This document shows positions 1 to 64,000 of a stretch of 64,000 bases of DNA, one piece after another. A program made the translations under genes and the position numbers. The notes beneath the pieces are model-generated. The model did no database searches. It was not told the origin of the DNA and saw only the letters and a program-made list of their open reading frames with translations. This stretch comes from Agrobacterium tumefaciens (GTDB lineage: Bacteria > Pseudomonadota > Alphaproteobacteria > Rhizobiales > Rhizobiaceae). Location of the stretch: the NCBI RefSeq assembly GCF_005221325.1, contig NZ_CP039890.1, forward strand, positions 248,001 through 312,000, read 5' to 3'. Numbering within the stretch: position 1 is the stretch's first letter; each line of letters begins with the position of its first letter.

Positions 1-961
1 TCCGGTCAAGCGTCGCGGACTGAAGAACGGCGTTGAACCCGGCTTCCATGACGTTGAACTGCTCAAGGGTGCGCGGACCGAGGATCACGGACGTCACGGC
101 AGCGTGCGCAAGCGGGAAAGCCTGAGCCATGTGCATAAGCGACATACCTGCCTCCGTTGCAATGCGCTCGAGTTCCGGGAGCAGTTCCAGCTTTCGCCGG
201 TTACCCTCGCGCTGCATGTCGAAGCGTGTTTGTAGGATCGGATAGTGCTGTCCCCACTGCCCCTTTACACGCTCGGCCCTCGATCCTGACGGCACCGAGC
301 CATCGGCCTTGTACTTGCCGGTCAACCAGCCGCCGTTCAGTGGGCTCCAGGCGGTGAAACCCATGCGGTAGTGTTGGACGGCGGGGAGGGTTTCCCTCTC
401 TGCGGCCCGCTGGAAAATAGAGTAGGGCGAGCTTTCATTGATAAATCGCGCTGTCTTGTTCAATCGGCTTACAGATTGTGTCTCCGCCAGATACCAGCTC
501 GGCATCGTCGAGCAGCCGATGTAGCGAACTTTCCCCTGCGTGACCAAGTCGTCGAGAGCACCGAGTGTTTCATCAAGATCGGCCTGAAGGTCGGGCCGAT
601 GCATCTGATAGAGATCGATGTGATCCGTGTTCAACCGTCGCAGGCTGTTTTCCACCTGCTTCATGATCCAGTAGCGCGACGCGCCTTGTTCGTTGCGTCC
701 CTCACCGGCCGCCAGGCGAAACTTGGTCGCAAGCACCACTTTGTCCCGCCGGCCTGCAATCGCTTTGCCGACGATCTCCTCGGATTCACCATGAGAGTAA
801 GTGTCGGCAGTGTCGATAAAGTTGATGCCGCGATCAAGCGCACTGTGCAGGATGTCTATACACTCTTTCTCGTCAGTATTCCCATCCGTTCCGTAGCTCA
901 TCGTGCCCAGCATGTACTCGCTGACCTGAACTCCAGTTCGTCCAAGGTACCGATATCTCAT
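1..961 (-). CDS. aldo/keto reductase, 3'-truncated by the window edge
   Basis: NADPH-dependent reductase of the aldo/keto reductase superfamily (TIM barrel, cytoplasmic). The reading frame starts at ATG 961 and stays open for 320 codons to the window edge, so only the last residues are missing. The catalytic tetrad is visible: Asp50 and Tyr55 in FIDTADTY, Lys80 in ATKF and His121 in QMHRPD. The N-terminus (RYLGRTGVQVS) is typical of YghZ/Tas-like members. It lies 240 bp downstream of the ABC binding-protein gene on the same strand, so it may act on the imported sugar or its keto form. That substrate link is inference. No frameshift was seen. Confidence 0.9.
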   Translation of the reverse strand, partial: MRYRYLGRTGVQVSEYMLGTMSYGTDGNTDEKECIDILHSALDRGINFIDTADTYSHGESEEIVGKAIAGRRDKVVLATKFRLAAGEGRNEQGASRYWIMKQVENSLRRLNTDHIDLYQMHRPDLQADLDETLGALDDLVTQGKVRYIGCSTMPSWYLAETQSVSRLNKTARFINESSPYSIFQRAAERETLPAVQHYRMGFTAWSPLNGGWLTGKYKADGSVPSGSRAERVKGQWGQHYPILQTRFDMQREGNRRKLELLPELERIATEAGMSLMHMAQAFPLAHAAVTSVILGPRTLEQFNVMEAGFNAVLQSATLDR

Positions 962-1151
962 GGCGGATGCCTTTCATCAGTTTGAATGTGGCTCATGGGC
1001 CTACGGTTCGCGCGCGATCTGAGATCGCATGGCACAGCACTCCCGTCGGCCTTTCAACCGTCGTTGAGCGAGAATTAAGGCCGCCCAAACCAATAATTTT
1101 TGTCGTCTATATTCCGGTGACGTCTGTCGATGGTCGTCTCGGAAAGGAACT

Positions 1152-1178
1152 GGATGGCGGTTACTATCCCCGCCATCC
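1152..1178 (-). terminator. inverted repeat after the ABC operon
   Basis: Perfect 9-bp arms GGATGGCGG / CCGCCATCC separated by 9 nt, lying 24 bp past the stop of the binding-protein gene and before the aldo/keto reductase. It could end or attenuate the ABC transcript. There is no clear T-run, so a terminator role is only likely. Confidence 0.4.
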
Positions 1179-1201
1179 CGGCTTGTTACGAGGAGCTTGG
1201 C

Positions 1202-2500
1202 TTACTGCGCCTTCGCGAGTGCTGCACCATACCGTTCGATCAACTCATCGTAGGCATCCGCGGGCGATCCGTCTTTCAGGATCATTCTTTGGAAGGCTTC
1301 GCCGAGAATGGTATGGTAAGTGGACAGGATGGGAGTGTAGGTCACGGTTTGACCTCGCTGTGCCACCAGATCTGCCCATGCCTTCTGGTCTTTGCCGGCA
1401 TCGCCCTGGAAATAAGGCGCTGTATAAGCCGACTTGCGCGACACGACTTCACCACCTTCCGCTGCGAAGGCCTGCGCTTCGGGTGACACCATGAACTTCA
1501 CGAAGGTCCAGGCCGCATCCGGATTGGCGGTCTTCTTGTTGATGGCGATGTTGTAGCTGTACACGGTCTGTTTGTCGGTTGCCGCATAACCGGGCGCCGG
1601 AGCCCAGGCCAGATCGTCACCACCGCCTTGCTGCTTCACTGTCTTGTAGCGATAGACACCAAACACCGCGGTCGCCGCACTGCCGGACCGGAGCGCGTCA
1701 TGCAACTCATTGAACCCCATCTGGGCGCTGCGAAGAGGCGTGACTTTGCATTTCGTGTAGAAGTCTTTGATCGTTTGCGCCGCCTTGACAAACGACTCCT
1801 TGGAAAACGCGATCTTCCCCTCAGGCGTGAAGTATTCGCCGCCGTTTCCAGGCAACATCGTGCTCAGGAAGAATTCACCGAGGCTCTGGGCGCCACCAAG
1901 GCCACCGGTTGCTCCGAGCGGAACTGCGAACGGGATCGTATCCGATTGGCCGAGTTTGTCGCCCAGTGCACACACCTCATCCCAGGTCGTCGGCGGATTT
2001 ACGCCGGCCTTTTCCAGCATACTCTTGCGATAGAAGAGGATAGGAATACGGAAGTCCTGGGGAAGAGCGTAAAGCTTTCCGGTAACCTTCGTGCTCGACA
2101 GCGGCAGGAGCCAATCCTCGTCCGAAATGCCTTCCTTCTTGACCAGATCGTCAAGCTCGAGAAGATTTCCGGTGGCCGCAAATTCGGAAACCGCAAAGCC
2201 GACGACGCGGATCACATCTGGTGTCTGGCTTCCGGACTTGATAGCACGTGCTGCTGCTCCACCGGTCGGATCGACAAGCAGCTCGATCTTGATGTCCGGG
2301 TTCTTTGCCTGGAAAGCGTCGATCATCTTGGTCTGAGCAGCAGACCGGGGATCCTTCGCGTTGTTCGGATCGAGAAACGTCTGGTAGATGATCTTCGTGC
2401 TCTCGGCAAAGGCTTGCGGAGCAGCGAATGCGAGGATGGCGGTACCAATTGCTAGTGCCGCGGATGATTTGATAAGTTTCCGTTTCGATATGGTTTGCAT
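1202..2500 (-). CDS. ABC transporter extracellular sugar-binding protein (family 1)
   Basis: Periplasmic solute-binding subunit of a carbohydrate ABC importer, 432 aa. The start at ATG 2500 is chosen because GGGAGGGAAAC precedes it closely and it begins a good Sec signal peptide: basic MQTISKRKLIK, a hydrophobic core and AFA/E cleavage after about residue 32. The mature part has the family-1 layout (IIYQTFLDPNN, then PDVIRVVGF). It is the last gene of a minus-strand operon (ATPase, permease, permease, binding protein) under the IclR gene at 5591. It is clearly paralogous to the orphan binding protein at 16454-17758 (shared FLDP.N.KDPR and .VDP.G...A.....PDVIRV). The substrate is unknown; a sugar or sugar derivative is expected from the family. 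Confidence 0.93.
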   Translation of the reverse strand: MQTISKRKLIKSSAALAIGTAILAFAAPQAFAESTKIIYQTFLDPNNAKDPRSAAQTKMIDAFQAKNPDIKIELLVDPTGGAAARAIKSGSQTPDVIRVVGFAVSEFAATGNLLELDDLVKKEGISDEDWLLPLSSTKVTGKLYALPQDFRIPILFYRKSMLEKAGVNPPTTWDEVCALGDKLGQSDTIPFAVPLGATGGLGGAQSLGEFFLSTMLPGNGGEYFTPEGKIAFSKESFVKAAQTIKDFYTKCKVTPLRSAQMGFNELHDALRSGSAATAVFGVYRYKTVKQQGGGDDLAWAPAPGYAATDKQTVYSYNIAINKKTANPDAAWTFVKFMVSPEAQAFAAEGGEVVSRKSAYTAPYFQGDAGKDQKAWADLVAQRGQTVTYTPILSTYHTILGEAFQRMILKDGSPADAYDELIERYGAALAKAQ

Positions 2501-2547
2501 GCGTTTCCCTCCCATGTTGAACGAGTTGGTATAAAAGTTGGCGGTCA

Positions 2548-3393
2548 TCAGCCTTTGACGGCGCCTGCCGTCAGGCCGGAGATGAACCATTTTTGAACGA
2601 AGCCGAACATCAGGATAACCGGTGATGATGCGACCATCACAAACGCCATCATGTAGGACCAGGAAATGCCGACGGCGTCGAAGACCTGATTGACAAGCGC
2701 CACCTGGAGGGTCCGTTTTGCGACCTCGGGCGCAAAAACCGCCACAGTGATATAGTCGTTCCACGTTGTCACAATACCAATCGTCGCGACGGCCGCTATG
2801 CCTGGACGTATTAGCGGCAAGATCAGAGCCCAGATGATTTGAAACCGGGACGCGCCATCGATCATAGCGGAATCCTCGATCTCAATTGGAACGGCTTCGA
2901 CGAAATTGGCGATAAACCAGACGGTCTGCGGGATAATGCGAGCGGATAGGATTATCGTGATGACAATACCGCTGTTGAGCAAGCCGACCGTTTCCAGCAG
3001 ATAATAAGTCGGAACAAGCAGGGCGACCCCTGGAACCATCGAGGTTCCGAGTATCACCAGCATCAACGTCCGCTTGCCCCTGAAGGAAAAACGTGCGGCG
3101 GCATAACCTCCGGGAATTCCAACGAGGAGAGCGATGATGACGGCGCCAACGGAGTAGGCAACAGAGTTCCAAAGGTCGCTGAAGAAGGCCGCGTCCTTGA
3201 AGACCTTGGTGTAGTTATCCAAAGTTGGTGACGTTGGCCAAAGAGTAGGCGGAATAACAACCGCTTCGACTTCTGTCTTGAAAGATGTCGCAAAGGCCCA
3301 AAGCACTGGTCCAAGAACGATAATCGCGACAAGCAGTGAACCCAGGATCGCGGGTATCTGTCCGTTTGATCGGTTCGAGAGAGCGTTACTCAT
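2548..3393 (-). CDS. carbohydrate ABC transporter permease (MalG/UgpE type)
   Basis: Inner-membrane permease, 281 aa, of the CUT1 type. It has six predicted hydrophobic segments and the EAA cytoplasmic loop (EIEDSAMIDGASRFQIIWALILPLIRPG), which docks on the ATPase. The start ATG 3393 has AGGATCAGAT just upstream and lies 8 bp after the stop of the partner permease, so the two are co-translated neighbours. It forms the second half of the membrane channel for the sugar delivered by the binding protein encoded just downstream. Confidence 0.94.
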   Translation of the reverse strand: MSNALSNRSNGQIPAILGSLLVAIIVLGPVLWAFATSFKTEVEAVVIPPTLWPTSPTLDNYTKVFKDAAFFSDLWNSVAYSVGAVIIALLVGIPGGYAAARFSFRGKRTLMLVILGTSMVPGVALLVPTYYLLETVGLLNSGIVITIILSARIIPQTVWFIANFVEAVPIEIEDSAMIDGASRFQIIWALILPLIRPGIAAVATIGIVTTWNDYITVAVFAPEVAKRTLQVALVNQVFDAVGISWSYMMAFVMVASSPVILMFGFVQKWFISGLTAGAVKG

Positions 3394-3401
3394 ATCTGAT
3401 C

Positions 3402-4340
3402 CTATCCGGTAGCGCGGCCGGTCAGCCGGCTGTAAAGAGCACCAAGGGCGACATTGATGATCAGGACGACAATCGACACGACAGCCGTCGGCCCAATGTT
3501 GACCGCCTGAACGGTTCCACGAAAAGCTTCGAAACTGAGCGTCGTCGTAGACCCCAGTGGTCCTCCGCCGGTCATGACAATGATCAGCGTCATCAAGGTC
3601 AGGTACATGATGGAAAGCGTCAGCGCGGTGCTTCCCAAGGTGGGAAGGATTTCCGTGAACGTGACATAACGGAACTTCACAAACGCCCCGCCGCCATCGA
3701 TCTCAACTGCTTCATAGAGTTCTTTCGGAATGGACTGCATGGCTGCTGTCGCCATCACCATGACGTAAGGAAAGGACCACCAGGCTGTAACGATGATGAT
3801 GAGGGGCAATGCCATCCCCGGATCCCCTAACATCAGTCCCGGATCAATACCCAGTTTCTGGATCACGTAAGGCACAGGCCCAAATGAAGGGTTGAGGAGC
3901 CACAGCCAGATGCTGCCGACGACCGACATGGATAGCGTCCAAGGGAAAAGGATAAAAACCCGCAATGTAGAACCGGTAACGCCCGCCCTATTCAATACCA
4001 ACGCTGAGCCCAGGCCGAGGATCATCGCGCCGGCCAGAGACCCTCCAACATAGGTCAGAGAAATTATCGTCGTATCCCAGAACTCGGAAGAGGTCAGGAC
4101 TTCGGTGTAGTTGGTGAGACCGGTAAAGCCGACGAGCTCGTAGTATTTGGTTTTCTGGAAGCTCAACCAGATCACAAAGATCGTCGGATAAAGCGTCACG
4201 AGAAACAGGATCAAAATTGCGGGCGTAAACCATACAAAGGGAGCCCAACTAAAGCGGCTCACGATGTCAGTGTCATCCACGACGTCACTCGCCAGGTGCG
4301 TCGCGCTTTGATTGGTGACTTGAAGCGGTGGTATAGACAT
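3402..4340 (-). CDS. carbohydrate ABC transporter permease (MalF/UgpA type)
   Basis: Inner-membrane permease, 312 aa. The start at ATG 4340 (MSIPPLQVTNQ) gives the usual length for the family; the frame extends further upstream only into the intergenic region. It has an N-terminal transmembrane helix (PFVWFTPAILILFLVTLYP) and the EAA loop (IPKELYEAVEIDGGGAFVKFRYVTFTEILP). It pairs with the permease at 2548-3393 and is followed by it after 8 bp. It belongs to the importer with the ATPase at 4394 and the binding protein at 1202. Confidence 0.93.
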   Translation of the reverse strand: MSIPPLQVTNQSATHLASDVVDDTDIVSRFSWAPFVWFTPAILILFLVTLYPTIFVIWLSFQKTKYYELVGFTGLTNYTEVLTSSEFWDTTIISLTYVGGSLAGAMILGLGSALVLNRAGVTGSTLRVFILFPWTLSMSVVGSIWLWLLNPSFGPVPYVIQKLGIDPGLMLGDPGMALPLIIIVTAWWSFPYVMVMATAAMQSIPKELYEAVEIDGGGAFVKFRYVTFTEILPTLGSTALTLSIMYLTLMTLIIVMTGGGPLGSTTTLSFEAFRGTVQAVNIGPTAVVSIVVLIINVALGALYSRLTGRATG

Positions 4341-4393
4341 TCGATTACTATTCCCCTGTGGCCGTATCAGGCGGAGTGGGAGGCGTCGCGTCG

Positions 4394-5446
4394 TTAGGAC
4401 AAGCGCCTGCCAGTGCTCTCGCTGAAGAGATGGACGCGTGAAAGATCCGGGGCCACGGTGATGGTCTCGCCAACTTTCGGAAGAACCCGATCCCGGAATA
4501 TGCACACGATAGTTTGAGCGCCATGCCGAGCGATGATCTGGGTCTCGGAACCGGTCGGTTCGACGACGGTCACGGTAAGAGGCAGTCCCTCGTCGCTGAT
4601 CGTGAGATGCTCAGGACGCACGCCGTAGATCACCTTTTCCGACGTATCGGCGACGCCCGCAGGCAGAGGCAGCATGTGTCCATCCTCGAGAACGAACCGG
4701 CCTTCCTCCACTCGCCCGTTGAGAAAATTCATCGATGGCGATCCGATGAATCCAGCAACAAATACGTTGGCAGGGTAATCATACAGTTCAAGCGGCGCAC
4801 CGACTTGCTCGACGTAACCGTCGTGCATGACAACGATCTTATCGGCCATTGTCATTGCTTCGACCTGATCGTGGGTCACGTAAACGGTTGTGGTTTTGAG
4901 CCGCTGATGCAGTTCCTTGATCTCAGCGCGCATCTGTACGCGCAGTTTCGCGTCAAGGTTCGAGAGCGGCTCATCGAACAGGAATACTTGCGGATTGCGC
5001 ACAATCGCGCGACCCATCGCCACGCGCTGACGCTGCCCGCCCGAAAGTTCGCGAGGGTAACGATCGAGGAGCTTCGTAAGGCTCAGGATTTCAGCTGCCC
5101 GCTGAACGCGCATCTCTCGCTCCTCCCGCGGAGCCTTTTTGAGCTTCAGCGAAAAGCCCATGTTTTCCGCAACGGTCATATGCGGATAGAGGGCATAATT
5201 TTGGAATACCATGGCGATATCTCTCGCCTTCGGCGGGATGTCGTTAACGGTGCGTCCGCCGATCTGGATCTCGCCACCCGTGATATTTTCAAGGCCCGCG
5301 ATCATTCGCAACAGAGTTGATTTTCCGCAACCCGAGGGTCCAACGAGGGTTACAAACTCCCCTTCGTTGATATCGACAGACACGCCGTGAAGCACGCGTA
5401 CGGCGCCGTAAGCTTTGCGAACGGCTTTCAGCTCAACATTAGCCAA
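4394..5446 (-). CDS. sugar ABC transporter ATP-binding protein (MalK/UgpC type)
   Basis: Cytoplasmic ATPase powering the importer, 350 aa. A TTG start at 5446 is preferred because AGGAGG lies 6-8 bases upstream; the frame also runs back to a GTG at 5479 with no such site. Walker A GPSGCGKST is at residues 36-44, followed by the Q-loop (VFQNYAL), signature LSGGQRQR, Walker B VFLFDEP and H-loop THD. The last roughly 120 residues form the MalK/TOBE regulatory domain (IYGVRPEHL). It is the first gene of the operon. The operator-like site 5511-5523 lies between it and the IclR gene. A fossil copy of its first 45 codons, with the same RBS and TTG start, is at 18161-18281. Confidence 0.94.
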   Translation of the reverse strand: MANVELKAVRKAYGAVRVLHGVSVDINEGEFVTLVGPSGCGKSTLLRMIAGLENITGGEIQIGGRTVNDIPPKARDIAMVFQNYALYPHMTVAENMGFSLKLKKAPREEREMRVQRAAEILSLTKLLDRYPRELSGGQRQRVAMGRAIVRNPQVFLFDEPLSNLDAKLRVQMRAEIKELHQRLKTTTVYVTHDQVEAMTMADKIVVMHDGYVEQVGAPLELYDYPANVFVAGFIGSPSMNFLNGRVEEGRFVLEDGHMLPLPAGVADTSEKVIYGVRPEHLTISDEGLPLTVTVVEPTGSETQIIARHGAQTIVCIFRDRVLPKVGETITVAPDLSRVHLFSESTGRRLS

Positions 5447-5510
5447 CTGTTTCCTCCTACCAGCCGACGAGGCGGCCACCTAACCCAGCGCGATCTCCTC
5501 GATCACTATC

Positions 5511-5523
5511 GGAACGTTATTCC
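5511..5523. promoter_or_regulatory. IclR-type operator, site 1
   Basis: GGAACGTTATTCC: GGAA/TTCC half-sites with a 5-bp spacer, 65 bp before the ATPase start. It is one of seven sites of the same 13-bp form in front of IclR-linked genes in this window. Binding by an IclR protein is inferred from position and recurrence. Confidence 0.6.
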
Positions 5524-5590
5524 ACTAAGGATGACAGGTGTCAACAGACATCGGCGTTAGATGTACTGCACCGTGGCCTATAAAATACAA

Positions 5591-6421
5591 TTATATAATA
5601 TTGCCAATGACTTGGGCCCGATGTGATGGGCTCGTTTGCGGGGTAGCCGACGCGATGCGATAGGGCCAGAGTTGAGAAAGTTCCTGAGCAGTTGCCTTCA
5701 CCTGTTCCGCCAATTGAGGCAGTACAAGCGGTGAAAAGTGGTGAATCGGTCCAGCGATGCTCACCGTTCCCACAACCTGACCGCCGACGCGAATGACAGC
5801 AGCGACAGCAGCGACGCCCGGTTCAGCTTCCTCAATCGCAGTGGCCCACCCTCGTTCTTCGGTCTCATCCAAAGCCGCGGAAAATGTCTGCCTGGAGGTG
5901 ATAACCCGCGGGCCACCAAGGTCTGTTCGCCCTAGTCCGCTCGCCACGGCCCTTGCTAACGCTTCCTCTCGATCCAGTGTTGCCAGCCACGCTTTTCCGT
6001 TAGCAGTCGTGTGCAATGGAACTTTTGCAACGAGTTCTGGCTGGTAAATCAAGCCCGATCGCATCCCTTGTGAATGGGATATCCAGGTCAAACCATCAGG
6101 GTCAAGGATCGCAATCCTGCCGAGCCCCTTCGTATTGCTCGCTAACCGGTCCAGAATCGGTTGGCAGATGTCGGGAATCCGTGTTCCAGCTAGCAGGCGC
6201 TGGCCCACGACGGCGAGGCGCAATGAAAGTCGGTAGAATCCGTTCTCAGGGTCCTGCTCGGCCCAACCTAAGTCACACAGACTGTTGAGCAGGCGGTGCG
6301 CCGCGCTTTTCGGGACATCCAGCCGGCGACTGATTTCGCCCAGTGACAGCCCGCTGGCGTTCTCGCTCAACAGCGTAATGACGTCGAAACAGCGGTCTAG
6401 AAGGGATTTGACAAGTCGCAT
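5591..6421 (-). CDS. IclR-family transcriptional regulator (first copy)
   Basis: DNA-binding regulator, 276 aa. The N-terminal winged helix (about residues 5-65: LLDRCFDVITLLSEN, LSLGEISRRLDVPKSAAHRLLNSL) is followed by the IclR effector-binding domain (KVPLHTTANGKAWLATL, then EEAEPGVAAVAAVI). It is transcribed towards the ABC operon and divergently from the Gfo/Idh gene at 6591, with an operator-like palindrome on each side. It is roughly 85% identical by eye to the IclR at 18434-19264, including the identical first 12 residues. It probably senses the sugar or a breakdown product; the effector is unknown. Confidence 0.94.
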   Translation of the reverse strand: MRLVKSLLDRCFDVITLLSENASGLSLGEISRRLDVPKSAAHRLLNSLCDLGWAEQDPENGFYRLSLRLAVVGQRLLAGTRIPDICQPILDRLASNTKGLGRIAILDPDGLTWISHSQGMRSGLIYQPELVAKVPLHTTANGKAWLATLDREEALARAVASGLGRTDLGGPRVITSRQTFSAALDETEERGWATAIEEAEPGVAAVAAVIRVGGQVVGTVSIAGPIHHFSPLVLPQLAEQVKATAQELSQLWPYRIASATPQTSPSHRAQVIGNII

Positions 6422-6444
6422 GATACCACGATATTCGGTTTTTC

Positions 6445-6457
6445 GGAACGCTATTCC
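6445..6457. promoter_or_regulatory. IclR-type operator, site 2
   Basis: GGAACGCTATTCC, 24 bp upstream of the IclR start and 134 bp before the divergent Gfo/Idh gene. Same GGAA-N5-TTCC form as site 1. It is placed for autoregulation and for control of the catabolic genes. Confidence 0.6.
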
Positions 6458-6590
6458 AATAGCATTATGGAAGGCTTTTCACAAGGAGCCGCTTGGATAG
6501 CGGTCAAATGTCAGTTTGCCGTTGTCCATTCGTCCCATCGAGTAAACGACAGCTCCTCCCATTGATGAACCCGGAATAAATGGAGTCGGG

Positions 6591-7598
6591 ATGAAAATTG
6601 CAGTTTTTGACGTCAGCCATTGGCACTTTCCGCTTTACATCCCTGCGCTGAAGGATCCGGGCGTTGAGGTAATTGGCATATCGGACAGCGCTTCGTTTGC
6701 CGGTGCTCGTTTTTCTGATCTGCTTGATTGTAAGCTCTACGGCTCCAATGAGGAGCTCCTGGATGCGGACTTCGACTTCGCCATTGTATTGAGCCGACAC
6801 TCCGACATGGTCAAACTTGCTGAGCGGCTGATTGCCATGGGCAAGCCTTTCTTGATTGAGAAGCCGTGCGGGCTCAATCTGCAGGAGGTTCGTCGTATCC
6901 GCAGCTTAGCCGAAGAACGTGGTGTTTACGTTAGTGTGCCTTTTATCCAGCGCGTAAGTGAACTGGCCGATCGTTTATCACCGGCCGCAGGGCTCACGCC
7001 CGACGGGTTTCAACACTTGTCCTTCAGGTTCATTGTGGGGTCGGTCGCCCGTTACGAGCGGAATGGATGCGCGTGGATGCTGGAAAAGCACCACGCTGGA
7101 GGTGGATCGATGCTCAATGTTGGCATTCACTTCATCGACCTGATCTCGACACTCACGCAAAGTCCCATCACCCGTGTTGCAGGAGAGGTTCGGATCTATC
7201 GACCTGACGTGACTGTCGACGAACAGGCTGTCTTCACCTGCCGAACTGCCGCAGGACAGATTGGTGTGATCGAGACAGGCTATTTGTATCCGTCCACCGC
7301 CGACGATCAGCGGGATTTTGCCTTTTCGCTCGCTCATCGCGAACGCTATATTCGCGGGTATGCCGATCAATTCTACGCCAAATCGCCCGAACAGGAGAAG
7401 GCTTCTGCCACGAACATCGAGTACAATACCGACGAATATTACCCAGTCTTCCTTCGCCGCAGCTGGGCGGATTTAGCGAGCGGCCGTCCTCCCGTTGCAG
7501 GCCTGCTGGAAGCGGAGCGCGCGCTCGCCGTGCTTGAGGCGGGCTACCGATCAGCGACCAATGGTGGAGCGCCTGAGGACGTGGAAACGACCAGTTAG
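6591..7598 (+). CDS. Gfo/Idh/MocA family oxidoreductase
   Basis: NAD(P)-dependent sugar or cyclitol dehydrogenase-like protein, 335 aa, cytoplasmic. The N-terminal Rossmann part (MKIAVFDVSHWHFPLYIPAL) lacks the usual GxGxxG, having FDVSHWH instead. That is seen in some distant members but makes the cofactor use uncertain. The conserved EKP motif is present (PFLIEKPCGL, near residue 90), as is the C-terminal domain motif GGGSMLNVGIHFIDL, whose His/Asp pair is catalytic in the family. It is the first gene of a plus-strand run with an SMP-30 lactonase and a second Gfo/Idh enzyme, which suggests dehydrogenation to a lactone followed by hydrolysis. The substrate is unknown. Confidence 0.88.
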   Translation: MKIAVFDVSHWHFPLYIPALKDPGVEVIGISDSASFAGARFSDLLDCKLYGSNEELLDADFDFAIVLSRHSDMVKLAERLIAMGKPFLIEKPCGLNLQEVRRIRSLAEERGVYVSVPFIQRVSELADRLSPAAGLTPDGFQHLSFRFIVGSVARYERNGCAWMLEKHHAGGGSMLNVGIHFIDLISTLTQSPITRVAGEVRIYRPDVTVDEQAVFTCRTAAGQIGVIETGYLYPSTADDQRDFAFSLAHRERYIRGYADQFYAKSPEQEKASATNIEYNTDEYYPVFLRRSWADLASGRPPVAGLLEAERALAVLEAGYRSATNGGAPEDVETTS

Positions 7599-7619
7599 GT
7601 CGCACGTCGGCCCTGTTTC

Positions 7620-8585
7620 ATGATCGCAGACCAAATGACAAAACCCGACATTGAGATAATTGCGACGGGACTTCACTTTCCCGAAGGACCGGTCGAACTT
7701 CCTGACGGTTCGATTGCCGTCGTGGAGATCGGTGCCGGTAGAATCATTAGGATCAGCGGAGCCGGAAAACACGAAGTATTGGCCCATACCGGCGGCGGAC
7801 CTAATGGGATGGCTCTAGGCCCGGATGGAGCACTCTACGTTTGCAATAACGGAGGGTTTTCCTGGAAGCAGGAGGGTGAGTGGTTGCGACCTGTTGGTCT
7901 TGCCCCTGATTACTCCGGTGGATTGGTCCAAAGGGTCGATATCGCTACCGGTGAGGTGAATACCTTGTATGACCGGTGCGACGGCCGGACACTTAGCGGC
8001 CCAAACGACATCGTTTTCGACAATAACGGCGGATTTTATTTTACCGACACGGGCAGGGTTCGGGAGTTCCAGCGCGACCACGGTGGTGTATTTTACGCAA
8101 GAGCCGATGGCAGTTGGATAAAGAAAGTGGTGTTTCCGCTCCTGACACCCAATGGAGTTGGTCTATCTCCCGATCTTAAGACTCTCTACGTCGCCGAAAT
8201 GGAAACAGCCAGGTTATGGAGCTACGCGATAGTGAAGCCGGGGGTGGTTGAGAGAACGCCGTTCCCGAGCCAAAGCGGAGGGGAGCTTGTCGTTGGTCTT
8301 GACGGCTTCCAGAGGTTCGACAGCCTGAAGGTCGCAGCTTCTGGTAACATCTGCGTCGCAACCTTAGTGACGGGATGTATAACCGTTGTTTCACCACAGG
8401 GCGAACTGCTCGACCAAGTGAGGATGCCGGATATCTATCCCACAAATCTGGGGTTTGTAGGGCAAGACTTACAAGATGCTATCGTCACTCTGTCGTTGAC
8501 AGGCGAGGTTGGCCGGCTTCGGTGGCCAGAGAAAGGTCTAAGACTGCAACATCAGGGTTTGCCTAGTCCTGGCCCGCCTCGGTAG
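7620..8585 (+). CDS. SMP-30/gluconolactonase family protein
   Basis: Six-bladed beta-propeller lactonase of the SMP-30/LRE family, 321 aa (307 if ATG 7635 is used). It shows the family signatures: FPEGPVELPDGS near the N-terminus (metal-binding Glu), GGPNGMALGPDGALYVCNN, LSGPNDIVFDNNGGFYFTD (metal-binding Asn/Asp), and LLTPNGVGLSPD. The family hydrolyses sugar lactones using a divalent metal. It lies 21 bp after the first Gfo/Idh gene and 149 bp before the second, which fits hydrolysis of the lactone made by one of these dehydrogenases. No signal peptide, so cytoplasmic. Confidence 0.92.
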   Translation: MIADQMTKPDIEIIATGLHFPEGPVELPDGSIAVVEIGAGRIIRISGAGKHEVLAHTGGGPNGMALGPDGALYVCNNGGFSWKQEGEWLRPVGLAPDYSGGLVQRVDIATGEVNTLYDRCDGRTLSGPNDIVFDNNGGFYFTDTGRVREFQRDHGGVFYARADGSWIKKVVFPLLTPNGVGLSPDLKTLYVAEMETARLWSYAIVKPGVVERTPFPSQSGGELVVGLDGFQRFDSLKVAASGNICVATLVTGCITVVSPQGELLDQVRMPDIYPTNLGFVGQDLQDAIVTLSLTGEVGRLRWPEKGLRLQHQGLPSPGPPR

Positions 8586-8734
8586 AGGCCTGTTCGCAAA
8601 AGCGGCTAATTATGGCGATGGAAAGCCGCGGATCGCATCGATGCCCTCTCGGGCGGACCGCCGTGTGCAATCGCAGAGGTTCCTCGAATTTTGCAAGCAT
8701 GAGCATTTTCATCCAAGGGTGGGAGGAATCAGAA

Positions 8735-9793
8735 ATGAGCGGGATTATTGGGAAACCACGGATCGGCGTAATCGGGGTAGGTTGGATTGGTTATCGCCAT
8801 GCGAAATATTGTGCCTCTTACAGCAATTGCGAACTGGTCGGCATAAGCGATCCTGGACCGGTTGCTTCGAAAGTCGGGGTTGAGCTCGGTGTTCCCAGCT
8901 TCGCTTCGGTTGAGGATCTGCTGGATCGCGTCAAACCCGACGGCGTTATCATCGCAACGCCGACGCAGCTCCATCTTCAGACTGCTGCACGCGCACTCGA
9001 GCGAGGCGTCGCGGTTTTGATCGAAAAGCCAATAACCGACACCGTAGCTGACGCTCGGACGCTGGTTGACCTCGCCAAGCGCAACGAGACCTCCATCCTG
9101 GTTGGCCATCATCGGCGTCATAACTCAGTGGTGAAGGAGACACGAAGGATTCTGAGCGAAGGCGACATTGGCCGATTGCTCGCGGTCAGCGTGCTCTGGT
9201 CCGTCAAGAAGCCGGATGATTACTTCGATGTGTCCTGGCGGCGGGAAAAGGGTGCGGGGCCCGTACTGATCAATCTCATTCATGAGATCGACCTTCTTCG
9301 ACATCTCTGCGGGGAGATTGAGACAGTCTCTGCAATCGTTTCGAGCGAGGGGCGCGGAAACTCGGTCGAGGACACTGTGGTGGCCATGCTCAAATTCAGC
9401 GGCGGTGCGATTGGGACCATCACGGCCTCCGATGCGTCTCCCGCTCCTTGGTCCTGGGATTCCGCGACCGGAGAAAACCCATTGATTTACCAGGGACGGG
9501 AGAATGCCTACCGTTTCCTTGGATCCGAGGGGTCTCTTGAATTTCCAGACCTTTTCATCTGGCGCTACGTTGATCAGGCAAAGCCAGGTTGGCTATCGCC
9601 GATCTCGCGTGAATCGCGCGTCATTCAACAGAACGAGGCTTACATTGCTCAACTAGAACATTTCTGTCGCGTCATCCAATGTGGAGAGACGCCACTAATC
9701 GACGGAGAAGACGGTTTGCGTACCCTCACGGCAACTCTCTCCATCCTCGAAGCAGCCGAGACAGGCATGCCTGTCACCCCTACGATGGGTTAA
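8735..9793 (+). CDS. Gfo/Idh/MocA family oxidoreductase
   Basis: NAD(P)-dependent dehydrogenase, 352 aa. The start at ATG 8735 is chosen because GGGAGGAATC precedes it and it opens directly into the Rossmann fold (RIGVIGVGWIGYRHAKYC, with GVGWIG). EKP occurs at VAVLIEKPITDT. The catalytic-domain motif is GAGPVLINLIHEIDLLRHL, with the conserved His-x-x-Asp. This second member is much closer to canonical myo-inositol/glucose-fructose-type dehydrogenases than the protein at 6591. It ends the plus-strand catabolic run and is followed by a hairpin at 9926-9958. Confidence 0.93.
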   Translation: MSGIIGKPRIGVIGVGWIGYRHAKYCASYSNCELVGISDPGPVASKVGVELGVPSFASVEDLLDRVKPDGVIIATPTQLHLQTAARALERGVAVLIEKPITDTVADARTLVDLAKRNETSILVGHHRRHNSVVKETRRILSEGDIGRLLAVSVLWSVKKPDDYFDVSWRREKGAGPVLINLIHEIDLLRHLCGEIETVSAIVSSEGRGNSVEDTVVAMLKFSGGAIGTITASDASPAPWSWDSATGENPLIYQGRENAYRFLGSEGSLEFPDLFIWRYVDQAKPGWLSPISRESRVIQQNEAYIAQLEHFCRVIQCGETPLIDGEDGLRTLTATLSILEAAETGMPVTPTMG

Positions 9794-9925
9794 AGATGGC
9801 GTGTCTATGCTAGGAAACTAGCCGCAGGAACTGGTCGTTTCTCAGATCCAGGTATTGTCCCGAACTGGTTCGAGCGAGCGCCAGAGGATTCACGCTCTGC
9901 CTTCCAATGATGCTTGACGGGAAGC

Positions 9926-9958
9926 GATCGGCATACTGACGGGTCAGGCATGCCGATC
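9926..9958. terminator. convergent hairpin between Gfo/Idh and AroE-like genes
   Basis: Arms GATCGGCAT / ATGCCGATC (9 bp) enclose CTGAC/GTCAG around a 2-nt loop, with a small bulge. It lies in the 182-bp gap between two converging genes, where a shared terminator is expected. Confidence 0.55.
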
Positions 9959-9975
9959 AGACATTTTCCTGGCAC

Positions 9976-10785
9976 CTAAGCCCAAAGCTCGCAGATATGG
10001 TCAACGGTCAGGTCGGCCTGTCCAGTGATCATGTGCATCCCGGAATGGGTCTCGACACCCTTTTTGGCAGCAAGCGCGAGAAGCCTGGTCGTCTCTGGCT
10101 GGGCAATGACTTCAGCAAATGTCATCCCCGGTTTTAGAAGATCGGGATCGAGCGGCAGGGCGTCCGAATCTTGAAGGCCGAGCGACGTGGCATTGACGAC
10201 GAGCTGACCCGCTTCCGGCTCGGCTTTGCCCGCCTTGGCAACCTTCCTTCCAAAGTCGGCGTTCACTGTCTCCGCCAGCGCTTCGGCTTTATCAAAGGTC
10301 CGGTTGGACACCGTGATGCTGTCGGCTCCTGCCTCGACCAAAGCAAACGCTATGGCAACCGAAGCACCGCCCGCTCCAATGATGAGAGCGTCGCGACCCT
10401 TGATCGCGACCCCTTTCGATTGCAGGCCCCGCACGAAGCCTTTTCCATCGAATTGATAGCCCCGAAATGTGCCGTCAAGTTCACGCCGAACAAAGTTGAC
10501 AGCGCCGACCCGGGCGGCAACCGGGTCAAGACTATCGCATAGATCGATGGCGGTCTGCTTGTGGGGCAGGGTGATGCCGAACCCCACGAGGTTCGGCATA
10601 GCCTTCAGACCGGCCCAGATCGTAGCCAGATCTGTTGCCGGAACATGGAGTGGGACAGAGACGATATCCGCTCCACGTGCCGCAAAGAGCGGATTGACCG
10701 CCGCTGGCGACTTGGCCTGGACGATCGGATCACCGATGATGCCGATCAGCCTGGTCGTGCCGCGAATAGTGACACCGTTTACCAC
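9976..10785 (-). CDS. shikimate dehydrogenase-like oxidoreductase (AroE family)
   Basis: NAD(P)-dependent dehydrogenase of the shikimate/quinate family, 269 aa. The GTG start at 10785 overlaps the end of the propeller gene by 7 bases (GTGGTAA), with GCGAGGAAC upstream, so translation is probably coupled. Visible motifs are GITLPHK (catalytic Lys in the family), GYQFDGKGF (catalytic Asp kept, but the usual Asn-Thr before it replaced by Gln-Phe), the nucleotide loop GAGGAS, SNRT, and NATSLG. The altered NTD motif and the catabolic context argue against a housekeeping aroE. A role in oxidising or reducing a cyclic polyol or keto-sugar is inference. Confidence 0.87.
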   Translation of the reverse strand: MVNGVTIRGTTRLIGIIGDPIVQAKSPAAVNPLFAARGADIVSVPLHVPATDLATIWAGLKAMPNLVGFGITLPHKQTAIDLCDSLDPVAARVGAVNFVRRELDGTFRGYQFDGKGFVRGLQSKGVAIKGRDALIIGAGGASVAIAFALVEAGADSITVSNRTFDKAEALAETVNADFGRKVAKAGKAEPEAGQLVVNATSLGLQDSDALPLDPDLLKPGMTFAEVIAQPETTRLLALAAKKGVETHSGMHMITGQADLTVDHICELWA

Positions 10786-12752
10786 GACAGTTCCTCGCGC
10801 TTGAGCCAGACGATGCTGCCGTCCTCGATGCCGACGATAAGGTCGAGCACACCGCGACCAGCCCAATCGGCGACTTCAGGAGAGGCGACATGCATCGCCA
10901 TTTGAATGGTCTCGTTCCGATGTTTGATCGGAACCGGCAATGCGAAACGAGGCTCTTCCGGTGTCCCGATGTTGCGCGCGTAGAAGAGGCCGGCCTGCTT
11001 GGTGGTGTTGCGCGGCGCGCCGGTTTTCGGATCGGGCGGCACGCAGGCGCGAGCATGGGTGCCGAAGATCAGATCGGTACGACCAGTCCCTTCCCAATCG
11101 CAAAAGCACAGCTTCACACGACCGCGTCCACCGCCGACATCCACGGTGAAGCGCATGGCGTCACCATCTTCCCATTGGAGGAAACGCTTGTCGATGAGTT
11201 CGGTATCCGAGGCTTTCCTCCAGTCACTGAGGACGCCGTCCTCATCCAATGCGACATAGTGAAGGTCGTTGTCCCCGAGCCAGTCGACGACTGCAGGCCT
11301 CACCCGCCAGACCGTCTTCAGCGGCTTGCCCCTGTATGTGAGGAATTCCTCTTCGCCAAAGCGCGGCGGAATCGTTTTTTCGCCGGTATTGCGAAATAGA
11401 CGGTGCCTTCCCGTTACGTCGCTGACGAGAATGTCCATGCTGCCATCGCCCGTCCAGTCGGCCAGTGTCGGGCAGGAATAGCCGAACATCTTTTCCGATG
11501 GCCCCTGTATTGAACCGGTCAGACCGGCCGCAAGTCGGATCGGCTTCTCGCCGCCCTTCAGCATGACTTCTTTGTCGAGATAGATGGTGCCGTCCTTTTC
11601 CCGGCTCTGGTAGAAGAGAAGTTCGCCGGTACTGTTGCCGACAACCAGGTCGTAGTGCCCATCACCGCTGAAATCATATGCAGCCGGGCTTGGCAGGATG
11701 CCGGCATGGATCAGTGGCTTTTCAGTCTCGATTCGGCCTCGCTGCTCGAAGCGCGGCAATCCGTCCTCGCCATCGCCGACGTTTTTGAGGAAACTGATAT
11801 AGCCGTCCTCAGCGCCGTAAAGGATATCCTCGCGGCCGTCGCCATCCCAATCCACCACACAGGGCAGGTGGATGCATTGTTCGAGTTCCAGAACTTTGTC
11901 ATCGATCGTGCGGATCAAGCTGGTCGGCTCGAAGGTTCCGTCTTCGCGCTGTCTTGCGATGTGCAGGATATTCCAGAATTCGCCAGCTATCACACTCTGG
12001 CGCTCTGCACCGAAGCGGCCGAAAGCCGGAGCAAGCTGGCCATAGACTTCGAGCGGCGTCTCGCCGGCGATGAGCGCATGCCCCTTTTCCAGTACGGGAG
12101 CCGCGAGCGTGCCACTGTTCTTGAAGGCGTAAAGGAAACCGCGTAGCGGACCGCCCAGCCAGCGGCCGGCATCGTCATATCCGCGATACCCTTCATCATT
12201 CCATTCCAGGCCGTTCGGCCAGTAGTCGTTCCAGTAGTCGCTACCGACGATCAACTCATCGACGCCGTCGTCATCGATGTCGTGGAAGCGGGCCATGTGG
12301 AAATACTCATTGCCCTTGACCCAGTCGGCCTCGAGATCGAGCCTTACGGGATCGCCGAATTTCGGGGCTCCCTTTACGCCGATATTGGGAAAGACGTATA
12401 TCTGCTTGCGCAGACGTGATGTCGAGACGAGGTGGAAAGTATCGCCGTCCCTGACGGCAGTCACGTAGCCGCGCACACCGTCGACCAGTTCCTCTTCACC
12501 CAAAACAGGTGTCCCGTCGGAGTTTGTTCCGATCTGGCGGCGCAGAAAAACACGGCCGTCATAACAGGCGTCCCATGCTGAAATCAGCATGTCCTTCGTG
12601 CCTGTGCCGCTCCAGTCCACAATTTCGACGCAGGTGATGATGCGCCCTGCAACGGCTGCCGACTTGACGTCCGGGTGGTATTTCAAAGCCTCCGGGCCAT
12701 AGTCTGGACCGTGCCACAGAGTGGCATCGTCCTCCCATCTTGTTACGCTCAT
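10779..12752 (-). CDS. cytoplasmic FG-GAP/VCBS-repeat beta-propeller protein
   Basis: A 657-aa protein made of about eight repeats with a DW.G.G..D-(I/L) core: IVDWSGTGTKD, DIDDDGVDE, VVDWDGDGRED, AYDFSGDGHYD, LADWTGDGSMD, VVDWLGDND, FCDWEGTGRTD and VADWAGRGVLD. Such DxDGxxD loops bind calcium and mark propeller blades. Eight blades is the fold of PL11-type rhamnogalacturonan lyases, but no catalytic residues can be assigned here. No signal peptide or membrane segment is present, which is unusual because most VCBS/FG-GAP proteins are secreted. It is translationally coupled to the AroE-like gene and preceded by operator-like site 12783-12795. It is probably an enzyme or scaffold of the sugar pathway; the true function is unknown. 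Confidence 0.85.
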   Translation of the reverse strand: MSVTRWEDDATLWHGPDYGPEALKYHPDVKSAAVAGRIITCVEIVDWSGTGTKDMLISAWDACYDGRVFLRRQIGTNSDGTPVLGEEELVDGVRGYVTAVRDGDTFHLVSTSRLRKQIYVFPNIGVKGAPKFGDPVRLDLEADWVKGNEYFHMARFHDIDDDGVDELIVGSDYWNDYWPNGLEWNDEGYRGYDDAGRWLGGPLRGFLYAFKNSGTLAAPVLEKGHALIAGETPLEVYGQLAPAFGRFGAERQSVIAGEFWNILHIARQREDGTFEPTSLIRTIDDKVLELEQCIHLPCVVDWDGDGREDILYGAEDGYISFLKNVGDGEDGLPRFEQRGRIETEKPLIHAGILPSPAAYDFSGDGHYDLVVGNSTGELLFYQSREKDGTIYLDKEVMLKGGEKPIRLAAGLTGSIQGPSEKMFGYSCPTLADWTGDGSMDILVSDVTGRHRLFRNTGEKTIPPRFGEEEFLTYRGKPLKTVWRVRPAVVDWLGDNDLHYVALDEDGVLSDWRKASDTELIDKRFLQWEDGDAMRFTVDVGGGRGRVKLCFCDWEGTGRTDLIFGTHARACVPPDPKTGAPRNTTKQAGLFYARNIGTPEEPRFALPVPIKHRNETIQMAMHVASPEVADWAGRGVLDLIVGIEDGSIVWLKREELSW

Positions 12753-12782
12753 CGCAAACCCTCTCTAATTGCGCACTTAATT

Positions 12783-12795
12783 GGAACTGATTTCT
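12783..12795. promoter_or_regulatory. IclR-type operator, site 3
   Basis: GGAACTGATTTCT, 31 bp upstream of the propeller gene start. Same GGAA-N5-TTCY form as the other sites. The rest of the 351-bp gap 12753-13103 between the propeller gene and the next IclR gene shows nothing else recognisable. Confidence 0.5.
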
Positions 12796-13103
12796 AAAAC
12801 GAAACCACCTTTCGAATCTAGTAGAAAATTTTGTCAGGCGCGCTTTAGGGGCAGGACATCGGGTAGTGATATAGGGAGGAAGAAGAGGCTGATGTCCGGT
12901 AGAAGGCAGAGCATTAACGTGAGTTTGCTCCCAATCAGCCTGCGTTGCTGGCGCACTGGCACTGGACAAGCTGTTCGATCAGGAGTGCGGGTAGGCGCAG
13001 AACCGCTTTGTGAGGACACATCACGAGGTCTGCAATGGCAGAGCCCGGCGATCCTTGCAGATCCAACCGGCCGCGTTCTGCGTTAAAGTAACTTTAGGCG
13101 CAG

Positions 13104-13928
13104 CTACAGCACTGCGCCGGTTGCTACGATCAGTGGCGTCATGGTTCGCTGACGAACTCGCAGAGGCCAGATGTCGCTCAGTTCTTCCGCAGCTTTTTTG
13201 AGGGAACAGACTAAGTCGGGCCAACGATCTTCGGTTATGCGCATAAGAGGCCCCGCAACGGAGATGGTTCCAGCGACCGGCGCTTCAGCATCAGAACTCG
13301 TTCGAAAGGGAACCGCGACTGCTGCGGTACCAGCCTCACCCTCCTCGACAGAGGTTGCGAAGCCCCGCTCCCGGGTTTCATTCAGTCGGACCCTGAGTTC
13401 ATCGATCGACCGAGCAGAATTGGGCCCAAGCTTTCGTTTGGCCGTAAAACCGCGAGAATAAATGATTTCCAGAGCCTGTTCTTCGGGTAGGGTGGAAAGC
13501 CATGCTTTTCCATTTGCCGTTGCGTGAAGAACGATCTCTTGTCCCATGTCCGGATCATATCGGAGGCCGGTTGTTGCACCTTGTGCGCGTGCCACCCATA
13601 TCAAATCCCGACCCTCCAGAATCGCTAAGCGGCAATACTCTTGCGTCTCCGTAGCCAACCGATTCAGGACCGATTGGACCACGTCGGGGACGTTCCGGGC
13701 ATCGAGATTCCGGAAGGCCAACGCGCTCAAACGGAGAGAAAGGGCATAGTTTTGACTCGCGGCGTCTTGGGTAACCCAACCATGGTTAATAAGGGTAGTC
13801 AAAAGGCGATGGACCGCACTGGCCGGCATATCGAGGCGTCCGGCAAGATCGGACAACTCGATAGATCCTGCTTCTCCAGCCAGCACTTCCAAAAGCGTGA
13901 GGCATCGTGATACGGCTGCGACGGTCAA
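13104..13928 (-). CDS. IclR-family transcriptional regulator (divergent member)
   Basis: Regulator of 274 aa with an N-terminal winged helix (AAVSRCLTLLEVLAGEAGSIELSDLAGRLDMPASAVHRLLTTL, residues about 4-46) and an IclR ligand domain (IVLHATANGKAWLSTLPEE, then VEEGEAGTAAVAVPF). It is related to, but clearly distinct from, the two near-identical IclR proteins at 5591 and 18434. It lies upstream of the propeller/AroE-like pair on the same strand and divergent from the PfkB kinase, so it probably controls both. Two operator-like sites lie in its 317-bp upstream region. Confidence 0.93.
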   Translation of the reverse strand: MTVAAVSRCLTLLEVLAGEAGSIELSDLAGRLDMPASAVHRLLTTLINHGWVTQDAASQNYALSLRLSALAFRNLDARNVPDVVQSVLNRLATETQEYCRLAILEGRDLIWVARAQGATTGLRYDPDMGQEIVLHATANGKAWLSTLPEEQALEIIYSRGFTAKRKLGPNSARSIDELRVRLNETRERGFATSVEEGEAGTAAVAVPFRTSSDAEAPVAGTISVAGPLMRITEDRWPDLVCSLKKAAEELSDIWPLRVRQRTMTPLIVATGAVL

Positions 13929-13975
13929 ACCTGAATCTCCTGTTTTGCGAAGCTTACAAGGTTTGTTTCTAAACT

Positions 13976-13988
13976 GGAATAGGCTTCC
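13976..13988. promoter_or_regulatory. IclR-type operator, site 4
   Basis: GGAATAGGCTTCC, 48 bp upstream of the IclR gene start at 13928. GGAA/TTCC half-sites with a 5-bp spacer. Confidence 0.5.
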
Positions 13989-14092
13989 ATAAGTGCTCGA
14001 CGTCAGTGATCAAGGTCGGCAATTTTCTGTAATGGCGGAAGACGCGTCAGCCGTCGGCCGGGCCGAGGTTACTCTTTGAGCTTGAGAAAAAC

Positions 14093-14105
14093 AGAAATGG
14101 ATTCT
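14093..14105. promoter_or_regulatory. IclR-type operator, site 5
   Basis: AGAAATGGATTCT, 141 bp upstream of the PfkB kinase. A symmetric AGAA/TTCT variant of the same 13-bp pattern, in the divergent region between the IclR gene and the kinase. Confidence 0.4.
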
Positions 14106-14245
14106 AAAAGACAACTCAATTCCGATCATCGGCGATACGGATTAGAGGTGACCGATCATCACGGCAATCTTAGCGTAGGTTGGAAACGTAGATCGCTTGG
14201 ATCGTAATTCAGTGCCGCCCGCCAACTGCAACGAGGGTTCAAATT

Positions 14246-15121
14246 ATGATTGTCACGTTCGGGTCAATAAATGCTGACCTCATTTATCTGGTCGACGAGA
14301 TACCTCAAGCTGGACAGACGGTCTTAGCCCGCGGATCACGAACAGAGGCTGGAGGGAAGGGGGCTAACCAAGCCCTCGCAGCCGCACGGGATGGCGCGAA
14401 TGTCGTGATGATCGGTGCTGTGGGTAACGACGCGATGGCCCCCATTGCCCTCCAGAATCTGGAACGCGAAGTCGATATCAGCCGTGTGGTTCGATTAGAG
14501 GAGCGTACTGGCTCCGCCGCTATAATGATCGATACCGATGGCCGCAATATGATAGCGGTAGCAGCAGGCGCCAACCTGGCAGCCCAGTCGAATGGCGTTG
14601 AAGATGAGCTGCTTTGTAACGCAAATTACGTCCTCATGCAGATGGAAAGCGACACTGTTCAGATCGAAAATTTGATCAGACGGGTTTTCAATCATTCCGC
14701 AAAATCGATCCTCAATCTGGCGCCGGCCTACCGGCTGGATCGCGACCTTCTCTCGCTCGTCGATATCCTAATCGTCAACGAAGACGAGGCGGAAGCTCTT
14801 TCTGGTTGGCTTGATTGCGAGCCGAGCGCGAGATCGTTGTCCGGCGCTCTCAACACCGGCGTCTTACGCACCAAGGGAGGAGAGGGAGCTGAAGCTTTCA
14901 TCAACGGCGAGGACGTAACGGTCCCGGCGCTACGGGTCGACGCTGTGGATACGACCGCAGCTGGTGATTGTTTTGTAGGCGTCCTCGCGTCTGCTCTCGA
15001 TCGAGGTCTCTCGCTCGACGCGGCAATGCGACGAGCCGCAAAAGCCGCTGCGATTGCGTGTTCGCGTCTTGGAAGCCAGTCGAGTATTCCTCACTACGAC
15101 GAGACAGACAGCTGGACTTGA
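14246..15121 (+). CDS. PfkB-family sugar kinase (ribokinase-like)
   Basis: ATP-dependent carbohydrate kinase, 291 aa, cytoplasmic. The first PfkB signature is GGKGANQALAAAR (residues about 36-48). The second is DAVDTTAAGDCFVGVLASAL, with the catalytic base Asp in AAGD and the anion hole. The overall layout matches ribokinase (MIVTFGSINADLIYLVDEIPQAGQT). It phosphorylates a free pentose or related sugar in known relatives; the actual substrate is unknown. Its place divergent from the IclR gene suggests it activates the product of the neighbouring dehydrogenases or the propeller protein. Confidence 0.92.
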   Translation: MIVTFGSINADLIYLVDEIPQAGQTVLARGSRTEAGGKGANQALAAARDGANVVMIGAVGNDAMAPIALQNLEREVDISRVVRLEERTGSAAIMIDTDGRNMIAVAAGANLAAQSNGVEDELLCNANYVLMQMESDTVQIENLIRRVFNHSAKSILNLAPAYRLDRDLLSLVDILIVNEDEAEALSGWLDCEPSARSLSGALNTGVLRTKGGEGAEAFINGEDVTVPALRVDAVDTTAAGDCFVGVLASALDRGLSLDAAMRRAAKAAAIACSRLGSQSSIPHYDETDSWT

Positions 15122-15196
15122 GGGAAAGCCAGGGGCAAACACCTGCTTAACGCCACCGGGAATGACTGAAGACACTACCGCTGCGAGCGACCTGCA

Positions 15197-15772
15197 ATGA
15201 GCTATCCAGCATATATCTCGGCGGTGTTTATCCTGCTTTTGAGTCCCGGCCCGACAAATACGTTGATGGGGTTGGCATCGGCGCGCAACAATTTCTGGGT
15301 CGTTGCAAGACTACTACCTGCCGAACTTCTCGGTTACCTCACTATGATAGTGCCCCTCACGTGGCTCGGGGGAGAGATGATCAGTCGATGGCCCGAAACC
15401 GGTTTGATGTTGAAGGCCGCGGCGGCGATTTGGGTTATGTATCTCGCAATCAAGCTTTGGGTGGCGGCAACAAAAGATGTCGCGGACTGCAGCGTGACCG
15501 CTCGACGCATATTTGTGACAACGGCGCTCAACCCCAAGGCCCTCGTGTTTGGGCTTGTTCTTCTGCCTCAGCCGATCGCACCGGACTTCCTGCCAAAGCT
15601 AGTTATTTTCGTTGTCTTGGCGAGCATTGCCACCATGATTTGGGGTTTGATTGGCAGGTTGACGCGGGTCGGTGCGCGAAACCACCGACACATGATGGTA
15701 CTTCAGCGGGCCGCGTCCGTCTGGCTCGCTATAGTGTCCTGCACGGTTGGTGCAAGTCTCTTTCAAGCCTAG
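15197..15772 (+). CDS. LysE-family membrane exporter
   Basis: Inner-membrane transporter of the LysE/RhtB superfamily, 191 aa. It has the N-terminal signature LLSPGPTNTLMGLASARN and five to six hydrophobic segments. The family exports amino acids and small polar metabolites. It is separated by 75 bp from the PfkB gene on the same strand and could be co-transcribed. The substrate cannot be told from sequence. Confidence 0.88.
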   Translation: MSYPAYISAVFILLLSPGPTNTLMGLASARNNFWVVARLLPAELLGYLTMIVPLTWLGGEMISRWPETGLMLKAAAAIWVMYLAIKLWVAATKDVADCSVTARRIFVTTALNPKALVFGLVLLPQPIAPDFLPKLVIFVVLASIATMIWGLIGRLTRVGARNHRHMMVLQRAASVWLAIVSCTVGASLFQA

Positions 15773-16100
15773 AACCTCGGTCCTACATCAACCGTGAGAA
15801 ACTCGAAAGCCACGCCCTTGGAGCCTCTTCCCACCCTCACCGCGTAAGGCAGCGATGCCTTTAATCTGTGGAAGACTGCCGTAGTTGAGGTGTGAAGCGG
15901 CTCAGCATGACGTCGATATTCGACGTGCCTTATCGACTGATGATGGCGTCGCTCCAGTGTTGAGTTTCCTTTAAGGACACCCCCGGACCGTCGAGGTATA
16001 GGGACTTTTTGGACCATCCTCGATGTCTATAGAACCGGCTGCAACGGTCGGCGAGAATGCGGTCATAGAGTAAACCGTCGTCCAGACCGGCTGCCGACGC

Positions 16101-16385
16101 CTAGCGGCTAATGTGCTCTATCGTCCAGTTGGCAAACCGCCGATGCGAAGACGGCATGTGCTCCGGTGTCGTCGTTTGGTGCCTTTGCCACTCGATCACC
16201 CGTGAGCTGCGATCCATTCGCCCTCGTAGAATATCTCGATCGTGTTGGCAGTGATTTGCGCGTCCCTGCTCTCGGGCAAACTGGTAGGGCACGGAGTAAA
16301 AGTGCTTGTCGACACGATAGTCGAAGCCTGCCCGGCGACCCTTCTCGACAGGCATGGTCGAACTTGAAGAGTGCTGCTCTAACAC
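16101..16385 (-). pseudogene. istA: IS21-family istA transposase fossil
   Basis: A remnant of the IstA C-terminal half. One frame carries YRVDKHFYSVPYQFAREQ, a second frame carries DAQITANTIEIFYEGEW, then the first frame resumes with PEHMPSSHRRFANWTIEH. These three blocks are contiguous in intact IS21 IstA, so at least two frameshifts have occurred. No istB or terminal repeats were found. It lies in the otherwise gene-free 681-bp gap 15773-16453, in which nothing else was recognised. Confidence 0.8.
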
Positions 16386-16453
16386 GCTATTTCAAGGCTG
16401 TGGGGTAGTGTGGTCGCACGGCATCCCAAAGCTGTGATGCCGTGCCTAGAGGC

Positions 16454-17758
16454 TCAAGATTTCGATAGAGCCTCCGAATAACGGGACTTGATCTGCGAAA
16501 CGACGCTTTCAGGCGTACTGCCGCGCAGGATCATGCGCTGGAATTCCTCGCCGGCAATCTGATTGAAGGCTGACTGGATGACAGAGTAAGTTACCAGGAG
16601 ACCGCGCTCCTGAACAAGGGCCTTCCAGCCTTGTTGATCAGCGGCCTCAGGTGTAGAGAAATATGGATCGTTGTAGACACTCGCCCGCGCGACAACCTCA
16701 CCGCCACGAGCCGCGAGAATTTGCGCTTCCGGGCTTGTCATGAACTTTACGAATTCCCAAGCGGCTTCCCTATTCGGAGAGTTTGCATTGATGCTCAATT
16801 GGAATCCATAAGCGGTCAGCTTATCGCCCTGCCCGACCGTGGGTGCTGGGGCCCAGGCGAGATCATTGTTCGCAACCGCATTTTCGATACCCTTGTACCG
16901 ATAAAGGCCAAAAGAGGCGGAAGCGACCGTTGCCGAGCGCAGGCCATCCTGCAATTCATTGTATCCATATTGCAAGCTGACGGGCGTGGAGGCCTTTTTC
17001 GCGAAAAGGTCCGAAACGGTCGTGGCGGCGAGCAAAAGCCGGTCATCCGAAAAAGCGATGTTCCGGCCGTCGGGAGCAAAAAGAGGACCTGTATTTCCGG
17101 CAAGTATCGAACTGATGATGAATTCGTTAAATGCCTGGGCGCCACCGATCCCGCCCGTCGTCCCGATCGGAACGGCATATCCGATAGTAGCTCCTTTAGT
17201 GAGCTTTGCTCCCAGAGCCGCAACTTCTTCGTAGGTGCGCGGTGGACTTGTAACTTGCGCTTCTGCAAACCGGCTTTTTCGATAGATAAGGATCGGAATG
17301 CGAAAGTCCTGCTGCAGACCCCACAGTTGCCCATTAACCTTAGTCTGCTCTAGAGGGATCAGCCAATCTTTGGTATCAATGCCGTCACGGGCTATAAGGT
17401 CATCAATTGGCAAAATTGAACCAGTCGACGAATATTCCGGCTGTTGCGAATTTGAGACGCGGATGACGTCGGGCGCACCGGAACGCGCGCGTGCCGCACG
17501 AATACCATTTGCACCTGAAGGGTCGACAATGACTCTGATCTTGATCGATGGATTGGCCTTTTCGAACGCTTCGATCATCCGATTCTGCGCGACAGCCCTA
17601 GGGTCTTTGCCGTTGGACGGATCAAGAAACCCATTGTAGCTCACCTCGGATGTTACGCCGGATTGTGCCGATGCTCGTCGGCCTCCAACCCCGGCAACCA
17701 CTGATGCTGCAGCCAGCCCGCCTAATAGTGAGCGGCGCGATAATTTCAAGTCGTCCAT
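16454..17758 (-). CDS. ABC transporter extracellular sugar-binding protein (orphan paralogue)
   Basis: Periplasmic binding protein, 434 aa. It is exported by a Tat-type signal (LSRRSLLGGLAAASVVAGVGG, then ASA/Q near residue 31), unlike the Sec signal of its paralogue at 1202. The mature region shares the same motifs (NGFLDPSNGKDPR, IRVIVDPSGANG, PDVIRVSN). No permease or ATPase gene is adjacent; only an ATPase fossil at 18161-18281 and an IclR gene lie upstream. It may donate substrate to the intact permeases at 2548-4340, or be a leftover. The gene itself is undamaged, with operator-like site 17915 upstream. Confidence 0.92.
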   Translation of the reverse strand: MDDLKLSRRSLLGGLAAASVVAGVGGRRASAQSGVTSEVSYNGFLDPSNGKDPRAVAQNRMIEAFEKANPSIKIRVIVDPSGANGIRAARARSGAPDVIRVSNSQQPEYSSTGSILPIDDLIARDGIDTKDWLIPLEQTKVNGQLWGLQQDFRIPILIYRKSRFAEAQVTSPPRTYEEVAALGAKLTKGATIGYAVPIGTTGGIGGAQAFNEFIISSILAGNTGPLFAPDGRNIAFSDDRLLLAATTVSDLFAKKASTPVSLQYGYNELQDGLRSATVASASFGLYRYKGIENAVANNDLAWAPAPTVGQGDKLTAYGFQLSINANSPNREAAWEFVKFMTSPEAQILAARGGEVVARASVYNDPYFSTPEAADQQGWKALVQERGLLVTYSVIQSAFNQIAGEEFQRMILRGSTPESVVSQIKSRYSEALSKS

Positions 17759-17914
17759 ATAGATTCCTCCTCCCAGTTGGTCCTTGTCTTACGCGAGCAC
17801 ACCACATGAGGTGCTACAGTCGTCAATGCCGCGTGATTTTCCCCAGCCTACGATGCTCCCGCCTCCTGGCTACCGTGGCTTATCCTCGGCGCGGCCAAGC
17901 GCCGGCACACTATT

Positions 17915-17927
17915 GGAACGCCATTCT
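17915..17927. promoter_or_regulatory. IclR-type operator, site 6
   Basis: GGAACGCCATTCT, 157 bp upstream of the orphan binding-protein start, matching sites 1 and 2 in its first six bases. Confidence 0.55.
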
Positions 17928-18160
17928 ATCTACGAAATTGGGTATGTCAACGACGGAAAAGCGTCGTGTTGGGGCAGGAAATTGGCCTGGTCAAGGGCTT
18001 AATAGCCAATACCCAGTCGTAAACGATGGAATGCTGTTCCGCCTAATGAGTTCGTTGTTTGCCCACCCCTCCTAGCTCTCGCTTGCGGCATCGGCCCACA
18101 CGGAGATCGGAGGGCAGGATACGATACGTCACGCGGTTGCGCCTCTTCATACAGACGCGT

Positions 18161-18281
18161 GTCGATTTTCCCGCGGCCGGACGGTCCTACCAACATGAGA
18201 AATTCACCTCGTTGATCGACCCACCCGCCGTAAAGCAGGGTTATCTGTCTTGCGCATTGCCCTTAGTTCAACATTATCCAA
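18161..18281 (-). pseudogene. 5' fossil of a sugar ABC ATPase gene
   Basis: Reading the minus strand, GGAGG and a TTG at 18281 precede LDNVELRAMRKT. Frameshifted pieces INE, GEFLMLVGPSGRGK and the end of Walker A follow. This matches the first 45 codons of the intact ATPase at 4394-5446 (LANVELKAVRKA, INEGEF, LVGPSGCGKST), including its unusual TTG start and RBS. At least two frameshifts are present and the rest of the gene is gone. The remaining non-coding DNA between 17759 and 18433 shows no recognisable permease pieces. Confidence 0.75.
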
Positions 18282-18433
18282 CCCAACCTCCAGTCGACTG
18301 AAAAGACGGTCCCTCTCGAACCATGGCCATAATTCACGCCACGCAACGATGTTCCTCCAGCGATGGCCGGGGGTCAGGCTTTGCCTTCGGTCGTCACAAG
18401 AGGTTGACATGTCGTCTGCATATTAACTGCATA

Positions 18434-19264
18434 TTAAACTGTCTCTTCAATGCCTTCCGACAGAGCTACCGCGGGAGCTTGTCGGCCGGGGAGCGAAATC
18501 CGGTAAGGCCAAAGCTCAGAAAGTTCCCGCGCCGCCGCTTGGACCTGCTCTGCGAGTTGCGGAACTACGACCGGAGAAAAGCGGTGAATCGGGCCAGCGA
18601 CACTGACCGTCCCAACAACTTGTTCGCCAACCCGTATCACCGCAGCGACAGCGGCGACGCCTGGCTCGGCTTCCTCGATGGCGCTTGCCCAACCTTGCTC
18701 TTGCGTCTCATCTAGGGCTGCTGAGAACGTTTGCTTCGTCGTGATTACCCGAGGACCGCCGATATTTTTGCGTCCCAGACCGCTAGCTTCGGCACGAGCC
18801 AGAGCCTCGTCGCGATCAAGTGTCGCAAGCCACGCTTTACCGTTTGCCGTTGTGTGAAGGAGTACCTTGGCCACCAACTCGGGCTGATAAACCAGACCCG
18901 AACGAACGCCTTGCGATTGGGCAATCCATGTAAGTCCGTCTGGACCAATGATTGCAATCCTACCGAGGCCTTTTGCCGTGTCCGCCAAACGATCGAGGAT
19001 CGGCTGGCAGATATCAGGGATCTTCGTTCCGGCCAGCAAGCGTTGGCCAACAACAGCCAATCTCAGCGAGAGCCGATAGAAACCGCTATTGGGTACCTGT
19101 TCAGCCCAACCCAAGTCACAAAGACTGGTCAGAAGACGGTGAGCCGCGCTCTTGGGAACGTCTAAACGACGACTGATCTCGCCAAGGGCCATACCATCTG
19201 CGTTCTCACTAAGCAGCGTGATGAGTTCGAAGCAGCGGTCTAGGAGGGATTTGACAAGTCGCAT
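18434..19264 (-). CDS. IclR-family transcriptional regulator (second copy)
   Basis: 276 aa, same length as and roughly 85% identical by eye to the IclR at 5591-6421. The helix-turn-helix (ALGEISRRLDVPKSAAHRLLTSL) and ligand domain (KVLLHTTANGKAWLATL, EEAEPGVAAVAAVI) are nearly unchanged. It sits in the same relative position, upstream of an ATPase start (here a fossil) and of a sugar-binding protein, so the two clusters are duplicates. Since the DNA-recognition helices are almost identical, the two regulators probably bind the same sites. Confidence 0.94.
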   Translation of the reverse strand: MRLVKSLLDRCFELITLLSENADGMALGEISRRLDVPKSAAHRLLTSLCDLGWAEQVPNSGFYRLSLRLAVVGQRLLAGTKIPDICQPILDRLADTAKGLGRIAIIGPDGLTWIAQSQGVRSGLVYQPELVAKVLLHTTANGKAWLATLDRDEALARAEASGLGRKNIGGPRVITTKQTFSAALDETQEQGWASAIEEAEPGVAAVAAVIRVGEQVVGTVSVAGPIHRFSPVVVPQLAEQVQAAARELSELWPYRISLPGRQAPAVALSEGIEETV

Positions 19265-19286
19265 GATATCACGATATTTGGTTGCC

Positions 19287-19299
19287 GGAATGTAATTCT
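19287..19299. promoter_or_regulatory. IclR-type operator, site 7
   Basis: GGAATGTAATTCT, 23 bp upstream of the second-copy IclR start, in the same position as site 2 relative to the first copy (24 bp). Confidence 0.6.
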
Positions 19300-19495
19300 A
19301 TTAACAGGTGCGCGGTGATGTCGCAACTTTTCCCTCTTAGCGGAGGGAAGCGCGCAGATTCGTGGCAATCCGGTCGCCGCTGCGGAGGTAGGGTCTCATG
19401 CTGCCGCCAATGGCCGTCCGCTTAAAGCAGTGCAGTAAATCTGAAATAACTAAGCGCAGTGTGCTCGTGCTTAGCGTTGTCTTGGGGATACTCAA

Positions 19496-20296
19496 ATGAT
19501 CCGATCGGTATATGAGACCCGTGGAGTATCCCTCTCCGTTTCTGAGCATGGAGAGGGTCTCCCGTTTGTGTTCCAACACGGGCTGTGCGCAGACGCAGAC
19601 CAGCTCATTCAAGTGTTTCCTGAAGACACTGCATATCGGTGTTTGACGGTCGAATGTCGAGGACATGGGCAATCCGAAACTGGTCCGCTTGAGGATCTTT
19701 TAATTCCCACGTTCACTGACGACGTGGTAGGATATATGCAATCCCTAGAGCGACCGGTTATTGGAGGCATCTCTATGGGTGCCGCGATATCTCTCCGAAT
19801 TGCCGTACGCTGGCCGTACATGATAAGGGCGCTGATCTTAGCCCGCCCTGCATGGGTAACTGACGATGCTCCACGAAGCGCATATCCAAATCTTTTTGTG
19901 GGGCAATTGCTCTCGCAATACGACCCTCAAGACGCATTACAGCGATTTGAGATGTCAGAGGTCGCAATGGATCTTGCTGAACACGGTCCAGACAATTTAT
20001 CTGCAATCCGCGGATTTTTCACTCGCGAGCCGATAGAGGTAACATCTGCCTTGTTAACATCCATCGCGATGGGGGGACCTGGCGTAACTGAGGACGAAAT
20101 CAAGAACATTTCAGTGCCGACTCTCGTCATTGGCAATAATCGCGATCCCGTGCACCCCCTTTCTTATGCGCGAACGTTAGCCGAATGGATACCGAATGCC
20201 TCTTTCGTCGAAATTACCTCCAAGTCTGACAGCGTCAACGCCTACCAACGCGATTTCAAATCTGCGCTCGCGAAGTTTCTAAGAGATCTAAATTAA
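19496..20296 (+). CDS. alpha/beta-fold hydrolase
   Basis: Cytoplasmic hydrolase, 266 aa. The oxyanion region is FQHGLCAD and the nucleophile elbow is GISMG (Ser near residue 93). The acid residue is probably in NNRDPVHP. The usual C-terminal His in a GGH motif is not seen; the equivalent stretch reads ITSKSDSVNAYQRDF, so the third catalytic residue is uncertain. It stands alone between the second-copy IclR gene and an ISNCY element, and its substrate is unknown. Base composition looks somewhat more AT-rich than its neighbours, which hints at separate acquisition. Confidence 0.82.
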   Translation: MIRSVYETRGVSLSVSEHGEGLPFVFQHGLCADADQLIQVFPEDTAYRCLTVECRGHGQSETGPLEDLLIPTFTDDVVGYMQSLERPVIGGISMGAAISLRIAVRWPYMIRALILARPAWVTDDAPRSAYPNLFVGQLLSQYDPQDALQRFEMSEVAMDLAEHGPDNLSAIRGFFTREPIEVTSALLTSIAMGGPGVTEDEIKNISVPTLVIGNNRDPVHPLSYARTLAEWIPNASFVEITSKSDSVNAYQRDFKSALAKFLRDLN

Positions 20297-20367
20297 ATGG
20301 ATGACGGCCAGAGAGCCATGACGCTTACCCGATAATATAATAAGTTCCATAAGATAGATTATGCGAT

Positions 20368-20382
20368 CAAATGTTGTAGCCG
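20368..20382. repeat. left 15-bp direct repeat flanking the ISNCY element
   Basis: CAAATGTTGTAGCCG, identical to the copy at 22006-22020 directly beyond the other end of the element. Probably the target-site duplication. Confidence 0.65.
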
Positions 20383-22005
20383 CAAAGTTGAAGTGTCCTG
20401 TTTCTGCAAAGTTGGAATGTCACACTCCCCGGGTCTGAACGATGCCTGGGAGATTGCAGATGGGACTGATTGCGATGAGCGAACGGGATTTGCAGCGGAT
20501 CGAGATTTTGTCGAAGGTGATTGCCGGTCGCATGACCATGGTGTCGGCGGCGCATGTGCTTGATCTCAGCACACGGCAAATCCGTCGGTTGTTGAACAGG
20601 ATGCAAACTGGCGGTGCGGCTTCGATCAGACACAAGGCGATCGGCCGACCATCCAACAACCGCATCAATGACGGCATTCGTGATTACGCGGTAACGCTGG
20701 TTCGTGAACGTTATGCGGACTTCGGCCCGACCCTGGCGGCCGAGAAGCTCGCCGAGCGTGATGGACTGCATGTGTCTCGCGAGACCGTCCGTGGCTGGAT
20801 GGTGGATGTTGGCTTATGGCTGTCGCGCAAGCAGCGTCGGACGTTTCATCAGCCGAGATTACGTCGCGAGGCTTATGGCGAGCTGGTGCAGATCGACGGA
20901 TCCGAGCATCGCTGGTTCGAGGACCGCGGACCGTCATGCTCGTTGCTGGTGTTCGTTGACGATGCGACCGGCAGGCTGATGCAGTTGCGCTTCGTGCGTT
21001 CGGAAAGCGCCTTCACCTATTTTGAAGCGCTGGCGCTATATCTCAAACACCACGGCGCACCGGTTGCCTTTTATTCTGACAAGCATTCGGTGTTTCGGGT
21101 GGCGAAGAAGGATGCCAAGGGTGGTCAGGGCATGACCCAGTTCGGGCGGGCGCTTTGTGAGCTAAATATCGAGATTCTTTGCGCAAACTCGAGCCAAGCC
21201 AAAGGTCGTGTGGAGCGGATGAACCGGACGTTGCAGGACCGGTTGGTCAAGGAGCTGCGGCTTTCTGGCATCGACAATATGGAGGCAGGCAATGCCTTCC
21301 TTCCGGACTTCATGGCCGCTTACAATGCGCGATTTGCGATCGCCCCTGCCCGCTCCAATGACCTGCATCGGGCGATGAATCTGCCACCGGAGCGGTTGGC
21401 CGAGATTCTGTGCAAGCGCGAGCAGCGGTATGTCGGATCGCAGCTGACATTCTCGTTCGAACGCCAGCGGATCATGCTGGACGAGAACGACGTCACGCGA
21501 GGCCTGGTTGGCAAATATGTCGAGACCTATGCCTACGCCGATGGTCGCCTCGATGTGCGCTCGAAGGGATATTCCCTGCCCTATACGGTGTTCGACAAGG
21601 ATCAGCGGGTGACACATGCGGCGATCACCGAGAACAAGCGGCTCGGTGATATTCTGGCCTATATCAAGGAACGTCAGGACAAGCAGACAACGCCGAAGGT
21701 GAAGACCAACAGCGACAAGAACGGCTACATATCGCGGGGCCGCAAGCCCGGGCGGAAGACGGATATCATGAGTGATCAGGCGGTGATTGCGCGTCGGAAA
21801 AAGAAGCTGTCAAGGCTCGATGCTGCCGAGTGATGTATCGATCGGATAGTCTCAAAGCTAAAGCCGAAAGGCGTCCCTCACCCGCCCCGATCTGATCTTG
21901 CAACCCGGACCAGCCGGTCAGACCGGGGCTGATCGCTGTGCCGCGTGGTAGTTCAAAATGACATTTCTACTTTGCGCCAGAGAGGACATTCCAACTCCTC
22001 TGCCA
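20383..22005 (+). mobile_element. ISNCY-type insertion sequence
   Basis: About 1.6 kb carrying one transposase gene. The two ends form an imperfect inverted repeat: the left reads AGTTGAAGTGTCCT then CAAAGTTGGAATGTCA, and the right end on the other strand reads AGTTGGAATGTCCT then CAAAGTAGAAATGTCA. Each end thus holds two tandem copies of a GTTGGAATGTC-like motif, probably transposase-binding sites. It is flanked by identical 15-bp direct repeats. Confidence 0.75.
20460..21833 (+). CDS. ISNCY-family transposase
   Basis: DDE-type transposase of about 457 aa; ATG 20475 is an alternative start giving MSERDLQ. The N-terminal helix-turn-helix is at residues about 20-50 (MTMVSAAHVLDLSTRQIRRLLNRM). 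The RNase-H-like core has the acidic triad in LVQIDGSEHRWFEDRG (Asp), AFYSDKHSVFR (Asp) and SSQAKGRVERMNRTLQ (Glu). The basic tail (RRKKKLSRLD) is usual for the group. It appears intact, so the element may still be active. Confidence 0.9.
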   Translation: MGLIAMSERDLQRIEILSKVIAGRMTMVSAAHVLDLSTRQIRRLLNRMQTGGAASIRHKAIGRPSNNRINDGIRDYAVTLVRERYADFGPTLAAEKLAERDGLHVSRETVRGWMVDVGLWLSRKQRRTFHQPRLRREAYGELVQIDGSEHRWFEDRGPSCSLLVFVDDATGRLMQLRFVRSESAFTYFEALALYLKHHGAPVAFYSDKHSVFRVAKKDAKGGQGMTQFGRALCELNIEILCANSSQAKGRVERMNRTLQDRLVKELRLSGIDNMEAGNAFLPDFMAAYNARFAIAPARSNDLHRAMNLPPERLAEILCKREQRYVGSQLTFSFERQRIMLDENDVTRGLVGKYVETYAYADGRLDVRSKGYSLPYTVFDKDQRVTHAAITENKRLGDILAYIKERQDKQTTPKVKTNSDKNGYISRGRKPGRKTDIMSDQAVIARRKKKLSRLDAAE

Positions 22006-22020
22006 CAAATGTTGTAGCCG
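22006..22020. repeat. right 15-bp direct repeat flanking the ISNCY element
   Basis: CAAATGTTGTAGCCG, the partner of 20368-20382. It ends 13 bp before the likely left end of the IS30 element. Confidence 0.65.
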
Positions 22021-22033
22021 GGTACATTCTATT

Positions 22034-23122
22034 TCCAAGCGCGACATGCCAGTAATTTCAATGGCTTCACTCTGGAGATTTTGGCATGTCTGGATGTTAT
22101 CAGCAACTAACCCTCGCCGATCGTCGCCTTCTTCATCGCTTCGTAGAGCAAAAACTTGCTGTCAACGAGATGGCCCGTCGGCTAGGACGCCACCGTTCGA
22201 CGATCTATAGGGAAATCCGGCGCAACACCTTTCATGACAAGGAACTGCCTGAGTACACCGGCTATTTTGGCACGATCGCTGATGAACTGAGGCGCGAGCG
22301 GCGGCGACGTTTGCGCAAGCTTCGACGTCATGCAGATCTTCGTGCTGAAGTCATCAGTCAACTGGAGGCTCGGTGGTCGCCCGAACAGATCGCCGGACGC
22401 CTGCTGTCAGAAGGAATAAGCCCCGTTCGTGTGTCTGCCGAGACGATCTACCGGTTCATCTACAGCAAGGAAGATTACGAACTCGGACTTTATAGATACC
22501 TGCCGGAAGCGCGCCGCAAACGTCGCCCATTGGGATCACGGAAGCCTCGCGACGGCGCATTCCCCGCAAGCCATCGCATCTCGCAAGGCCTGATTTTATT
22601 GGAAACAGATCCCGGTTTGGGCACTGGGAGGGTGACCTCGTCATCTTCGAACGTCCGTTTGGCCATGCCAATGTGACATCCCTTATTGAGCGCAAAAGCC
22701 GCTACACGGTGTTGATCAAAAACCCGAGCCGACATTCGCGACCAATCATGGACAAGATCGTGCGTACCTTCTCCTCCCTGCCCGCTTTCGCACGTCAGAG
22801 CTTTACTTTCGATCGCGGCACAGAGTTTGCAGCATTCAGGGCTTTGGAAGATGGGATCGGCGCACGGAGCTGGTTCTGCGATCCAAGCGCGCCTTGGCAA
22901 AAAGGTGCGGTGGAAAACGCCAACAAGCGCATCCGCCGCTTCTTGCCATCGAACACGGACCTCAGCCAGATGTCACAAGCGATGCTGAACCAGATCACAC
23001 GCATACTCAACAACCAACCGAGAAAGTGCCTGGGTTACAGGACGCCAACCGAAGCGTTCATCGCACATTTGCACGGAGAGGTCTGATCCCCTACCCTCAA
23101 AAACAGGCATGATGCACTTGGA
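22034..23122 (+). mobile_element. IS30-family insertion sequence (defective)
   Basis: About 1.09 kb bounded by an imperfect inverted repeat. The left end reads TCCAAGCGCGACATGCCAGT and the right end, on the other strand, TCCAAGTGCATCATGCCTGT. The size is normal for IS30. Its only gene carries a frameshift. It lies directly beside the ISNCY element and 58 bp from the AraC gene. Confidence 0.75.
22086..23086 (+). pseudogene. IS30-family transposase, one frameshift
   Basis: The N-terminal part has the IS30 helix-turn-helix (LTLADRRLLHRFVEQKLAVN, then MARRLGRHRSTIYREIRRN) and runs in frame to about 22586. There one base is missing: reading CAA-GGC-CTG in frame loses homology, while the next frame gives PDFIGNRSRFGHWEGDLVIF and runs to the stop at 23086. 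The DDE residues survive across the break: Asp in HWEGDLVIF, Asp in FDRGTEF, and Glu in KGAVENANKRIRRFLP. Only a single lesion is visible, so inactivation is recent, or a sequencing error is possible. Confidence 0.85.
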
Positions 23123-23179
23123 TAAGCTTCTCCAATAATGGACGGCCCGCGGGACCACGTCTCCGTGAAAATGCAACCA

Positions 23180-23965
23180 CTACCGGAAACGGCTTGGTGG
23201 AGCGCCATTCCTCTCCTTGACCCGCCGTGAAAAATGCGCCGGGCTCCGGAATCCGCAGCGATGGGATATCTCGTCGATTGTCAGGCTGGTGGACTGCAGC
23301 ATCTGGATACCCGCATCCAGCCTTCTCTGCCACAAATAATGCATCGGCGGCTCGCCGAGATAGGTCTTGAAAAGATGAATGAGGTAGTTTGCGTTTGTAC
23401 CGGCGAGGCTCGCGAGCTTTGGAACGGTCCATGATCGTGAATATTCACTGTCGAGCGCCTTTTTTGCCACGCTAACCGCCTTTGGCAATGGCCTCGTTCG
23501 CCCCGCAAGCTGGGTGCCTCGGATATATTCCGCGAGGATCGTTCGGCCGAGCGAATTGCGCATGTGGTTGGTGACATCATGCTCGCCCGGGGCAGCGGAT
23601 TCCTGCTGCAAGGAGAGAGCGCCGGCAAAGAGTGATGGTATCAAAGGAGGAATCGGCTGGGCGGCCGGCAAATTTTCCAGTACCGACCAGTCGTCCTCCG
23701 ACAGCGCATCCGGGGAGAAGTGGCACCACATTGTCTGAACCTTTTGGTCGCTGTTCGAAAGCGCGTGGAGATCGACGTGATACGCCTGCAATGTGGCGCA
23801 GGGCGCATGCACAACACGTACACGGCCATCGACGATGAACCGCACCGACCCCTTCATAATGAGCGATACCTCGACACGTGGTTCGCCGAAATAAGTGCCG
23901 GCAGGATTGTTGTCGCTTGTCGCCTTATGAAAGTGAAAATTATAGTCTCGACTTAAAATCTCCAT
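23180..23965 (-). CDS. AraC-family transcriptional regulator
   Basis: 261 aa. The start ATG 23965 has AGGAAGGA 8 bases upstream. The N-terminal half is a cupin-like sensor (EPRVEVSLIMKGSVRFIVDG). The C-terminal double helix-turn-helix starts near residue 165 (WTVPKLASLAGTNANYLIHLFKTYLGEPPMHYL, then LTIDEISHRCGFRSPAHFSRRVK). It is divergent from the purine permease/adenine deaminase genes across 391 bp and is their most likely regulator. Confidence 0.9.
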   Translation of the reverse strand: MEILSRDYNFHFHKATSDNNPAGTYFGEPRVEVSLIMKGSVRFIVDGRVRVVHAPCATLQAYHVDLHALSNSDQKVQTMWCHFSPDALSEDDWSVLENLPAAQPIPPLIPSLFAGALSLQQESAAPGEHDVTNHMRNSLGRTILAEYIRGTQLAGRTRPLPKAVSVAKKALDSEYSRSWTVPKLASLAGTNANYLIHLFKTYLGEPPMHYLWQRRLDAGIQMLQSTSLTIDEISHRCGFRSPAHFSRRVKERNGAPPSRFR

Positions 23966-24356
23966 AACTCGATCCTTCCTACAGAACAGCCCGCATCCGG
24001 TGCGTAGTTGCACTCGGTCGGCTGCGGGTTGGTGTGAGAACCTCGGCCTTTGCCAGGCTACGACGGGGCTCCATGTCGATAACAAGCAATATTTGTGCCT
24101 AACTCGTCGCATTCTATGCGAGCGCTGACCCGCCTGTCTCGCTGCGGTTAGGCATTCGCGCCAAGGCTAAAAACAATCCCTATGCCCGGACCGAAGCCTC
24201 TCGGTTGTCAGAATGCGCAATCTTCCTGAATTCCAATCAACTTCACGAAGCCGCAGTCATGGCGCCCGCCTTTTCATGACGATATCCAGTTTCATCACGC
24301 TCGATAGACAGCAAAAAGCTGCCAACGCGACGGCAAAAACAGGGGAACGATAGGCA
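23966..24356. other. 391-bp divergent promoter region before the purine genes
   Basis: It separates the AraC gene from the NCS2 permease. I looked for a purine-riboswitch-like fold and for palindromes and saw none that could be defended; promoter elements cannot be fixed by eye. Confidence 0.4.
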
Positions 24357-25724
24357 ATGACAGGCAATGTTTTTTCGGATCAGGAGCGCTCAAAACTACC
24401 GACCCTCAATCGATATTTCCGCATCGAAGAGCGGAATTCGTCGATATCGCGTGAGGTCGTAGCCGGTCTCACGACCTTCGGCGCGATGAGCTACATCATC
24501 GTGGTCAACCCAGCGATCCTGTCGGCCGCGGGCATGAATATGCATTCGCTCATCATCGCCACGGCCCTCGCTTCGATGGTAGGAACCTTGATCATGGCGC
24601 TTTGGGCCAATCTGCCGATCGCGCTCGCGCCCGGAATGGGGTCGAACGTAATCTTTGCGCAGGTGGTCGTGCTGCAGATGGGAGTATCCTACCAGACTGC
24701 CTTCACCATGGTCCTGATCGGCGGGATCCTGTTTACGATCCTGTCGCTCACCCGATGGCGCGAGCGGATTGTCCGCGGTTTTCCCGAGCCGATCCGGCTG
24801 GGCATACAATGCGGCCTCGGTCTTTTCATCGCCTATCTCGGCCTCAAGAACGCCGGCCTGGTGTCTCTGGCCAATGACCGGCTTTCCTTCGGTGATATCG
24901 CCGAGCCGGCCGTCATGCTTTCGCTTATCGGCGTGCTTGCGACGCCGATGCTGATCGCATTGCGGATACCGGCCGCCTTCCTGATCTCGATCGCCGCCCT
25001 GAGTGTCATCGGCCTGTTCATCACAGCGGATGGAACGCCGCTGACAGCCGTTCCGGATCGCATCATCGATTTTCCGATCATCCCAAAAGAGCTCTTCTTC
25101 GCTTTCGATTTCCATGAGTTTTTCACGCACTTCTGGCTCGTTCTTCCGATCACGCTCTACTTCTTCATATCCGATTTCTTCTCTGCGACAGCGACGCTGA
25201 TTGGTGTGACACGCCGCGGCAAGATCATGGATGAGGACGGCAACATTCCGAGCGCCAGGCAGGCCTACGCCGCTGACGGCTTCGCCTCGATTATCGGTGC
25301 TGCTTTAGGCACGTCGACTGTCGTGGCGTACGTGGAATCGGCGGCGGGCGTCGAAGCAGGCGGCCGTACGGGCCTGACCGGCATCGTCGTCGCAGTTCTC
25401 TTCGGTGTCTCGCTCTTCTTCTGGCCGCTCATCGGCATCATTCCGGCCCAGGCAACGGCTCCGGCCCTGGTGATGGTCGGCGTTCTGATGATGGAAGGCA
25501 TTCGCGACTTGGACACGTCGCGGCCTGAGAATGCCATTCCGCCTATCCTGATCCTCCTGATCACGGTCGTAACCACCGATCTGATGATGGGATTGGCGAT
25601 CGGTTGCTTCGTCTACTCGCTGATCGTTCTGGCGACGCGCCAGTGGCAGAAACTCACCGCGATGCTCGTAGCCCTCGATGTCATCTTCATCATCTACATC
25701 ATTATCGTCAATCGGGCTTTTTAA
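24357..25724 (+). CDS. NCS2-family purine permease (AzgA-like)
   Basis: Inner-membrane proton symporter, 455 aa, with about 12-14 hydrophobic segments. It shows the AzgA-type motifs EVVAGLTTFGAMSYIIVVNP near the N-terminus, NLPIALAPGMGSN, SDFFSATATLIGVTRRGK, and GTSTVVAYVESAAGVEAGGR. The AzgA branch takes up adenine, guanine or hypoxanthine. It is followed after 12 bp by adenine deaminase with its own RBS (AAGGAGCGC), so import of adenine and deamination to hypoxanthine form a two-gene pathway. Confidence 0.94.
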   Translation: MTGNVFSDQERSKLPTLNRYFRIEERNSSISREVVAGLTTFGAMSYIIVVNPAILSAAGMNMHSLIIATALASMVGTLIMALWANLPIALAPGMGSNVIFAQVVVLQMGVSYQTAFTMVLIGGILFTILSLTRWRERIVRGFPEPIRLGIQCGLGLFIAYLGLKNAGLVSLANDRLSFGDIAEPAVMLSLIGVLATPMLIALRIPAAFLISIAALSVIGLFITADGTPLTAVPDRIIDFPIIPKELFFAFDFHEFFTHFWLVLPITLYFFISDFFSATATLIGVTRRGKIMDEDGNIPSARQAYAADGFASIIGAALGTSTVVAYVESAAGVEAGGRTGLTGIVVAVLFGVSLFFWPLIGIIPAQATAPALVMVGVLMMEGIRDLDTSRPENAIPPILILLITVVTTDLMMGLAIGCFVYSLIVLATRQWQKLTAMLVALDVIFIIYIIIVNRAF

Positions 25725-25736
25725 GGAGCGCGCACC

Positions 25737-27599
25737 ATGAGCCTTCCAAACGACCTCATCCTCAGCGCAAAGGACGATATCACCATCCGCCAGGATCTCG
25801 TCCTTGTGGCCTTGGGCAAAAGACCGGCGGATCTGGCGATCCGCGTGGGCCGCCTGCTGAATGTACATACGCGCATGTGGGCTATTGACCAGGAGATCGT
25901 CGTCAAGGGACGGCGCATCGCCTGGGTCGGCCCTGCCGGCCAATACAAGGGAGAGGTCGCCGGCCGAGTACACTATCCGGACCTTTCGGCCGTTCCCGGC
26001 TTCGGCGAGGTGCACAAGCACATCGAAAGCACGCACCTGACGCCCGAATATGAGGCAGCCCTTGTTCTGCCGAGAGGCAACACCTGGACGTGCGAGGCGA
26101 GCCACGAATTCGCAAATGTCGACGGCCCCAACAATACGGCATTCTGGAAGACGGCCCGCAGTTATGGCGTACCACACAAGGTCTTCATCCAGCCCGGCTC
26201 CGCAGTGCCTCCGAGCGGATGGGAGAGCACCGGCGGCGATTACGGCTATGAGGAGCAGCGCGGCTTCCTGACGGGAGATCTGTCCGTGGTCAGTCTCGAC
26301 GAGGTCATGGACTGGCCGGCGGTCTGGGATCCGCAAAACCCCGCCTATGAGCGAATATGGGGAATGATCCGTGCTACGGTCGAACAGCGCGGCGTTGTCG
26401 AGGGACACGGTGCAGGTCTTGTCGAGGCGCATGAAACCAGTGCCTTCGCCGCGTCCGGTATCTCTTCCGATCATGAGATCTGGAGTTTCGAGGACGGCTG
26501 GGAGAAAATAAACCGTGGCATCTTCATCGAGATCCGCCCCTATAATTTCCCCGAGGTCTTGCCGGGCCTCCTTGAGCGCGGCCTTCCCGATTGGTCTAGT
26601 ATCGCTTTTACCACGGATGACCGCAGTGCCTCGGAAACGCTGAGAATAGGCGCGAGCGACTACAATCTTCGGTCCGCGATCGAGCACGGCGTCCCGCCCG
26701 AAACCGCCATTCAATGTGTCACGCTCAACCCGGCCAGACATATGCGAATCGACGCATGGGTGGGGAGCATTACACCCGGCCGCTATGCGGATCTCGTGCT
26801 GCTCAACGATGTGGGCGCCGTTTCCATCTCAGCCGTTTACGCGGACGGCTTGCTCGTTTCCGAAGGCAACCAATATCTCGGACCGCAACCCGACATTTCC
26901 TGGCCGGAATGGGCGAGCGAAACGCTGAACATCGGACGCCTCCTGACTGCGGCGGATTTTGCCATTCGGGCTCCCAGCGACCGGCATAGCGTCCAAGCAG
27001 CGCTCCTGCGCCCCTTTCACTGGAATCAGGATTTTCTGACCATGGAACTGAGGGTTGAAAACGGTGAGGTCCAGCGTGACACGGCGCGGAAGATTACGAA
27101 ATTCGCAATAATCGACCGCTATAGCGGCAACGGAAAGCTGGCATCGATGTTCTGGCTGGGCTGCGGTCCGGCGGATCCGGACACTGCTCTTGCCTGCTCC
27201 GTCGCACATGATTCACACAATGTCTGGACAGTGGGCTCCTCCGACGGTGCGATGGCGATGGCCGTAAATCGCCTGCAGGAAATCGCCGGCGGATGGGTGC
27301 TGGCGCATCGGGGCGAGATCGTAGCGGAGGTACGCTACGAGATCGGTGGCCTGATGACGGCGCGCCCGGCAGAGGAACTTGATCGAGAAATGCAGCAGCT
27401 ATACTCAGCCGCGGAAAAGATCGAGTGGATGTACGAGCCTTCCGCTACCAAGATCTGGAAACCGGGCTTTCCGGAAACGCTGATATTCGCCACCCTGACT
27501 TGCCTGCCCTGGCGCTGGGTATTCGTCGCGCCAAGCGACCAGGTGCCGTCAGGACTTGTCAACGTAAACACAGGTCAATCGCATCCTGTCGTCTGGTAA
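25737..27599 (+). CDS. ade: adenine deaminase family protein
   Basis: Amidohydrolase of the adenine deaminase family, 620 aa, longer than the usual 570-600. It converts adenine to hypoxanthine and ammonia in known members. Metal-site motifs are PGFGEVHKHIES (His93 and His95; the usual Asp before the first His is Glu91), ASHEFANVDG (His) and FTTDDRSASE (Asp). The C-terminal beta domain typical of the family follows (residues about 410-600). The replaced residues (GEVHKH for DAHVH-like, HEF for HEI) recur through the protein, so this is a divergent branch that might act on another purine. Its pairing with the NCS2 permease supports purine use. Confidence 0.88.
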   Translation: MSLPNDLILSAKDDITIRQDLVLVALGKRPADLAIRVGRLLNVHTRMWAIDQEIVVKGRRIAWVGPAGQYKGEVAGRVHYPDLSAVPGFGEVHKHIESTHLTPEYEAALVLPRGNTWTCEASHEFANVDGPNNTAFWKTARSYGVPHKVFIQPGSAVPPSGWESTGGDYGYEEQRGFLTGDLSVVSLDEVMDWPAVWDPQNPAYERIWGMIRATVEQRGVVEGHGAGLVEAHETSAFAASGISSDHEIWSFEDGWEKINRGIFIEIRPYNFPEVLPGLLERGLPDWSSIAFTTDDRSASETLRIGASDYNLRSAIEHGVPPETAIQCVTLNPARHMRIDAWVGSITPGRYADLVLLNDVGAVSISAVYADGLLVSEGNQYLGPQPDISWPEWASETLNIGRLLTAADFAIRAPSDRHSVQAALLRPFHWNQDFLTMELRVENGEVQRDTARKITKFAIIDRYSGNGKLASMFWLGCGPADPDTALACSVAHDSHNVWTVGSSDGAMAMAVNRLQEIAGGWVLAHRGEIVAEVRYEIGGLMTARPAEELDREMQQLYSAAEKIEWMYEPSATKIWKPGFPETLIFATLTCLPWRWVFVAPSDQVPSGLVNVNTGQSHPVVW

Positions 27600-28106
27600 A
27601 CTGAAGGCGGTAGGGAGCTGGACAGCTCAAGCTGACGTTGATCAAGGAGGGGCGATGGCCCATTGACGCAGAAAGCAGACAATGTGGAGATTTCTGATCT
27701 CCTCACGGAAACGAGCTGGAGTGAACTCCGTGAAATGCCTGAAGCCTCGGGTAAAGGCGCTCAGTTCGCTTTAGCCAAGCTGATCGCTATTGATCGGGAT
27801 CGCGAGGTGGGTATTGGTAACCAGACTTTCTGCGATCTCCATTCGCACCAAGTTGCGCGCCATGCGAATTCGCCGTGTCGATCGCTTCCTCAAAGAGCGG
27901 AAGGAGGGTCTTCCTCGTAAGGCAAATAATCTGGTGCGAGGCTGTTACGTTGTGCCAGCCCACAGGTCAGAGAAATGAGCTATTATGTTTTATCTTGGTC
28001 CGTTGAAACGATGCGTGTTTGCCTCCGACATCGCAGCGTACAGATCATGTCCCGGGACGGGGTGTAGCCAAGACGACCAGGTCCTAAAACAGGATCGAAG
28101 GGAAAA
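27600..28106. other. 507-bp gap with no recognised gene
   Basis: Between adenine deaminase and the next AraC gene. Short open frames (27663-27920 and 27790-27978) look like pieces of an older frameshifted gene, but no family could be named and no RBS supports them. Confidence 0.4.
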
Positions 28107-29198
28107 ATGAAAGCGACGACATTGCAGCCAGAAAAGTTTTACATAAGAGCGGTCTCACTCATCGGATTCAGCGAAATGGTGGGATCAGCAGGTTATGATC
28201 CCAAGGAGTTGCTTGTATTGGCAGGCATCGATCAATCTGCGCTGGACGATGTAGATCTTTTTATCAGTGCAAACAAGTTCGGAACATTGCTTGAGGTTGC
28301 CGCAAGTCATATGCAGCGACCCACCTTTGGCATTGACTGGGCAAAAAACATGGTTCCTTTCTTTCAGAATCTCGGGCCTGTAATGCTTGCGGCAACAAAG
28401 GCGCGGACCATGCGTGAATGGATCCAGCGGATTGAGGCCTATTGGCATTCACATACCAATGCCTACAGGCCCAGGCGCATCAAGATGCCTGGTACGTCTT
28501 ACGTCGCCTGTCGCTTCGAGTTCGATAACTCGACTGCTCTGCGCCGGCAAAAGATCGAATCGATTTTTGCTTCAATCAGCCTTCTTACGCGGGTTCTCAC
28601 AGGGTTGGCCGACAAACATCATGTGATGGTGCGCTTCAGGCACGGTGGCTCCGTCAACCGGGGCATATATGAAGAGGTTTTCAGATGCCCGATTGAATTT
28701 AATGCGGAGCATTATGAGATCGTTTTTGACGACAGACATCTCGATCTTCCCGTCGCGTGCTCAAAAGAATATCTCAACGCTTGCGCCGCCGCTCATTTCC
28801 ATGAGCGCGTTTCCCGGATGCCGGTATTTCAGGGCACGGCACAGAAAACAGTCGAGACGATGATACGCAGCATGCTTGGCGTTGGAGTGACCAGTGCGGA
28901 GGTTATCGCAAGGTCAATGGGCATGGGAACGAAAACCTTGCAACGAAGACTGGCTGACGAAAATTCATCCTATGTTGAAATCCTGGAGGATATCAGGCGA
29001 GGTGAGGCGGTTCGCCTCCTTGGAACGACCAAGGTGCCGATGTTCAGATTGGCCAAGCTTCTGGACTATTCTTCCGCTCCACCATTCAACCTTGCGTTCC
29101 GGCGCTGGACAGGGCTTTCACCTAGTGAATATCGCAGAGCCAATTCTTGTGAGCGGGAAACGCCGTCGGTTGCGCTGGCTCAGCAGAAAAGCGCATAA
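28107..29198 (+). CDS. AraC-family transcriptional regulator with arabinose-binding-like N-domain
   Basis: 363 aa. The long N-terminal domain (residues about 15-200) is of the type found in OruR/ArgR-like AraC regulators (DPKELLVLAGIDQSALDD, FQNLGPVMLAATKARTMREW). The C-terminal helix-turn-helix is at about 255-345: GVTSAEVIARSMGMGTKTLQ, then RLAKLLDYSSAPPFNLAFRR and WTGLSPSEYRR. The start at ATG 28107 is preceded by GAAGGGAAAA. No clear target gene follows; downstream there is a long IS-derived stretch, so its original partner may be lost. It might also act on the purine genes upstream. Confidence 0.9.
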   Translation: MKATTLQPEKFYIRAVSLIGFSEMVGSAGYDPKELLVLAGIDQSALDDVDLFISANKFGTLLEVAASHMQRPTFGIDWAKNMVPFFQNLGPVMLAATKARTMREWIQRIEAYWHSHTNAYRPRRIKMPGTSYVACRFEFDNSTALRRQKIESIFASISLLTRVLTGLADKHHVMVRFRHGGSVNRGIYEEVFRCPIEFNAEHYEIVFDDRHLDLPVACSKEYLNACAAAHFHERVSRMPVFQGTAQKTVETMIRSMLGVGVTSAEVIARSMGMGTKTLQRRLADENSSYVEILEDIRRGEAVRLLGTTKVPMFRLAKLLDYSSAPPFNLAFRRWTGLSPSEYRRANSCERETPSVALAQQKSA

Positions 29199-29924
29199 AC
29201 GCTGCCGAACAGCATAATTTGGAACAAGATCGAGGCTAAAACTACGCCAAAAAAATATAAAACCTTGATATTCATGGTCTAATTTAAATACGCCGCTTAT
29301 TCAATTAAGCTTCCGTCTTGCAATTCCAGGAGACCGGAAAGACGGACTTTCCGGGCCTGCTAGAGTGTCGAGCAAAAGCTAGTCTGGTATAGTTTTATCC
29401 ATTAGCCGAACGACCGAAAAGACGTCACAATTGATCGTGCGCGACAGCGTTCTTGATAATTATGGACTCCACGACGTTTCCTCTGGTGCACTCTCAGAAA
29501 ACCTGCTGTTACGCTGGGCGATAGCGAATCTTTCTTCAATGAGGGGCTGGGTCGTATCCAGTTATCTTTTGAGAGGTTGATCTTGTTAGTATTGTCGACG
29601 GCGATGGCTCTCTGCTGCCACTTACACGGGACGAGCGGCGAGTGCCCCGCCTGTCGGTGGCTCTGGCAAATTTTGAATCCAGTATAGCTTCCGCTTGGGA
29701 GCGCCAATGTAAATAGTAGTGCGCATCAATGCAAATAATATCGGATCTTATGCCGCTGATCTTAATGTGGGTCGCGGTTTATTACTTCTTCAAGTGGGTC
29801 GCCAACGACGCGGACAGGTAAAACTGCAGCTTTTTTCTTTTTTGCATGAGGGGAAATGTATCAAGAAAAGCTGTCAGTGCTTGGCCATGGTCACAGCGAT
29901 GGTCAATAACAAATGACGGGAACT
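29199..29924. other. gene-free stretch before the IS110 fossil
   Basis: It holds a perfect 8-bp hairpin CCGGAAAG / CTTTCCGG at 29334-29354, and otherwise AT-rich sequence with only short frames. No homology was recognised. It probably includes unidentifiable IS debris. Confidence 0.4.
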
Positions 29925-30425
29925 CGATGAGACTAGGGCCGAAAGATCGCCCAGACCTGAAGTCGGACGCTTCTTTCATGGAGGAACCCAATGTTGTCGC
30001 TGTAGCCACACCGACGCCAGGAATGGTCATCAATCATCGACAAGCCTCGCTTCCCTGTACGACCCTGATCAGATCCCTATATGTGCGCAATTGCTTTGTC
30101 TTCACCTCCCTCAGTCGCTCGGTGAGAGCGCAACACATGCCGCGCCCACTGCCGGAAGCTCGTTGTATTCTTCATCCTCAATCAGCGAGGTTAGAAGCCC
30201 GATACTTTGGGTGCGGTTCGGAGCAATGATGCCGAACTCAGCGAGATGACCCTAGAATAATGAGCTGTGTCCTCTGGGGGAACAGCATCTCTCGGACGCG
30301 ATGAAGGACCAGCACCTTCTGGTGCTGGACCTCCTTGATCGGAACAAACCGTCCGGTTGGTCAAGTGACCGCGTAGGAGATGGCTTCGGCATCGGCAGCA
30401 TCGTTTTTGTTGGTCGTCACCTAGA
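29925..30425 (-). pseudogene. IS110-family transposase fossil
   Basis: Three frames together rebuild an IS110 transposase in order. TNKNDAADAEAI leads into RFVPIKEVQHQKVLVLHRVR and QRTQLI. Then come AEFGIIAP-like text, LLTSLIEDEEYNELPAVGAA and LREVKTKQL, and finally MTIPGVGVATATTLGSSMKE with FRSGRSF (the helix-hairpin-helix of the family). Several frameshifts, stops and a missing C-terminus show long decay. Confidence 0.82.
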
Positions 30426-30536
30426 TGGGGCATGATGTGCGGCTTCTTCCGGCGCAGCATGTCAAACCATAACGACCGCGCGGGTAATTCTCTGAATAGC
30501 ATTGCCAATTCAAATATCATTTGATATTCGAATCTC

Positions 30537-31154
30537 ATGAGAAACATGAACCGTCGCCGACTCACTCGTGAAGAGACCCGAGAGCAGACCCGTCAACGCT
30601 TGATAAAATCCGCACGGCAGCAAGTTGCTGCGCGGGGGTTCAATGCGGCGTCGATGCGCGATATCGCGGAGGCGGCCGGATACTCGCAGGTTGCCTTCTA
30701 TTCTAATTTCGAGAGCAACGAGGCCCTGTTGCTGGAGGTCCTGAAGCTGCACAAGCTTGAGGAATCCGAACGGGTGGCTTCTATCATTGATGCCGTCGGC
30801 GATGACCTCAAAGCGGCTCTCGATGGCGTAGATGCATGGGCGGAAAAACTTTCCGAAAGCCCGGAGCACGCCTTAGTCTCCGCCGAACTTCAACTACACG
30901 CGGTGCGTAATCCCGAATTCGGCAAGGCCTATTGGGCCATCATGGCCGAGCAACGCACGCTCTATGCGCGGCTTGCAAAGCTGCTTTTCGATCTTAGCAA
31001 AGCGCCGCCGCCCGTTGCATTGGAAGATCTCGCGGGGGGATTGATGGCATTGGAACGCAGCGTGACCCTCGACCGGGCGATCAGCCCGGGGAGCATGTTG
31101 AGCATGGTTCCCGTCCTTTTGCGCGCTTTGCTCCATAACGAAAAAAGGAGCTGA
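30537..31154 (+). CDS. TetR-family transcriptional regulator
   Basis: 205 aa. The N-terminal helix-turn-helix is at residues about 15-60 (QRLIKSARQQVAARGFNAAS, then MRDIAEAAGYSQVAFYSNFESNEALLLEVL), followed by a variable ligand-binding C-domain. It is separated from the DJ-1/PfpI gene by a single base and so forms a two-gene operon. It presumably represses this pair and itself; the effector is unknown. Confidence 0.92.
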   Translation: MRNMNRRRLTREETREQTRQRLIKSARQQVAARGFNAASMRDIAEAAGYSQVAFYSNFESNEALLLEVLKLHKLEESERVASIIDAVGDDLKAALDGVDAWAEKLSESPEHALVSAELQLHAVRNPEFGKAYWAIMAEQRTLYARLAKLLFDLSKAPPPVALEDLAGGLMALERSVTLDRAISPGSMLSMVPVLLRALLHNEKRS

Positions 31155-31155
31155 T

Positions 31156-32148
31156 ATGACAGCCGATACCCACCCATCAGGCAAGCCCAAAGCCCTCATC
31201 ATTCTGTCGTCTGCCCGCCATTTTCAGGTCAGCGAGCCGGCGGGCCATGTAATTTCAACGGGAGTTTTTCTTGTTGAACTGGCGCAAGTGCTGAAGGAGT
31301 TCGAAAACTCCCACGAGTTCACATTATGCACGCCCGATGGCGCGTTGCCGCAACTCGATATAAACGGCCTGTCGCTCCCTTTTCTCGCAACGAGCGGCAT
31401 GACCTTCGCCGCTGCCGCCAATATGTTCGCCCCGAAGAGCTTTGCCCGTCGCCATCCCGATCTGGTTTCCCGCCGCAGCGCAGAACTCGCACTTGCCCGC
31501 CGACATCTTGGCGCTCTGCCGCTATCCGAAGTACTGCCTAACACAGACCCGGAAGCGGCCGCCTTGTTTGACGAAGTGTTCGCCAGTTTTGCGGCCCTAC
31601 CGCAAAAAGACTATCTCTCGGCCCAAACAGTCGTCGAACGCCATCGTGATCCCGACGATCCCTTTTCGATCGGGGACTTTGAATTCATTCACTTCCCCGG
31701 CGGACACGCACCAGTCGTGGATTTTAAGGATGCTCCCTGGCTCGGCGAGATTATCAATACGGCGTATGAAGAAAATGTCCTTCTTTCGTTGATCTGCCAC
31801 GCGCCGATCGCAATGACCTCGGCCAGGTGGAGGGTGGATTCCGGTGGAAACCCCTTCGACTACCCGAACCACCCGTTTCGTGGTGCGAAGATCACGACGG
31901 TGCCAAAGTTCGGAGAGCTTGTGGCTCTTTCAACGAACTATCCTAAAATTCCCGGCAAGAAGACGAGATTGCCATACTATGTGGATGAGGCATTGAAAGA
32001 GGCCGGCTACGACGTCCGTCTGTCCTTCAATCCGGCGGCGATCCGTGTCGAATGGGAACCTCACCTAAAGCTGCTGACTGGCAACGGTCCACAATCGATC
32101 GACGTGCAGACGAGCCGCCTGCGATCAATTCTGAGCAGAAGAGAATGA
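31156..32148 (+). CDS. DJ-1/PfpI family protein (type 1 glutamine-amidotransferase fold)
   Basis: 330 aa, longer than the roughly 230 aa of typical members, with an inserted helical region at residues about 75-150. The conserved pieces are SEPAGHVISTGVFLVELA, FEFIHFPGGHAPVVDF (oxyanion and acid region) and the nucleophile Cys in SLICHAPIAM. Relatives include glyoxalase III/Hsp31-type glyoxalases and deglycases. Start at ATG 31156 with AAAGGAGCT, one base after the TetR stop. A role in detoxifying reactive carbonyls is likely but not proven. Confidence 0.88.
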   Translation: MTADTHPSGKPKALIILSSARHFQVSEPAGHVISTGVFLVELAQVLKEFENSHEFTLCTPDGALPQLDINGLSLPFLATSGMTFAAAANMFAPKSFARRHPDLVSRRSAELALARRHLGALPLSEVLPNTDPEAAALFDEVFASFAALPQKDYLSAQTVVERHRDPDDPFSIGDFEFIHFPGGHAPVVDFKDAPWLGEIINTAYEENVLLSLICHAPIAMTSARWRVDSGGNPFDYPNHPFRGAKITTVPKFGELVALSTNYPKIPGKKTRLPYYVDEALKEAGYDVRLSFNPAAIRVEWEPHLKLLTGNGPQSIDVQTSRLRSILSRRE

Positions 32149-32185
32149 GCGTAGGTTGAACTGATCAGCCGATAAATCGCCAAAC

Positions 32186-32695
32186 ATGGCCGTGCTTTTT
32201 GCTGCCGTTGTCCGGTGGCCAGGCATCGTGCGCCCAGATTTGGGGCTGAATGGAAGGACTATAGCTATCCCGACAAAGCAAGTTCGCCTGCTCGACGATG
32301 ACGCACGCTTCGCAGAACTCAAGATCAATCGCGACGTGCCGCAGACTTGGGAAGACGGGTTTCGGCTTTCAAAACCATTTCTGCCCGGAGCGTATGAATG
32401 GTGGTACGCCGACGCGCATTTCTCGAATGGTTATTTTTGCATCGTGGCCCATAATGTCGAAATCAACGCCGATGGCGAGCTTTGCGCGTTCATAAGGCTG
32501 GATATCGCAAAAGACGGAAAGAAGCTCTCGGAACAAAAGATGCCCGTCAATTCAAATGAGCTGCAAATCGCCGACACCCATTGTGACGCTCGGATGGGGC
32601 CGCACTTCTTCCGAAGCGAAGGAGGAAGCCTGGATCGATATCATATCTTTGTTGATCCCGATTCTGCTGGTGGCTTCGGGATGGATATCACATTG
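32186..32695 (+). pseudogene. AttH/CrtC-like lipocalin-domain protein, 3'-truncated
   Basis: The N-terminal roughly 170 residues of a hydroxyneurosporene-synthase/AttH-type protein: QVRLLDDDARFAELKINRDV, QTWEDGFRLS, PGAYEWWYADAHFSNGYFCI, and [15 protein letters not shown]. Homology ends at about 32695 (GMDITL). From 32700 a different frame reads the end of traR, so the gene has lost its second lipocalin domain. No good RBS lies before 32186 and the 5' end is uncertain. The frame runs on to 32836 through traR sequence in the wrong frame. Confidence 0.7.
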
Positions 32696-32699
32696 CCTA

Positions 32700-32912
32700 A
32701 CGCCGAGTGCACAGTATCCGGCGTGGCTCGATCCCAAGGAGGCCGCGTACCTCAACTGGATCTCAGTCGGCAAGACGATGGAAGAAGCGGCCGATCTGGA
32801 AGGCGTCAAATACAATTCGGTGAAAAGCAAACTTGAGGAGGCGAGAAAGCGCTTCCAGATCCATACGATGCCGCACCTGGTGGCCCTGGCCATTCGTGCT
32901 GGCCTCATCTAG
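32700..32912 (+). pseudogene. traR: traR 3' fragment (LuxR-type HTH only)
   Basis: 70 codons in frame to the stop: [20 protein letters not shown], then [20 protein letters not shown] and [11 protein letters not shown]. This closely matches the DNA-binding domain of Ti-plasmid TraR, the quorum-sensing activator of tra genes. The N-terminal acyl-homoserine-lactone domain (about 165 residues) is absent and is replaced by an out-of-frame AttH-like fragment. It lies 9 bp from the convergent traM gene, the normal traR-traM neighbourhood. As it stands it cannot respond to autoinducer. Confidence 0.85.
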
Positions 32913-32921
32913 GCGAAGAGT

Positions 32922-33230
32922 TTAGTTGACCGACACCTTCGGAATGTAGCCCAGCAGACCAACCAGCGTGTTAACGGCGCTCATCTGCGCATGCATCTCG
33001 ATCATCGCTTCGATATATTCGAGATGCTGCTCTCCACCAACAGATTTGCCCGTCTGATAATCCTTCGGCAAAGCCTGGAAAAACTGATCCGCCTTTTCGA
33101 CGAGTTGTCTGTGCAGCCGGATGGCGTTAATCGCCAGGGTCTCGATATCCGGGACTGGAAGTCCGCGCGTGAGCCCGATCACCGGGCGCAGTTCACATGT
33201 GTCCGACACTGCTGAATCTTTCAAATCCAT
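32922..33230 (-). CDS. traM: TraM, TraR antiactivator
   Basis: 102 aa, the same length as Ti-plasmid TraM. It binds TraR and blocks it from activating conjugation genes until autoinducer is high. Family motifs are ELRPVIGLTRGLPVPDIETL, LVEKADQFFQALPKDYQTGK and EMHAQMSAVNTLVGLLGYIP. The start at ATG 33230 is chosen from family length; the frame extends to 33341 without homology. It converges on the traR fragment. A tra box lies 289 bp upstream. With traR broken here, its target must be encoded elsewhere, or it is idle. Confidence 0.93.
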   Translation of the reverse strand: MDLKDSAVSDTCELRPVIGLTRGLPVPDIETLAINAIRLHRQLVEKADQFFQALPKDYQTGKSVGGEQHLEYIEAMIEMHAQMSAVNTLVGLLGYIPKVSVN

Positions 33231-33518
33231 TGGTGATCCAACCCTTGAGTATAGTCTGCGGTGCGCCCCCGCAAACGTTAATCTCTGATCCCAAGCCGGG
33301 GGTTGGAAACTGTACTCGGACAGTCCTGCGACCTTTAGCACCGGAGCACCTGGACATACGTCGCAGGCCCACCGGCCACTGGCCAGAGGATTCTGATGTC
33401 GTATCGGCCGACATCAACCGCCGAGTAAGGGTTTCCACACCCCCGGGCAGCGCGTACTGCCCTGCTCCATCATATAACGGGCCGATGCTTGTTTCGCTAG
33501 AGCGATAGAAAACAATCA

Positions 33519-33536
33519 CTTTGCAGATCTGCAGAG
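33519..33536. promoter_or_regulatory. tra box (TraR-binding palindrome) near traM/traH
   Basis: CTTTGCAGATCTGCAGAG, symmetric at 8 of 9 positions, with the GCAGATCTGC core of Ti tra boxes. It lies between the end of traH and the start of traM, about 290 bp upstream of traM. Confidence 0.6.
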
Positions 33537-33545
33537 TGATCCTGA

Positions 33546-34172
33546 TTAAGGCCTCGCGCCGATCCCGGAAAGGTCGATCCTGATGCCTGCTTTGTTCGGA
33601 TCGGAAGCATCCGCATCCGCCGCGGATTTCACCGTGTCACCGGCTTCAGTAGGGTCGCTATCCTTTTCGGCTTTCTCTGAATCGACGGTTTCAGGCCGAG
33701 CGGTTTCTTCCCGCCGCGGATCCTCCGCCCGAAACACCGCCAGCCCTTCGAAATACCCCGTCTGCCAGGCGATGACCGCATCATCCATAACCTGCGGCAG
33801 GACTTCTTTCGCGGTGGGATTGCCATACCATTTTAAAACGGTGCGAAAGACCTTGGCGAACAGCGCCGTCCCCATGCGGATATTCTCGCAAGCCTCGACC
33901 ATATCCGGCTTCAATTGACCGGCCTCGACGATGCCGAGACCTGCCGGATACTGCGTGATACCCACGCGAACGGTGTTCCGACCGAGATTGTCGCGGATCA
34001 AAGTCAGTGCCTCTTCCGGGGTTGTCGGCTTCGGCACCAGCACCATCCGGCTGCCGGATCGCACGGTGATGGCGAGAGGGTCCTGCGATCCGGCTTTTGC
34101 GATGAACTGCTCAACGATCGAGGGCTTCAGGGAAGGATCGGCGCATTGCTGGATAAGGACGGCATCGAGCAT
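33546..34172 (-). CDS. traH: conjugal transfer protein TraH
   Basis: 208 aa, start ATG 34172 (MLDAVLIQQCADPSLKPSIV), 11 bp after the traB stop, with TAGGAG as RBS. The N-terminal half resembles the family's transglycosylase-like region (IVEQFIAKAGSQDPLAITVR, ENIRMGTALFAKVFRTVLKW). The C-terminal tail of about 60 residues is acidic and low-complexity (EKAEKDSDPTEAGD, AADADASDPNKAG). TraH is the last gene of the Ti-type traAFBH operon; in Ti plasmids traHBF are accessory to transfer. Confidence 0.9.
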   Translation of the reverse strand: MLDAVLIQQCADPSLKPSIVEQFIAKAGSQDPLAITVRSGSRMVLVPKPTTPEEALTLIRDNLGRNTVRVGITQYPAGLGIVEAGQLKPDMVEACENIRMGTALFAKVFRTVLKWYGNPTAKEVLPQVMDDAVIAWQTGYFEGLAVFRAEDPRREETARPETVDSEKAEKDSDPTEAGDTVKSAADADASDPNKAGIRIDLSGIGARP

Positions 34173-34183
34173 CTTGGGTACTC

Positions 34184-35479
34184 CTATGTGTTGAATGCCA
34201 TGACAACGGGCAAGCCGAAGAGCCTTGCCCAGGCCGAGACGCTCGCTTTCTGGATGGCAACGATCGAGGTGTTTTCCGTCCACCAGCCGTTGCCAACGGC
34301 GACGATGACTTCTGGCGCATGCAGCATCGATTGCAGGACCGGCCAGACAATGAGCTGCTCGTAGCAGATCAGCGGCGCGATCCTGACCCCATCGACCTCA
34401 ACCACCGGATTGCCGAAGAAGTCGGCTTTCGCGCCACCGCCCTGCCCGGTCCATCGCAACCACGGCTGCCACATCGAACCCGGGACCGGCATGCGCTCGC
34501 GATAAAGAACCTTTGCTGCGTCGGCCGAAATCGCGACCATGACATTGTCATAGCCCCGTGAGTCGATGACGGCGGCACCTGCGATGACGATGAGGTTCGA
34601 GCCACGAAGACCTTCGTGCCAGACGCGTTCCACCGTCGGCGTCCAGAAACCGAGCGTGCTCTCCGGCAGCACCACAACATGCGCGTCCGGGCGCTCGGCA
34701 ATTGAGCGACGCACCGTCAGGATCAGGTCACGGTGGTACAGAAGCGATTCATCGCGACCGAGTTTTTGTCCCACCTGAAGGTCGACGCCCCTCCACGCAT
34801 CAGGTAGTTTCGGTTCCGTCCACGTCGCGGCGGACCAAAGCCAGAATCCCGCAAGGATGATGGCTGCGGCCGGCCAAAGCCTCGTCGCCATGATGAGCAG
34901 GCCGGTCGCCATCGCGCACAGTCCCCACCATCCCCAGCCGGGAAGCAGCACTCCCGCAGCCGTCAGGGGATGCGCCCAACCGGTGATGCCGAATGGCGGC
35001 AGCGCCGTAATCACTATTACAATGAGATAGCGTAGCGCCCTCGCCGCATCCGTTCCTTTTCTCTCGGAAGCGTTTTTGCCCCGAGGTTTCGTCCAAAACA
35101 CCGCGTGGACAGCGACGAAGGATGCGGAAGCCACTACCCAGAGCAAAAGCCCCGGCCAGAGATCGGCGCTATAGAAGTTGGCCACGCCCCGCGGCAAACC
35201 GCGGGAGGCCGCCAGGAAATATCCTGCTGCCACAAGTGCTGCGATCGAGCGTGACGGCGCGATCGCCCAGATCAAAGGAAAGAACATGGCGAGCGGAAGG
35301 AGAAGCACCTCGCCGCTCCAGCCGACCCACCCGCAGGCAATGGCCGTGATGATCAGCAGGATGGATTTCCAGCGATCAGTCGGATGATTGTCACCGCGAT
35401 CAGGGATCGAAGGTGAGGGCCGGCCGCGCCAGGCCGAGAAGACCGGAATCCGGAACCGGACCAAAATATCGACTATCAT
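34184..35479 (-). CDS. traB: conjugal transfer protein TraB (CN-hydrolase/Lnt-like)
   Basis: About 431 aa from ATG 35479, which overlaps the end of traF by 80 bp; a later non-ATG start nearer 35400 is possible. The first roughly 200 residues are membrane-spanning ([20 protein letters not shown], then several helices). The C-terminal part is a nitrilase-like domain with the catalytic Glu in [11 protein letters not shown] and Cys in [12 protein letters not shown]. The usual Lys region reads [12 protein letters not shown], with Arg at the Lys position. It resembles apolipoprotein N-acyltransferase. Its role in conjugation is only partly understood. Confidence 0.88.
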
Positions 35480-35930
35480 AGGAGCTCGCAAAAGGTGAGT
35501 GAAGGAACAGATGATGCGGCGGTACGACGCCGCCGAGATCTGGGGTGATCGCCCTGCCCTCGCCGTCCCTGCCCCATACAGACGATGCCGGAACCAGGCG
35601 ACCATCGATGAACACGTGATCGGTGATGTCGACACGCTGTCCGGGAAGTGCGGCGACCGACTTTATCAGCGGCGCAAAACCGCCGGGGCAAAGCCCCTGC
35701 CGCAGATATCCGCGCCGCCACGCCTCGCCAAAGACGGCTGTCATCGGCGGGCATAAAAACACCAGATCGCCGACGGCGACCGGACGCTGAAGCATTTCGA
35801 TTCGCCAGAGGCCGAGCGGCTCGCTTGGGGTTAGGTTCAGCCGATAGCCACCTGTGAGCGCAGTCGCCGCCAGCGCGGACATGACGGCGGCGGCACCCGT
35901 CAGAAACAGGAGAACTCGCCTATGCCTCAT
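35400..35930 (-). CDS. traF: TraF, conjugal peptidase of the S26 family
   Basis: 176 aa inner-membrane protease. In IncP plasmids TraF processes and cyclises the pilin. It has a single N-terminal transmembrane segment ([20 protein letters not shown]), the nucleophile Ser in [11 protein letters not shown], and the general-base Lys in [12 protein letters not shown]. The C-terminal [17 protein letters not shown] is the conserved substrate-groove region. The start overlaps the traA stop by 4 bases (ATGA), so the two are translationally coupled. Confidence 0.93.
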
Positions 35931-38900
35931 TGCTTCAGCACCGGCGTCTGGCGCTGGGTGAGGCGCTGTTCCTCGGCAACCTTTAGTGATCGGACAGTAC
36001 GCTCGTGGGCCGCTAGCTGTTGCGCCGTGCGCATGACCGGCCAGGCCTGTTTGAGCTGTTCCTTCTGCTCCGACTTCATACCCTCGGAAAGCTGTTCGTA
36101 TAGCTTTCCCGACGGCTCGCGCGCGGCGTTGCTCGACAGCGTCCGCTCCCCAAACCGCTGGGTGACCGCCTGATTGAACCCGTCAATCTCGAGCTTGGTT
36201 TCGCGGTTTCTGAGCGCGTAGGCCATCGCCGCCGGCAGGTCGTTACGGTCAATGGCGTCACGGACCCGCTCTAGCACCACGCGCGCTGCCGGCGACAGTG
36301 CGGGAATGTCGATCGAAACGCGCTGACGCAAGGCCTGCTCGTCCGTTTGCAGCCTCTGATTGACCGTCTCACGCATCCGAAGATAGTGCGCGAGATCCCG
36401 CTTCAGGGCCGGAACATTGACCTCTGCGACACGACGCGCCTCCCGCTCCGACCTGGTGGCGAGAATGCCGGTCTTGCCGTTCAGGGGGCCGATCGAAGCC
36501 GGCTCTATCTCGAGTTTCCGGAGAACCTGTTTCGCCATCTCCTTGTCCGCGAGAACCGCGTCGAGGTTCATCGCGCGGAAGGCAGTTTCGGGATCAGCGA
36601 AGACGTAAGCGAAGCGCGCCGAGACCTCCTCCCATTGCCGTTTCAGCGCGGGATCGGCGCCAAGCTTGTCACCGACCGTGTCGGCAACAGAGCCTGAGAA
36701 TGTCCTGATGCCTGCGACCATGGGTGCGGCCTCCTTCATCGTTTGAGTGTCAGGGATTCGGGTGAAGCCGAGGCGCGCCGCAAAGGCATCAAGACGCCGA
36801 CCGAGATCGACAAGTTTCGCTTTCTGGCGTAGCGTCCAGTCGACCCGGTCGCGTACCAGCGTGCGTGCGACCTGGACGATGTGCAGGCCACGAGCCTCGG
36901 AGAAGCGCAGCGCCTCGCGATAGAGTTGGCCGCGCTCGTAATCGAGCGTCGTCTCCTTGGCATTCTTTCGGGATAGAACCTTGGCCAGGCCACCATTGAA
37001 GGAGAAAGACCTCGTCCCGTAGTAAAGCTGCAGATCCTCGCGATGGCGGGTCATTGCCACATAGGTCAGATGACGATCCAGAGACAGCGAGGCGAGTACC
37101 TTCACGCGATCAACCGTCGCGCCCTGGCTCTTATGGATCGTCGTGGCATAGCCGTGATCGAGATTGTTGTAGAACCGCTGTTCAACGATCACCTGGCGCT
37201 GCTGATCCCCCTCGCCGACCACGGCCACGATGCGGTTCGGTTGAGCCTCAACGACATGGCCGATCATGCCATTCTTGAGCCAAAGCGATCCTTCGTTCTT
37301 CAGGAACACGATCTGGTCGCCAGTATCGAAACGGCGTTCGCCGTCGGCCGTCTTGAAGACGTGGCCCACGCCGACGATACCGCGTTCGACCAGCTTCTCG
37401 CGGGCCATGACATTGAGCATCCGGACGTCGCGGCGCAGATGGGCGAGGATTAGCGCCGCTTTCGTCTGATCGTAATCGCGGTTCCAATCGCCGATAAGAT
37501 TTGCAATGGCGTCGGACTTCAGTCGCGAGCCGAGCACCCTGCCCTGGCCCTGATATGCGACGAGCGCCCTCTCGACATTACCGCGCGCCAGATCGAGTGA
37601 TGCCTTCCGCATCCAGTCCTCGCGCTGACGATAGATAGTGTCGAGTTCGGCGTAGCCAATGCGATCGACAATGGCGCGGAAAGCGGCCCCCGCCTCGATC
37701 GGCTGAAGCTGCTCGGGATCACCAACCAACACGATCTTGGCGCCGGCCCGAACCACGGCATCGACGAACCCGGCCATCTGTTTCGACGCGACCATGCCGG
37801 CCTCGTCCATGACGAAGATCGTCCTGTCGTCCAGAACGTCTCGGCCGCGGTTCCAGCGCAGCTCCCATGACGCAAGCGTCCGGCTCACGATGCCGGCTTC
37901 TTTTTCCAGACCCTCAGCCGCCTTGCCCGCAAGCGCACCACCGACAACACGATATCCGGTCAATTCCCAGGCCTCACGGGCCACCTTCATCATCGTAGTC
38001 TTACCAGCCCCGGCGCGCCCGACAACGGCGGCGATACGGGCAGGTCCTGCAACGCGCTCGATCGCAACTTTCTGCTCGTCGGACAACCGCTCATGCCGCC
38101 GGAACGCGGCGTCAAGAGCGGACTGGAAAACGCCCCTTCCCTCCCGGTTCAACAGCCACATCGCCTGCCGCGCCATCGTCGCTTCCAGCCGGATCATCGC
38201 TCGCGTCGAATATCGCGCCGGCAGCTTGTCGCCGGTGGTAAAGTCGATCGTGTCGCGCTGCAGCCGCAACACATGCGGGTTCAGGATGATCTTCAGCATC
38301 AATTGCTGGAAGACTGCGGGATCGTAGACATAGCGATGCAGCACCTTGGCGATATCGCGTTCGTCGAACACGCTCTTTTCCCGCATGATCAGGTCGAGCA
38401 CGATGGCAGGATTGCGCATGATCCGGCGGGTGTTTTCCGAGCGTCGCTGCTCGTTCAGCTCGATCCGTTCCAACTCCGGGCGAACACCGTGGCTTTCCGC
38501 CTTGCGCTCGATCGCCTTGGCTCCGACTCCGAGATGGAGGGTAGCCTGCAGATCGATGCCCTGCTTCTCGTAGGAGCGCCCATCGATGCGAAGATCGATG
38601 CCGCCGAGTGCCAGATGATGGTTCAGCCGCTCGAACCATCCATCCCGCAGCAGGTTGAAGTCATCAGTCGATCCGGCCCAGAGCTCGTAAAGGATTTTGC
38701 CGGACTTCGTGCGCACCGGCTGACCATCCTCACCGATGACAGCGACCTTCTTCGACCCGAAGCCGTCCTCGGTGAGTGGCCGTAAAGTGGTCATCAGGTG
38801 AACGTGCGGATTGCCGGGATTGTCGTGATAAACCCAGTCGGCGACCATACCTTTTGAGAGGATGTGTTTCTCGACGAAATCCCGCACCAGGGTAATGTTT

Positions 38901-39229
38901 TGTTCAGCAGACAGTTCCAGCGGCAGGGCGATGGTCAGATCACGGGCAAGCTGCGCATCGGCTCGTTTCTCGAAAGCTTCAACCTTGTTCCAGAAGGCCT
39001 CGACAGCGCCGGAAACAGAGCGATCGGAAACGAGGCTGCGCACCCATTTCGGGGCATCGTCCGAGAGAAGAAACTCCTCATGAAGGAGTCCCTGCTTGCG
39101 GGTGTAGTCGATGGTGCGGGCCTCACGCTCGTATTCCATCTTCGCGCAGTGCCGATAGGCTGCAGACAGCACGACACTGCGACCCGAGCCGCGGCTGACG
39201 ATGCTGGCTGAGAAATGGGCGATGGCCAC
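35927..39229 (-). CDS. traA: TraA conjugative relaxase-helicase
   Basis: 1100 aa, GTG start. The N-terminal MobA/MobL relaxase domain (residues about 1-230) has a candidate nicking Tyr25 (SAAYRH) and the metal triad His135, His142, His144 ([13 protein letters not shown]). The helicase domain has Walker [10 protein letters not shown] at 404-412, DE in FVMDEAGM, and the RecD/TraI-type motifs [15 protein letters not shown] and [15 protein letters not shown]. It nicks oriT (39309-39340, about 80 bp upstream) and unwinds the transferred strand. First gene of traAFBH. Full length for Ti-type TraA and apparently intact. Confidence 0.96.
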
Positions 39230-39308
39230 GGCGAAGAGCGCTCCCGGTTAGAATCAAGTTCGTCGGGAGTGGCGGCAAAGCTCGGACCCACCGGGCCGAG
39301 AAGCAACG

Positions 39309-39340
39309 CGTCGCATCGCGACGTATAATTGCGCCCTTGG
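39309..39340. other. oriT: oriT, Ti/RSF1010-type nic region
   Basis: An inverted repeat CGTCGC-ATC-GCGACG (39309-39323) runs into the nick-region sequence ACGTATAATTGCGCCCTTGG (39321-39340). This matches the Ti-plasmid oriT core and shares ATAA-TGCGCCCT with RSF1010 nic. It sits between divergent traA and traC, as in Ti plasmids. Cleavage just before CCCT is inferred from RSF1010. Confidence 0.88.
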
Positions 39341-39391
39341 AACCGCTCCTTCGGAACGGCGGGATCATTCACAAAGGCATCGCCCTTGGCG

Positions 39392-39409
39392 ATCTGCAGA
39401 TCTGCAGAT
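39392..39409. promoter_or_regulatory. tra box (perfect 18-bp palindrome)
   Basis: ATCTGCAGATCTGCAGAT, fully symmetric, with the GCAGATCTGC core of TraR sites. Located between oriT and traC, 73 bp before traC and 163 bp before traA, so it can activate both operons. Confidence 0.82.
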
Positions 39410-39481
39410 GTCATTTTCAGAGCATCCGGAAGAGTCTGGGCGTCGCAAGTGCAACGCCCGGACTTTAAAGGAGCGACCGGA

Positions 39482-39778
39482 ATGAAGAAGCCATCATCGA
39501 GGATCAGGGAAGAAATCGCCAGATTGCAGGACCAGCTGAAGCAGGCCGAGACCCGCGAGGCCGAGCGTATTGGTCGCATCGCGCTGAAAGCCGGCCTCGG
39601 GGATATCGAGATTGACGAGGCAGAGCTTCAGGCTGCCTTCGAGGACGTCGCCAAACAGTTTCGCGGAGGCAAAGGTATTGCGACCGGGAGAAAGAATGCC
39701 GGCGAGAGCAGAAGCGGCGGTGAGTCGTCCACGGCGCAGTCGCCTGGCGCGGATTCGGGCGGGGCTGGTGAGGCTTGA
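39482..39778 (+). CDS. traC: TraC, relaxosome accessory protein
   Basis: 98 aa, start ATG 39482 after AAGGAGCG. The N-terminal coiled-coil-like segment ([20 protein letters not shown]) is followed by [20 protein letters not shown], conserved in MobC-like TraC proteins. The tail is Gly/Ser-rich and disordered (residues about 70-98). In Ti plasmids it helps TraA process oriT. It is followed after 4 bp by traD. Confidence 0.92.
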
Positions 39779-39782
39779 GCGG

Positions 39783-39998
39783 ATGGCGAAAGCAATGACA
39801 TCGGATGCGCGCAAAAAGGATACGCGCGAAAAAATCGAGCTCGGCGGCCTGATCGTCAAGGCCGGGCTGCGCTACGAGAAGCGCGCGCTGTTGCTCGGCC
39901 TGCTGATCGACGCGAACCGCCGCATCAAAGGTGACGATATGGAACGCGCACGTCTGACCACGATTGGCGTGGAGGCATTCGGTCATGACGGCGAATAG
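39783..39998 (+). CDS. traD: TraD, small conjugal transfer protein
   Basis: 71 aa, the usual length for Ti-type TraD. It contains [20 protein letters not shown] and [13 protein letters not shown], typical of the family. It lies between traC and traG. Its stop codon falls 14 bp inside traG, which implies coupled translation. The exact role is unknown, but it is always linked to the coupling protein. Confidence 0.92.
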
Positions 39999-41910
39999 GA
40001 CACTGCTGGCTGTCCTGCCGGCGATCATCATGCTTGTGACGATGGTTCTAACTTCAGGCCTAGAGCATCGGCTGGCGGCACTTGGAACATCCCCGCAGGC
40101 GAAGTTGATGCTCGGGCGGGCCGGCCTTGCATTACCCTACATTGCGGCAGCCGCGATCGGCGTCATCGCGCTGTTCGCCGTCAACGGTTCCGCGAACATC
40201 AAGACGGCCGGCGGGAGCGTGCTTGCGGGAAACGCCGTGACCGGCGCCGTCGCCGTGGTGCGCGAGATTGTCCGACTTGCCGGTATCGCCGGAAACGTGC
40301 CGGCGGGACAGTCCGTTCTCGCCTATTCCGACCCGGCGACGATGGTGGGTGCTGCCGCAGCACTATTCAGCGGTATCTTCGCCTTGCGTATCGCGCTGAA
40401 AGGCAATGCTGCGTTCGTGGCGTCCGGACCGCGCCGCATCGGTGGCAAACGCGCTGTGCATGGCGAGGCCGACTGGATGAAACTGCCCGAAGCCGCAAAA
40501 CTTTTTCCAGAAGCAGGCGGTATCGTTATCGGTGAACGCTATCGCGTCGATCGCGATAGCGTTGCCGCCATGCCGTTCCGGGCCGATGACAAAAAAAGCT
40601 GGGGCGGCGGTGGCAAGGCGTCGCTGCTTTGCTTCGATGGATCGTTTGGCTCGTCGCACGGGATCGTCTTTGCTGGCTCCGGCGGTTTCAAGACGACGTC
40701 AGTGACGATCCCGACCGCGCTCAAATGGGGCGGCGGCGTCGTCGTACTGGATCCGTCAAGCGAGGTCGCGCCGATGGTGATCGAACATCGGCGCACGGCC
40801 GGCCGCAAAGTGATCGTGCTCGATCCAACCGCGTCTGATGTCGGCTTCAATGCGCTCGACTGGATCGGTCGCCATGGCAATACCAAGGAAGAGGATATTG
40901 TTGCCGTCGCCACGTGGATCATGACCGACAGTGCGCGCACCGCGTCCGCCCGCGATGACTTCTTCACGGCCTCGGCGATGCAGCTCCTGACCGCGTTGAT
41001 CGCCGATGTCTGCCTTTCAGGACATACGGACGAAAAAGAGCAAACTTTGCGCCGGGTCCGCGCCAATCTGTCCGAGCCCGAACCCCAGCTTCGGGCACGC
41101 CTAACGAAGATCTATGAGGGGTCAGGGTCCGACTTCGTAAAGGAAAACGTCGCCGTCTTCGTCAACATGACGCCGGAGACATTTTCCGGTGTCTACGCCA
41201 ATGCCGTCAAGGATACGCACTGGCTCTCCTATCCCAACTATGCCAGCCTGGTCTCCGGCGACAGTTTCTCGACCGACGATCTCGCAGACGGCGAGACTGA
41301 CATCTTCATAGCGCTCGATCTGAAAGTGCTGGAAGCCCATCCAGGACTGGCGCGTCTTGTGATCGGTTCGCTGCTGAACGCGATCTATAACCGCAACGGC
41401 GATGTGAAGGGTCGCACCCTCTTCCTGCTCGACGAGGTGGCACGTCTCGGCTACCTGCGCATCCTCGAAACCGCCCGAGACGCGGGCCGCAAATACGGCA
41501 TCACACTGACGATGATCTTCCAGTCGCTCGGCCAGATGCGCGAGGCCTATGGTGGACGTGACGCGACGAGCAAATGGTTCGAATCCGCGTCGTGGATTTC
41601 GTTTGCGGCGATCAACGATCCCGATACTGCGGACTATATTTCCAAGCGTTGTGGCGACACCACAGTGGAGGTCGATCAGACCAACCGTTCGACCGGAATG
41701 AAGGGATCGTCGCGCTCGCGATCAAAGCAGCTCAGCCGCCGCCCGCTGATCCTGCCGCATGAAGTGCTGCGTATGCGCAGCGACGAGCAGATCGTGTTCT
41801 CCTCCGGCAACCCACCGCTACGGTGTGGCCGTGCTATTTGGTTCCGGCGTGACGATATGAAAGCCTGCGTCGGTGAGAATAGGTTTCACAGGGATGAGCA
41901 ATCGATATAA
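39985..41910 (+). CDS. traG: TraG, type IV coupling protein (VirD4-like)
   Basis: 641 aa. It has N-terminal transmembrane helices ([36 protein letters not shown]), Walker [10 protein letters not shown] at residues 230-238, and Walker [11 protein letters not shown]. The TraD/TraG C-terminal domain follows ([40 protein letters not shown]). It links the TraA-DNA complex to the mating channel; the trb channel genes are not in this window. The start ATG 39985 is chosen over 39964 by family alignment and overlap with traD. Confidence 0.95.
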
Positions 41911-41971
41911 CGTGGCATTGGAAACAATCAGCCCCCTCGACCTCTCAAAAAGTCGAAAGGAACAATAAGGG

Positions 41972-42376
41972 ATGCATTGGAAAAAAGACTGGTACTCTCT
42001 GATGGGGCCGCTGATCATCTGGGCTGCGTTCATGGCCTTCACACCGATCATTGTTGTCGAAGCAATCATTACCCTTGAGGTATTCACACAGAATGCTAAC
42101 TTGACGCTGAGGATCATTGCTTTGATCTGTACGGCCGGGTTCGTACCGTTGGCGACCCTCGCCGAAATTGCGCCACCCTTCGTGACCAGGGAAGAGGTCA
42201 GATGGCGTAACCGCAATACCGAAACCCTTTTCGAAGGCGATGTCGTCTGGGAACATGTGCCATTCCTGCCACCGATATTGAACCGCGTTCGCTCAACGAC
42301 AGGCAAGCGACAGCCAGAAAAAGAAAAGACACCCAGCACGACGCAGGATGTACCACCAACCGTTGCTTCTGTCTGA
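41972..42376 (+). CDS. hypothetical membrane protein downstream of traG
   Basis: 134 aa, two predicted transmembrane helices (LMGPLIIWAAFMAFTPIIVV; LRIIALICTAGFVPLATLA) and a hydrophilic C-terminal tail of about 60 residues rich in Thr, Pro and charge. 61 bp after traG on the same strand, so it may belong to the traCDG transcript. No family recognised. Confidence 0.6.
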   Translation: MHWKKDWYSLMGPLIIWAAFMAFTPIIVVEAIITLEVFTQNANLTLRIIALICTAGFVPLATLAEIAPPFVTREEVRWRNRNTETLFEGDVVWEHVPFLPPILNRVRSTTGKRQPEKEKTPSTTQDVPPTVASV

Positions 42377-42425
42377 ACCATCTCACGGCACTATCCGGTT
42401 CAGACTGGCAGAAGGATAAGTGTCT

Positions 42426-42677
42426 TCAATGGTGTCGATTGAATCTGACAGATGGTCGACCGAAAAGTTCAACAAGTGGAATATCAAGATTCCGACCGGT
42501 ACCGACGACGGCGCTCAATCGCAATTTTACGGAGCCATCGAATATACCAAGATAGTTAGACTCGCTCAGTTCGCAGAGTTTAAGCAGTTCAGTTGTGGTC
42601 ATCCAACGCTCTATCCGCTCCTGCTCCATGACCAGTGCCATGTTCGTCAGGATTTCAGTTTCAAGAATTGTCGTCAC
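42426..42677 (-). CDS. small protein with an XRE-like helix-turn-helix
   Basis: 83 aa. The arrangement ERWMTTTELLKLCELSESNY, then LGIFDGSVKLRLSAVVG and IPLVELFG, resembles a Cro/C1-type helix-turn-helix, though the match is weak. The start could also be a later ATG. It converges on the membrane-protein gene. If real, it is a small plasmid regulator. Confidence 0.45.
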   Translation of the reverse strand: MTTILETEILTNMALVMEQERIERWMTTTELLKLCELSESNYLGIFDGSVKLRLSAVVGTGRNLDIPLVELFGRPSVRFNRHH

Positions 42678-42801
42678 CGCTGCAGGCCTCTATTTTTCAC
42701 CCCCAACTCCTTATCATTATAGGGCTTGCAGCAAACGACGAAAGTCATGCGCTGCTGATCCAACCTGAACAATAGATCAGCCGGCAGAGGGATAGGGATT
42801 T

Positions 42802-42834
42802 GGGGAAAGGGAGGAGGAACCGTCCCCTTTCCCC
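42802..42834. repeat. inverted repeat, 10-bp arms
   Basis: GGGGAAAGGG and CCCTTTCCCC separated by 13 nt. It is part of the 330-bp gene-free stretch 42678-43007, which otherwise holds G-rich low-complexity sequence and the 31-bp palindrome at 42971. Confidence 0.6.
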
Positions 42835-42970
42835 ATGTGTTGGGGTGTTTGAGGGGGCGGGGCGGTGCCTTGCCACTTCATGGGAGTGAGGGTCGAGAGG
42901 GGGCTTGTCCTCTTTCATCAGCCATGTCGGCCGGTCGATCCGGCTGGCATGGCTCGTAGACAAAGGACAA

Positions 42971-43001
42971 GGACGAAAGGTGGTGCCACCACCTTTCGTC
43001 C
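42971..43001. repeat. 31-bp near-perfect palindrome
   Basis: Arms GGACGAAAGGTGGTG and CACCACCTTTCGTCC around a single central base. It lies 7 bp past the stop of the minus-strand gene 43008-43304. It could form a very stable cruciform or hairpin; with no T-run it is not a standard terminator. Confidence 0.75.
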
Positions 43002-43007
43002 TCGACT

Positions 43008-43304
43008 TCAATCGAGGCTACTGTTGAGTTGACGGCTCACGGCGTCGATGCGCCAGCCGGCAATCTCGGTTCGTCGCTGGGCAACCAGAATATCGACCGC
43101 CGTCTCGTTGGCCTCGATAGCACGGATCGCCGCGTCCAGCGCATCCCGTTGACAGAGGTTTTCGACGGGGATGACGTCGCCATCATCGTCGTAGCCCCTG
43201 AGATGTACATTGGCGCGCCCTTGACGCGCCCATGTGCACGCTCGGCTTCTCGAATCAACCGAAACCCTCTTCGCGCTGACGCCAGCATTCCGGGCTGCCG
43301 CCAT
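43008..43304 (-). CDS. hypothetical small protein
   Basis: 98 aa. The C-terminal 65 residues look protein-like (YDDDGDVIPVENLCQRDALD, AIEANETAVDILVAQRRTEI), while the first 30 do not. Upstream, the strong RBS AAAGGAGATTGCC precedes ATG 43332 in another frame, which encodes only 25 codons before a stop at 43255. The two could be one gene broken by a frameshift. No family recognised. Confidence 0.4.
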   Translation of the reverse strand: MAAARNAGVSAKRVSVDSRSRACTWARQGRANVHLRGYDDDGDVIPVENLCQRDALDAAIRAIEANETAVDILVAQRRTEIAGWRIDAVSRQLNSSLD

Positions 43305-43380
43305 GGCTGGATTTGATTTTCCGCTCTGTCATGGCAATCTCCTTTCGTCTTTCTGATGCAAGGGGTCAGGGATCGCATTG

Positions 43381-43457
43381 CGACCGCCGGAGGCGGCGAT
43401 TGGAGGAGCGGATTTGCAGGAGCCGTCGCAGACGGTGGCTGCGATTTGGAGGTGCCG
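43381..43457 (+). repeat. dispersed 77-bp intergenic repeat, copy 1
   Basis: Begins CGACCGCCGGAGGCGGCGAT and ends TTTGGAGGTGCCG. It aligns over its whole length, roughly 80% identical by eye, with 44661-44737. Similarity continues upstream into GGGGTCA. Lies in the non-coding stretch 43333-43702, which otherwise shows nothing. Confidence 0.65.
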
Positions 43458-43702
43458 ACGTCCTTAACGCCGGACTGGCGGGCGCAAAATACAAAGTCAG
43501 AGAGAAGAGAACCGGCCGCGAGAGGATCGTGACCCGAATGGGACGAAACCACTTGCGGGTTCGGTGCGCCTGCTCAAAGAGCCGTGCGGCGAAGCCGCCT
43601 CGCCAATCCCCGTCTGAAACCATCACCACGATGAATCGGTGACACCGGATCGATTCATATAACTCGTTGGACGCTGCTTGCCGGGACAGCGACAATGGGA
43701 AC

Positions 43703-43957
43703 ATGGAAGACAAGGAGACATGCCAGGTTCATCTTCACCGCATCGATGCGGCGCAGAACATGCGGCGCTACTACAGCATTGCGATCCAGCCGACGCTGTT
43801 CGGTGGTGCTTCGGTGATCCGAAACTGGGGCCGGATCGGATCGGGCGGCCAGACGATGATGGAGACCTTCGATCATCCGGACGATGCGGACACAGCACTG
43901 TTCCTTATCGAACGAACGAAGAGACGACGCGGCTATCGGGACGCGAGCAGTGTCTAA
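43703..43957 (+). CDS. WGR-domain protein
   Basis: 84 aa from ATG 43703 (MEDKETCQVHLHRID). It is a single WGR domain: NMRRYYSIAIQPTLFGGASV, then IRNWGRIGSGGQTMMETFDH, with the name motif WGR intact. WGR domains bind DNA ends or nucleic acid in PARPs and MolR-type proteins. Stand-alone copies are common on rhizobial plasmids, where the function is unknown. It lies among plasmid-backbone genes before the HU gene. Confidence 0.85.
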   Translation: MEDKETCQVHLHRIDAAQNMRRYYSIAIQPTLFGGASVIRNWGRIGSGGQTMMETFDHPDDADTALFLIERTKRRRGYRDASSV

Positions 43958-44098
43958 TAACCTGTCTCAATCGGCCGAACTTCTGCATTTCCTGTGGTTT
44001 TCGCGTCAACGCGGGATTTCCTGCCTTTCTGCACCTTTCTTCGCCACATCTTCATTGTCAAAGCTGAAGGCCCGAAAACCGAAAGAGGACCGTACCTT

Positions 44099-44377
44099 AT
44101 GACCACGACCAACGAAATCGCCGACAAGATCGCAGCCGAACAGAATCTGACAAAGGCGCAGGCCAAGACGATCGTCGAGAGCATCTTCAAGCAGATCACC
44201 AACGCGGCGCTTGCTGGCGCAGAAACGTCGATCCCCTCGTTCGGGAAGTTCAAGCTGAAGGACACGCCGGAGCGTGAAGGCCGTAACCCGGCAACAGGCG
44301 CAACGATCAAGATCGCCGCTTCGAAAAAGCTGACGTTCACGCCAGGCAAGGCGGTCAAGGACGCACTGAACGGCTGA
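44099..44377 (+). CDS. HU-family DNA-binding protein
   Basis: 92 aa nucleoid-type histone-like protein. It has the usual layout: N-terminal helices (NEIADKIAAEQNLTKAQAKT), the core SIPSFGKFKLKD, then REGRNPATGATIKIAASKKL in the DNA-binding arm and the C-terminal helix PGKAVKDALNG. Start ATG 44099 fits the family. A plasmid-borne HU could help replication, transposition or oriT bending. Confidence 0.94.
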   Translation: MTTTNEIADKIAAEQNLTKAQAKTIVESIFKQITNAALAGAETSIPSFGKFKLKDTPEREGRNPATGATIKIAASKKLTFTPGKAVKDALNG

Positions 44378-44414
44378 GGCAAGACAGCCACAAGGGACGC
44401 AGAAATAGAGCCCC

Positions 44415-44585
44415 CTAGAAAGGAGGCTCCGCGCTGATGCGCCCGTCCTGCTCGGCCTCGATGGTTGCAAGCTCCGCCTGCACCATCTCTAGCTCCGCCG
44501 CAATCTGGCGGCGCTCGGCCGGATCGCAGGCATTCCCAAGTTCGGCCGGGAGTTCTTCGCGTTGCATTTCGAGAGAAATCGTCAT
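44415..44585 (-). CDS. 56-aa hypothetical protein
   Basis: ATG 44585 to TAG 44415, sequence MTISLEMQREELPAELGNAC, then DPAERRQIAAELEMVQAELA and a short acidic tail ending PPF. Strongly helical and probably coiled coil (AAELEMVQAELATIEAEQ). It converges on the HU gene and has no clear RBS. Composition and codon use look coding. No family recognised. Confidence 0.6.
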   Translation of the reverse strand: MTISLEMQREELPAELGNACDPAERRQIAAELEMVQAELATIEAEQDGRISAEPPF

Positions 44586-44660
44586 CGTCGTCTACTTGAC
44601 GTTTGTGAAAGACGACGCCGCGCGTCATCGCGAAACGGAGGGGTCAAGCAGCGCGGGACG

Positions 44661-44737
44661 CGACCGCCAGAGGCGGCGAGTGGAGGAACCGATTTGCGGG
44701 AGCCGCCAAAGGCGGCAGGAGCAAATTGGAGGCGCCG
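44661..44737 (+). repeat. dispersed 77-bp intergenic repeat, copy 2
   Basis: Begins CGACCGCCAGAGGCGGCGAG and ends AATTGGAGGCGCCG; partner of 43381-43457. Contains small GCC/GGC hairpins. The stretch 44586-44904 holds this repeat, the hairpin at 44813 and a terminator, and no gene. Confidence 0.65.
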
Positions 44738-44812
44738 CTCGTGCTGGAAGCCTTCGGTTCGTCATGGCACGCTTGGACGAACTGAGCAGCTCACATCCTC
44801 TCCGTATGGCAC

Positions 44813-44855
44813 CATGAAGCCGGAGGCGGGCTCGATGCCCGCCTCCGGCTTCATG
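44813..44855. repeat. perfect hairpin with 19-bp stem
   Basis: CATGAAGCCGGAGGCGGGC, 5-nt loop TCGAT, then the exact reverse complement. It lies just past the terminator of the DUF736 gene. Much longer than a normal terminator stem, and with no T-run. Confidence 0.75.
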
Positions 44856-44860
44856 ATCTG

Positions 44861-44892
44861 AAAAGAAGAAAAGCCCCGCCTTTCGGCGGAGC
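44861..44892 (-). terminator. Rho-independent terminator of the DUF736 gene
   Basis: On the minus strand GCTCCGCC-GAAA-GGCGGGGC is followed by TTTTCTTCTTTT, 13 bp after the DUF736 stop. A stable GNRA-capped stem with a T-rich tail. Confidence 0.8.
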
Positions 44893-44904
44893 TCTTCGGG
44901 GTGA

Positions 44905-45222
44905 TCAGGCCTCCCGCTTCGGGCGGCTCCAGATGAGGGCGTATTCGCCGTCCTTCTCGCTCGGCCAAAGGGCTGCGGTGATCGGGGCGTTGAAGCTCGG
45001 ATCGTCCAGCTTGACCGAGATGTATTCCTCGCCGTCGTTGGAGACCGCCTTCCAGCCGGCGCCGACCTCGACGCCGTTGCCGGCGGTGATGCGGAAATCC
45101 GGAGCGTCGCGCGAGACGCGTTCGATCGGGTTCAGGCGGGCCTTCATGCTGACGGTGAGGGTGCGCACGTTGCCGATGATGGAGTTGTTGCCGTTGGTGG
45201 TGAATTCGCCGATGACTGCCAT
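44905..45222 (-). CDS. DUF736 family protein
   Basis: 105 aa, start ATG 45222 with AAAGGAACAC upstream. Family features are AVIGEFTTNGNNSIIGNVRT, IERVSRDAPDFRI, EVGAGWKAVSNDGEEYISVK and DDPSFNAPI. DUF736 proteins are small beta-rich proteins found on plasmids and ICEs of alphaproteobacteria, usually next to ArdC-type antirestriction genes. Here the ArdC homologue is 11 kb away and broken (56572-57018). Function unknown. Confidence 0.93.
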   Translation of the reverse strand: MAVIGEFTTNGNNSIIGNVRTLTVSMKARLNPIERVSRDAPDFRITAGNGVEVGAGWKAVSNDGEEYISVKLDDPSFNAPITAALWPSEKDGEYALIWSRPKREA

Positions 45223-46080
45223 TGTCGTGTTCCTTTTCCGGTTTGCTCGGGCCGCGCCCATCGCGGCCTCGATGACGGTGTTAAGACCGACGGCGATCGA
45301 CGCCGCACCCCTACGGGGCCGGAACGAAGTGGAGGATGGCCGGGAGCGGCTTTCTTGGCCCGCGAGGAATGCGAACCTGTTCGCAGGGGAAGAAAGTTGC
45401 GTATGACCGTTGCGGCCAAGGCGATCGAGACGAAGGCGTCCTTCGGTCACACCAGATCCATCGAGGTCTGCGTGGGTGTGGCCAGCCCGAACCGGATTGC
45501 GCACGACATGCCGAGAGAGCAATCGGTGAGTTCACACCAGCGCGCTGCCGGCACAATCGCTATCGGCACCTGCTCACCCTACGTCATGGCTGAGGTCCCG
45601 CCGTTCCGTTCGACCCCTTCGCGAATAGGTGGGTTTGCACTACCGCCCGTTCGATAGCCGAGCCCATCGTCGACTGCATGGTGCCTAGTTCCACAGGCAA
45701 CGGCCGCGGTCAGGATGCAATCCCCCTTGCCCTCAGCGCCATACCGCACTGGCTGGCAGGCACGGAAGAGGATCCCTGACTCTAGGATCTGGCTGAACGG
45801 CTTTCTTTCACAGTAGAAATTCGGACAGGGGCGGCACGTTTTACGCTCGAAATGGGCGGTCCTCCGTTGCGACGTCGCCAGAATACTACTCTTAAATGCT
45901 ATTTCGGCGCCAATGGCTGCACGTTCGCGCACGCACCTAGGAGTTTGCGCCTGAAACTCCTTATGACCCAGGCAAAACTGATGTAGGAGCTATCTGCGTG
46001 CTCTATGCCACCCGACAGCTCCCCTGTCCCCAATAGGCACTTTATCGATCTCAGTGGAAACGCATTACGCCGAAGCAACA
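45223..46080. other. 858-bp gap at the left edge of the inserted redox module
   Basis: No gene, IS end or repeat could be supported. One minus-strand frame (45579-45932) has no RBS or family resemblance. This is probably the junction between plasmid backbone and acquired DNA. Confidence 0.4.
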
Positions 46081-46467
46081 TCAGGCATCGCTGTCGAACG
46101 CTTTGCGAGCAACATCAATGTCCTCGCTATGCTTCTCTCCCCATTCCAGCAATGTGGCCAAGGGTTCGGTGAGTGATCGACCGAGCGGTGTAAGCTCATA
46201 TTCGACCTTTGGCGGGATGGTGGCATAGGCCGTCCTGCGGACCATGCCGTCGCGCTCCAGACCACGTAGTGTGAGCGTGAGCATGCGATGCGACACGCCG
46301 CCGATACGCCGCATGATGGCGTTGAAACGCATTGGCCCGTCGGATAGGGCGCCGACCGCCATGATCGTCCATTTGTCGCCGATACGGTCGAGGATCTGGC
46401 CAAGCAGTCTGCACTTCGCGTGCTGCTGATCCTCAAGCGTATCGCGTTCTTTCGTCATCGCCGGCAT
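46081..46467 (-). CDS. HxlR-family regulator (QorR/YtfH-like)
   Basis: 128 aa single winged-helix regulator, start ATG 46467 after GGAGGGATCGAC. Motifs are CRLLGQILDRIGDKWTIMAV, RFNAIMRRIGGVSHRMLTLT, LRGLERDGMVRR, then PPKVEYELTPLGRSL. A Cys at position 18 sits where redox-sensing HxlR proteins carry their sensor Cys. It is divergent from a QorB-like quinone reductase, the same pairing as ytfH-ytfG of enterobacteria, so it probably represses that gene until quinone or disulfide stress. Operator-like palindrome at 46491-46505. Confidence 0.93.
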   Translation of the reverse strand: MPAMTKERDTLEDQQHAKCRLLGQILDRIGDKWTIMAVGALSDGPMRFNAIMRRIGGVSHRMLTLTLRGLERDGMVRRTAYATIPPKVEYELTPLGRSLTEPLATLLEWGEKHSEDIDVARKAFDSDA

Positions 46468-46490
46468 GTCGATCCCTCCACGAACATAAA

Positions 46491-46505
46491 GGTGCGTGAC
46501 GCACC
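46491..46505. promoter_or_regulatory. candidate HxlR operator
   Basis: GGTGCGTGACGCACC, a perfect 7-bp inverted repeat around one base, 24 bp before the HxlR start and 86 bp before the QorB-like gene. Confidence 0.55.
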
Positions 46506-46590
46506 ATTTTGTACATTCTTACGCTTCTCTTTGGGAACATATACAACGTTAGGAACAGATAGTGCGTTAAATCGAACAAGGAGGCCAACA

Positions 46591-47442
46591 ATGAAAATCG
46601 GCGTGAGCGGTGCGAGCGGGCATCTCGGCAAGACAGTGATCGTGGAATTGCTACAGCGGGGAGGCGGACATGAGGTGGTCGCGATCTCGCGAACGCCGGA
46701 AGGAGCGAAAGACGGCGTCCAGTCCCGATATGGCAATTACGATGAACCAGACGGGCTTCGGGAAGCCTATGTGGGGCTGGACCGGTTGCTGCTGATCCCT
46801 TCGGCCGACCTGGAGCCGGGCAAGCGTGCAGTGCAATTGGTCGCCGCTATCGATGCTGCGAGGCGGTCAGGCGTGCCTCACATCGTCCTCATGTCGGCTG
46901 CGGGAACGAAGCGGGCCGACGATGCGGAACTTGGCTCCGGGTACTGGAAGGGCGAACAGCATCTGATCGCCACAGCGCCTGGGTGGACGATCCTGCGCAT
47001 GAGTTATTACGCCGAGGCGCTGGCCGATGAGGCGCGGGCGTCGCTTGCCGGTGGCGTACTCACCGGCCTTGCCGAAAACAGGGTTTCCTTCGTTTCGCGC
47101 GACGATGTGGCTGCGGCTGCTGCGGGCATTCTCGTGAGCGATGGCCACGACGGCGCGATCTACCACGCGACAGGAGAACAGCGCCTCTCGGGCGCCGAGC
47201 GCGCGGCGCTCATCGCCGACATCACAGGCCGCCCCCTCAACTTCCTCGTTCTGCCAGAGGAGCAGCTGCATGCGGGCCTGTCGCAGGCGGGACTGCCTGA
47301 GACGGTGGTGGATGCCGTCATCGACATCCAGAAAAGCTTCATCCGCGGGGCCTTCGACATCGTCACCGGAGATGTCGAGCGGCTCACCGGCCGTCCACCC
47401 AAGGCCCTGCGGCAGGTCCTTGCCACCCAACTTCTTTCGTAA
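46591..47442 (+). CDS. qorB: QorB-like NAD(P)H:quinone oxidoreductase (NmrA-type SDR)
   Basis: 283 aa atypical short-chain dehydrogenase. N-terminal NAD(P) loop GASGHLGKT; LLLIPSADLEPGKRAVQLVA; GWTILRMSYYAEAL; C-terminal LSGAERAALIADITGRPLNF and TGRPPKALRQVL. The layout follows E. coli QorB (YtfG), which reduces quinones with NADPH. Start ATG 46591 follows AAGGAGGCC. Next to its HxlR regulator and followed after 14 bp by a DoxX gene, so a quinone/electrophile-defence operon is likely. Confidence 0.9.
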   Translation: MKIGVSGASGHLGKTVIVELLQRGGGHEVVAISRTPEGAKDGVQSRYGNYDEPDGLREAYVGLDRLLLIPSADLEPGKRAVQLVAAIDAARRSGVPHIVLMSAAGTKRADDAELGSGYWKGEQHLIATAPGWTILRMSYYAEALADEARASLAGGVLTGLAENRVSFVSRDDVAAAAAGILVSDGHDGAIYHATGEQRLSGAERAALIADITGRPLNFLVLPEEQLHAGLSQAGLPETVVDAVIDIQKSFIRGAFDIVTGDVERLTGRPPKALRQVLATQLLS

Positions 47443-47456
47443 ACAGGAAATCACCA

Positions 47457-47858
47457 ATGAAGCTGAAATGGATTTACTGGGCCTCCACGGGCCTCTTGTC
47501 TCTCATCTATCTGGCGGGCGGCGCCTATTATCTTTCCGACCTCGTCGGCGTGCAGCGCATCTTCCCGACACTCGGATACCCCGCCTATCTCGTGCCGATC
47601 CTGGCTGTGCTGAAGCCGCTCGCCGCGGTCACGATCCTCTGGCGGTTCAATGTCGCCCTGTCGGACCTTGCCTATGCGGGAATGTTCTATCACCTGCTGC
47701 TGGCGATTTCTGCGCATCTCAATGCCGGCGACTATGGCTTCGCGCCGGCTTTGGTCGGTTTGATCGCCTTGCTTGTCTCGTTCGCCACGCAGAATGCCGC
47801 GCGACGCAAGCCGTCGCCCTATGGACAGCTCTTCAAGAACAAAGCCGAACCCGCGTGA
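47457..47858 (+). CDS. DoxX-like family membrane protein
   Basis: 133 aa, four predicted transmembrane helices (STGLLSLIYLAGGAYYLSDL; YLVPILAVLKPLAAVTILW; LSDLAYAGMFYHLLLAISAH; ALVGLIALLVSF) and the DoxX-like ending FATQNAARRKPSPYG. DoxX proteins are often tied to oxidative or thiol stress; no reaction is established for this branch. Downstream partner of QorB. A frameshifted paralogue lies at 48428-48839. Confidence 0.9.
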   Translation: MKLKWIYWASTGLLSLIYLAGGAYYLSDLVGVQRIFPTLGYPAYLVPILAVLKPLAAVTILWRFNVALSDLAYAGMFYHLLLAISAHLNAGDYGFAPALVGLIALLVSFATQNAARRKPSPYGQLFKNKAEPA

Positions 47859-47894
47859 GACTAAGACCGTCCGGCCTAAAACCGGACGGCTCCA

Positions 47895-48260
47895 TTAATC
47901 CTTTGCCTTACGGCCTCTCGGCTTTGGTTTTGGTGCGGACTGCCTGCCATATTCATTCCACCAGGCGGTGAGCGCTTCCATGGTGGGACCGAGCCCCCGC
48001 GCTTTGTCGGTCATTGCATACTCGACGCGCGGCGGCACTTCGGCGAACACCGTTCGGGCCACCAGTCCATCGGCCTCGAGTTCCCGAAGTTGCACCGTCA
48101 GCGTATGCTGCGTGATGCCGGGGATGCCCTTGCGCAATTCGCCGAAGCGATGGGTGCGCTGATGCAGCAGCCACATGATCTCCAGCTTCCATTTGCCAGA
48201 GAGCATAGCGAAGGCGCGGCGCATCTCATCCTGCATGGTGAAGTCGTCACGTATCGTCAT
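47895..48260 (-). CDS. HxlR-family transcriptional regulator
   Basis: 121 aa: FAMLSGKWKLEIMWLLHQRT, HRFGELRKGIPGITQHTLTV, LRELEADGLVARTVFAEVPP, VEYAMTDKARGLGPTMEALT. Unlike the HxlR at 46081 it has no N-terminal Cys, so it may sense a ligand rather than thiol oxidation. Basic tail KPKPRGRKAKD. It converges with the intact DoxX gene and is divergent from the broken DoxX gene, repeating the regulator-DoxX arrangement. Confidence 0.92.
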   Translation of the reverse strand: MTIRDDFTMQDEMRRAFAMLSGKWKLEIMWLLHQRTHRFGELRKGIPGITQHTLTVQLRELEADGLVARTVFAEVPPRVEYAMTDKARGLGPTMEALTAWWNEYGRQSAPKPKPRGRKAKD

Positions 48261-48427
48261 TAGTCTGGTTTTCCATACTTATCATCATAAATTCATACTA
48301 CTTGTGATTTTTCGTTCAACATCTAAATTATCGTACAGGTTCTCGGATACGATGCCAATGAGGACATGAAGGAAAACACGAAATCGACCGCCGTCTCATC
48401 GGGGGCGCGAGGTCCACGGGAATAGTC

Positions 48428-48839
48428 ATGACAGCAACCGTCATCTACTGGGTCAGCACAGCACTGCTGTCACTGCTCTATCTAAGTTCCGCGTTTCTTT
48501 ATTTTGACCAGAGGCGCCTGGGTTCCGCAGACCCTTGCCGGGCTCAACTATCCGGCACCCTATCTCGTGCCCCTAATGATCGTGGTGAAAGTTCTCGGCC
48601 CGCTCGCGATCCTGTCGCGGGTCAGCGTGCCGCTGAGTGATCTGGCTTATGCGGGCATCTTCTTCCATCTGATCCTATCGGGATCGGCGCATCTGGGCGT
48701 TCGCAAGCCTGCTGGTGCGCTGCCAGCCGTGATCGGCCCCGCACTGCTCGCCGCTTCCTTCGCCACGCAGAATGCCGCTCGCGATGTGCCGTCGCCCTAC
48801 GGCCTCGTCGCGACAACCCAACAGGCAAGTCTCAACTAA
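48428..48839 (+). pseudogene. DoxX-like protein, one frameshift
   Basis: The first frame reads TATVIYWVSTALLSLLYLSS, then AFLYFDQ. From about 48504 the homology continues in the next frame: GAWVPQTLAGLNYPAPYLVP, LSDLAYAGIFFHLILSGSAH, ending FATQNAARDVPSPYG. Comparison with the intact paralogue at 47457 shows that one base is missing near 48505. All four helices would otherwise be present. Confidence 0.85.
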
Positions 48840-48851
48840 GGAGAAACTACA

Positions 48852-49595
48852 ATGGCAAGACTTGAAGGAAAAATCGCACTCGTCACCGGTGCCAGTCGGG
48901 GCATTGGCCGCGCGACCGCCAAGCTGTTTGCAGCCGAAGGCGTAAAGGTCGGCGTACTATCGCGCACCCTGGCTGGCATTGAAGCCGTCGTGGCTGAGAT
49001 AGAGGCCACCGGCGGCACGGCGCTCGCGCTTCCAGCCGATTTGGGCAATGCCGACGACATCAAGGCAGCAGTGGACAAGGTTGTCGAGACCTATGGCGGC
49101 CTCGACATTCTCGTGAACAACGCATTCGACTCAACCGTTGCCTATGCGTCTGTGCTCGACCTCACGGCGGAACAGCTCCAGCGCAATTTCGAGATTGGCC
49201 CGATCGCTTATCTGCGGGCCATGCAGGCGGCCTATCCGCATCTCAAAGTGAGCGGGCATGGCCGTGTCATCAACTTCGGGTCCCTTGCCGGCGTCTCGGG
49301 ACTGGCAGGCATGGCTCCTTATAACATGGCCAAGGAAGCCGTGAGGGCGCTCACGAGAACGGCCGCCCGCGAGTGGGCGGGGGACAAGATCACCGTCAAC
49401 AATGTTCTGCCGGTGGCTGAGACATGGGGACCTGAAGTCGATGTCCCGCCGCCGGCCAATGCACTCGGCCGTTACGGATCGCCGGAGGAAGACATCGCGC
49501 CCGTGGTGCTGTTCCTGGCGAGCAAGGACGCCCAGTTCCTGACCGGCTACTCACTCGCGCCCGATGGCGGGTCGATCATCGACAGTGCCCGTTGA
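48852..49595 (+). CDS. SDR-family oxidoreductase
   Basis: 247 aa classical short-chain dehydrogenase. Cofactor loop TGASRGIG (residues 12-19), NNAF in place of the usual NNAG, and active-site Ser in NFGSLAGVSGLAG with Tyr-x-x-x-Lys in YNMAKEA. C-terminal LAPDGG. The end of the preceding DoxX pseudogene is 12 bp upstream and AAGGAGAAAC provides the RBS. Probably an NADPH-dependent carbonyl reductase regulated with the HxlR unit. Confidence 0.93.
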   Translation: MARLEGKIALVTGASRGIGRATAKLFAAEGVKVGVLSRTLAGIEAVVAEIEATGGTALALPADLGNADDIKAAVDKVVETYGGLDILVNNAFDSTVAYASVLDLTAEQLQRNFEIGPIAYLRAMQAAYPHLKVSGHGRVINFGSLAGVSGLAGMAPYNMAKEAVRALTRTAAREWAGDKITVNNVLPVAETWGPEVDVPPPANALGRYGSPEEDIAPVVLFLASKDAQFLTGYSLAPDGGSIIDSAR

Positions 49596-49674
49596 GCTAC
49601 CGGAGGGGTCCTCGCAAGTGAGCATATGCGAGGGCGAGGACCGCTCCCTGTCCAAAGAAACTAGGAAACAGACC

Positions 49675-50003
49675 ATGAAGATACACGCTGTCACCATCGA
49701 CACTGCCAACCCGCAGAAACTGGCCACCTGGTGGTCGCAAGCTCTCGGTATCGCAGTCGCCAATGATTTTGGCATGATCGTTCAACTGGCCGCGTCGCCT
49801 GATGTCCCGCCCTTCCAGTCGAAGACGTGCCGACACAGCGCAACCGCGTCCATGTCGATCTCAAGACATCCGATCTCGATGGCGAGACCGAGCGGCTGGT
49901 GCAGCTTGGTGCGACGGTCGTGGAGAAGTTCGAGCTGCCGCAGATCCGCTACACGACGCTGACCGATCCGGACGGCAACAAATTCGATCTCGTGCAGGAA
50001 TAA
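49675..50003 (+). pseudogene. VOC/glyoxalase-fold protein, one frameshift
   Basis: Starts MKIHAVTIDTANPQKLATWW, then SQALGIAVANDFGMIVQL, typical of VOC-family proteins. After about 49820 the homology continues in another frame: EDVPTQRNRVHVDLKTSDLD, ERLVQLGATVVEKFELPQIR, LTDPDGNKFDLVQE. One base is missing near 49820. Otherwise a complete roughly 109-aa single-domain protein following the SDR gene. Confidence 0.83.
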
Positions 50004-50059
50004 TCTCACAGTGCGGGGGCGGCGAACCCGTCGCACCCGCTTCAGGAAGGACTCGAAAC

Positions 50060-50701
50060 ATGAAAGTCACCCTCTTCGGCGCGACCGGCAAAACCGGTCC
50101 CTATCTGATCGATGAAGCGTTGAAGCGCGGCTTCGAGGTGACGGTGTTTGCCCGCTCTTCGTCACCTTTCCAGGACGTCAGGGTTCGTGTGGTGCGGGGC
50201 GATCTCTCGGATAGTGCGGTCCTGCGCGAGGCCGTTCGCGGCGCCGATGCGGTGCTGTCGGCGCTCGGGCCGTCGAAAACCCCGCACCCGAAAGATCGTC
50301 CAATCACGCGGGCGACGCAGGCCATCATTTCGGCGATGAGCCAAGAGAATGTCACGCGCCTCATCGCCATCTCGACCGGTACGGCCGTCGATCCGGCCGA
50401 TGGGTCCGACTGGAAGGCGTGGCTCCCGGCTGTAGTCATCAAGCGTCTGGTTCCCGGCGTCTATCAGGACATCGTGGGGCTCGCCGACACAATCCGTTCC
50501 TCCGGTCTCGACTGGACCATAGTGCGCGCGGCTTTCCTCAAGAACAGGCCTGCCTCCAAATTCTTGAACGTGGGCCTCTACGGCCGCACCCGCCACTCCC
50601 TCGCGGTGTCTCGCGAAGACATTGCGATCTTCATGTTCGACCAGATCGATAGCCGTGAATTTGTTGGCAAGGCCCCGGCCGTCAGCACACGCAAACGCTG
50701 A
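50060..50701 (+). CDS. NAD(P)-binding protein (NmrA/atypical SDR)
   Basis: 213 aa. Cofactor loop MKVTLFGATGKTGPYLIDEA, then DVRVRVVRGDLSDSAVLREA, VTRLIAISTGTAVDP and LDWTIVRAAFLKNRPASKFL. The fold is that of biliverdin-reductase B/NmrA-type reductases, with a short C-terminal part. Start ATG 50060 follows CAGGAAGGAC. Last gene of the HxlR/DoxX/SDR/VOC run. Confidence 0.9.
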   Translation: MKVTLFGATGKTGPYLIDEALKRGFEVTVFARSSSPFQDVRVRVVRGDLSDSAVLREAVRGADAVLSALGPSKTPHPKDRPITRATQAIISAMSQENVTRLIAISTGTAVDPADGSDWKAWLPAVVIKRLVPGVYQDIVGLADTIRSSGLDWTIVRAAFLKNRPASKFLNVGLYGRTRHSLAVSREDIAIFMFDQIDSREFVGKAPAVSTRKR

Positions 50702-50967
50702 TGGGATGACGGTTTGCTGATCCTGGTCATGGGGCCTCTCTCATGCGACGGACATGCCGCACGGCTGGAATGTCCGCTTCGCCGAACAGCCGGACGGAGT
50801 TCGATCATGTCCTTGGACATTCCGCCGAGACTGACCTGTCCCATGAACCGGACGATGCGGAGCGTCGTGCGGCGATCAAGAATTTGGACGCCACTTCCTG
50901 TCGGCTGCCGACCATGAGCGCACCGCCCGGTGCGGCGGACTTGTCCGTTGTTGCGTTGATGAATGTG

Positions 50968-51549
50968 TCAGGGCTCGCGGATGAGGCCGGCGATCATGAT
51001 GCCAATGACCCGCGCAACGCCGGTCTCCCATTGAGGCGCGTGCCCCAGATTTGCGCCCCCGGCGATCGCCATCAGCAGGTCGAGAGGTTCCACGTCGCGA
51101 CGGATGTCGCCGCTCGCTGTCGCGTTATCGAGAAGATAGCCGCAGGCTGCGATAAGCCTTTCGGCCGAGGCCGCGCAGATCTCGTCGGCATTGGGACCCA
51201 GCAGACTCAGGACATCGGCCATGATCCGCTTGGTCGCAAGATAGTCGGCGAACAACAAAAGCCATTGCCGCAAAGCCTCGATGGGCGGCTCGCCTTGCGA
51301 GAGATTGTTGGCTGCTTCCGCGAGCTGATCGCCCTCGTTTTCGTACAGCTGACCGATCAACGCTTCGCGTGTCGCGAAGTGTCGGTAGAGCGTACCAATG
51401 CCCACTCCGGCCGCGCGGGCAATCTCGTCCAGGCTCGCAGACGTTCCCTTATCCGCAAACACCTGTTTCGCCACAGCCATCAGCCTCAGCCGATTGCGCT
51501 CGGCGTCGGCACGCGGTTTGCGCGGTGTTTGTTTTTCAGCGGTCATCAT
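50968..51549 (-). CDS. TetR-family transcriptional regulator
   Basis: 193 aa from ATG 51549 (ATG 51546 equally possible). Helix-turn-helix at residues about 15-60: RLMAVAKQVFADKGTSASLD, then EIARAAGVGIGTLYRHFATR. C-terminal region of the SbtR-like type (LLLFADYLATKRIMADVLSL, ANLGHAPQWETGVARVIGIM). Divergent from the zinc alcohol dehydrogenase; the shared promoter holds two palindromes at 51569-51606. Confidence 0.92.
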   Translation of the reverse strand: MMTAEKQTPRKPRADAERNRLRLMAVAKQVFADKGTSASLDEIARAAGVGIGTLYRHFATREALIGQLYENEGDQLAEAANNLSQGEPPIEALRQWLLLFADYLATKRIMADVLSLLGPNADEICAASAERLIAACGYLLDNATASGDIRRDVEPLDLLMAIAGGANLGHAPQWETGVARVIGIMIAGLIREP

Positions 51550-51568
51550 GTTTTTCCAGCTTGATAAA

Positions 51569-51606
51569 CGGAGGAATTCTCCGTATATAAAACGGAGGAC
51601 TCCTCC
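51569..51606. promoter_or_regulatory. tandem palindromes, probable TetR operators
   Basis: CGGAGGAATTCTCCG (51569-51583) and GGAGGACTCCTCC (51594-51606, perfect 6-bp arms), both following ACGG and 25 bp apart, in the TetR/alcohol dehydrogenase intergenic region just upstream of the TetR start. Confidence 0.65.
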
Positions 51607-51739
51607 TCTTACTACCACTGCTTTGCGGAAACGCAAGACATTTTCATCGACGAAACGAACGGCCTATGGCTTTGCAAACCTCATGACCGCCGCCGGAACG
51701 CCGAAACAAATCCCAAAACGTCCACTCGGAAAGTGCACC

Positions 51740-52792
51740 ATGAAAACATACGGATACGCTGCGACCGCGCCTGATGCCCCCTTGAAGCCGCACTCGTTCA
51801 ATTGCCGCGAAGTGCGCGACAATGACGTAACAATTGAGGTCCTCTATTGTGGCGTCTGCCACTCGGATCTGCACCAGTCGCGTAATGACTGGGGATGGAC
51901 GACCTATCCGGTAGTCCCCGGGCACGAGATCGTGGGCTGCGTCACGAATGTCGGCCCTGAGGTGACGCGCTACAAGGTGGGCGACCTCGTCGCAGTTGGA
52001 TGTATCGTCGACAGCTGCCAGAGTTGCGACCAGTGCCGGTCGGGCGAAGAGCAGATGTGCCGCCAGGGCGTCACGTCGACGTACGGCGCTCCAGACCGGA
52101 TCACCGGGCAATTGACGACCGGCGGCTATGCCGCGACCCTCGTCGTTCGAGAGGAGTTCGTGCTGCGCGTGCCCGAAGGACTCGATCCCGCGAAGGCGGC
52201 CCCACTTCTTTGCGCCGGCATCACTACCTATTCGCCGCTCCGCACATGGAATGTCGGGCCAGGCAGCCGCGTCGGGGTTGTCGGGCTGGGCGGTCTTGGA
52301 CACATGGCAGTCAAGCTGGCTGTCGCGATGGGAGCGCATGTCACCGTTGTCAGCAGATCGAACAACAAGCAAGCCGATGCCCTCGCACTGGGCGCCGAGC
52401 GTTTGCTCGTCTCGTCCGACCCTGAGGCCATGGCATCCGCGCATTCAAGCTTCGATCTGATCATCGATACGGTCCCCGTCCGGCACGATCTCGATCCCTA
52501 TCTGCCTTTGCTCGATGTCGACGCCACACTTGTTCTGGTCGGCCAGCTTGGACCGATGAACGAGATGAACACCCTTCCCTTGATGACAGGACGGCGCAGG
52601 ATTGCCGGGTCACCGATTGGCGGTATCGCTGAAACTCAGGAGCTGCTCGACTTTTGCGCCCGTGCCAAAGTCCTGCCCGATGTCGAATTCATTCGCATGG
52701 ATGAAATTAACGAAGCGTTCGAAAGACTTGAGCGCGCAGATGTTCGCTATCGCTTCGTCATCGACATGGCGACGTTGCAGCCATCGGCTTGA
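51740..52792 (+). CDS. zinc-dependent NAD(P) alcohol dehydrogenase (YahK/CAD type)
   Basis: 350 aa medium-chain dehydrogenase. Catalytic zinc ligands Cys in CGVCHSDLHQ and His-Glu in VPGHEIVG; structural zinc motif CQSCDQCRSGEEQMC; cofactor loop GLGGLGHMAVKLAVAMGA. The family reduces a broad range of aldehydes with NADPH. Start ATG 51740 (MKTYGYAA). Controlled, by position, by the divergent TetR gene; another aldehyde-detoxifying unit in this module. Confidence 0.95.
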   Translation: MKTYGYAATAPDAPLKPHSFNCREVRDNDVTIEVLYCGVCHSDLHQSRNDWGWTTYPVVPGHEIVGCVTNVGPEVTRYKVGDLVAVGCIVDSCQSCDQCRSGEEQMCRQGVTSTYGAPDRITGQLTTGGYAATLVVREEFVLRVPEGLDPAKAAPLLCAGITTYSPLRTWNVGPGSRVGVVGLGGLGHMAVKLAVAMGAHVTVVSRSNNKQADALALGAERLLVSSDPEAMASAHSSFDLIIDTVPVRHDLDPYLPLLDVDATLVLVGQLGPMNEMNTLPLMTGRRRIAGSPIGGIAETQELLDFCARAKVLPDVEFIRMDEINEAFERLERADVRYRFVIDMATLQPSA

Positions 52793-53017
52793 ATGATGTT
52801 GGGATGAGAACGATAGCGCGGTGCGCAACGGGTCGACGCGATCCGCCGCGAACGTGACAGCTCTCGCGCTGTCCAACAACACTGGTACGCCGTCAGGCCG
52901 TCTTGCGATTGACGTTCGGACTTCCTCAACCGCCTTTGACGAATACCAATCGCCCCACGCATGTGCGGCGATTGGGCGGCCGGTGCCGGCCAGCTTCGGG
53001 CGCTTCTGGGAAAATCC

Positions 53018-53920
53018 TCAATCCGCCGATGCAAGCTTCACTTCGGCTGCCAGCATCGCGACGAACGCCGTGACCTTGGGCGGTCGGAACCGCGCAGCGG
53101 GATAAACCGCATGGATGCCGCCCGATGGCAAGGACCAGTCTGGCAAAACCTGGACGAGCGCGCCGCTCTCCAGCAGCCCGCTTACCAGAAAGTCCGGCAG
53201 CACCGAAAGCCCTCCACCGGCCCGTGTCGCGGCAAGCACGGCTGGCGTTGCGTTGATGGTCATCGCTGGTCGCATGCGGATAGTGCGACGGTCGAAGTCG
53301 GCGCGCGAGAAATGCCAGACCAGCGGCTCACGCAACGCGCCGTTGGCTATGAATGGCTGGTGGGCGAGATCATCCGGGGTACTGGCGGTCATCGTGCGCG
53401 CGAAGTCAGGTGCGGCAACAAGCAACTGCCGAAACGCGCCGATACGGCGGGCCTGCTGGCTGGAATCGTCGAGCCAGCCGACCCTTATCGAGACGTCGAT
53501 GTGATGGGAAATTAGATCGATCTTGGCGTCCGACAGGAAGAGGTCGACCGTGCAGGCGGGATAGCTCCGGCAGAATTTCGCCACCAATGGGGCAATGGTC
53601 GATGTGCCGAAGTCGTTCGGGGCGGCGATCCGCAATGTCCCGACCGGACTGGCCGTGACTTCGGCGACTTCGCCGAACGCATCCTCGGCTTCGCGCAGGA
53701 TGATGACCGCCCGCGCGTGTAGCAACCGGCCCGCTTCGGTCGGCTCGACGCGGCGGGTCGTCCGCAAGAGGAGGCTCGTCCTGAGGTCTGCTTCCAGCCG
53801 GGCCACCTGCTGGCTGACGACGGTCTTGGTGATGCCGAGCCGCTCCGCGGCACGTGTGAACGAGCCCGCGTCTACCACAGCAACGAAATAAGCTAGCCGA
53901 TTGAGATTGATCGCCTCCAT
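53018..53920 (-). CDS. LysR-family transcriptional regulator
   Basis: 300 aa, start ATG 53920 with GGGAGTGC upstream. N-terminal helix-turn-helix (LAYFVAVVDAGSFTRAAERL, then GITKTVVSQQVARLE), substrate-binding domain from about residue 90 (VGTLRIAAPNDFGTSTIAPL, CRSYPACTVDLFLSDAKIDL). Divergent from the DsbA-like/MBL-like/NTF2 genes across about 110 bp, which it probably controls. Confidence 0.94.
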   Translation of the reverse strand: MEAINLNRLAYFVAVVDAGSFTRAAERLGITKTVVSQQVARLEADLRTSLLLRTTRRVEPTEAGRLLHARAVIILREAEDAFGEVAEVTASPVGTLRIAAPNDFGTSTIAPLVAKFCRSYPACTVDLFLSDAKIDLISHHIDVSIRVGWLDDSSQQARRIGAFRQLLVAAPDFARTMTASTPDDLAHQPFIANGALREPLVWHFSRADFDRRTIRMRPAMTINATPAVLAATRAGGGLSVLPDFLVSGLLESGALVQVLPDWSLPSGGIHAVYPAARFRPPKVTAFVAMLAAEVKLASAD

Positions 53921-54031
53921 GTAGCACTCCCGCATTGTATGCCAATGACGCACAGTTTGGGATATTTAATCGCGATTATCAATTCAATCCCGATCGCATA
54001 TCTTCAATGCCAGACAAGACGGAAAACAGAT

Positions 54032-54664
54032 ATGCAGATCACCTATCTCTTCGATCCTCTTTGCGGCTGGTGCTACGGCGCCGGTCCGGCGCTGGAGAAG
54101 CTGTCACGGCTCGACGGTGTGACGCTCGATCTGGCGCCTACCGGCCTGTTTGCCGGAGAGGGTTCACGGCCAATGAACAAGCAATTTGCGGACTATGCCT
54201 GGCAGAACGACCAGCGCATCGTCCGCCTGACCGGGCAGCCCTTCTCCGAAGCCTACCGCGAGCAGGTGCTCGGTGCGGTAGGCGGCCTGTTTGATTCCGC
54301 GCCAGCCACCCTCGGGCTGGTCGCCGTCGCTCTTAGCGAGCCGGCGCGTGAACTCGAAGTGCTGAACACCCTGCAACGCGCCCGCTATCAGGAAGGCCGC
54401 AACAATTCCGATCTCGGCATCGTCGCCGAAACGCTCACATCGGCCGGCTGCGTCGAGGCGGCTCGGCGGATTCAAGCTCCAGACGAGGCACTCCTCGCCG
54501 CATATAGGAGCAGGATGTCGGCGGCACGGGCCGACATGGCGCGTTTCGGCATTCAGGGCGTACCCGCCATTCTTGCAGGATCCGGGGATCAGTGCCGAAA
54601 GATCGATAGCCGTTTTCTTTACGGTGATTTCGATCTGCTCGTCGCCGAACTTCAACTGGGCTGA
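54032..54664 (+). CDS. DsbA-family thioredoxin-fold protein (cytoplasmic)
   Basis: 210 aa. The redox motif CGWC lies at the start of the first helix (YLFDPLCGWCYGAGPALEKL); the cis-Pro loop is GIQGVPAIL. No signal peptide, so cytoplasmic, like the FrnE/HCCA-isomerase branch. It may act as a thiol oxidoreductase or glutathione-dependent isomerase. First gene of a run with the MBL-like and NTF2-like genes, divergent from LysR. Confidence 0.9.
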   Translation: MQITYLFDPLCGWCYGAGPALEKLSRLDGVTLDLAPTGLFAGEGSRPMNKQFADYAWQNDQRIVRLTGQPFSEAYREQVLGAVGGLFDSAPATLGLVAVALSEPARELEVLNTLQRARYQEGRNNSDLGIVAETLTSAGCVEAARRIQAPDEALLAAYRSRMSAARADMARFGIQGVPAILAGSGDQCRKIDSRFLYGDFDLLVAELQLG

Positions 54665-54740
54665 TCGAAGCGTGCCCAATCAGCATTTTCAACGCCGCTG
54701 TGCGTCCGCGTATCAGCAACCGACAAGACTGGAGACCACC

Positions 54741-55640
54741 ATGTATTCAAGGAGAGACCTCATGAAAACGACGATTGCAGCAGGTGCCGCCATTGCCTTC
54801 GCCCCGGCAGGTCTTGGGCATGCAGCCGGATCCACACTGACATGGAAGCATTTTCCCGCCGGCCAGAATGGCTTCTTCCGCGCGCCAGTGCTGCTCACCG
54901 GGCCGACCGAAGCGTTGCTGATCGACGGCGGCTTCACCTATTCGGACGGCCGGGCGCTGGCGGAGGCGATCAAGGCAACGGGTAAGACCCTGACCACCAT
55001 CTATGTCAGCCAGTCCGACCCGGACTACTATTTCAGTCTGAAGCCGGTGCGCGAGGCGTTCCCGAACGCGAAGGTTATCTCCGCTTCCAACACGATCGCT
55101 GCCATAAACGGCAATGTTGAGAAGAAGCTTGCCGTCTGGGGTCCCCAGTTGAAGGAGAATGGGCCGCAGACGCTCGCCGATGTCGTGCTGCCCGAAGCAT
55201 TCGACGGCCCGGCGTTGACGGTCGACGGCGAGACGGTCGAGATCGTCGCCGCCGAGGGCTTGGCCAACCGGCGCTATCTGCGCGTACCCACGCTCAACGC
55301 GGTGTTCGGTGGCGTGCTTATTTTTTCCGGCGTCCACGTCTGGACTGCGGACACACCGACCAAGGAGGTCCGGGCGGCATGGGTTGCCAATCTCGACAAG
55401 ATCGCCGCCCTGAACCCGTCCGTCGTCGTGCCCGGCCACCTCGATCCGCAGGCAGCGACCGATCTGAGAGCCGTCGCGTTCACCAAGGCCTATCTCCTCG
55501 CCTTCGAAGAGGAGCTGGATAAGGCCGCTGACGCTACCGCGCTGAAGTCAGCGATGGAGGCCCGCTTCCCAGGCCTTGGTATGGGCGTCGCGCTGGATAT
55601 CGGTTCCAGGGTCGCCAAGGGCGAAATGAAGTGGGGCTGA
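54741..55640 (+). CDS. metallo-beta-lactamase-fold protein with altered metal motif
   Basis: 299 aa, Tat signal (RRDLMKTTIAAGAAIAFAPA, AHAA-type cleavage near residue 28), so periplasmic. The fold is recognisable (LLTGPTEALLIDGGFTYSDG, then TLNAVFGGVLIFSGVHVWTA and VVVPGHLDP). The hallmark HxHxDH is replaced by QSDPDY (YVSQSDPDYYFSLKP), which removes three metal ligands. It is either non-catalytic or uses different chemistry. One base separates it from the NTF2-like gene. Confidence 0.88.
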   Translation: MYSRRDLMKTTIAAGAAIAFAPAGLGHAAGSTLTWKHFPAGQNGFFRAPVLLTGPTEALLIDGGFTYSDGRALAEAIKATGKTLTTIYVSQSDPDYYFSLKPVREAFPNAKVISASNTIAAINGNVEKKLAVWGPQLKENGPQTLADVVLPEAFDGPALTVDGETVEIVAAEGLANRRYLRVPTLNAVFGGVLIFSGVHVWTADTPTKEVRAAWVANLDKIAALNPSVVVPGHLDPQAATDLRAVAFTKAYLLAFEEELDKAADATALKSAMEARFPGLGMGVALDIGSRVAKGEMKWG

Positions 55641-55641
55641 G

Positions 55642-56031
55642 ATGATCAGCAATCGCGACATCATCCGGAGGACCTATGAAGGGTCCTCCGAGGAGAACGG
55701 CAAGAACCTCCTTGCCGTTCTGTCTGCCGACATCGAATGGACCGAGGCAGCGGGATTTCCCTATGCGGGCACCTATGTGGGGGTGGATGCCCTGATGCAG
55801 GGCGTTTTTCATCGTCTCGCGACGGAATGGGATAGCTATAAGGCCGAAGTCCGCACCTATCTGGCCGATGGCGACCGCGTTGCCGCCTTCGGCATCTATT
55901 CCGGCACCTACAAGGCGACCGGCAAGTCCATGACCGCCCACTTCGCGCATCTCTACCAACTTCGGGACGGCAAGATCCCGCGTATGGACCAATATGTCGA
56001 CACCGCGATGGTGCGGGACGCCCTTGGCTAA
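55642..56031 (+). CDS. NTF2-like/SnoaL-type protein
   Basis: 129 aa cone-fold protein: NRDIIRRTYEGSSEENGKNL, DIEWTEAAGFPYAGTYVGVD, YLADGDRVAAFGIYSGTYKA, then HLYQLRDGKIPRMDQYVDT. Members bind or isomerise small hydrophobic compounds; no catalytic residues can be assigned. Coupled to the MBL-fold gene (1-nt gap). Confidence 0.92.
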   Translation: MISNRDIIRRTYEGSSEENGKNLLAVLSADIEWTEAAGFPYAGTYVGVDALMQGVFHRLATEWDSYKAEVRTYLADGDRVAAFGIYSGTYKATGKSMTAHFAHLYQLRDGKIPRMDQYVDTAMVRDALG

Positions 56032-56050
56032 AGACAGGAGCCAAGGCAAC

Positions 56051-56260
56051 ATGAACCAAATTGCTTTCCCGGCAGTCGGCCATGCCTATGAGGTTGATTT
56101 CGGCGGGCGAAACACTTCCCTTATAGCCTTCAATTCTGACAGCGAGATGGTCTTTACCAGACTTGTCGAGCCCAACAGGGGTTCCGTCGAGCCAGTCGGA
56201 GTTACCCACAAGCCGATTCGAGACGATGTGTTCCTCATCTACACCCGCTGGTGTCACGGT
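56051..56260 (+). pseudogene. MoaF-like protein, 3'-truncated
   Basis: Begins MNQIAFPAVGHAYEVDFGGR, then SEMVFTRLV and VTHKPIRDDVFLIYTRW, which matches the first roughly 70 residues of MoaF/MoaF-like calycin proteins. After about 56260 the frame runs into antisense sequence of the PAPS-reductase-like fragment. This marks the right edge of the redox module against older plasmid DNA. Confidence 0.7.
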
Positions 56261-56289
56261 CTTTGCAAACGCCGGAATAAAAGCCTAGC

Positions 56290-56559
56290 GTTTGCCGGCT
56301 GCTGCATCCATAAGACGTCCCGAATATTGCCGGCCGATACGATATGGACCGGGAACGGCAGGACATTCGGCGACGTCAACCATTCGAGATGTTCATACGA
56401 CGGCTTTCGGCTCCCACCGGTATCGGCGAAGATCGCGCAGTCGGGCATTGGTCCAATCTCACCATGGGCTGCCATCAGCGCCATGGTGGTGGACTGGGCG
56501 CCAGCTCCGAGCGAAAGCGCCCGCAGCCGGATCGGGGAGGATGCACCCTCCCCCGGCAA
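56290..56559 (-). pseudogene. PAPS-reductase-like PP-loop protein fragment
   Basis: Start TTG 56559. RLRALSLGAGAQSTTMALMA carries a PP-loop (SLGAGAQST), followed by HGEIGPMPDCAIFADTG and EHLEWLTSPNVLPFPVHIVS. Between these, GGSRKPSY replaces an expected GWEPKAVY; one lost base and one gained base restore the frame. Homology stops at NIRD, where the sequence joins the MoaF-like fragment. It follows the ArdC fragment by 12 bp, an arrangement common on rhizobial plasmids. Confidence 0.65.
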
Positions 56560-56571
56560 AATTTGAGATCG

Positions 56572-57018
56572 TCAGGCAGCCTCCTGCCCGGCGGTCGCTT
56601 CCGGCTGAAGGTCATGTAGATAGGCGACAGCGCGCTGCGCATGCGCCGCCGCATTGAAGATCGCGCGCTTGTCGGACCCGAGGATTTCCGCCCAACTCTT
56701 GACATAGGCGGCATGGTCCGGGCGAGGCTCCAGCTCCGGCACGATGCCCAGATCGGCGCACAGCATCGCTGAGCCCAATTCCACGAGCATTTCTTCGAAT
56801 GCCCTTTCGCGGCGGTCCTTGTGGTATCGGCTGAGATCCCTATTCAGCCGGGCGGGACCGCCTGCCCAATGCAAGGTTTCGTGCGCTCTCGTGGCAACGA
56901 AAGAGGCCATGTCGCGAAACTGTTCGGGCCGCGGCAACTGGATGTGGTCGGTTGAGGGAGAATAAAAGGCCTTGTCCCCGCCGTATCGGGCGACAGCCTG
57001 GTATTGTCGAAAAAGCGA
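56572..57018 (-). pseudogene. ArdC-type antirestriction protein, C-terminal fragment
   Basis: In frame from about 57018: QYQAVARYGGDKAFYSPSTD, then HIQLPRPEQFRDMASFVATR, AHETLHWAGGPARLNRDLSR and RRERAFEEMLVELGSAMLCA. The zinc-binding HExxH of the zincin domain is present (HETLH). The ssDNA-binding N-terminal half is missing: the frame meets a stop exactly at the end of the FAD-oxidoreductase gene (57019). ArdC protects incoming plasmid DNA from restriction; this copy is truncated. Confidence 0.85.
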
Positions 57019-58311
57019 TCAGCGTACCTCCCGCGAATCTTTGTGCCGGTACCAGAACAGCGCCAGCCGGGCGAAACGTGACGAGAGGCCATGAAACGGC
57101 AACCTTGATAGTGTCGTCGGCCGCAGTGCGAGTTTGTCATCGGCCATGCCTTCCACCGCGTCCGCCATGACAGGAGCGAGCGCACAGGCGAGCGCCAGAC
57201 CACGGCCATTGCAGCCGATCCACGCACATAGCCCATCCGCCTGGCGGTGCAGATGCGGCAGTCGGTCTACTGTCATCGCGATACGGCCGGCCCAAAATCT
57301 CGACATCGGATTTTTGGGCAACGCCGGAAACATCTCGCGCAACCGTCGCCCGACCATTGCGGGCACGCGCCATGATGCACCCAACTGAACGGCAAGGGCG
57401 CCGCCGGAGATAAGGCGTCCTTCCCTGTCCTTCCTGAAATATCGCAGGTCCATCCGCGTGTCGGATGAGGCCTCGTCATTCGGTAAAATAGTGTTGGAAA
57501 GCGGCCCTAGCGGCTCCGTCGCCGCCTGGTAGGACGTGACCGGAACAATGGACGTTCGCAGTTCCGGCCAAAGTTTGCCAGTATAGGCAGCGGTGGTCAT
57601 GACGACTTTCGCAGCCGACACGGAACCGGCAGGCGTTTTTACGCTCCATTGTCCAGCGCTTCGTGAAAGCTCGATTGCCGGACTGTCTTCGAAGACGAGA
57701 ACGCCGTCCTCCGCCGCTGCGCGGGCGAGTCCGACCGTGAATGCATAGGGATTGACGTGGCCGCCGCCCCGATGTTCCCAGCCGCCCGCATAGACGTCCG
57801 TCCCCAAACGCCCGGCGATCTCTCGACAGTCGAGCGCCGCCGTGGGGGCGCCGACGGCGGCCCACTGGGCCGCCATACTCGCCACCCGTTTGGCGCGGCC
57901 GGGCGTGTGGGCCGGTTGCAGCCAGCCGTTGCGCCGCGCATCGCAATCGATCTGGTATCGGTCAATCAAATCGTAGAGCCGGTCGGCAGCACCCTTGACG
58001 AGATCGATGAAAAGTTCACCGCGTTTGCCCGGCCACAGCTTGGTGATGGCGTCCGGCCCATGGCGCGTCAGTGCGGAAATAACCTGACCGTTCGCCCGCC
58101 CCGATGCGCCGTAGCCGACCCTTGCCGCCTCCAGCACCACCACCCTGTGCTGCCGCCGCCGCAATTCGATGGCGGTCGCCAGGCCTGATATGCCTCCGCC
58201 GATGACCACAACGTCTGTCTCTAGCGCCTCCTTGAGGGCGGGGGCACGAAATTTCTCCCGTGACAACTCCATCCAGAGGGACGATGGCGTATCCGAAGGC
58301 CAGTATGTCAT
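57019..58311 (-). CDS. FAD-dependent amine/amino-acid oxidoreductase (DAO, PuuB-like)
   Basis: 430 aa. Dinucleotide-binding motif VVIGGGISGLATAIELRRRQ (residues about 34-53) followed by VVVLEA; GYGASGRANGQVISAL matches the PuuB-type GASGRNGG-like loop; C-terminal WAGRIAMTVDRLPHLHRQ and GCNGRGLALACAL. The family oxidises secondary amines, including gamma-glutamylputrescine and sarcosine. Last gene of the operon beginning upstream of 64000, overlapping the VOC gene by 4 bp. A role in breaking down the amine carried by the adjacent ABC importer is likely. Confidence 0.92.
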   Translation of the reverse strand: MTYWPSDTPSSLWMELSREKFRAPALKEALETDVVVIGGGISGLATAIELRRRQHRVVVLEAARVGYGASGRANGQVISALTRHGPDAITKLWPGKRGELFIDLVKGAADRLYDLIDRYQIDCDARRNGWLQPAHTPGRAKRVASMAAQWAAVGAPTAALDCREIAGRLGTDVYAGGWEHRGGGHVNPYAFTVGLARAAAEDGVLVFEDSPAIELSRSAGQWSVKTPAGSVSAAKVVMTTAAYTGKLWPELRTSIVPVTSYQAATEPLGPLSNTILPNDEASSDTRMDLRYFRKDREGRLISGGALAVQLGASWRVPAMVGRRLREMFPALPKNPMSRFWAGRIAMTVDRLPHLHRQADGLCAWIGCNGRGLALACALAPVMADAVEGMADDKLALRPTTLSRLPFHGLSSRFARLALFWYRHKDSREVR

Positions 58312-58955
58312 GGCGCAATCACCTCAATAGTTATGTCGCAACTCGATGTCAGGTCGTAGCTGGCCGACCTTGATCCACGCAGCCTCAGACCGGAATTGCC
58401 CTGCATCACAGCCACACCCTCCTGCTGCCCAAACCGCCCCAGCCCCTCAACGCTGGGCAGAAAAATCGCCTCGATGGAAGTCACGCTGTTCGGATGTCGA
58501 AGCAGTTCTGGTCGCCAAAGCAACTCACGCGTATGGTGCTCGCAGACAAGGCATTGAAAGCCTGGTGTCTCGGAGGGATCGATGCGGATCACCGAGAAGC
58601 GCAACTCGCCTTCATTTGTCTGGCGGGAGAAATGCCGCAGCGCTTCCGTCCTTATGCACCTCGCCTTGAAGTCATTGGCCGTTACCTGAATGTTGCTGGT
58701 AGAAAAAGCCAGTCCGCCCATGCCCGAGCCGTGCTTGATCGCGCGACGCCATGGCAGGTTTGCGGAGGTTTCCTCAACGACGCCCATCAGCTCGATATAT
58801 GTCCTGTCGAACATGATACAGCGGTTAGCCGTGCCCATTGCGGCGCTGTGACGGGCCTCCGGCGTCACCACAAAACCGGCCGCTTCAAATGCGGCCCCAG
58901 TCGCTGCCAGATCCGCAACGGGAATGATGACGTGATCAATCGGAAGTATCAGCAT
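58308..58955 (-). CDS. VOC-family protein (glyoxalase-like domain 3)
   Basis: 215 aa: MLILPIDHVIIPVADLAATG, AAFEAAGFVVTPEARHSAAM, MFDRTYIELMGVVEET and CLVCEHHTRELLWRPELLRH. This fits the two-module glyoxalase-like domain family. Overlaps both neighbours (4 bp with the DAO gene, 1 bp with the permease), so it is firmly in the operon. Possible isomerase or dioxygenase acting on the oxidised product; unproven. Confidence 0.88.
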   Translation of the reverse strand: MLILPIDHVIIPVADLAATGAAFEAAGFVVTPEARHSAAMGTANRCIMFDRTYIELMGVVEETSANLPWRRAIKHGSGMGGLAFSTSNIQVTANDFKARCIRTEALRHFSRQTNEGELRFSVIRIDPSETPGFQCLVCEHHTRELLWRPELLRHPNSVTSIEAIFLPSVEGLGRFGQQEGVAVMQGNSGLRLRGSRSASYDLTSSCDITIEVIAP

Positions 58956-59767
58956 CAGCCAGCCACCGTCATCTTGTCTATTCCATAGATCCGGTCGACT
59001 ATCAGCAGCGCAGCGATTGCCATGACGAGCTGCAATGTGCTGAGCGCCGCGATCGTCGGATCGAACTGATGCTCCATATAGCTCAGCATCACCACCGGCA
59101 GCGTATTGGTGCTGGAACTGCCGAAAAAATAACTGATCGGCAGATTGTCGAAGGATGTCAGGAACGAGAAGAGCGATCCAGCCATGATGCCTGGCCGTAT
59201 CAACGGTAGCGTCACGTGCCGGAAGACATTGATCGGGTTGGCCCCGAGAATGGCTGCAGCTTCCTCATGGGCTCGCGGAATGCCCGCATACACGCCGGCG
59301 ACGGTGCGAATGACATAGGGCAGGCAGACGACCGTGTGGGTGATCACAAGTGCAGTGAAGGAAATGCCGATGCCAAGCCTTGAGAGGAAAAACAGCGAGG
59401 CAAAACCTATCACGATCATCGGCATGGAGAGCGGCGACAGCAGGAAGGTCATCACGGCGTTTGCCCAGCCGCTGCGGGCGCGAGCCAGATAGAGGCAAGC
59501 GGGAACGCCAAGCAGGCATGACAATATTGTCGCCCCGGTCGCCACCTGAAAACTGACGGTCAGGGCATCGATGAACGGTTGATACACAAAGATGTTGGCG
59601 AACCATTTCAGTGACCATCCCGGAATGGGGAAAGACACGTAGCCTGCCGAAGTGAACGAAACCACGACGACCACCAGTATGGGCGCCAGCATGAACATGA
59701 AGAATATCATCACAAAAAGGGCGAGGCCCGCACTGATCCAGTCCCGTTTCATTGCAGCCATCCTCAC
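58955..59767 (-). CDS. ABC transporter permease (PotC type)
   Basis: 270 aa, six hydrophobic segments (GLALFVMIFFMFMLAPILVV at the N-terminus). EAA loop: GIPRAHEEAAAILGANPINV, then FRHVTLPLIRPGI. Second permease of a polyamine/opine/iron-type (PotBC) importer, with 4-bp overlap to the partner permease. No ATPase gene is visible in this window; it may lie upstream beyond 64000 or be supplied in trans. Confidence 0.93.
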   Translation of the reverse strand: MRMAAMKRDWISAGLALFVMIFFMFMLAPILVVVVVSFTSAGYVSFPIPGWSLKWFANIFVYQPFIDALTVSFQVATGATILSCLLGVPACLYLARARSGWANAVMTFLLSPLSMPMIVIGFASLFFLSRLGIGISFTALVITHTVVCLPYVIRTVAGVYAGIPRAHEEAAAILGANPINVFRHVTLPLIRPGIMAGSLFSFLTSFDNLPISYFFGSSSTNTLPVVMLSYMEHQFDPTIAALSTLQLVMAIAALLIVDRIYGIDKMTVAG

Positions 59768-60621
59768 GCCCCCCGACGGCGCACGAGGCGCAGTTGAAAG
59801 AAAAGGCAGAACACGGCGATAACGAGGAGGATCGTACTCATGGCGCTCGCCATTCCGAAATCACGGGTCGTATTGAATTGCTGGTAAATCAAAAGCGGTA
59901 ACGTTTGCAGACCGCCGCCGAGCAGGACAAGGGTCACGAAACTTCCATTCGCGATCATGAATACCAGGATCGCCCCGGTTCCGACGCCATCCAGCGACAG
60001 CGGCAGCGTCACCTCGAAGAAGGTTCTCCAGCGACCGGCTCCGAGAATTTTGGCGGATTCTTCCAGCCGCCGGTCAACGGATTGCAGCACGGTCGCAATC
60101 GCGAGCACCATGAACGGAACGAGGACATGAACCAGTGCGGCAATCGCAATTTCCGGTGAGTTCGTCAGCCGCAGCGGCGTAGAAATCACTCCTAGCTGAT
60201 CGACGAGAAAATTGTTGACCAGACCTCGCCGTGCAAACAGAACCTGCCAGCCAAAAGTCCGCATGATGATGGATGTGAGCAGTGGGGCGATCAGTAGGAA
60301 AATGATAAGGCCGGCCCAGCGCCCGGCCTTGCGAACGAGAAAATAGGCCACGGGATAACCCACCAAAACGCAGATCAATGTCACCCCGGCGGACAGCAGA
60401 ATTGTTTGCGCTATCACCTTCAGGTAGAACCCGTCCGTTAGAAGGGCGACATAACGCGAGGCAGTCAGGCGGCCATCACTGCCGATAAGGCTGCGCAAAC
60501 CGTTGTCGAACAGCGGCAAAACGAAGAAGGCGACGAGGAACAACAGGGCCGGCACTGTCAGAAGCCATGGCTTTGACATAGTTCCCTTCAGTCCTGCGGT
60601 GGCGGAGGCGTGCGCTTGCAT
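59764..60621 (-). CDS. ABC transporter permease (PotB type)
   Basis: 285 aa; ATG 60579 (MSKPWLLTVPALLF) is an alternative start. Six hydrophobic segments and EAA loop VDRRLEESAKILGAGRWRTF, then FEVTLPLSLDGVGTG. Partner of the 58955 permease. Follows the substrate-binding gene by 55 bp. Confidence 0.93.
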   Translation of the reverse strand: MQAHASATAGLKGTMSKPWLLTVPALLFLVAFFVLPLFDNGLRSLIGSDGRLTASRYVALLTDGFYLKVIAQTILLSAGVTLICVLVGYPVAYFLVRKAGRWAGLIIFLLIAPLLTSIIMRTFGWQVLFARRGLVNNFLVDQLGVISTPLRLTNSPEIAIAALVHVLVPFMVLAIATVLQSVDRRLEESAKILGAGRWRTFFEVTLPLSLDGVGTGAILVFMIANGSFVTLVLLGGGLQTLPLLIYQQFNTTRDFGMASAMSTILLVIAVFCLFFQLRLVRRRGA

Positions 60622-60676
60622 GGATTATCCGTTCAGCTTGCTGCGGCCACACGGCATGGCCGCAGGGCTTTTTTCC

Positions 60677-61726
60677 TCAGCGACCGATTTCGCGGTTCCA
60701 GCGATCGACCCACTCGTTACGGACAAGCGCGATCTCTTCATAAGGCGGGAACTGGGTATTCTGCCAGGGGGTGATGCGTGGCTTCAGTTTTTCGCTGTAG
60801 ACCACGTCGGTATTGGTGACGCCGTAGTTCATGACCTCGGCAAACAGTGTCTGGTTCCCGGCATCGAGAACCTCGTTGATATACTGCCAGGCCAGCGGGT
60901 TGGCGTTCTTGGGTTTTTGCACGGCCACGCCGTTCAGCGCGCCGCCTTCCTCGGGATTGATGAAGTCTATCCAGGTCGCGCCGCTGTCATAATGGTTCCA
61001 GGTGCGGCCGTCGAAATAGATGCCGATATCCGCCTCACCCGAAGACAGGTGATTGAAGAAATCATTCGGCCCGCCCCAGAAGACAAGGTTGTCCTTCATC
61101 TTCTCGACCGCCTGGAAGAAAGGTCCAACGTCCTTGGCGCTGCCGCCCAGCGCCTGCGCCAAGGACCAGATCAGCATGATCGGCGTCACCGCGTAACTGA
61201 TGGACGGTATCGATGCGACGAACTCACCTGCGGATACGCGCTCGACGAATTCCTTGAAGGACTTCGGGGGGGTCTTGATCCTGTCCTTATTGTAGGTGAT
61301 GCCACTAACGCCGTAGTCGAACAGAGTGCCTTTGCCTTTTACCGAATCTGTCAGCTGTTGCGGTATTTTTGCAAGGTTGGGAAGTTTCTCGACAGTGAAG
61401 TCATCGACAAGGTCCACCTTGGCGGCGGTCAGCGCGAGATCCGGCGTCATGATCAAAACATCGACCGGCGGTTTGTTCGGCTCGGCCTCCACCTGCGCCA
61501 GCCATTGCGGCGGGCCGCCGAGCGAAACATTTGCTTTCGCCCCGGTTTTTGCCTCGAAAGGCGCGACGAAGCATTTGCGCACCGCCTCCTCCCAGACCCC
61601 GCCGAAGGCTGTCACGGTGATTTCGCCGGATTGCGCATTGGCAAGCCGCGGAGAGAGGCCGGTCAGGAGACCCGCACCGATCGCGGCGCCGCCGCCAAGG
61701 AATGTCCGTCTCTTTATCGTCGTCAT
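60677..61726 (-). CDS. ABC transporter substrate-binding protein (PotD/SpuD-like)
   Basis: 349 aa, start ATG 61726 (MTTIKRRTFLGGGAAIGAG) with CGGAGAAT upstream. Tat-type signal KRRTFLGG with ANAQS cleavage near residue 32. Mature part GEITVTAFGGVWEEAVRKCF, YGVSGITYNKDRIKTPPKSF and ADIGIYFDGRTWNHYDSG, as in spermidine/putrescine or opine-binding proteins. Delivers substrate to the PotBC-type permeases; the ligand is probably a cationic amine or amino-acid derivative. Confidence 0.93.
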   Translation of the reverse strand: MTTIKRRTFLGGGAAIGAGLLTGLSPRLANAQSGEITVTAFGGVWEEAVRKCFVAPFEAKTGAKANVSLGGPPQWLAQVEAEPNKPPVDVLIMTPDLALTAAKVDLVDDFTVEKLPNLAKIPQQLTDSVKGKGTLFDYGVSGITYNKDRIKTPPKSFKEFVERVSAGEFVASIPSISYAVTPIMLIWSLAQALGGSAKDVGPFFQAVEKMKDNLVFWGGPNDFFNHLSSGEADIGIYFDGRTWNHYDSGATWIDFINPEEGGALNGVAVQKPKNANPLAWQYINEVLDAGNQTLFAEVMNYGVTNTDVVYSEKLKPRITPWQNTQFPPYEEIALVRNEWVDRWNREIGR

Positions 61727-61778
61727 CGAAATTCTCCGAACTATTGGGGCAAGCGCGCCGGCCCCCGGGTTAAGATCG

Positions 61779-63758
61779 TCACAGTTCACTCACGGCCACT
61801 TCAAGTGCGCTTCGGGCAGCCATTTCGGCACCTGCCGCTGCGGCGCCGCGGGGGAAATCTGGCGGCAGCCCCGAGAGGACACGATCGAAGATTTCCTTTC
61901 GCCTGCGTTGGCGAACCGCACCGGCAAGCGCCACCAGGACGCTGTTCATCCGGTCCATAAGCTCAGGTGTAAAGACGGCGTCCCAGCGCTCACGCTCCGC
62001 CCCCTGCGCGTTGGCTGTGGTGCTTGCAACCAGTGTCGCCCGAAGTAAAAGTGTCGCCTCTTCGTCTACCTCATTGCCGGCAATAACCACGCCGTAGTCG
62101 CGGGCGGCGGCTTCAATGGTCACGATGCCGTTCCTGACATCGAGCAGAATGGCCTGCGCATCGCGCTCGGCAGCATGGCCCCAGCCGCCCGCCCCCGGTG
62201 TCAGAAAGGTAACGGTGTCACCGGCATTAACGGTGAGCACATCGATCTTGCCGAGGCGGTGCTCGCCTGGCTTTCCCCGGTTGACGATCAGTTCGCCTGC
62301 CGCCCCCGGTTTGCCGCCGTTGGAACCCCAGGGCCGGAAGAGAAGGCGTTCCATGCCGCGACCGAGTACATTGCTGTCATCGGTGAGGACACGAAAGGTC
62401 AGCTCCATGCCGCAACCGCCGCGCCAGCGCCCTGCCCCGCCCGAATCCGGGCGCAGCGCATAGGCCTCGATTTCTACGCCGAGTTCCGCTTCGACCGTTT
62501 CAACCGGGTTGTTGGCGAGGTTGGAAATACCGCTGTCGCGGCCATCCACGCCGTCGCGTCCCGATCGCGCCCCGGTTCCGCCGATCATTGGCTCTATGAC
62601 CTGAACCCGGCGGCCGCCGCGCCCATCCGGCTCGGCCATGACAACGGGAATGACGGTTCCCGACGAGGCGGCAGGCATCACGTTTGGCAGGGCCTTGCCG
62701 AAAGCGCCGTTCAACACATCGTTGACGCGGATTGCCGCCGCATGGCGCACGCCTGTGGCCGCCGGCTCCTGTGGATTGACGAGACTTCCCTCTGGCGCAG
62801 TAACTCGCACGGGATGAAGCAGTCCGGCATTGAGTGGTGTGGTCGGGTCAAGCGTGTTGACGAGCGCCAGCACGCGCAGCGTCAGCCAGGCATGCGGCCG
62901 TCCGCGTGACGGGATGTTCATTGCAGTGGCGACCTGCGGATCCGTCCCGGAAAAATCGAGATGCACCGTCCCGTCATCAACCGTCGCGGCAAGTGCGATG
63001 CGCACAGGCAGACGGGTGGCGGCATCATCGTCAAGGTAATCCGAAAAACCATAGGTGCCATTGGGGACTTTGCGCAGCACGTCGCGAGCCTTTTCGGCGG
63101 CGTATGTGATCAGATCCGTCGCGGCGACGGAAACCGCCTGGGCGCCATGCTGGGCGATTGTCTGTTCCAGACGCCGGCGGCCCGCCGCAAGCGCCGCAAG
63201 CATGGCGCGGATGTCCCCCATGTTTGCATCCGGCGTGCGGCTGTTCGCATCCAGAAACAGGCGCACCTCCGGTACCATTTCTCCGCGTTTCATGAGCTTA
63301 ACCGGCGGAATGCGCAGACCTTCCTGGAAAATCTCCGTATTGACCGGCGATATGCTCGACGGGACCCGCCCGCCGACATCGGAGCAATGCACGAAACACC
63401 AGCCATAAGCGATGATCTCGCCCTCATGGAAATAGGGCTCGATCATGTGCAGGTCAGGAAGATGCGTAGCAAGTCCTTCCGAACGGTAAGGATCGTTGGT
63501 CAGGATGATGTCGCCGGGCTCGAGCTTGCCGACGGCTTTGATCGATGGCAGGCATTCCAGGCCGACAAAGCCGGAGACTCCGATGGAACGTGGATAGGCA
63601 AAAAAGCGGCCATCAAGACCCGCGAGTGCACAGGCGAAGTCCGCCGTTTCCTTGACGTAAAGCGTCCGGCCGGTGCGCTGGAGCGTCAGGCACATCTCCT
63701 CGCTGACCGCAGCCAGCTTGTTACCGAGAATGGCGAGGGTGACGGAATCGAGCTTCAT
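61779..63758 (-). CDS. hyuB: hydantoinase B/oxoprolinase family protein
   Basis: 659 aa, start overlapping the hyuA-like stop by 4 bp. Conserved HyuB features: DSVTLAILGNKLAAVSEEMC, GDIILTNDPYRSEGLATHLP, YGWCFVHCSDVGGRVPSSIS, NTEIFQEGLRIPPVKLMKRG, and the glycine-rich end GGCGMELTFRVL and TPGAGGWG. Slightly longer than usual owing to about 70 extra C-terminal residues. With HyuA it makes an ATP-dependent ring-opening enzyme for 5-oxoproline- or hydantoin-like lactams. Confidence 0.93.
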   Translation of the reverse strand: MKLDSVTLAILGNKLAAVSEEMCLTLQRTGRTLYVKETADFACALAGLDGRFFAYPRSIGVSGFVGLECLPSIKAVGKLEPGDIILTNDPYRSEGLATHLPDLHMIEPYFHEGEIIAYGWCFVHCSDVGGRVPSSISPVNTEIFQEGLRIPPVKLMKRGEMVPEVRLFLDANSRTPDANMGDIRAMLAALAAGRRRLEQTIAQHGAQAVSVAATDLITYAAEKARDVLRKVPNGTYGFSDYLDDDAATRLPVRIALAATVDDGTVHLDFSGTDPQVATAMNIPSRGRPHAWLTLRVLALVNTLDPTTPLNAGLLHPVRVTAPEGSLVNPQEPAATGVRHAAAIRVNDVLNGAFGKALPNVMPAASSGTVIPVVMAEPDGRGGRRVQVIEPMIGGTGARSGRDGVDGRDSGISNLANNPVETVEAELGVEIEAYALRPDSGGAGRWRGGCGMELTFRVLTDDSNVLGRGMERLLFRPWGSNGGKPGAAGELIVNRGKPGEHRLGKIDVLTVNAGDTVTFLTPGAGGWGHAAERDAQAILLDVRNGIVTIEAAARDYGVVIAGNEVDEEATLLLRATLVASTTANAQGAERERWDAVFTPELMDRMNSVLVALAGAVRQRRRKEIFDRVLSGLPPDFPRGAAAAGAEMAARSALEVAVSEL

Positions 63759-64000
63759 GACACAAGCCTTTCCAGGTGGAGATTGCCAGCGTCGTCTACG
63801 CGGGTTGTCCAGTTCGGCAGGAGGATGGTGGTCGTATCGTCCTGTTCTATGATCGCGGGACCGGAAATACAGTCGCCGGCCCCGAGTGAACTGCGGTCAT
63901 AGACTGCTGCTGCAAACCATGTTCCCTTGCGAAAGAGCGGCCTTTCTTTCCTGGCCACCGGCCTTCCACCCCCTGTGGCGATGGTCTGTCGCGAAAGCTT
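63755..64000 (-). CDS. hyuA: hydantoinase A/oxoprolinase, C-terminal part (cut by window edge)
   Basis: The open frame enters from beyond 64000 and ends at 63755. The visible 81 residues are the HyuA C-terminus: KGTWFAAAVYDRSSLGAGDC, then ISGPAIIEQDDTTTILLPNW and TRVDDAGNLHLER, containing the family motif GPAIIEQ.DTT. Overlaps hyuB by 4 bp, as expected for the two subunits. First visible gene of the minus-strand operon. Confidence 0.93.
   Translation of the reverse strand, partial: KLSRQTIATGGGRPVARKERPLFRKGTWFAAAVYDRSSLGAGDCISGPAIIEQDDTTTILLPNWTTRVDDAGNLHLERLVS

Follow-up and report, generated by a model that had tools for sequence, protein, structure and literature searches.

On a conjugative Agrobacterium plasmid, the gene of a 657-aa beta-propeller protein (PROP) overlaps that of an AroE-like oxidoreductase (AroEp), raising the question of what reaction an apparently cytoplasmic propeller could serve next to a dehydrogenase. 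To our knowledge, no member of the gene module described below has a known activity, ligand or growth phenotype, and in search listings we recognised no paper on, and found no function for, PROP or the PROP-AroEp pair. The window, that is, the whole stretch of DNA analysed, comprises 64,000 nucleotides and contains the following features (counts of loci include our own).

1..913, (-), aldo/keto reductase, running past the window edge
1202..5479, (-), CUT1 sugar ABC importer: UgpC-type ATPase, two permeases and binding protein
5591..6421, (-), second IclR-family regulator
6591..7598, (+), Gfo/Idh/MocA oxidoreductase, variable neighbour, relative in 10/37 loci
7620..8585, (+), SMP-30/gluconolactonase family protein, variable neighbour, relative in 6/37 loci
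8612..9793, (+), Gfo/Idh/MocA oxidoreductase, variable neighbour, relative in 3/37 loci
9976..10785, (-), AroEp, AroE-like oxidoreductase, 269 aa, GTG start
10779..12752, (-), PROP, 657-aa FG-GAP/VCBS protein (ORF, Pfam, AlphaFold model)
PROP residues about 30-342 and 343-657, predicted five-bladed beta-propellers in tandem (AlphaFold model)
12789..12818, (-), conserved upstream block with inverted arms GATTC...GAAATC (alignment of loci)
13104..13928, (-), IclR-family regulator, directly upstream of PROP
14246..15121, (+), PfkB/ribokinase-like kinase, relative in 16/37 loci
Record 245220-247817, same plasmid, just outside the window: XI3, AroE2 and DHDPS-like aldolase, about 11-14 kb from PROP

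A preliminary description had placed the pair among two Gfo/Idh dehydrogenases, an SMP-30 lactonase, a PfkB kinase and a sugar ABC importer, all of which are present in the window. It had also noted a seven-base overlap, which corresponds to the shared bases GTGGTAA and is found in the RefSeq annotation as well (record 258779-258785), and an IclR-type site upstream. In an alignment of the window with five related loci, the upstream DNA diverged except for the block GATTyGAAAG...TTTCGTTTTAGAAATC, whose pattern has its sole window match at 12789-12818, and this conserved block is probably the operator of a regulator.

In related loci the module is accompanied by IclR and by varying importers (CUT1, NMT1 and TRAP), often of the NMT1 or TRAP type. 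This variation means that no single substrate class is indicated. Nor did the nearest structures decide the substrate: the NMT1-type protein of locus L020 has 4nmy as its closest structure, followed by thiamine-pyrimidine proteins, and the TRAP protein of locus L026 is nearest to 4pf8, a hexuronate binder. Calystegine catabolism was also considered, and nothing in the literature listed linked it to the module genes.

Predicted fold of PROP

Eight DW.G.G..D motifs can be read from PROP (D46, D158, D301, D360, D432, D490, D552 and D629), in agreement with the approximate number first reported, and each of these eight copies, which correspond to the DxDxDG-like A-B-loop motif, precedes a strand that we assign as B in the model. 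As judged by eye, no hydrophobic export segment is visible at the N-terminus MSVTRWEDDATLWHGP, so the protein is apparently cytoplasmic, as had been proposed. FG-GAP_3 (PF13517) matched PROP with 66.1 bits against a gathering score of 26.9, which makes it a member of the VCBS/FG-GAP beta-propeller superfamily; no NCBIfam model matched. There are at least 120 homologues, showing 48-94% identity among the matches listed, and many full-length ones, mainly from Alphaproteobacteria.

By our own reading of the strands, the AlphaFold model (mean pLDDT 90) contains ten blades that cover the whole length of the protein, and structural alignment pairs each half with complete five-bladed rings. The predicted fold is thus best read as two five-bladed propellers joined in tandem. 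When the halves were compared with hhalign, the alignment was limited to 111 columns near the FG-GAP blades (probability 97.7, E 2.3e-12), and internal duplication of a whole half is therefore not demonstrated.

This prediction departs from the single eight-bladed, PL11-like propeller initially envisaged, a lyase acting on a glycoside oxidised by the Gfo/Idh pair. PL11 rhamnogalacturonan lyases are eight-bladed and normally secreted. For PROP, the model instead shows two rings with ten blades in all, and the PL11 Pfam profile matched neither the whole protein (E up to 1e-3) nor either half (E up to 0.01); PL11 entries are also absent from the 50 best structural matches listed, an absence that excludes nothing. 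Both have VCBS-linked propellers, RGL11 being linked to the VCBS supercluster in excerpts of PMC8023676, and Gfo/Idh and SMP-30 genes adjoin the module not only in the window but on some other pAt plasmids (annotated Gfo/Idh on two further plasmids, SMP-30 on one). However, relatives of the Gfo/Idh and SMP-30 genes of the window occur only in the minority of loci listed above, which argues against the Gfo/Idh pair and the lactonase as oxidising partners. We consequently consider a PL11-like lyase highly improbable, and of the original proposal we keep the propeller-AroE pair in a sugar-type catabolic cluster but not the lyase fed by Gfo/Idh enzymes.

Aldos-2-ulose dehydratase (AUDH) consists of a propeller, which holds the catalytic zinc, and, after it, two cupin domains and a lectin domain; it reportedly dehydrates a keto-sugar within its propeller (Claesson 2012). 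PROP resembles the VCBS/FG-GAP propellers of AUDH (4a7y) and of the PVL and PLL lectins in its FG-GAP_3 blades and in the Foldseek relatives of its C-terminal half, and differs from AUDH in its two predicted five-bladed rings and in having no cupin or lectin domain among its Pfam matches. According to the available part of PMC8023676, the propellers of AUDH, TcB and PVL are seven-bladed. AUDH ranked 31 among the matches of the C-terminal half (E 3.5e-4), as one of many VCBS-type structural matches. A PL11 or AUDH identity by sequence was rejected, since neither kind of PDB search retrieved a propeller: phmmer gave no match at E up to 10, and the profile search a single chance match (Complement C3, E 0.02).

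The five-bladed fold predicted for the halves is also that of the GH43/GH62/GH32 clan, and PROP might be glycoside hydrolase-like, with one propeller hydrolysing an imported glycoside and the AroE-like proteins oxidising or reducing the aglycone or sugar set free. A similar fold does not reveal function, however; PROP has no glycoside hydrolase Pfam match, its blades are of the FG-GAP/VCBS type, and the frequent NMT1- or TRAP-type importers also weigh against this rather unlikely explanation.

In both halves of PROP, the top loops are more conserved than the bottom ones (p = 3e-6 overall), and the loop-conservation analysis identified 35 invariant polar or aromatic residues. Invariant Arg, Glu, Asp, His and Tyr residues are numerous in the top loops, and they count against a non-catalytic PROP, which would bind or sense a substrate in the cytoplasm or serve as a scaffold docking AroEp. 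Such a role would fit with VCBS-type propellers being mostly recognition sites, as excerpts of PMC8023676 describe them, and the translational overlap with AroEp suggests a complex; on balance, we find it doubtful.

AroEp and AroE2

The substrate-binding domain of AroEp matches PF08501 (69.9 bits) and, together with its catalytic Lys and Asp, places it in the AroE superfamily. Its score against TIGR00507 (167.3 bits) is below the cut-off of 200.2, as were those against the other listed AroE-type NCBIfam models against their own cut-offs, so AroEp does not appear to belong to the shikimate dehydrogenase AroE equivalog.

AroEp contains QFD instead of NTD, AKSP instead of SxSP, and NRT, which is of the NADP type. 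The change to QFD, already pointed out in the preliminary description, recurs in 32/32 AroEp rows from the loci, our own included, and in 107 of 120 listed homologues (another triplet in 9, with 4 unmatched by the regular expression), and can be taken as a signature of the AroEp family; in AroE2, the second AroE-like protein of the module, the same position is LFD (20/20). The first Ser of SxSP is replaced by A, V or I in 32/32 AroEp and by V in 20/20 AroE2, and the catalytic-site Lys, Asn, Asp and Gln are retained in every one of these 32 and 20 proteins. As read from the alignments, then, both proteins have kept the catalytic Lys and Asp and have lost the shikimate carboxylate-binding motif. 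All 32 AroEp have NRT, and the first position in AroE2 is Asp (19) or Glu (1), for which AroEp is predicted to be NADP-type and AroE2 NAD-type. The genome encodes two other AroE paralogues, both with canonical SxSP and NTD motifs, and the sequence of AroEp argues against ordinary shikimate activity.

The nearest solved relative of both proteins is 4k28, named a shikimate dehydrogenase family protein in the PDB and which we take to be RifI2. It shares with them altered motifs, with V-K-S for SxS and NVD for NTD, where AroEp has QFD and AroE2 LFD. We know of no propeller partner for a RifI2-type AroE-like protein.

Inheritance of the core genes

We examined 36 related loci (37 with our own), of which 34 were informative for pairing. 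AroEp lies directly 3' of PROP in 31 of these 34, and the pair did not occur scattered without sugar genes in the loci examined. At the AroEp position, L034 and L035 have an SDR oxidoreductase instead (65% identity between the two), indicating that the redox partner was replaced, not lost; because the SDR has another fold, its presence argues against a dedicated docking surface for AroEp on PROP. Despite containing PROP, neither these two loci nor L039 yielded orthologous AroEp, AroE2, XI3 or DHDPS-like genes. L039 has a different DHDPS-family gene near PROP.

Of the genomes of 101 relatives, four had full-length PROP, and these same four were the ones with AroEp at 61% identity or more, the next best value being 44%. 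PROP was present in 20 records out of 72,556 plasmids, and AroEp (at least 60%) in the same 20; XI3 (at least 60%) and the DHDPS-like gene (at least 77%) appeared in 19 each and AroE2 (at least 60%) in 18, all within the 20 PROP records, although plasmid records and loci are mutually related and these counts are not independent events. PROP, AroEp, AroE2, XI3 and the DHDPS-like gene are thus co-inherited, and Gfo/Idh and SMP-30 are less conserved partners than AroE2, XI3 and the DHDPS-like aldolase. AroE2 was present in 20/36 loci, so it is either dispensable in some or beyond the fetched flank. A class-wide survey of 385 genomes found PROP at E 1e-40 only in our own, from which the module is rare and patchy.

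The DHDPS-like proteins keep the Schiff-base Lys and Tyr motifs LKDVS and YECP in 22/22 cases, as would a class I aldolase of the DHDPS/NAL type. Relatives with 57-65% identity exist on plasmids without PROP, so the module cannot be recognised by this enzyme alone; in four such regions, a PfkB/ribokinase-type gene adjoins in three, pAtC58 being the exception. Likewise, PROP, XI3 and DHDPS had no match in one Paraburkholderia region with a more distant AroE-like paralogue, nor in three loci of relatives with distant AroE-like paralogues, for which the choice of ORFs was crude.

XI3 is a xylose-isomerase-like AP_endonuc_2 protein from a family related to 3-dehydroshikimate dehydratase. Its occurrence with two AroE-like proteins, and with regulators that among NCBIfam models match PcaR/PcaU best, though below cut-off, could suggest a variant of the quinate/shikimate-type route in which XI3 would be such a dehydratase. 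However, both AroE-like proteins have lost the carboxylate-binding serine and have a changed NTD, the only NCBIfam match of XI3 at 1e-5 is IolO, far below cut-off, and the core includes a DHDPS-like aldolase, making such a route very unlikely.

A candidate catabolic route

The conserved PROP-AroEp pair and the co-inherited AroE2, XI3 and DHDPS-like aldolase lend support to the new sugar or cyclitol pathway originally suggested, and the module is very probably a shared gene set for using a sugar-like compound. Tentatively, and with less than even confidence, we propose PROP and AroEp as enzymes of a mobile catabolic module that would process an imported cyclitol, anhydrosugar or sugar acid in five steps. 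AroE2 (NAD-type) would oxidise a substrate alcohol to a ketone; PROP would carry out a ketone-assisted step, beta-elimination or ring opening, in the manner of AUDH; AroEp (NADP-type) would reduce the product, which XI3 would epimerise or isomerise; and the DHDPS-like class I aldolase would cleave a 2-oxo acid, releasing pyruvate together with an aldehyde or sugar. In loci that have it, the PfkB kinase would phosphorylate this aldehyde or sugar.

Two known pathways are partly comparable and serve as precedents for this model. In excerpts of PMC7676230, the levoglucosan LgdA-B1-B2-C route proceeds by oxidation, elimination, hydration and reduction, a logic shared with our model, and involves proteins annotated as sugar phosphate isomerase, as does the module; in the same excerpts, unlike the module, it has a Gfo/Idh-type final reductase (LgdC), no propeller and no aldolase, and its product is glucose. 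The IolO-type epimerase route from 5-keto-L-gluconate to KDG and L-glucose-type routes, as presented in parts of PMC12632266, resemble the module in their series of dehydrogenase, epimerase, reductase, kinase and aldolase, but those parts name no AroE-like or propeller enzyme, and the aldolase is a KDPG aldolase versus the DHDPS type. XI3 is weakly similar to IolO.

It is quite possible, though short of probable, that PROP founds a family of intracellular lyases or dehydratases, each built from a pair of five-bladed VCBS propellers in tandem. On this reading, it would work between two AroE-type dehydrogenases that do not use shikimate and that prefer opposite cofactors, and the catabolic pathway, new and spread by plasmids, would serve for a cyclitol, anhydrosugar or sugar acid of plant or microbial origin. 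The module brings together, in a tightly co-inherited set, two unusual AroE-type dehydrogenases and a kind of propeller met chiefly in recognition domains; being small, with five core genes, it is directly testable. Identifying its substrate would account for a nutritional trait that agrobacterial and rhizobial plasmids carry, and could add a new enzyme class.

The overlapping propeller and AroE-like genes

The window (G000:C3:248001-312000) contains the following genes, whose position matches on plasmid pAtCFBP5877a of A. tumefaciens CFBP5877 (NZ_CP039899.1, 438,854 bp), which is typed as conjugative:

10779-12752, minus strand, PROP, a 657-aa FG-GAP/VCBS protein predicted to form two five-bladed beta-propellers
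9976-10785, minus strand, AroEp, an AroE-like gene with its GTG start within the 3' end of PROP
13104-13928, same direction as PROP, an IclR gene upstream of PROP

As the preliminary description had proposed, the propeller and AroE-like genes overlap by seven bases, the sequence GTGGTAA being common to both, and the RefSeq annotation agrees. Alignment of the window with five related loci showed little similarity in the DNA ahead of PROP outside one block just 5' of the gene (core at 12789-12818); this putative operator is the sole match to the block pattern in the window. Near the cluster are also an ISNCY family transposase gene (20442-21833) and, at 23180-27599, what is probably an independent purine operon, with an AraC-type regulator, an NCS2 permease and an adenine-deaminase-like gene.

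PROP is a real, conserved protein. Of 7996 candidates scored in a protein search, 340 were homologues with E values of 1e-3 or less; the 120 listed went down to 48% identity and were nearly all full length, and mean column identity was 62% in an alignment of the query with 23 chosen homologues. Only FG-GAP/VCBS-type repeats were recognized by Pfam, and NCBIfam gave no match. PROP was broken into shorter ORFs in two loci (L030 and L037), either by sequencing error or by decay. At E 1e-40 it was not found in 384 other sampled genomes of the class and is, therefore, an accessory trait.

We compared loop conservation in 117 sequences, comprising the query plus 116 homologues; of the 120 listed, four outside 640-720 aa were dropped. 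Loops B-C and D-A, which form one propeller face, were better conserved than A-B and C-D (mean 0.77 vs 0.65; Mann-Whitney p = 3e-6; N-half, p = 0.001; C-half, p = 4e-4), with loop borders assigned from the DSSP string and with positions and sequences that are not independent. The conserved loops hold 35 polar or aromatic residues that are invariant (97% or more), including W60, D61, C63, Y64, S112, R113, R115, E149 and E183 in the N-half and S414, Q416, E420, W482, R483, D538, R545, R581, T584, Q586 and H621 in the C-half. This pattern looks like ligand or active sites more than plain scaffold.

Two AroE-like proteins of opposite cofactor type

A second AroE-like protein, AroE2, is encoded just outside the window on the same plasmid. 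AroEp scores lower than the AroE cut-offs (TIGR00507, 167.3 vs 200.2); its nearest solved relative is 4k28, as for AroE2, followed by ordinary shikimate dehydrogenases, with the 5-ketofructose reductase 7cok in 13th place. We aligned 32 AroEp and 20 AroE2 sequences with the two other paralogues of the genome. All rows retained the Lys, Asn, Asp and Gln that we take to be residues 65, 86, 102 and 244 of E. coli AroE. The SxS serines of shikimate dehydrogenases bind the substrate carboxylate; the first Ser of SxSP was replaced by Ala, Val or Ile in 32/32 AroEp and by Val in 20/20 AroE2, and shikimate is therefore an unlikely substrate. Likewise, NTD was changed to QFD in all 32 AroEp and to LFD in all 20 AroE2. 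The NADP-type NRT motif was kept in 32/32 AroEp, and in AroE2 the first residue of this motif is Asp in 19 sequences and Glu in one, as in the NAD type, which suggests that one enzyme oxidizes and the other reduces. Several RefSeq records name AroE2 (plasmid record 246182-247009) and its relatives hypothetical or ThiF family adenylyltransferase, probably a misnaming, and others shikimate dehydrogenase.

Co-inheritance and the conserved gene set

PROP occurred in 36 genome loci, of which 34 were informative, as it was cut at a contig end in L031 and L043. AroEp (54-95% identity) lay directly 3' of PROP in 31 of the 34, and an SDR oxidoreductase took its place in L034 and L035 (65% identity between the two SDRs), in L035 also overlapping PROP by seven bases; therefore, an NAD(P)-type oxidoreductase adjoins PROP in 33/34. 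In L039, an IclR gene stands where AroEp would be expected. Among 101 relatives, seven matched PROP, four at full length and three through short repeats; the same four carry an adjacent AroEp at 61% or more, the next best AroEp being at 44%.

A collection of 72,556 plasmids contained most of PROP in 20 records, and AroEp at 60% or more in exactly those 20; the records are related and do not count as 20 independent events. Three further genes encoded just outside the window showed nearly the same distribution, always within those 20 records: the xylose-isomerase-like XI3 (60% or more, 19 records), the aldolase DHDPS-like (77% or more, 19) and AroE2 (60% or more, 18), counted among the best 40 matches and checked against the numbers per identity band for the complete list. 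Outside the 20, a further 15 plasmid records carry a DHDPS-like relative at 60-65%. Neorhizobium galegae CP090555.1 (179662-182438) carries what is apparently a decayed copy, with PROP matching as three fragments and AroEp as two; at 60% or more, none of XI3, AroE2 and DHDPS-like was found in it.

Within flanks of up to 10 kb, and with the window's own copy subtracted, PROP was accompanied by XI3 in 27/36 loci, DHDPS-like in 25/36, AroE2 in 20/36, IclR of any kind in 31/36 and PfkB in 15/36. Importers were of NMT1 type (17/36), TRAP DctM (7/36, some distant from PROP) or represented by a UgpC-type ATPase (7/36). Commonly, DHDPS-like is divergent from PROP-AroEp and AroE2-XI3-importer comes next, convergent, an order from which the window's plasmid departs.

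Other neighbours varied. Beyond the window, G000:C3:241499-245088 encodes an SDR, a further two xylose-isomerase-like proteins and one product with no Pfam match, to which a protein near PROP in L015 is related at 48%; pAtl-11a carries at a similar place, by position only, a gene annotated 2-keto-4-pentenoate hydratase. The module lies near trb conjugation genes on pAt15955 and near a transposase and an acyl-homoserine-lactone synthase gene on pAtl-11a (L057/L059). Electron transfer flavoprotein and KDO cytidylyltransferase-type genes flank it in Sinorhizobium chiapasense (L058, 17464-22029). In a Rhodospirillales MAG (L035, 7226-15818), a 7-bladed lactonase gene and a DctP gene precede PROP and its overlapping SDR, followed, by eye, by sugar-importer binding-protein and permease ORFs.

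A proposed role for the propeller

The preliminary description had cast the propeller as an intracellular lyase or hydrolase of an oxidized glycoside, drawing on the adjacent Gfo/Idh and SMP-30 genes. Relatives of the window's Gfo/Idh genes occurred in 10/37 and 3/37 loci and SMP-30 in 6/37; the pAtl-11a and pAt15955 annotations likewise place Gfo/Idh genes no more than 15 kb away. Because these are minor companions, that inference rests on a feature local to some relatives.

DHDPS-like retained its Lys and Tyr motifs in 22/22 sequences and reached no curated cut-off. XI3 was closest to 3ju2 and 3qc0 (SMc04130-type, uncharacterized or named sugar isomerase), with a weak IolO match. In L061, L062 and L064 (NZ_CP034710.1, NZ_CP091309.1 and NC_016586.1), a DHDPS-like relative (58-61%) adjoins a PfkB/ribokinase-type gene or is close to one, with an MFS transporter in the L062 run and TRAP in that of L064; PROP is lacking from all three, a possible stand-alone mini-pathway.

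Two known routes parallel the PROP module: that for levoglucosan, by oxidation, elimination, hydration and reduction (PMC7676230), and that for 5-keto-L-gluconate, which uses an IolO-type epimerase (PMC12632266). The enzyme set here, a pair of dehydrogenases with an epimerase, an aldolase and, frequently, a kinase, follows the usual logic of sugar-acid or cyclitol catabolism. The propeller site of aldos-2-ulose dehydratase, a VCBS-type propeller enzyme, reportedly dehydrates a keto-sugar. We therefore propose, with modest confidence, that PROP would be a ketone-assisted elimination or ring-opening enzyme acting between AroE2 and AroEp. Literature searches yielded no published description that we recognized as PROP; its architecture and the module look new, assembled from known kinds of parts.
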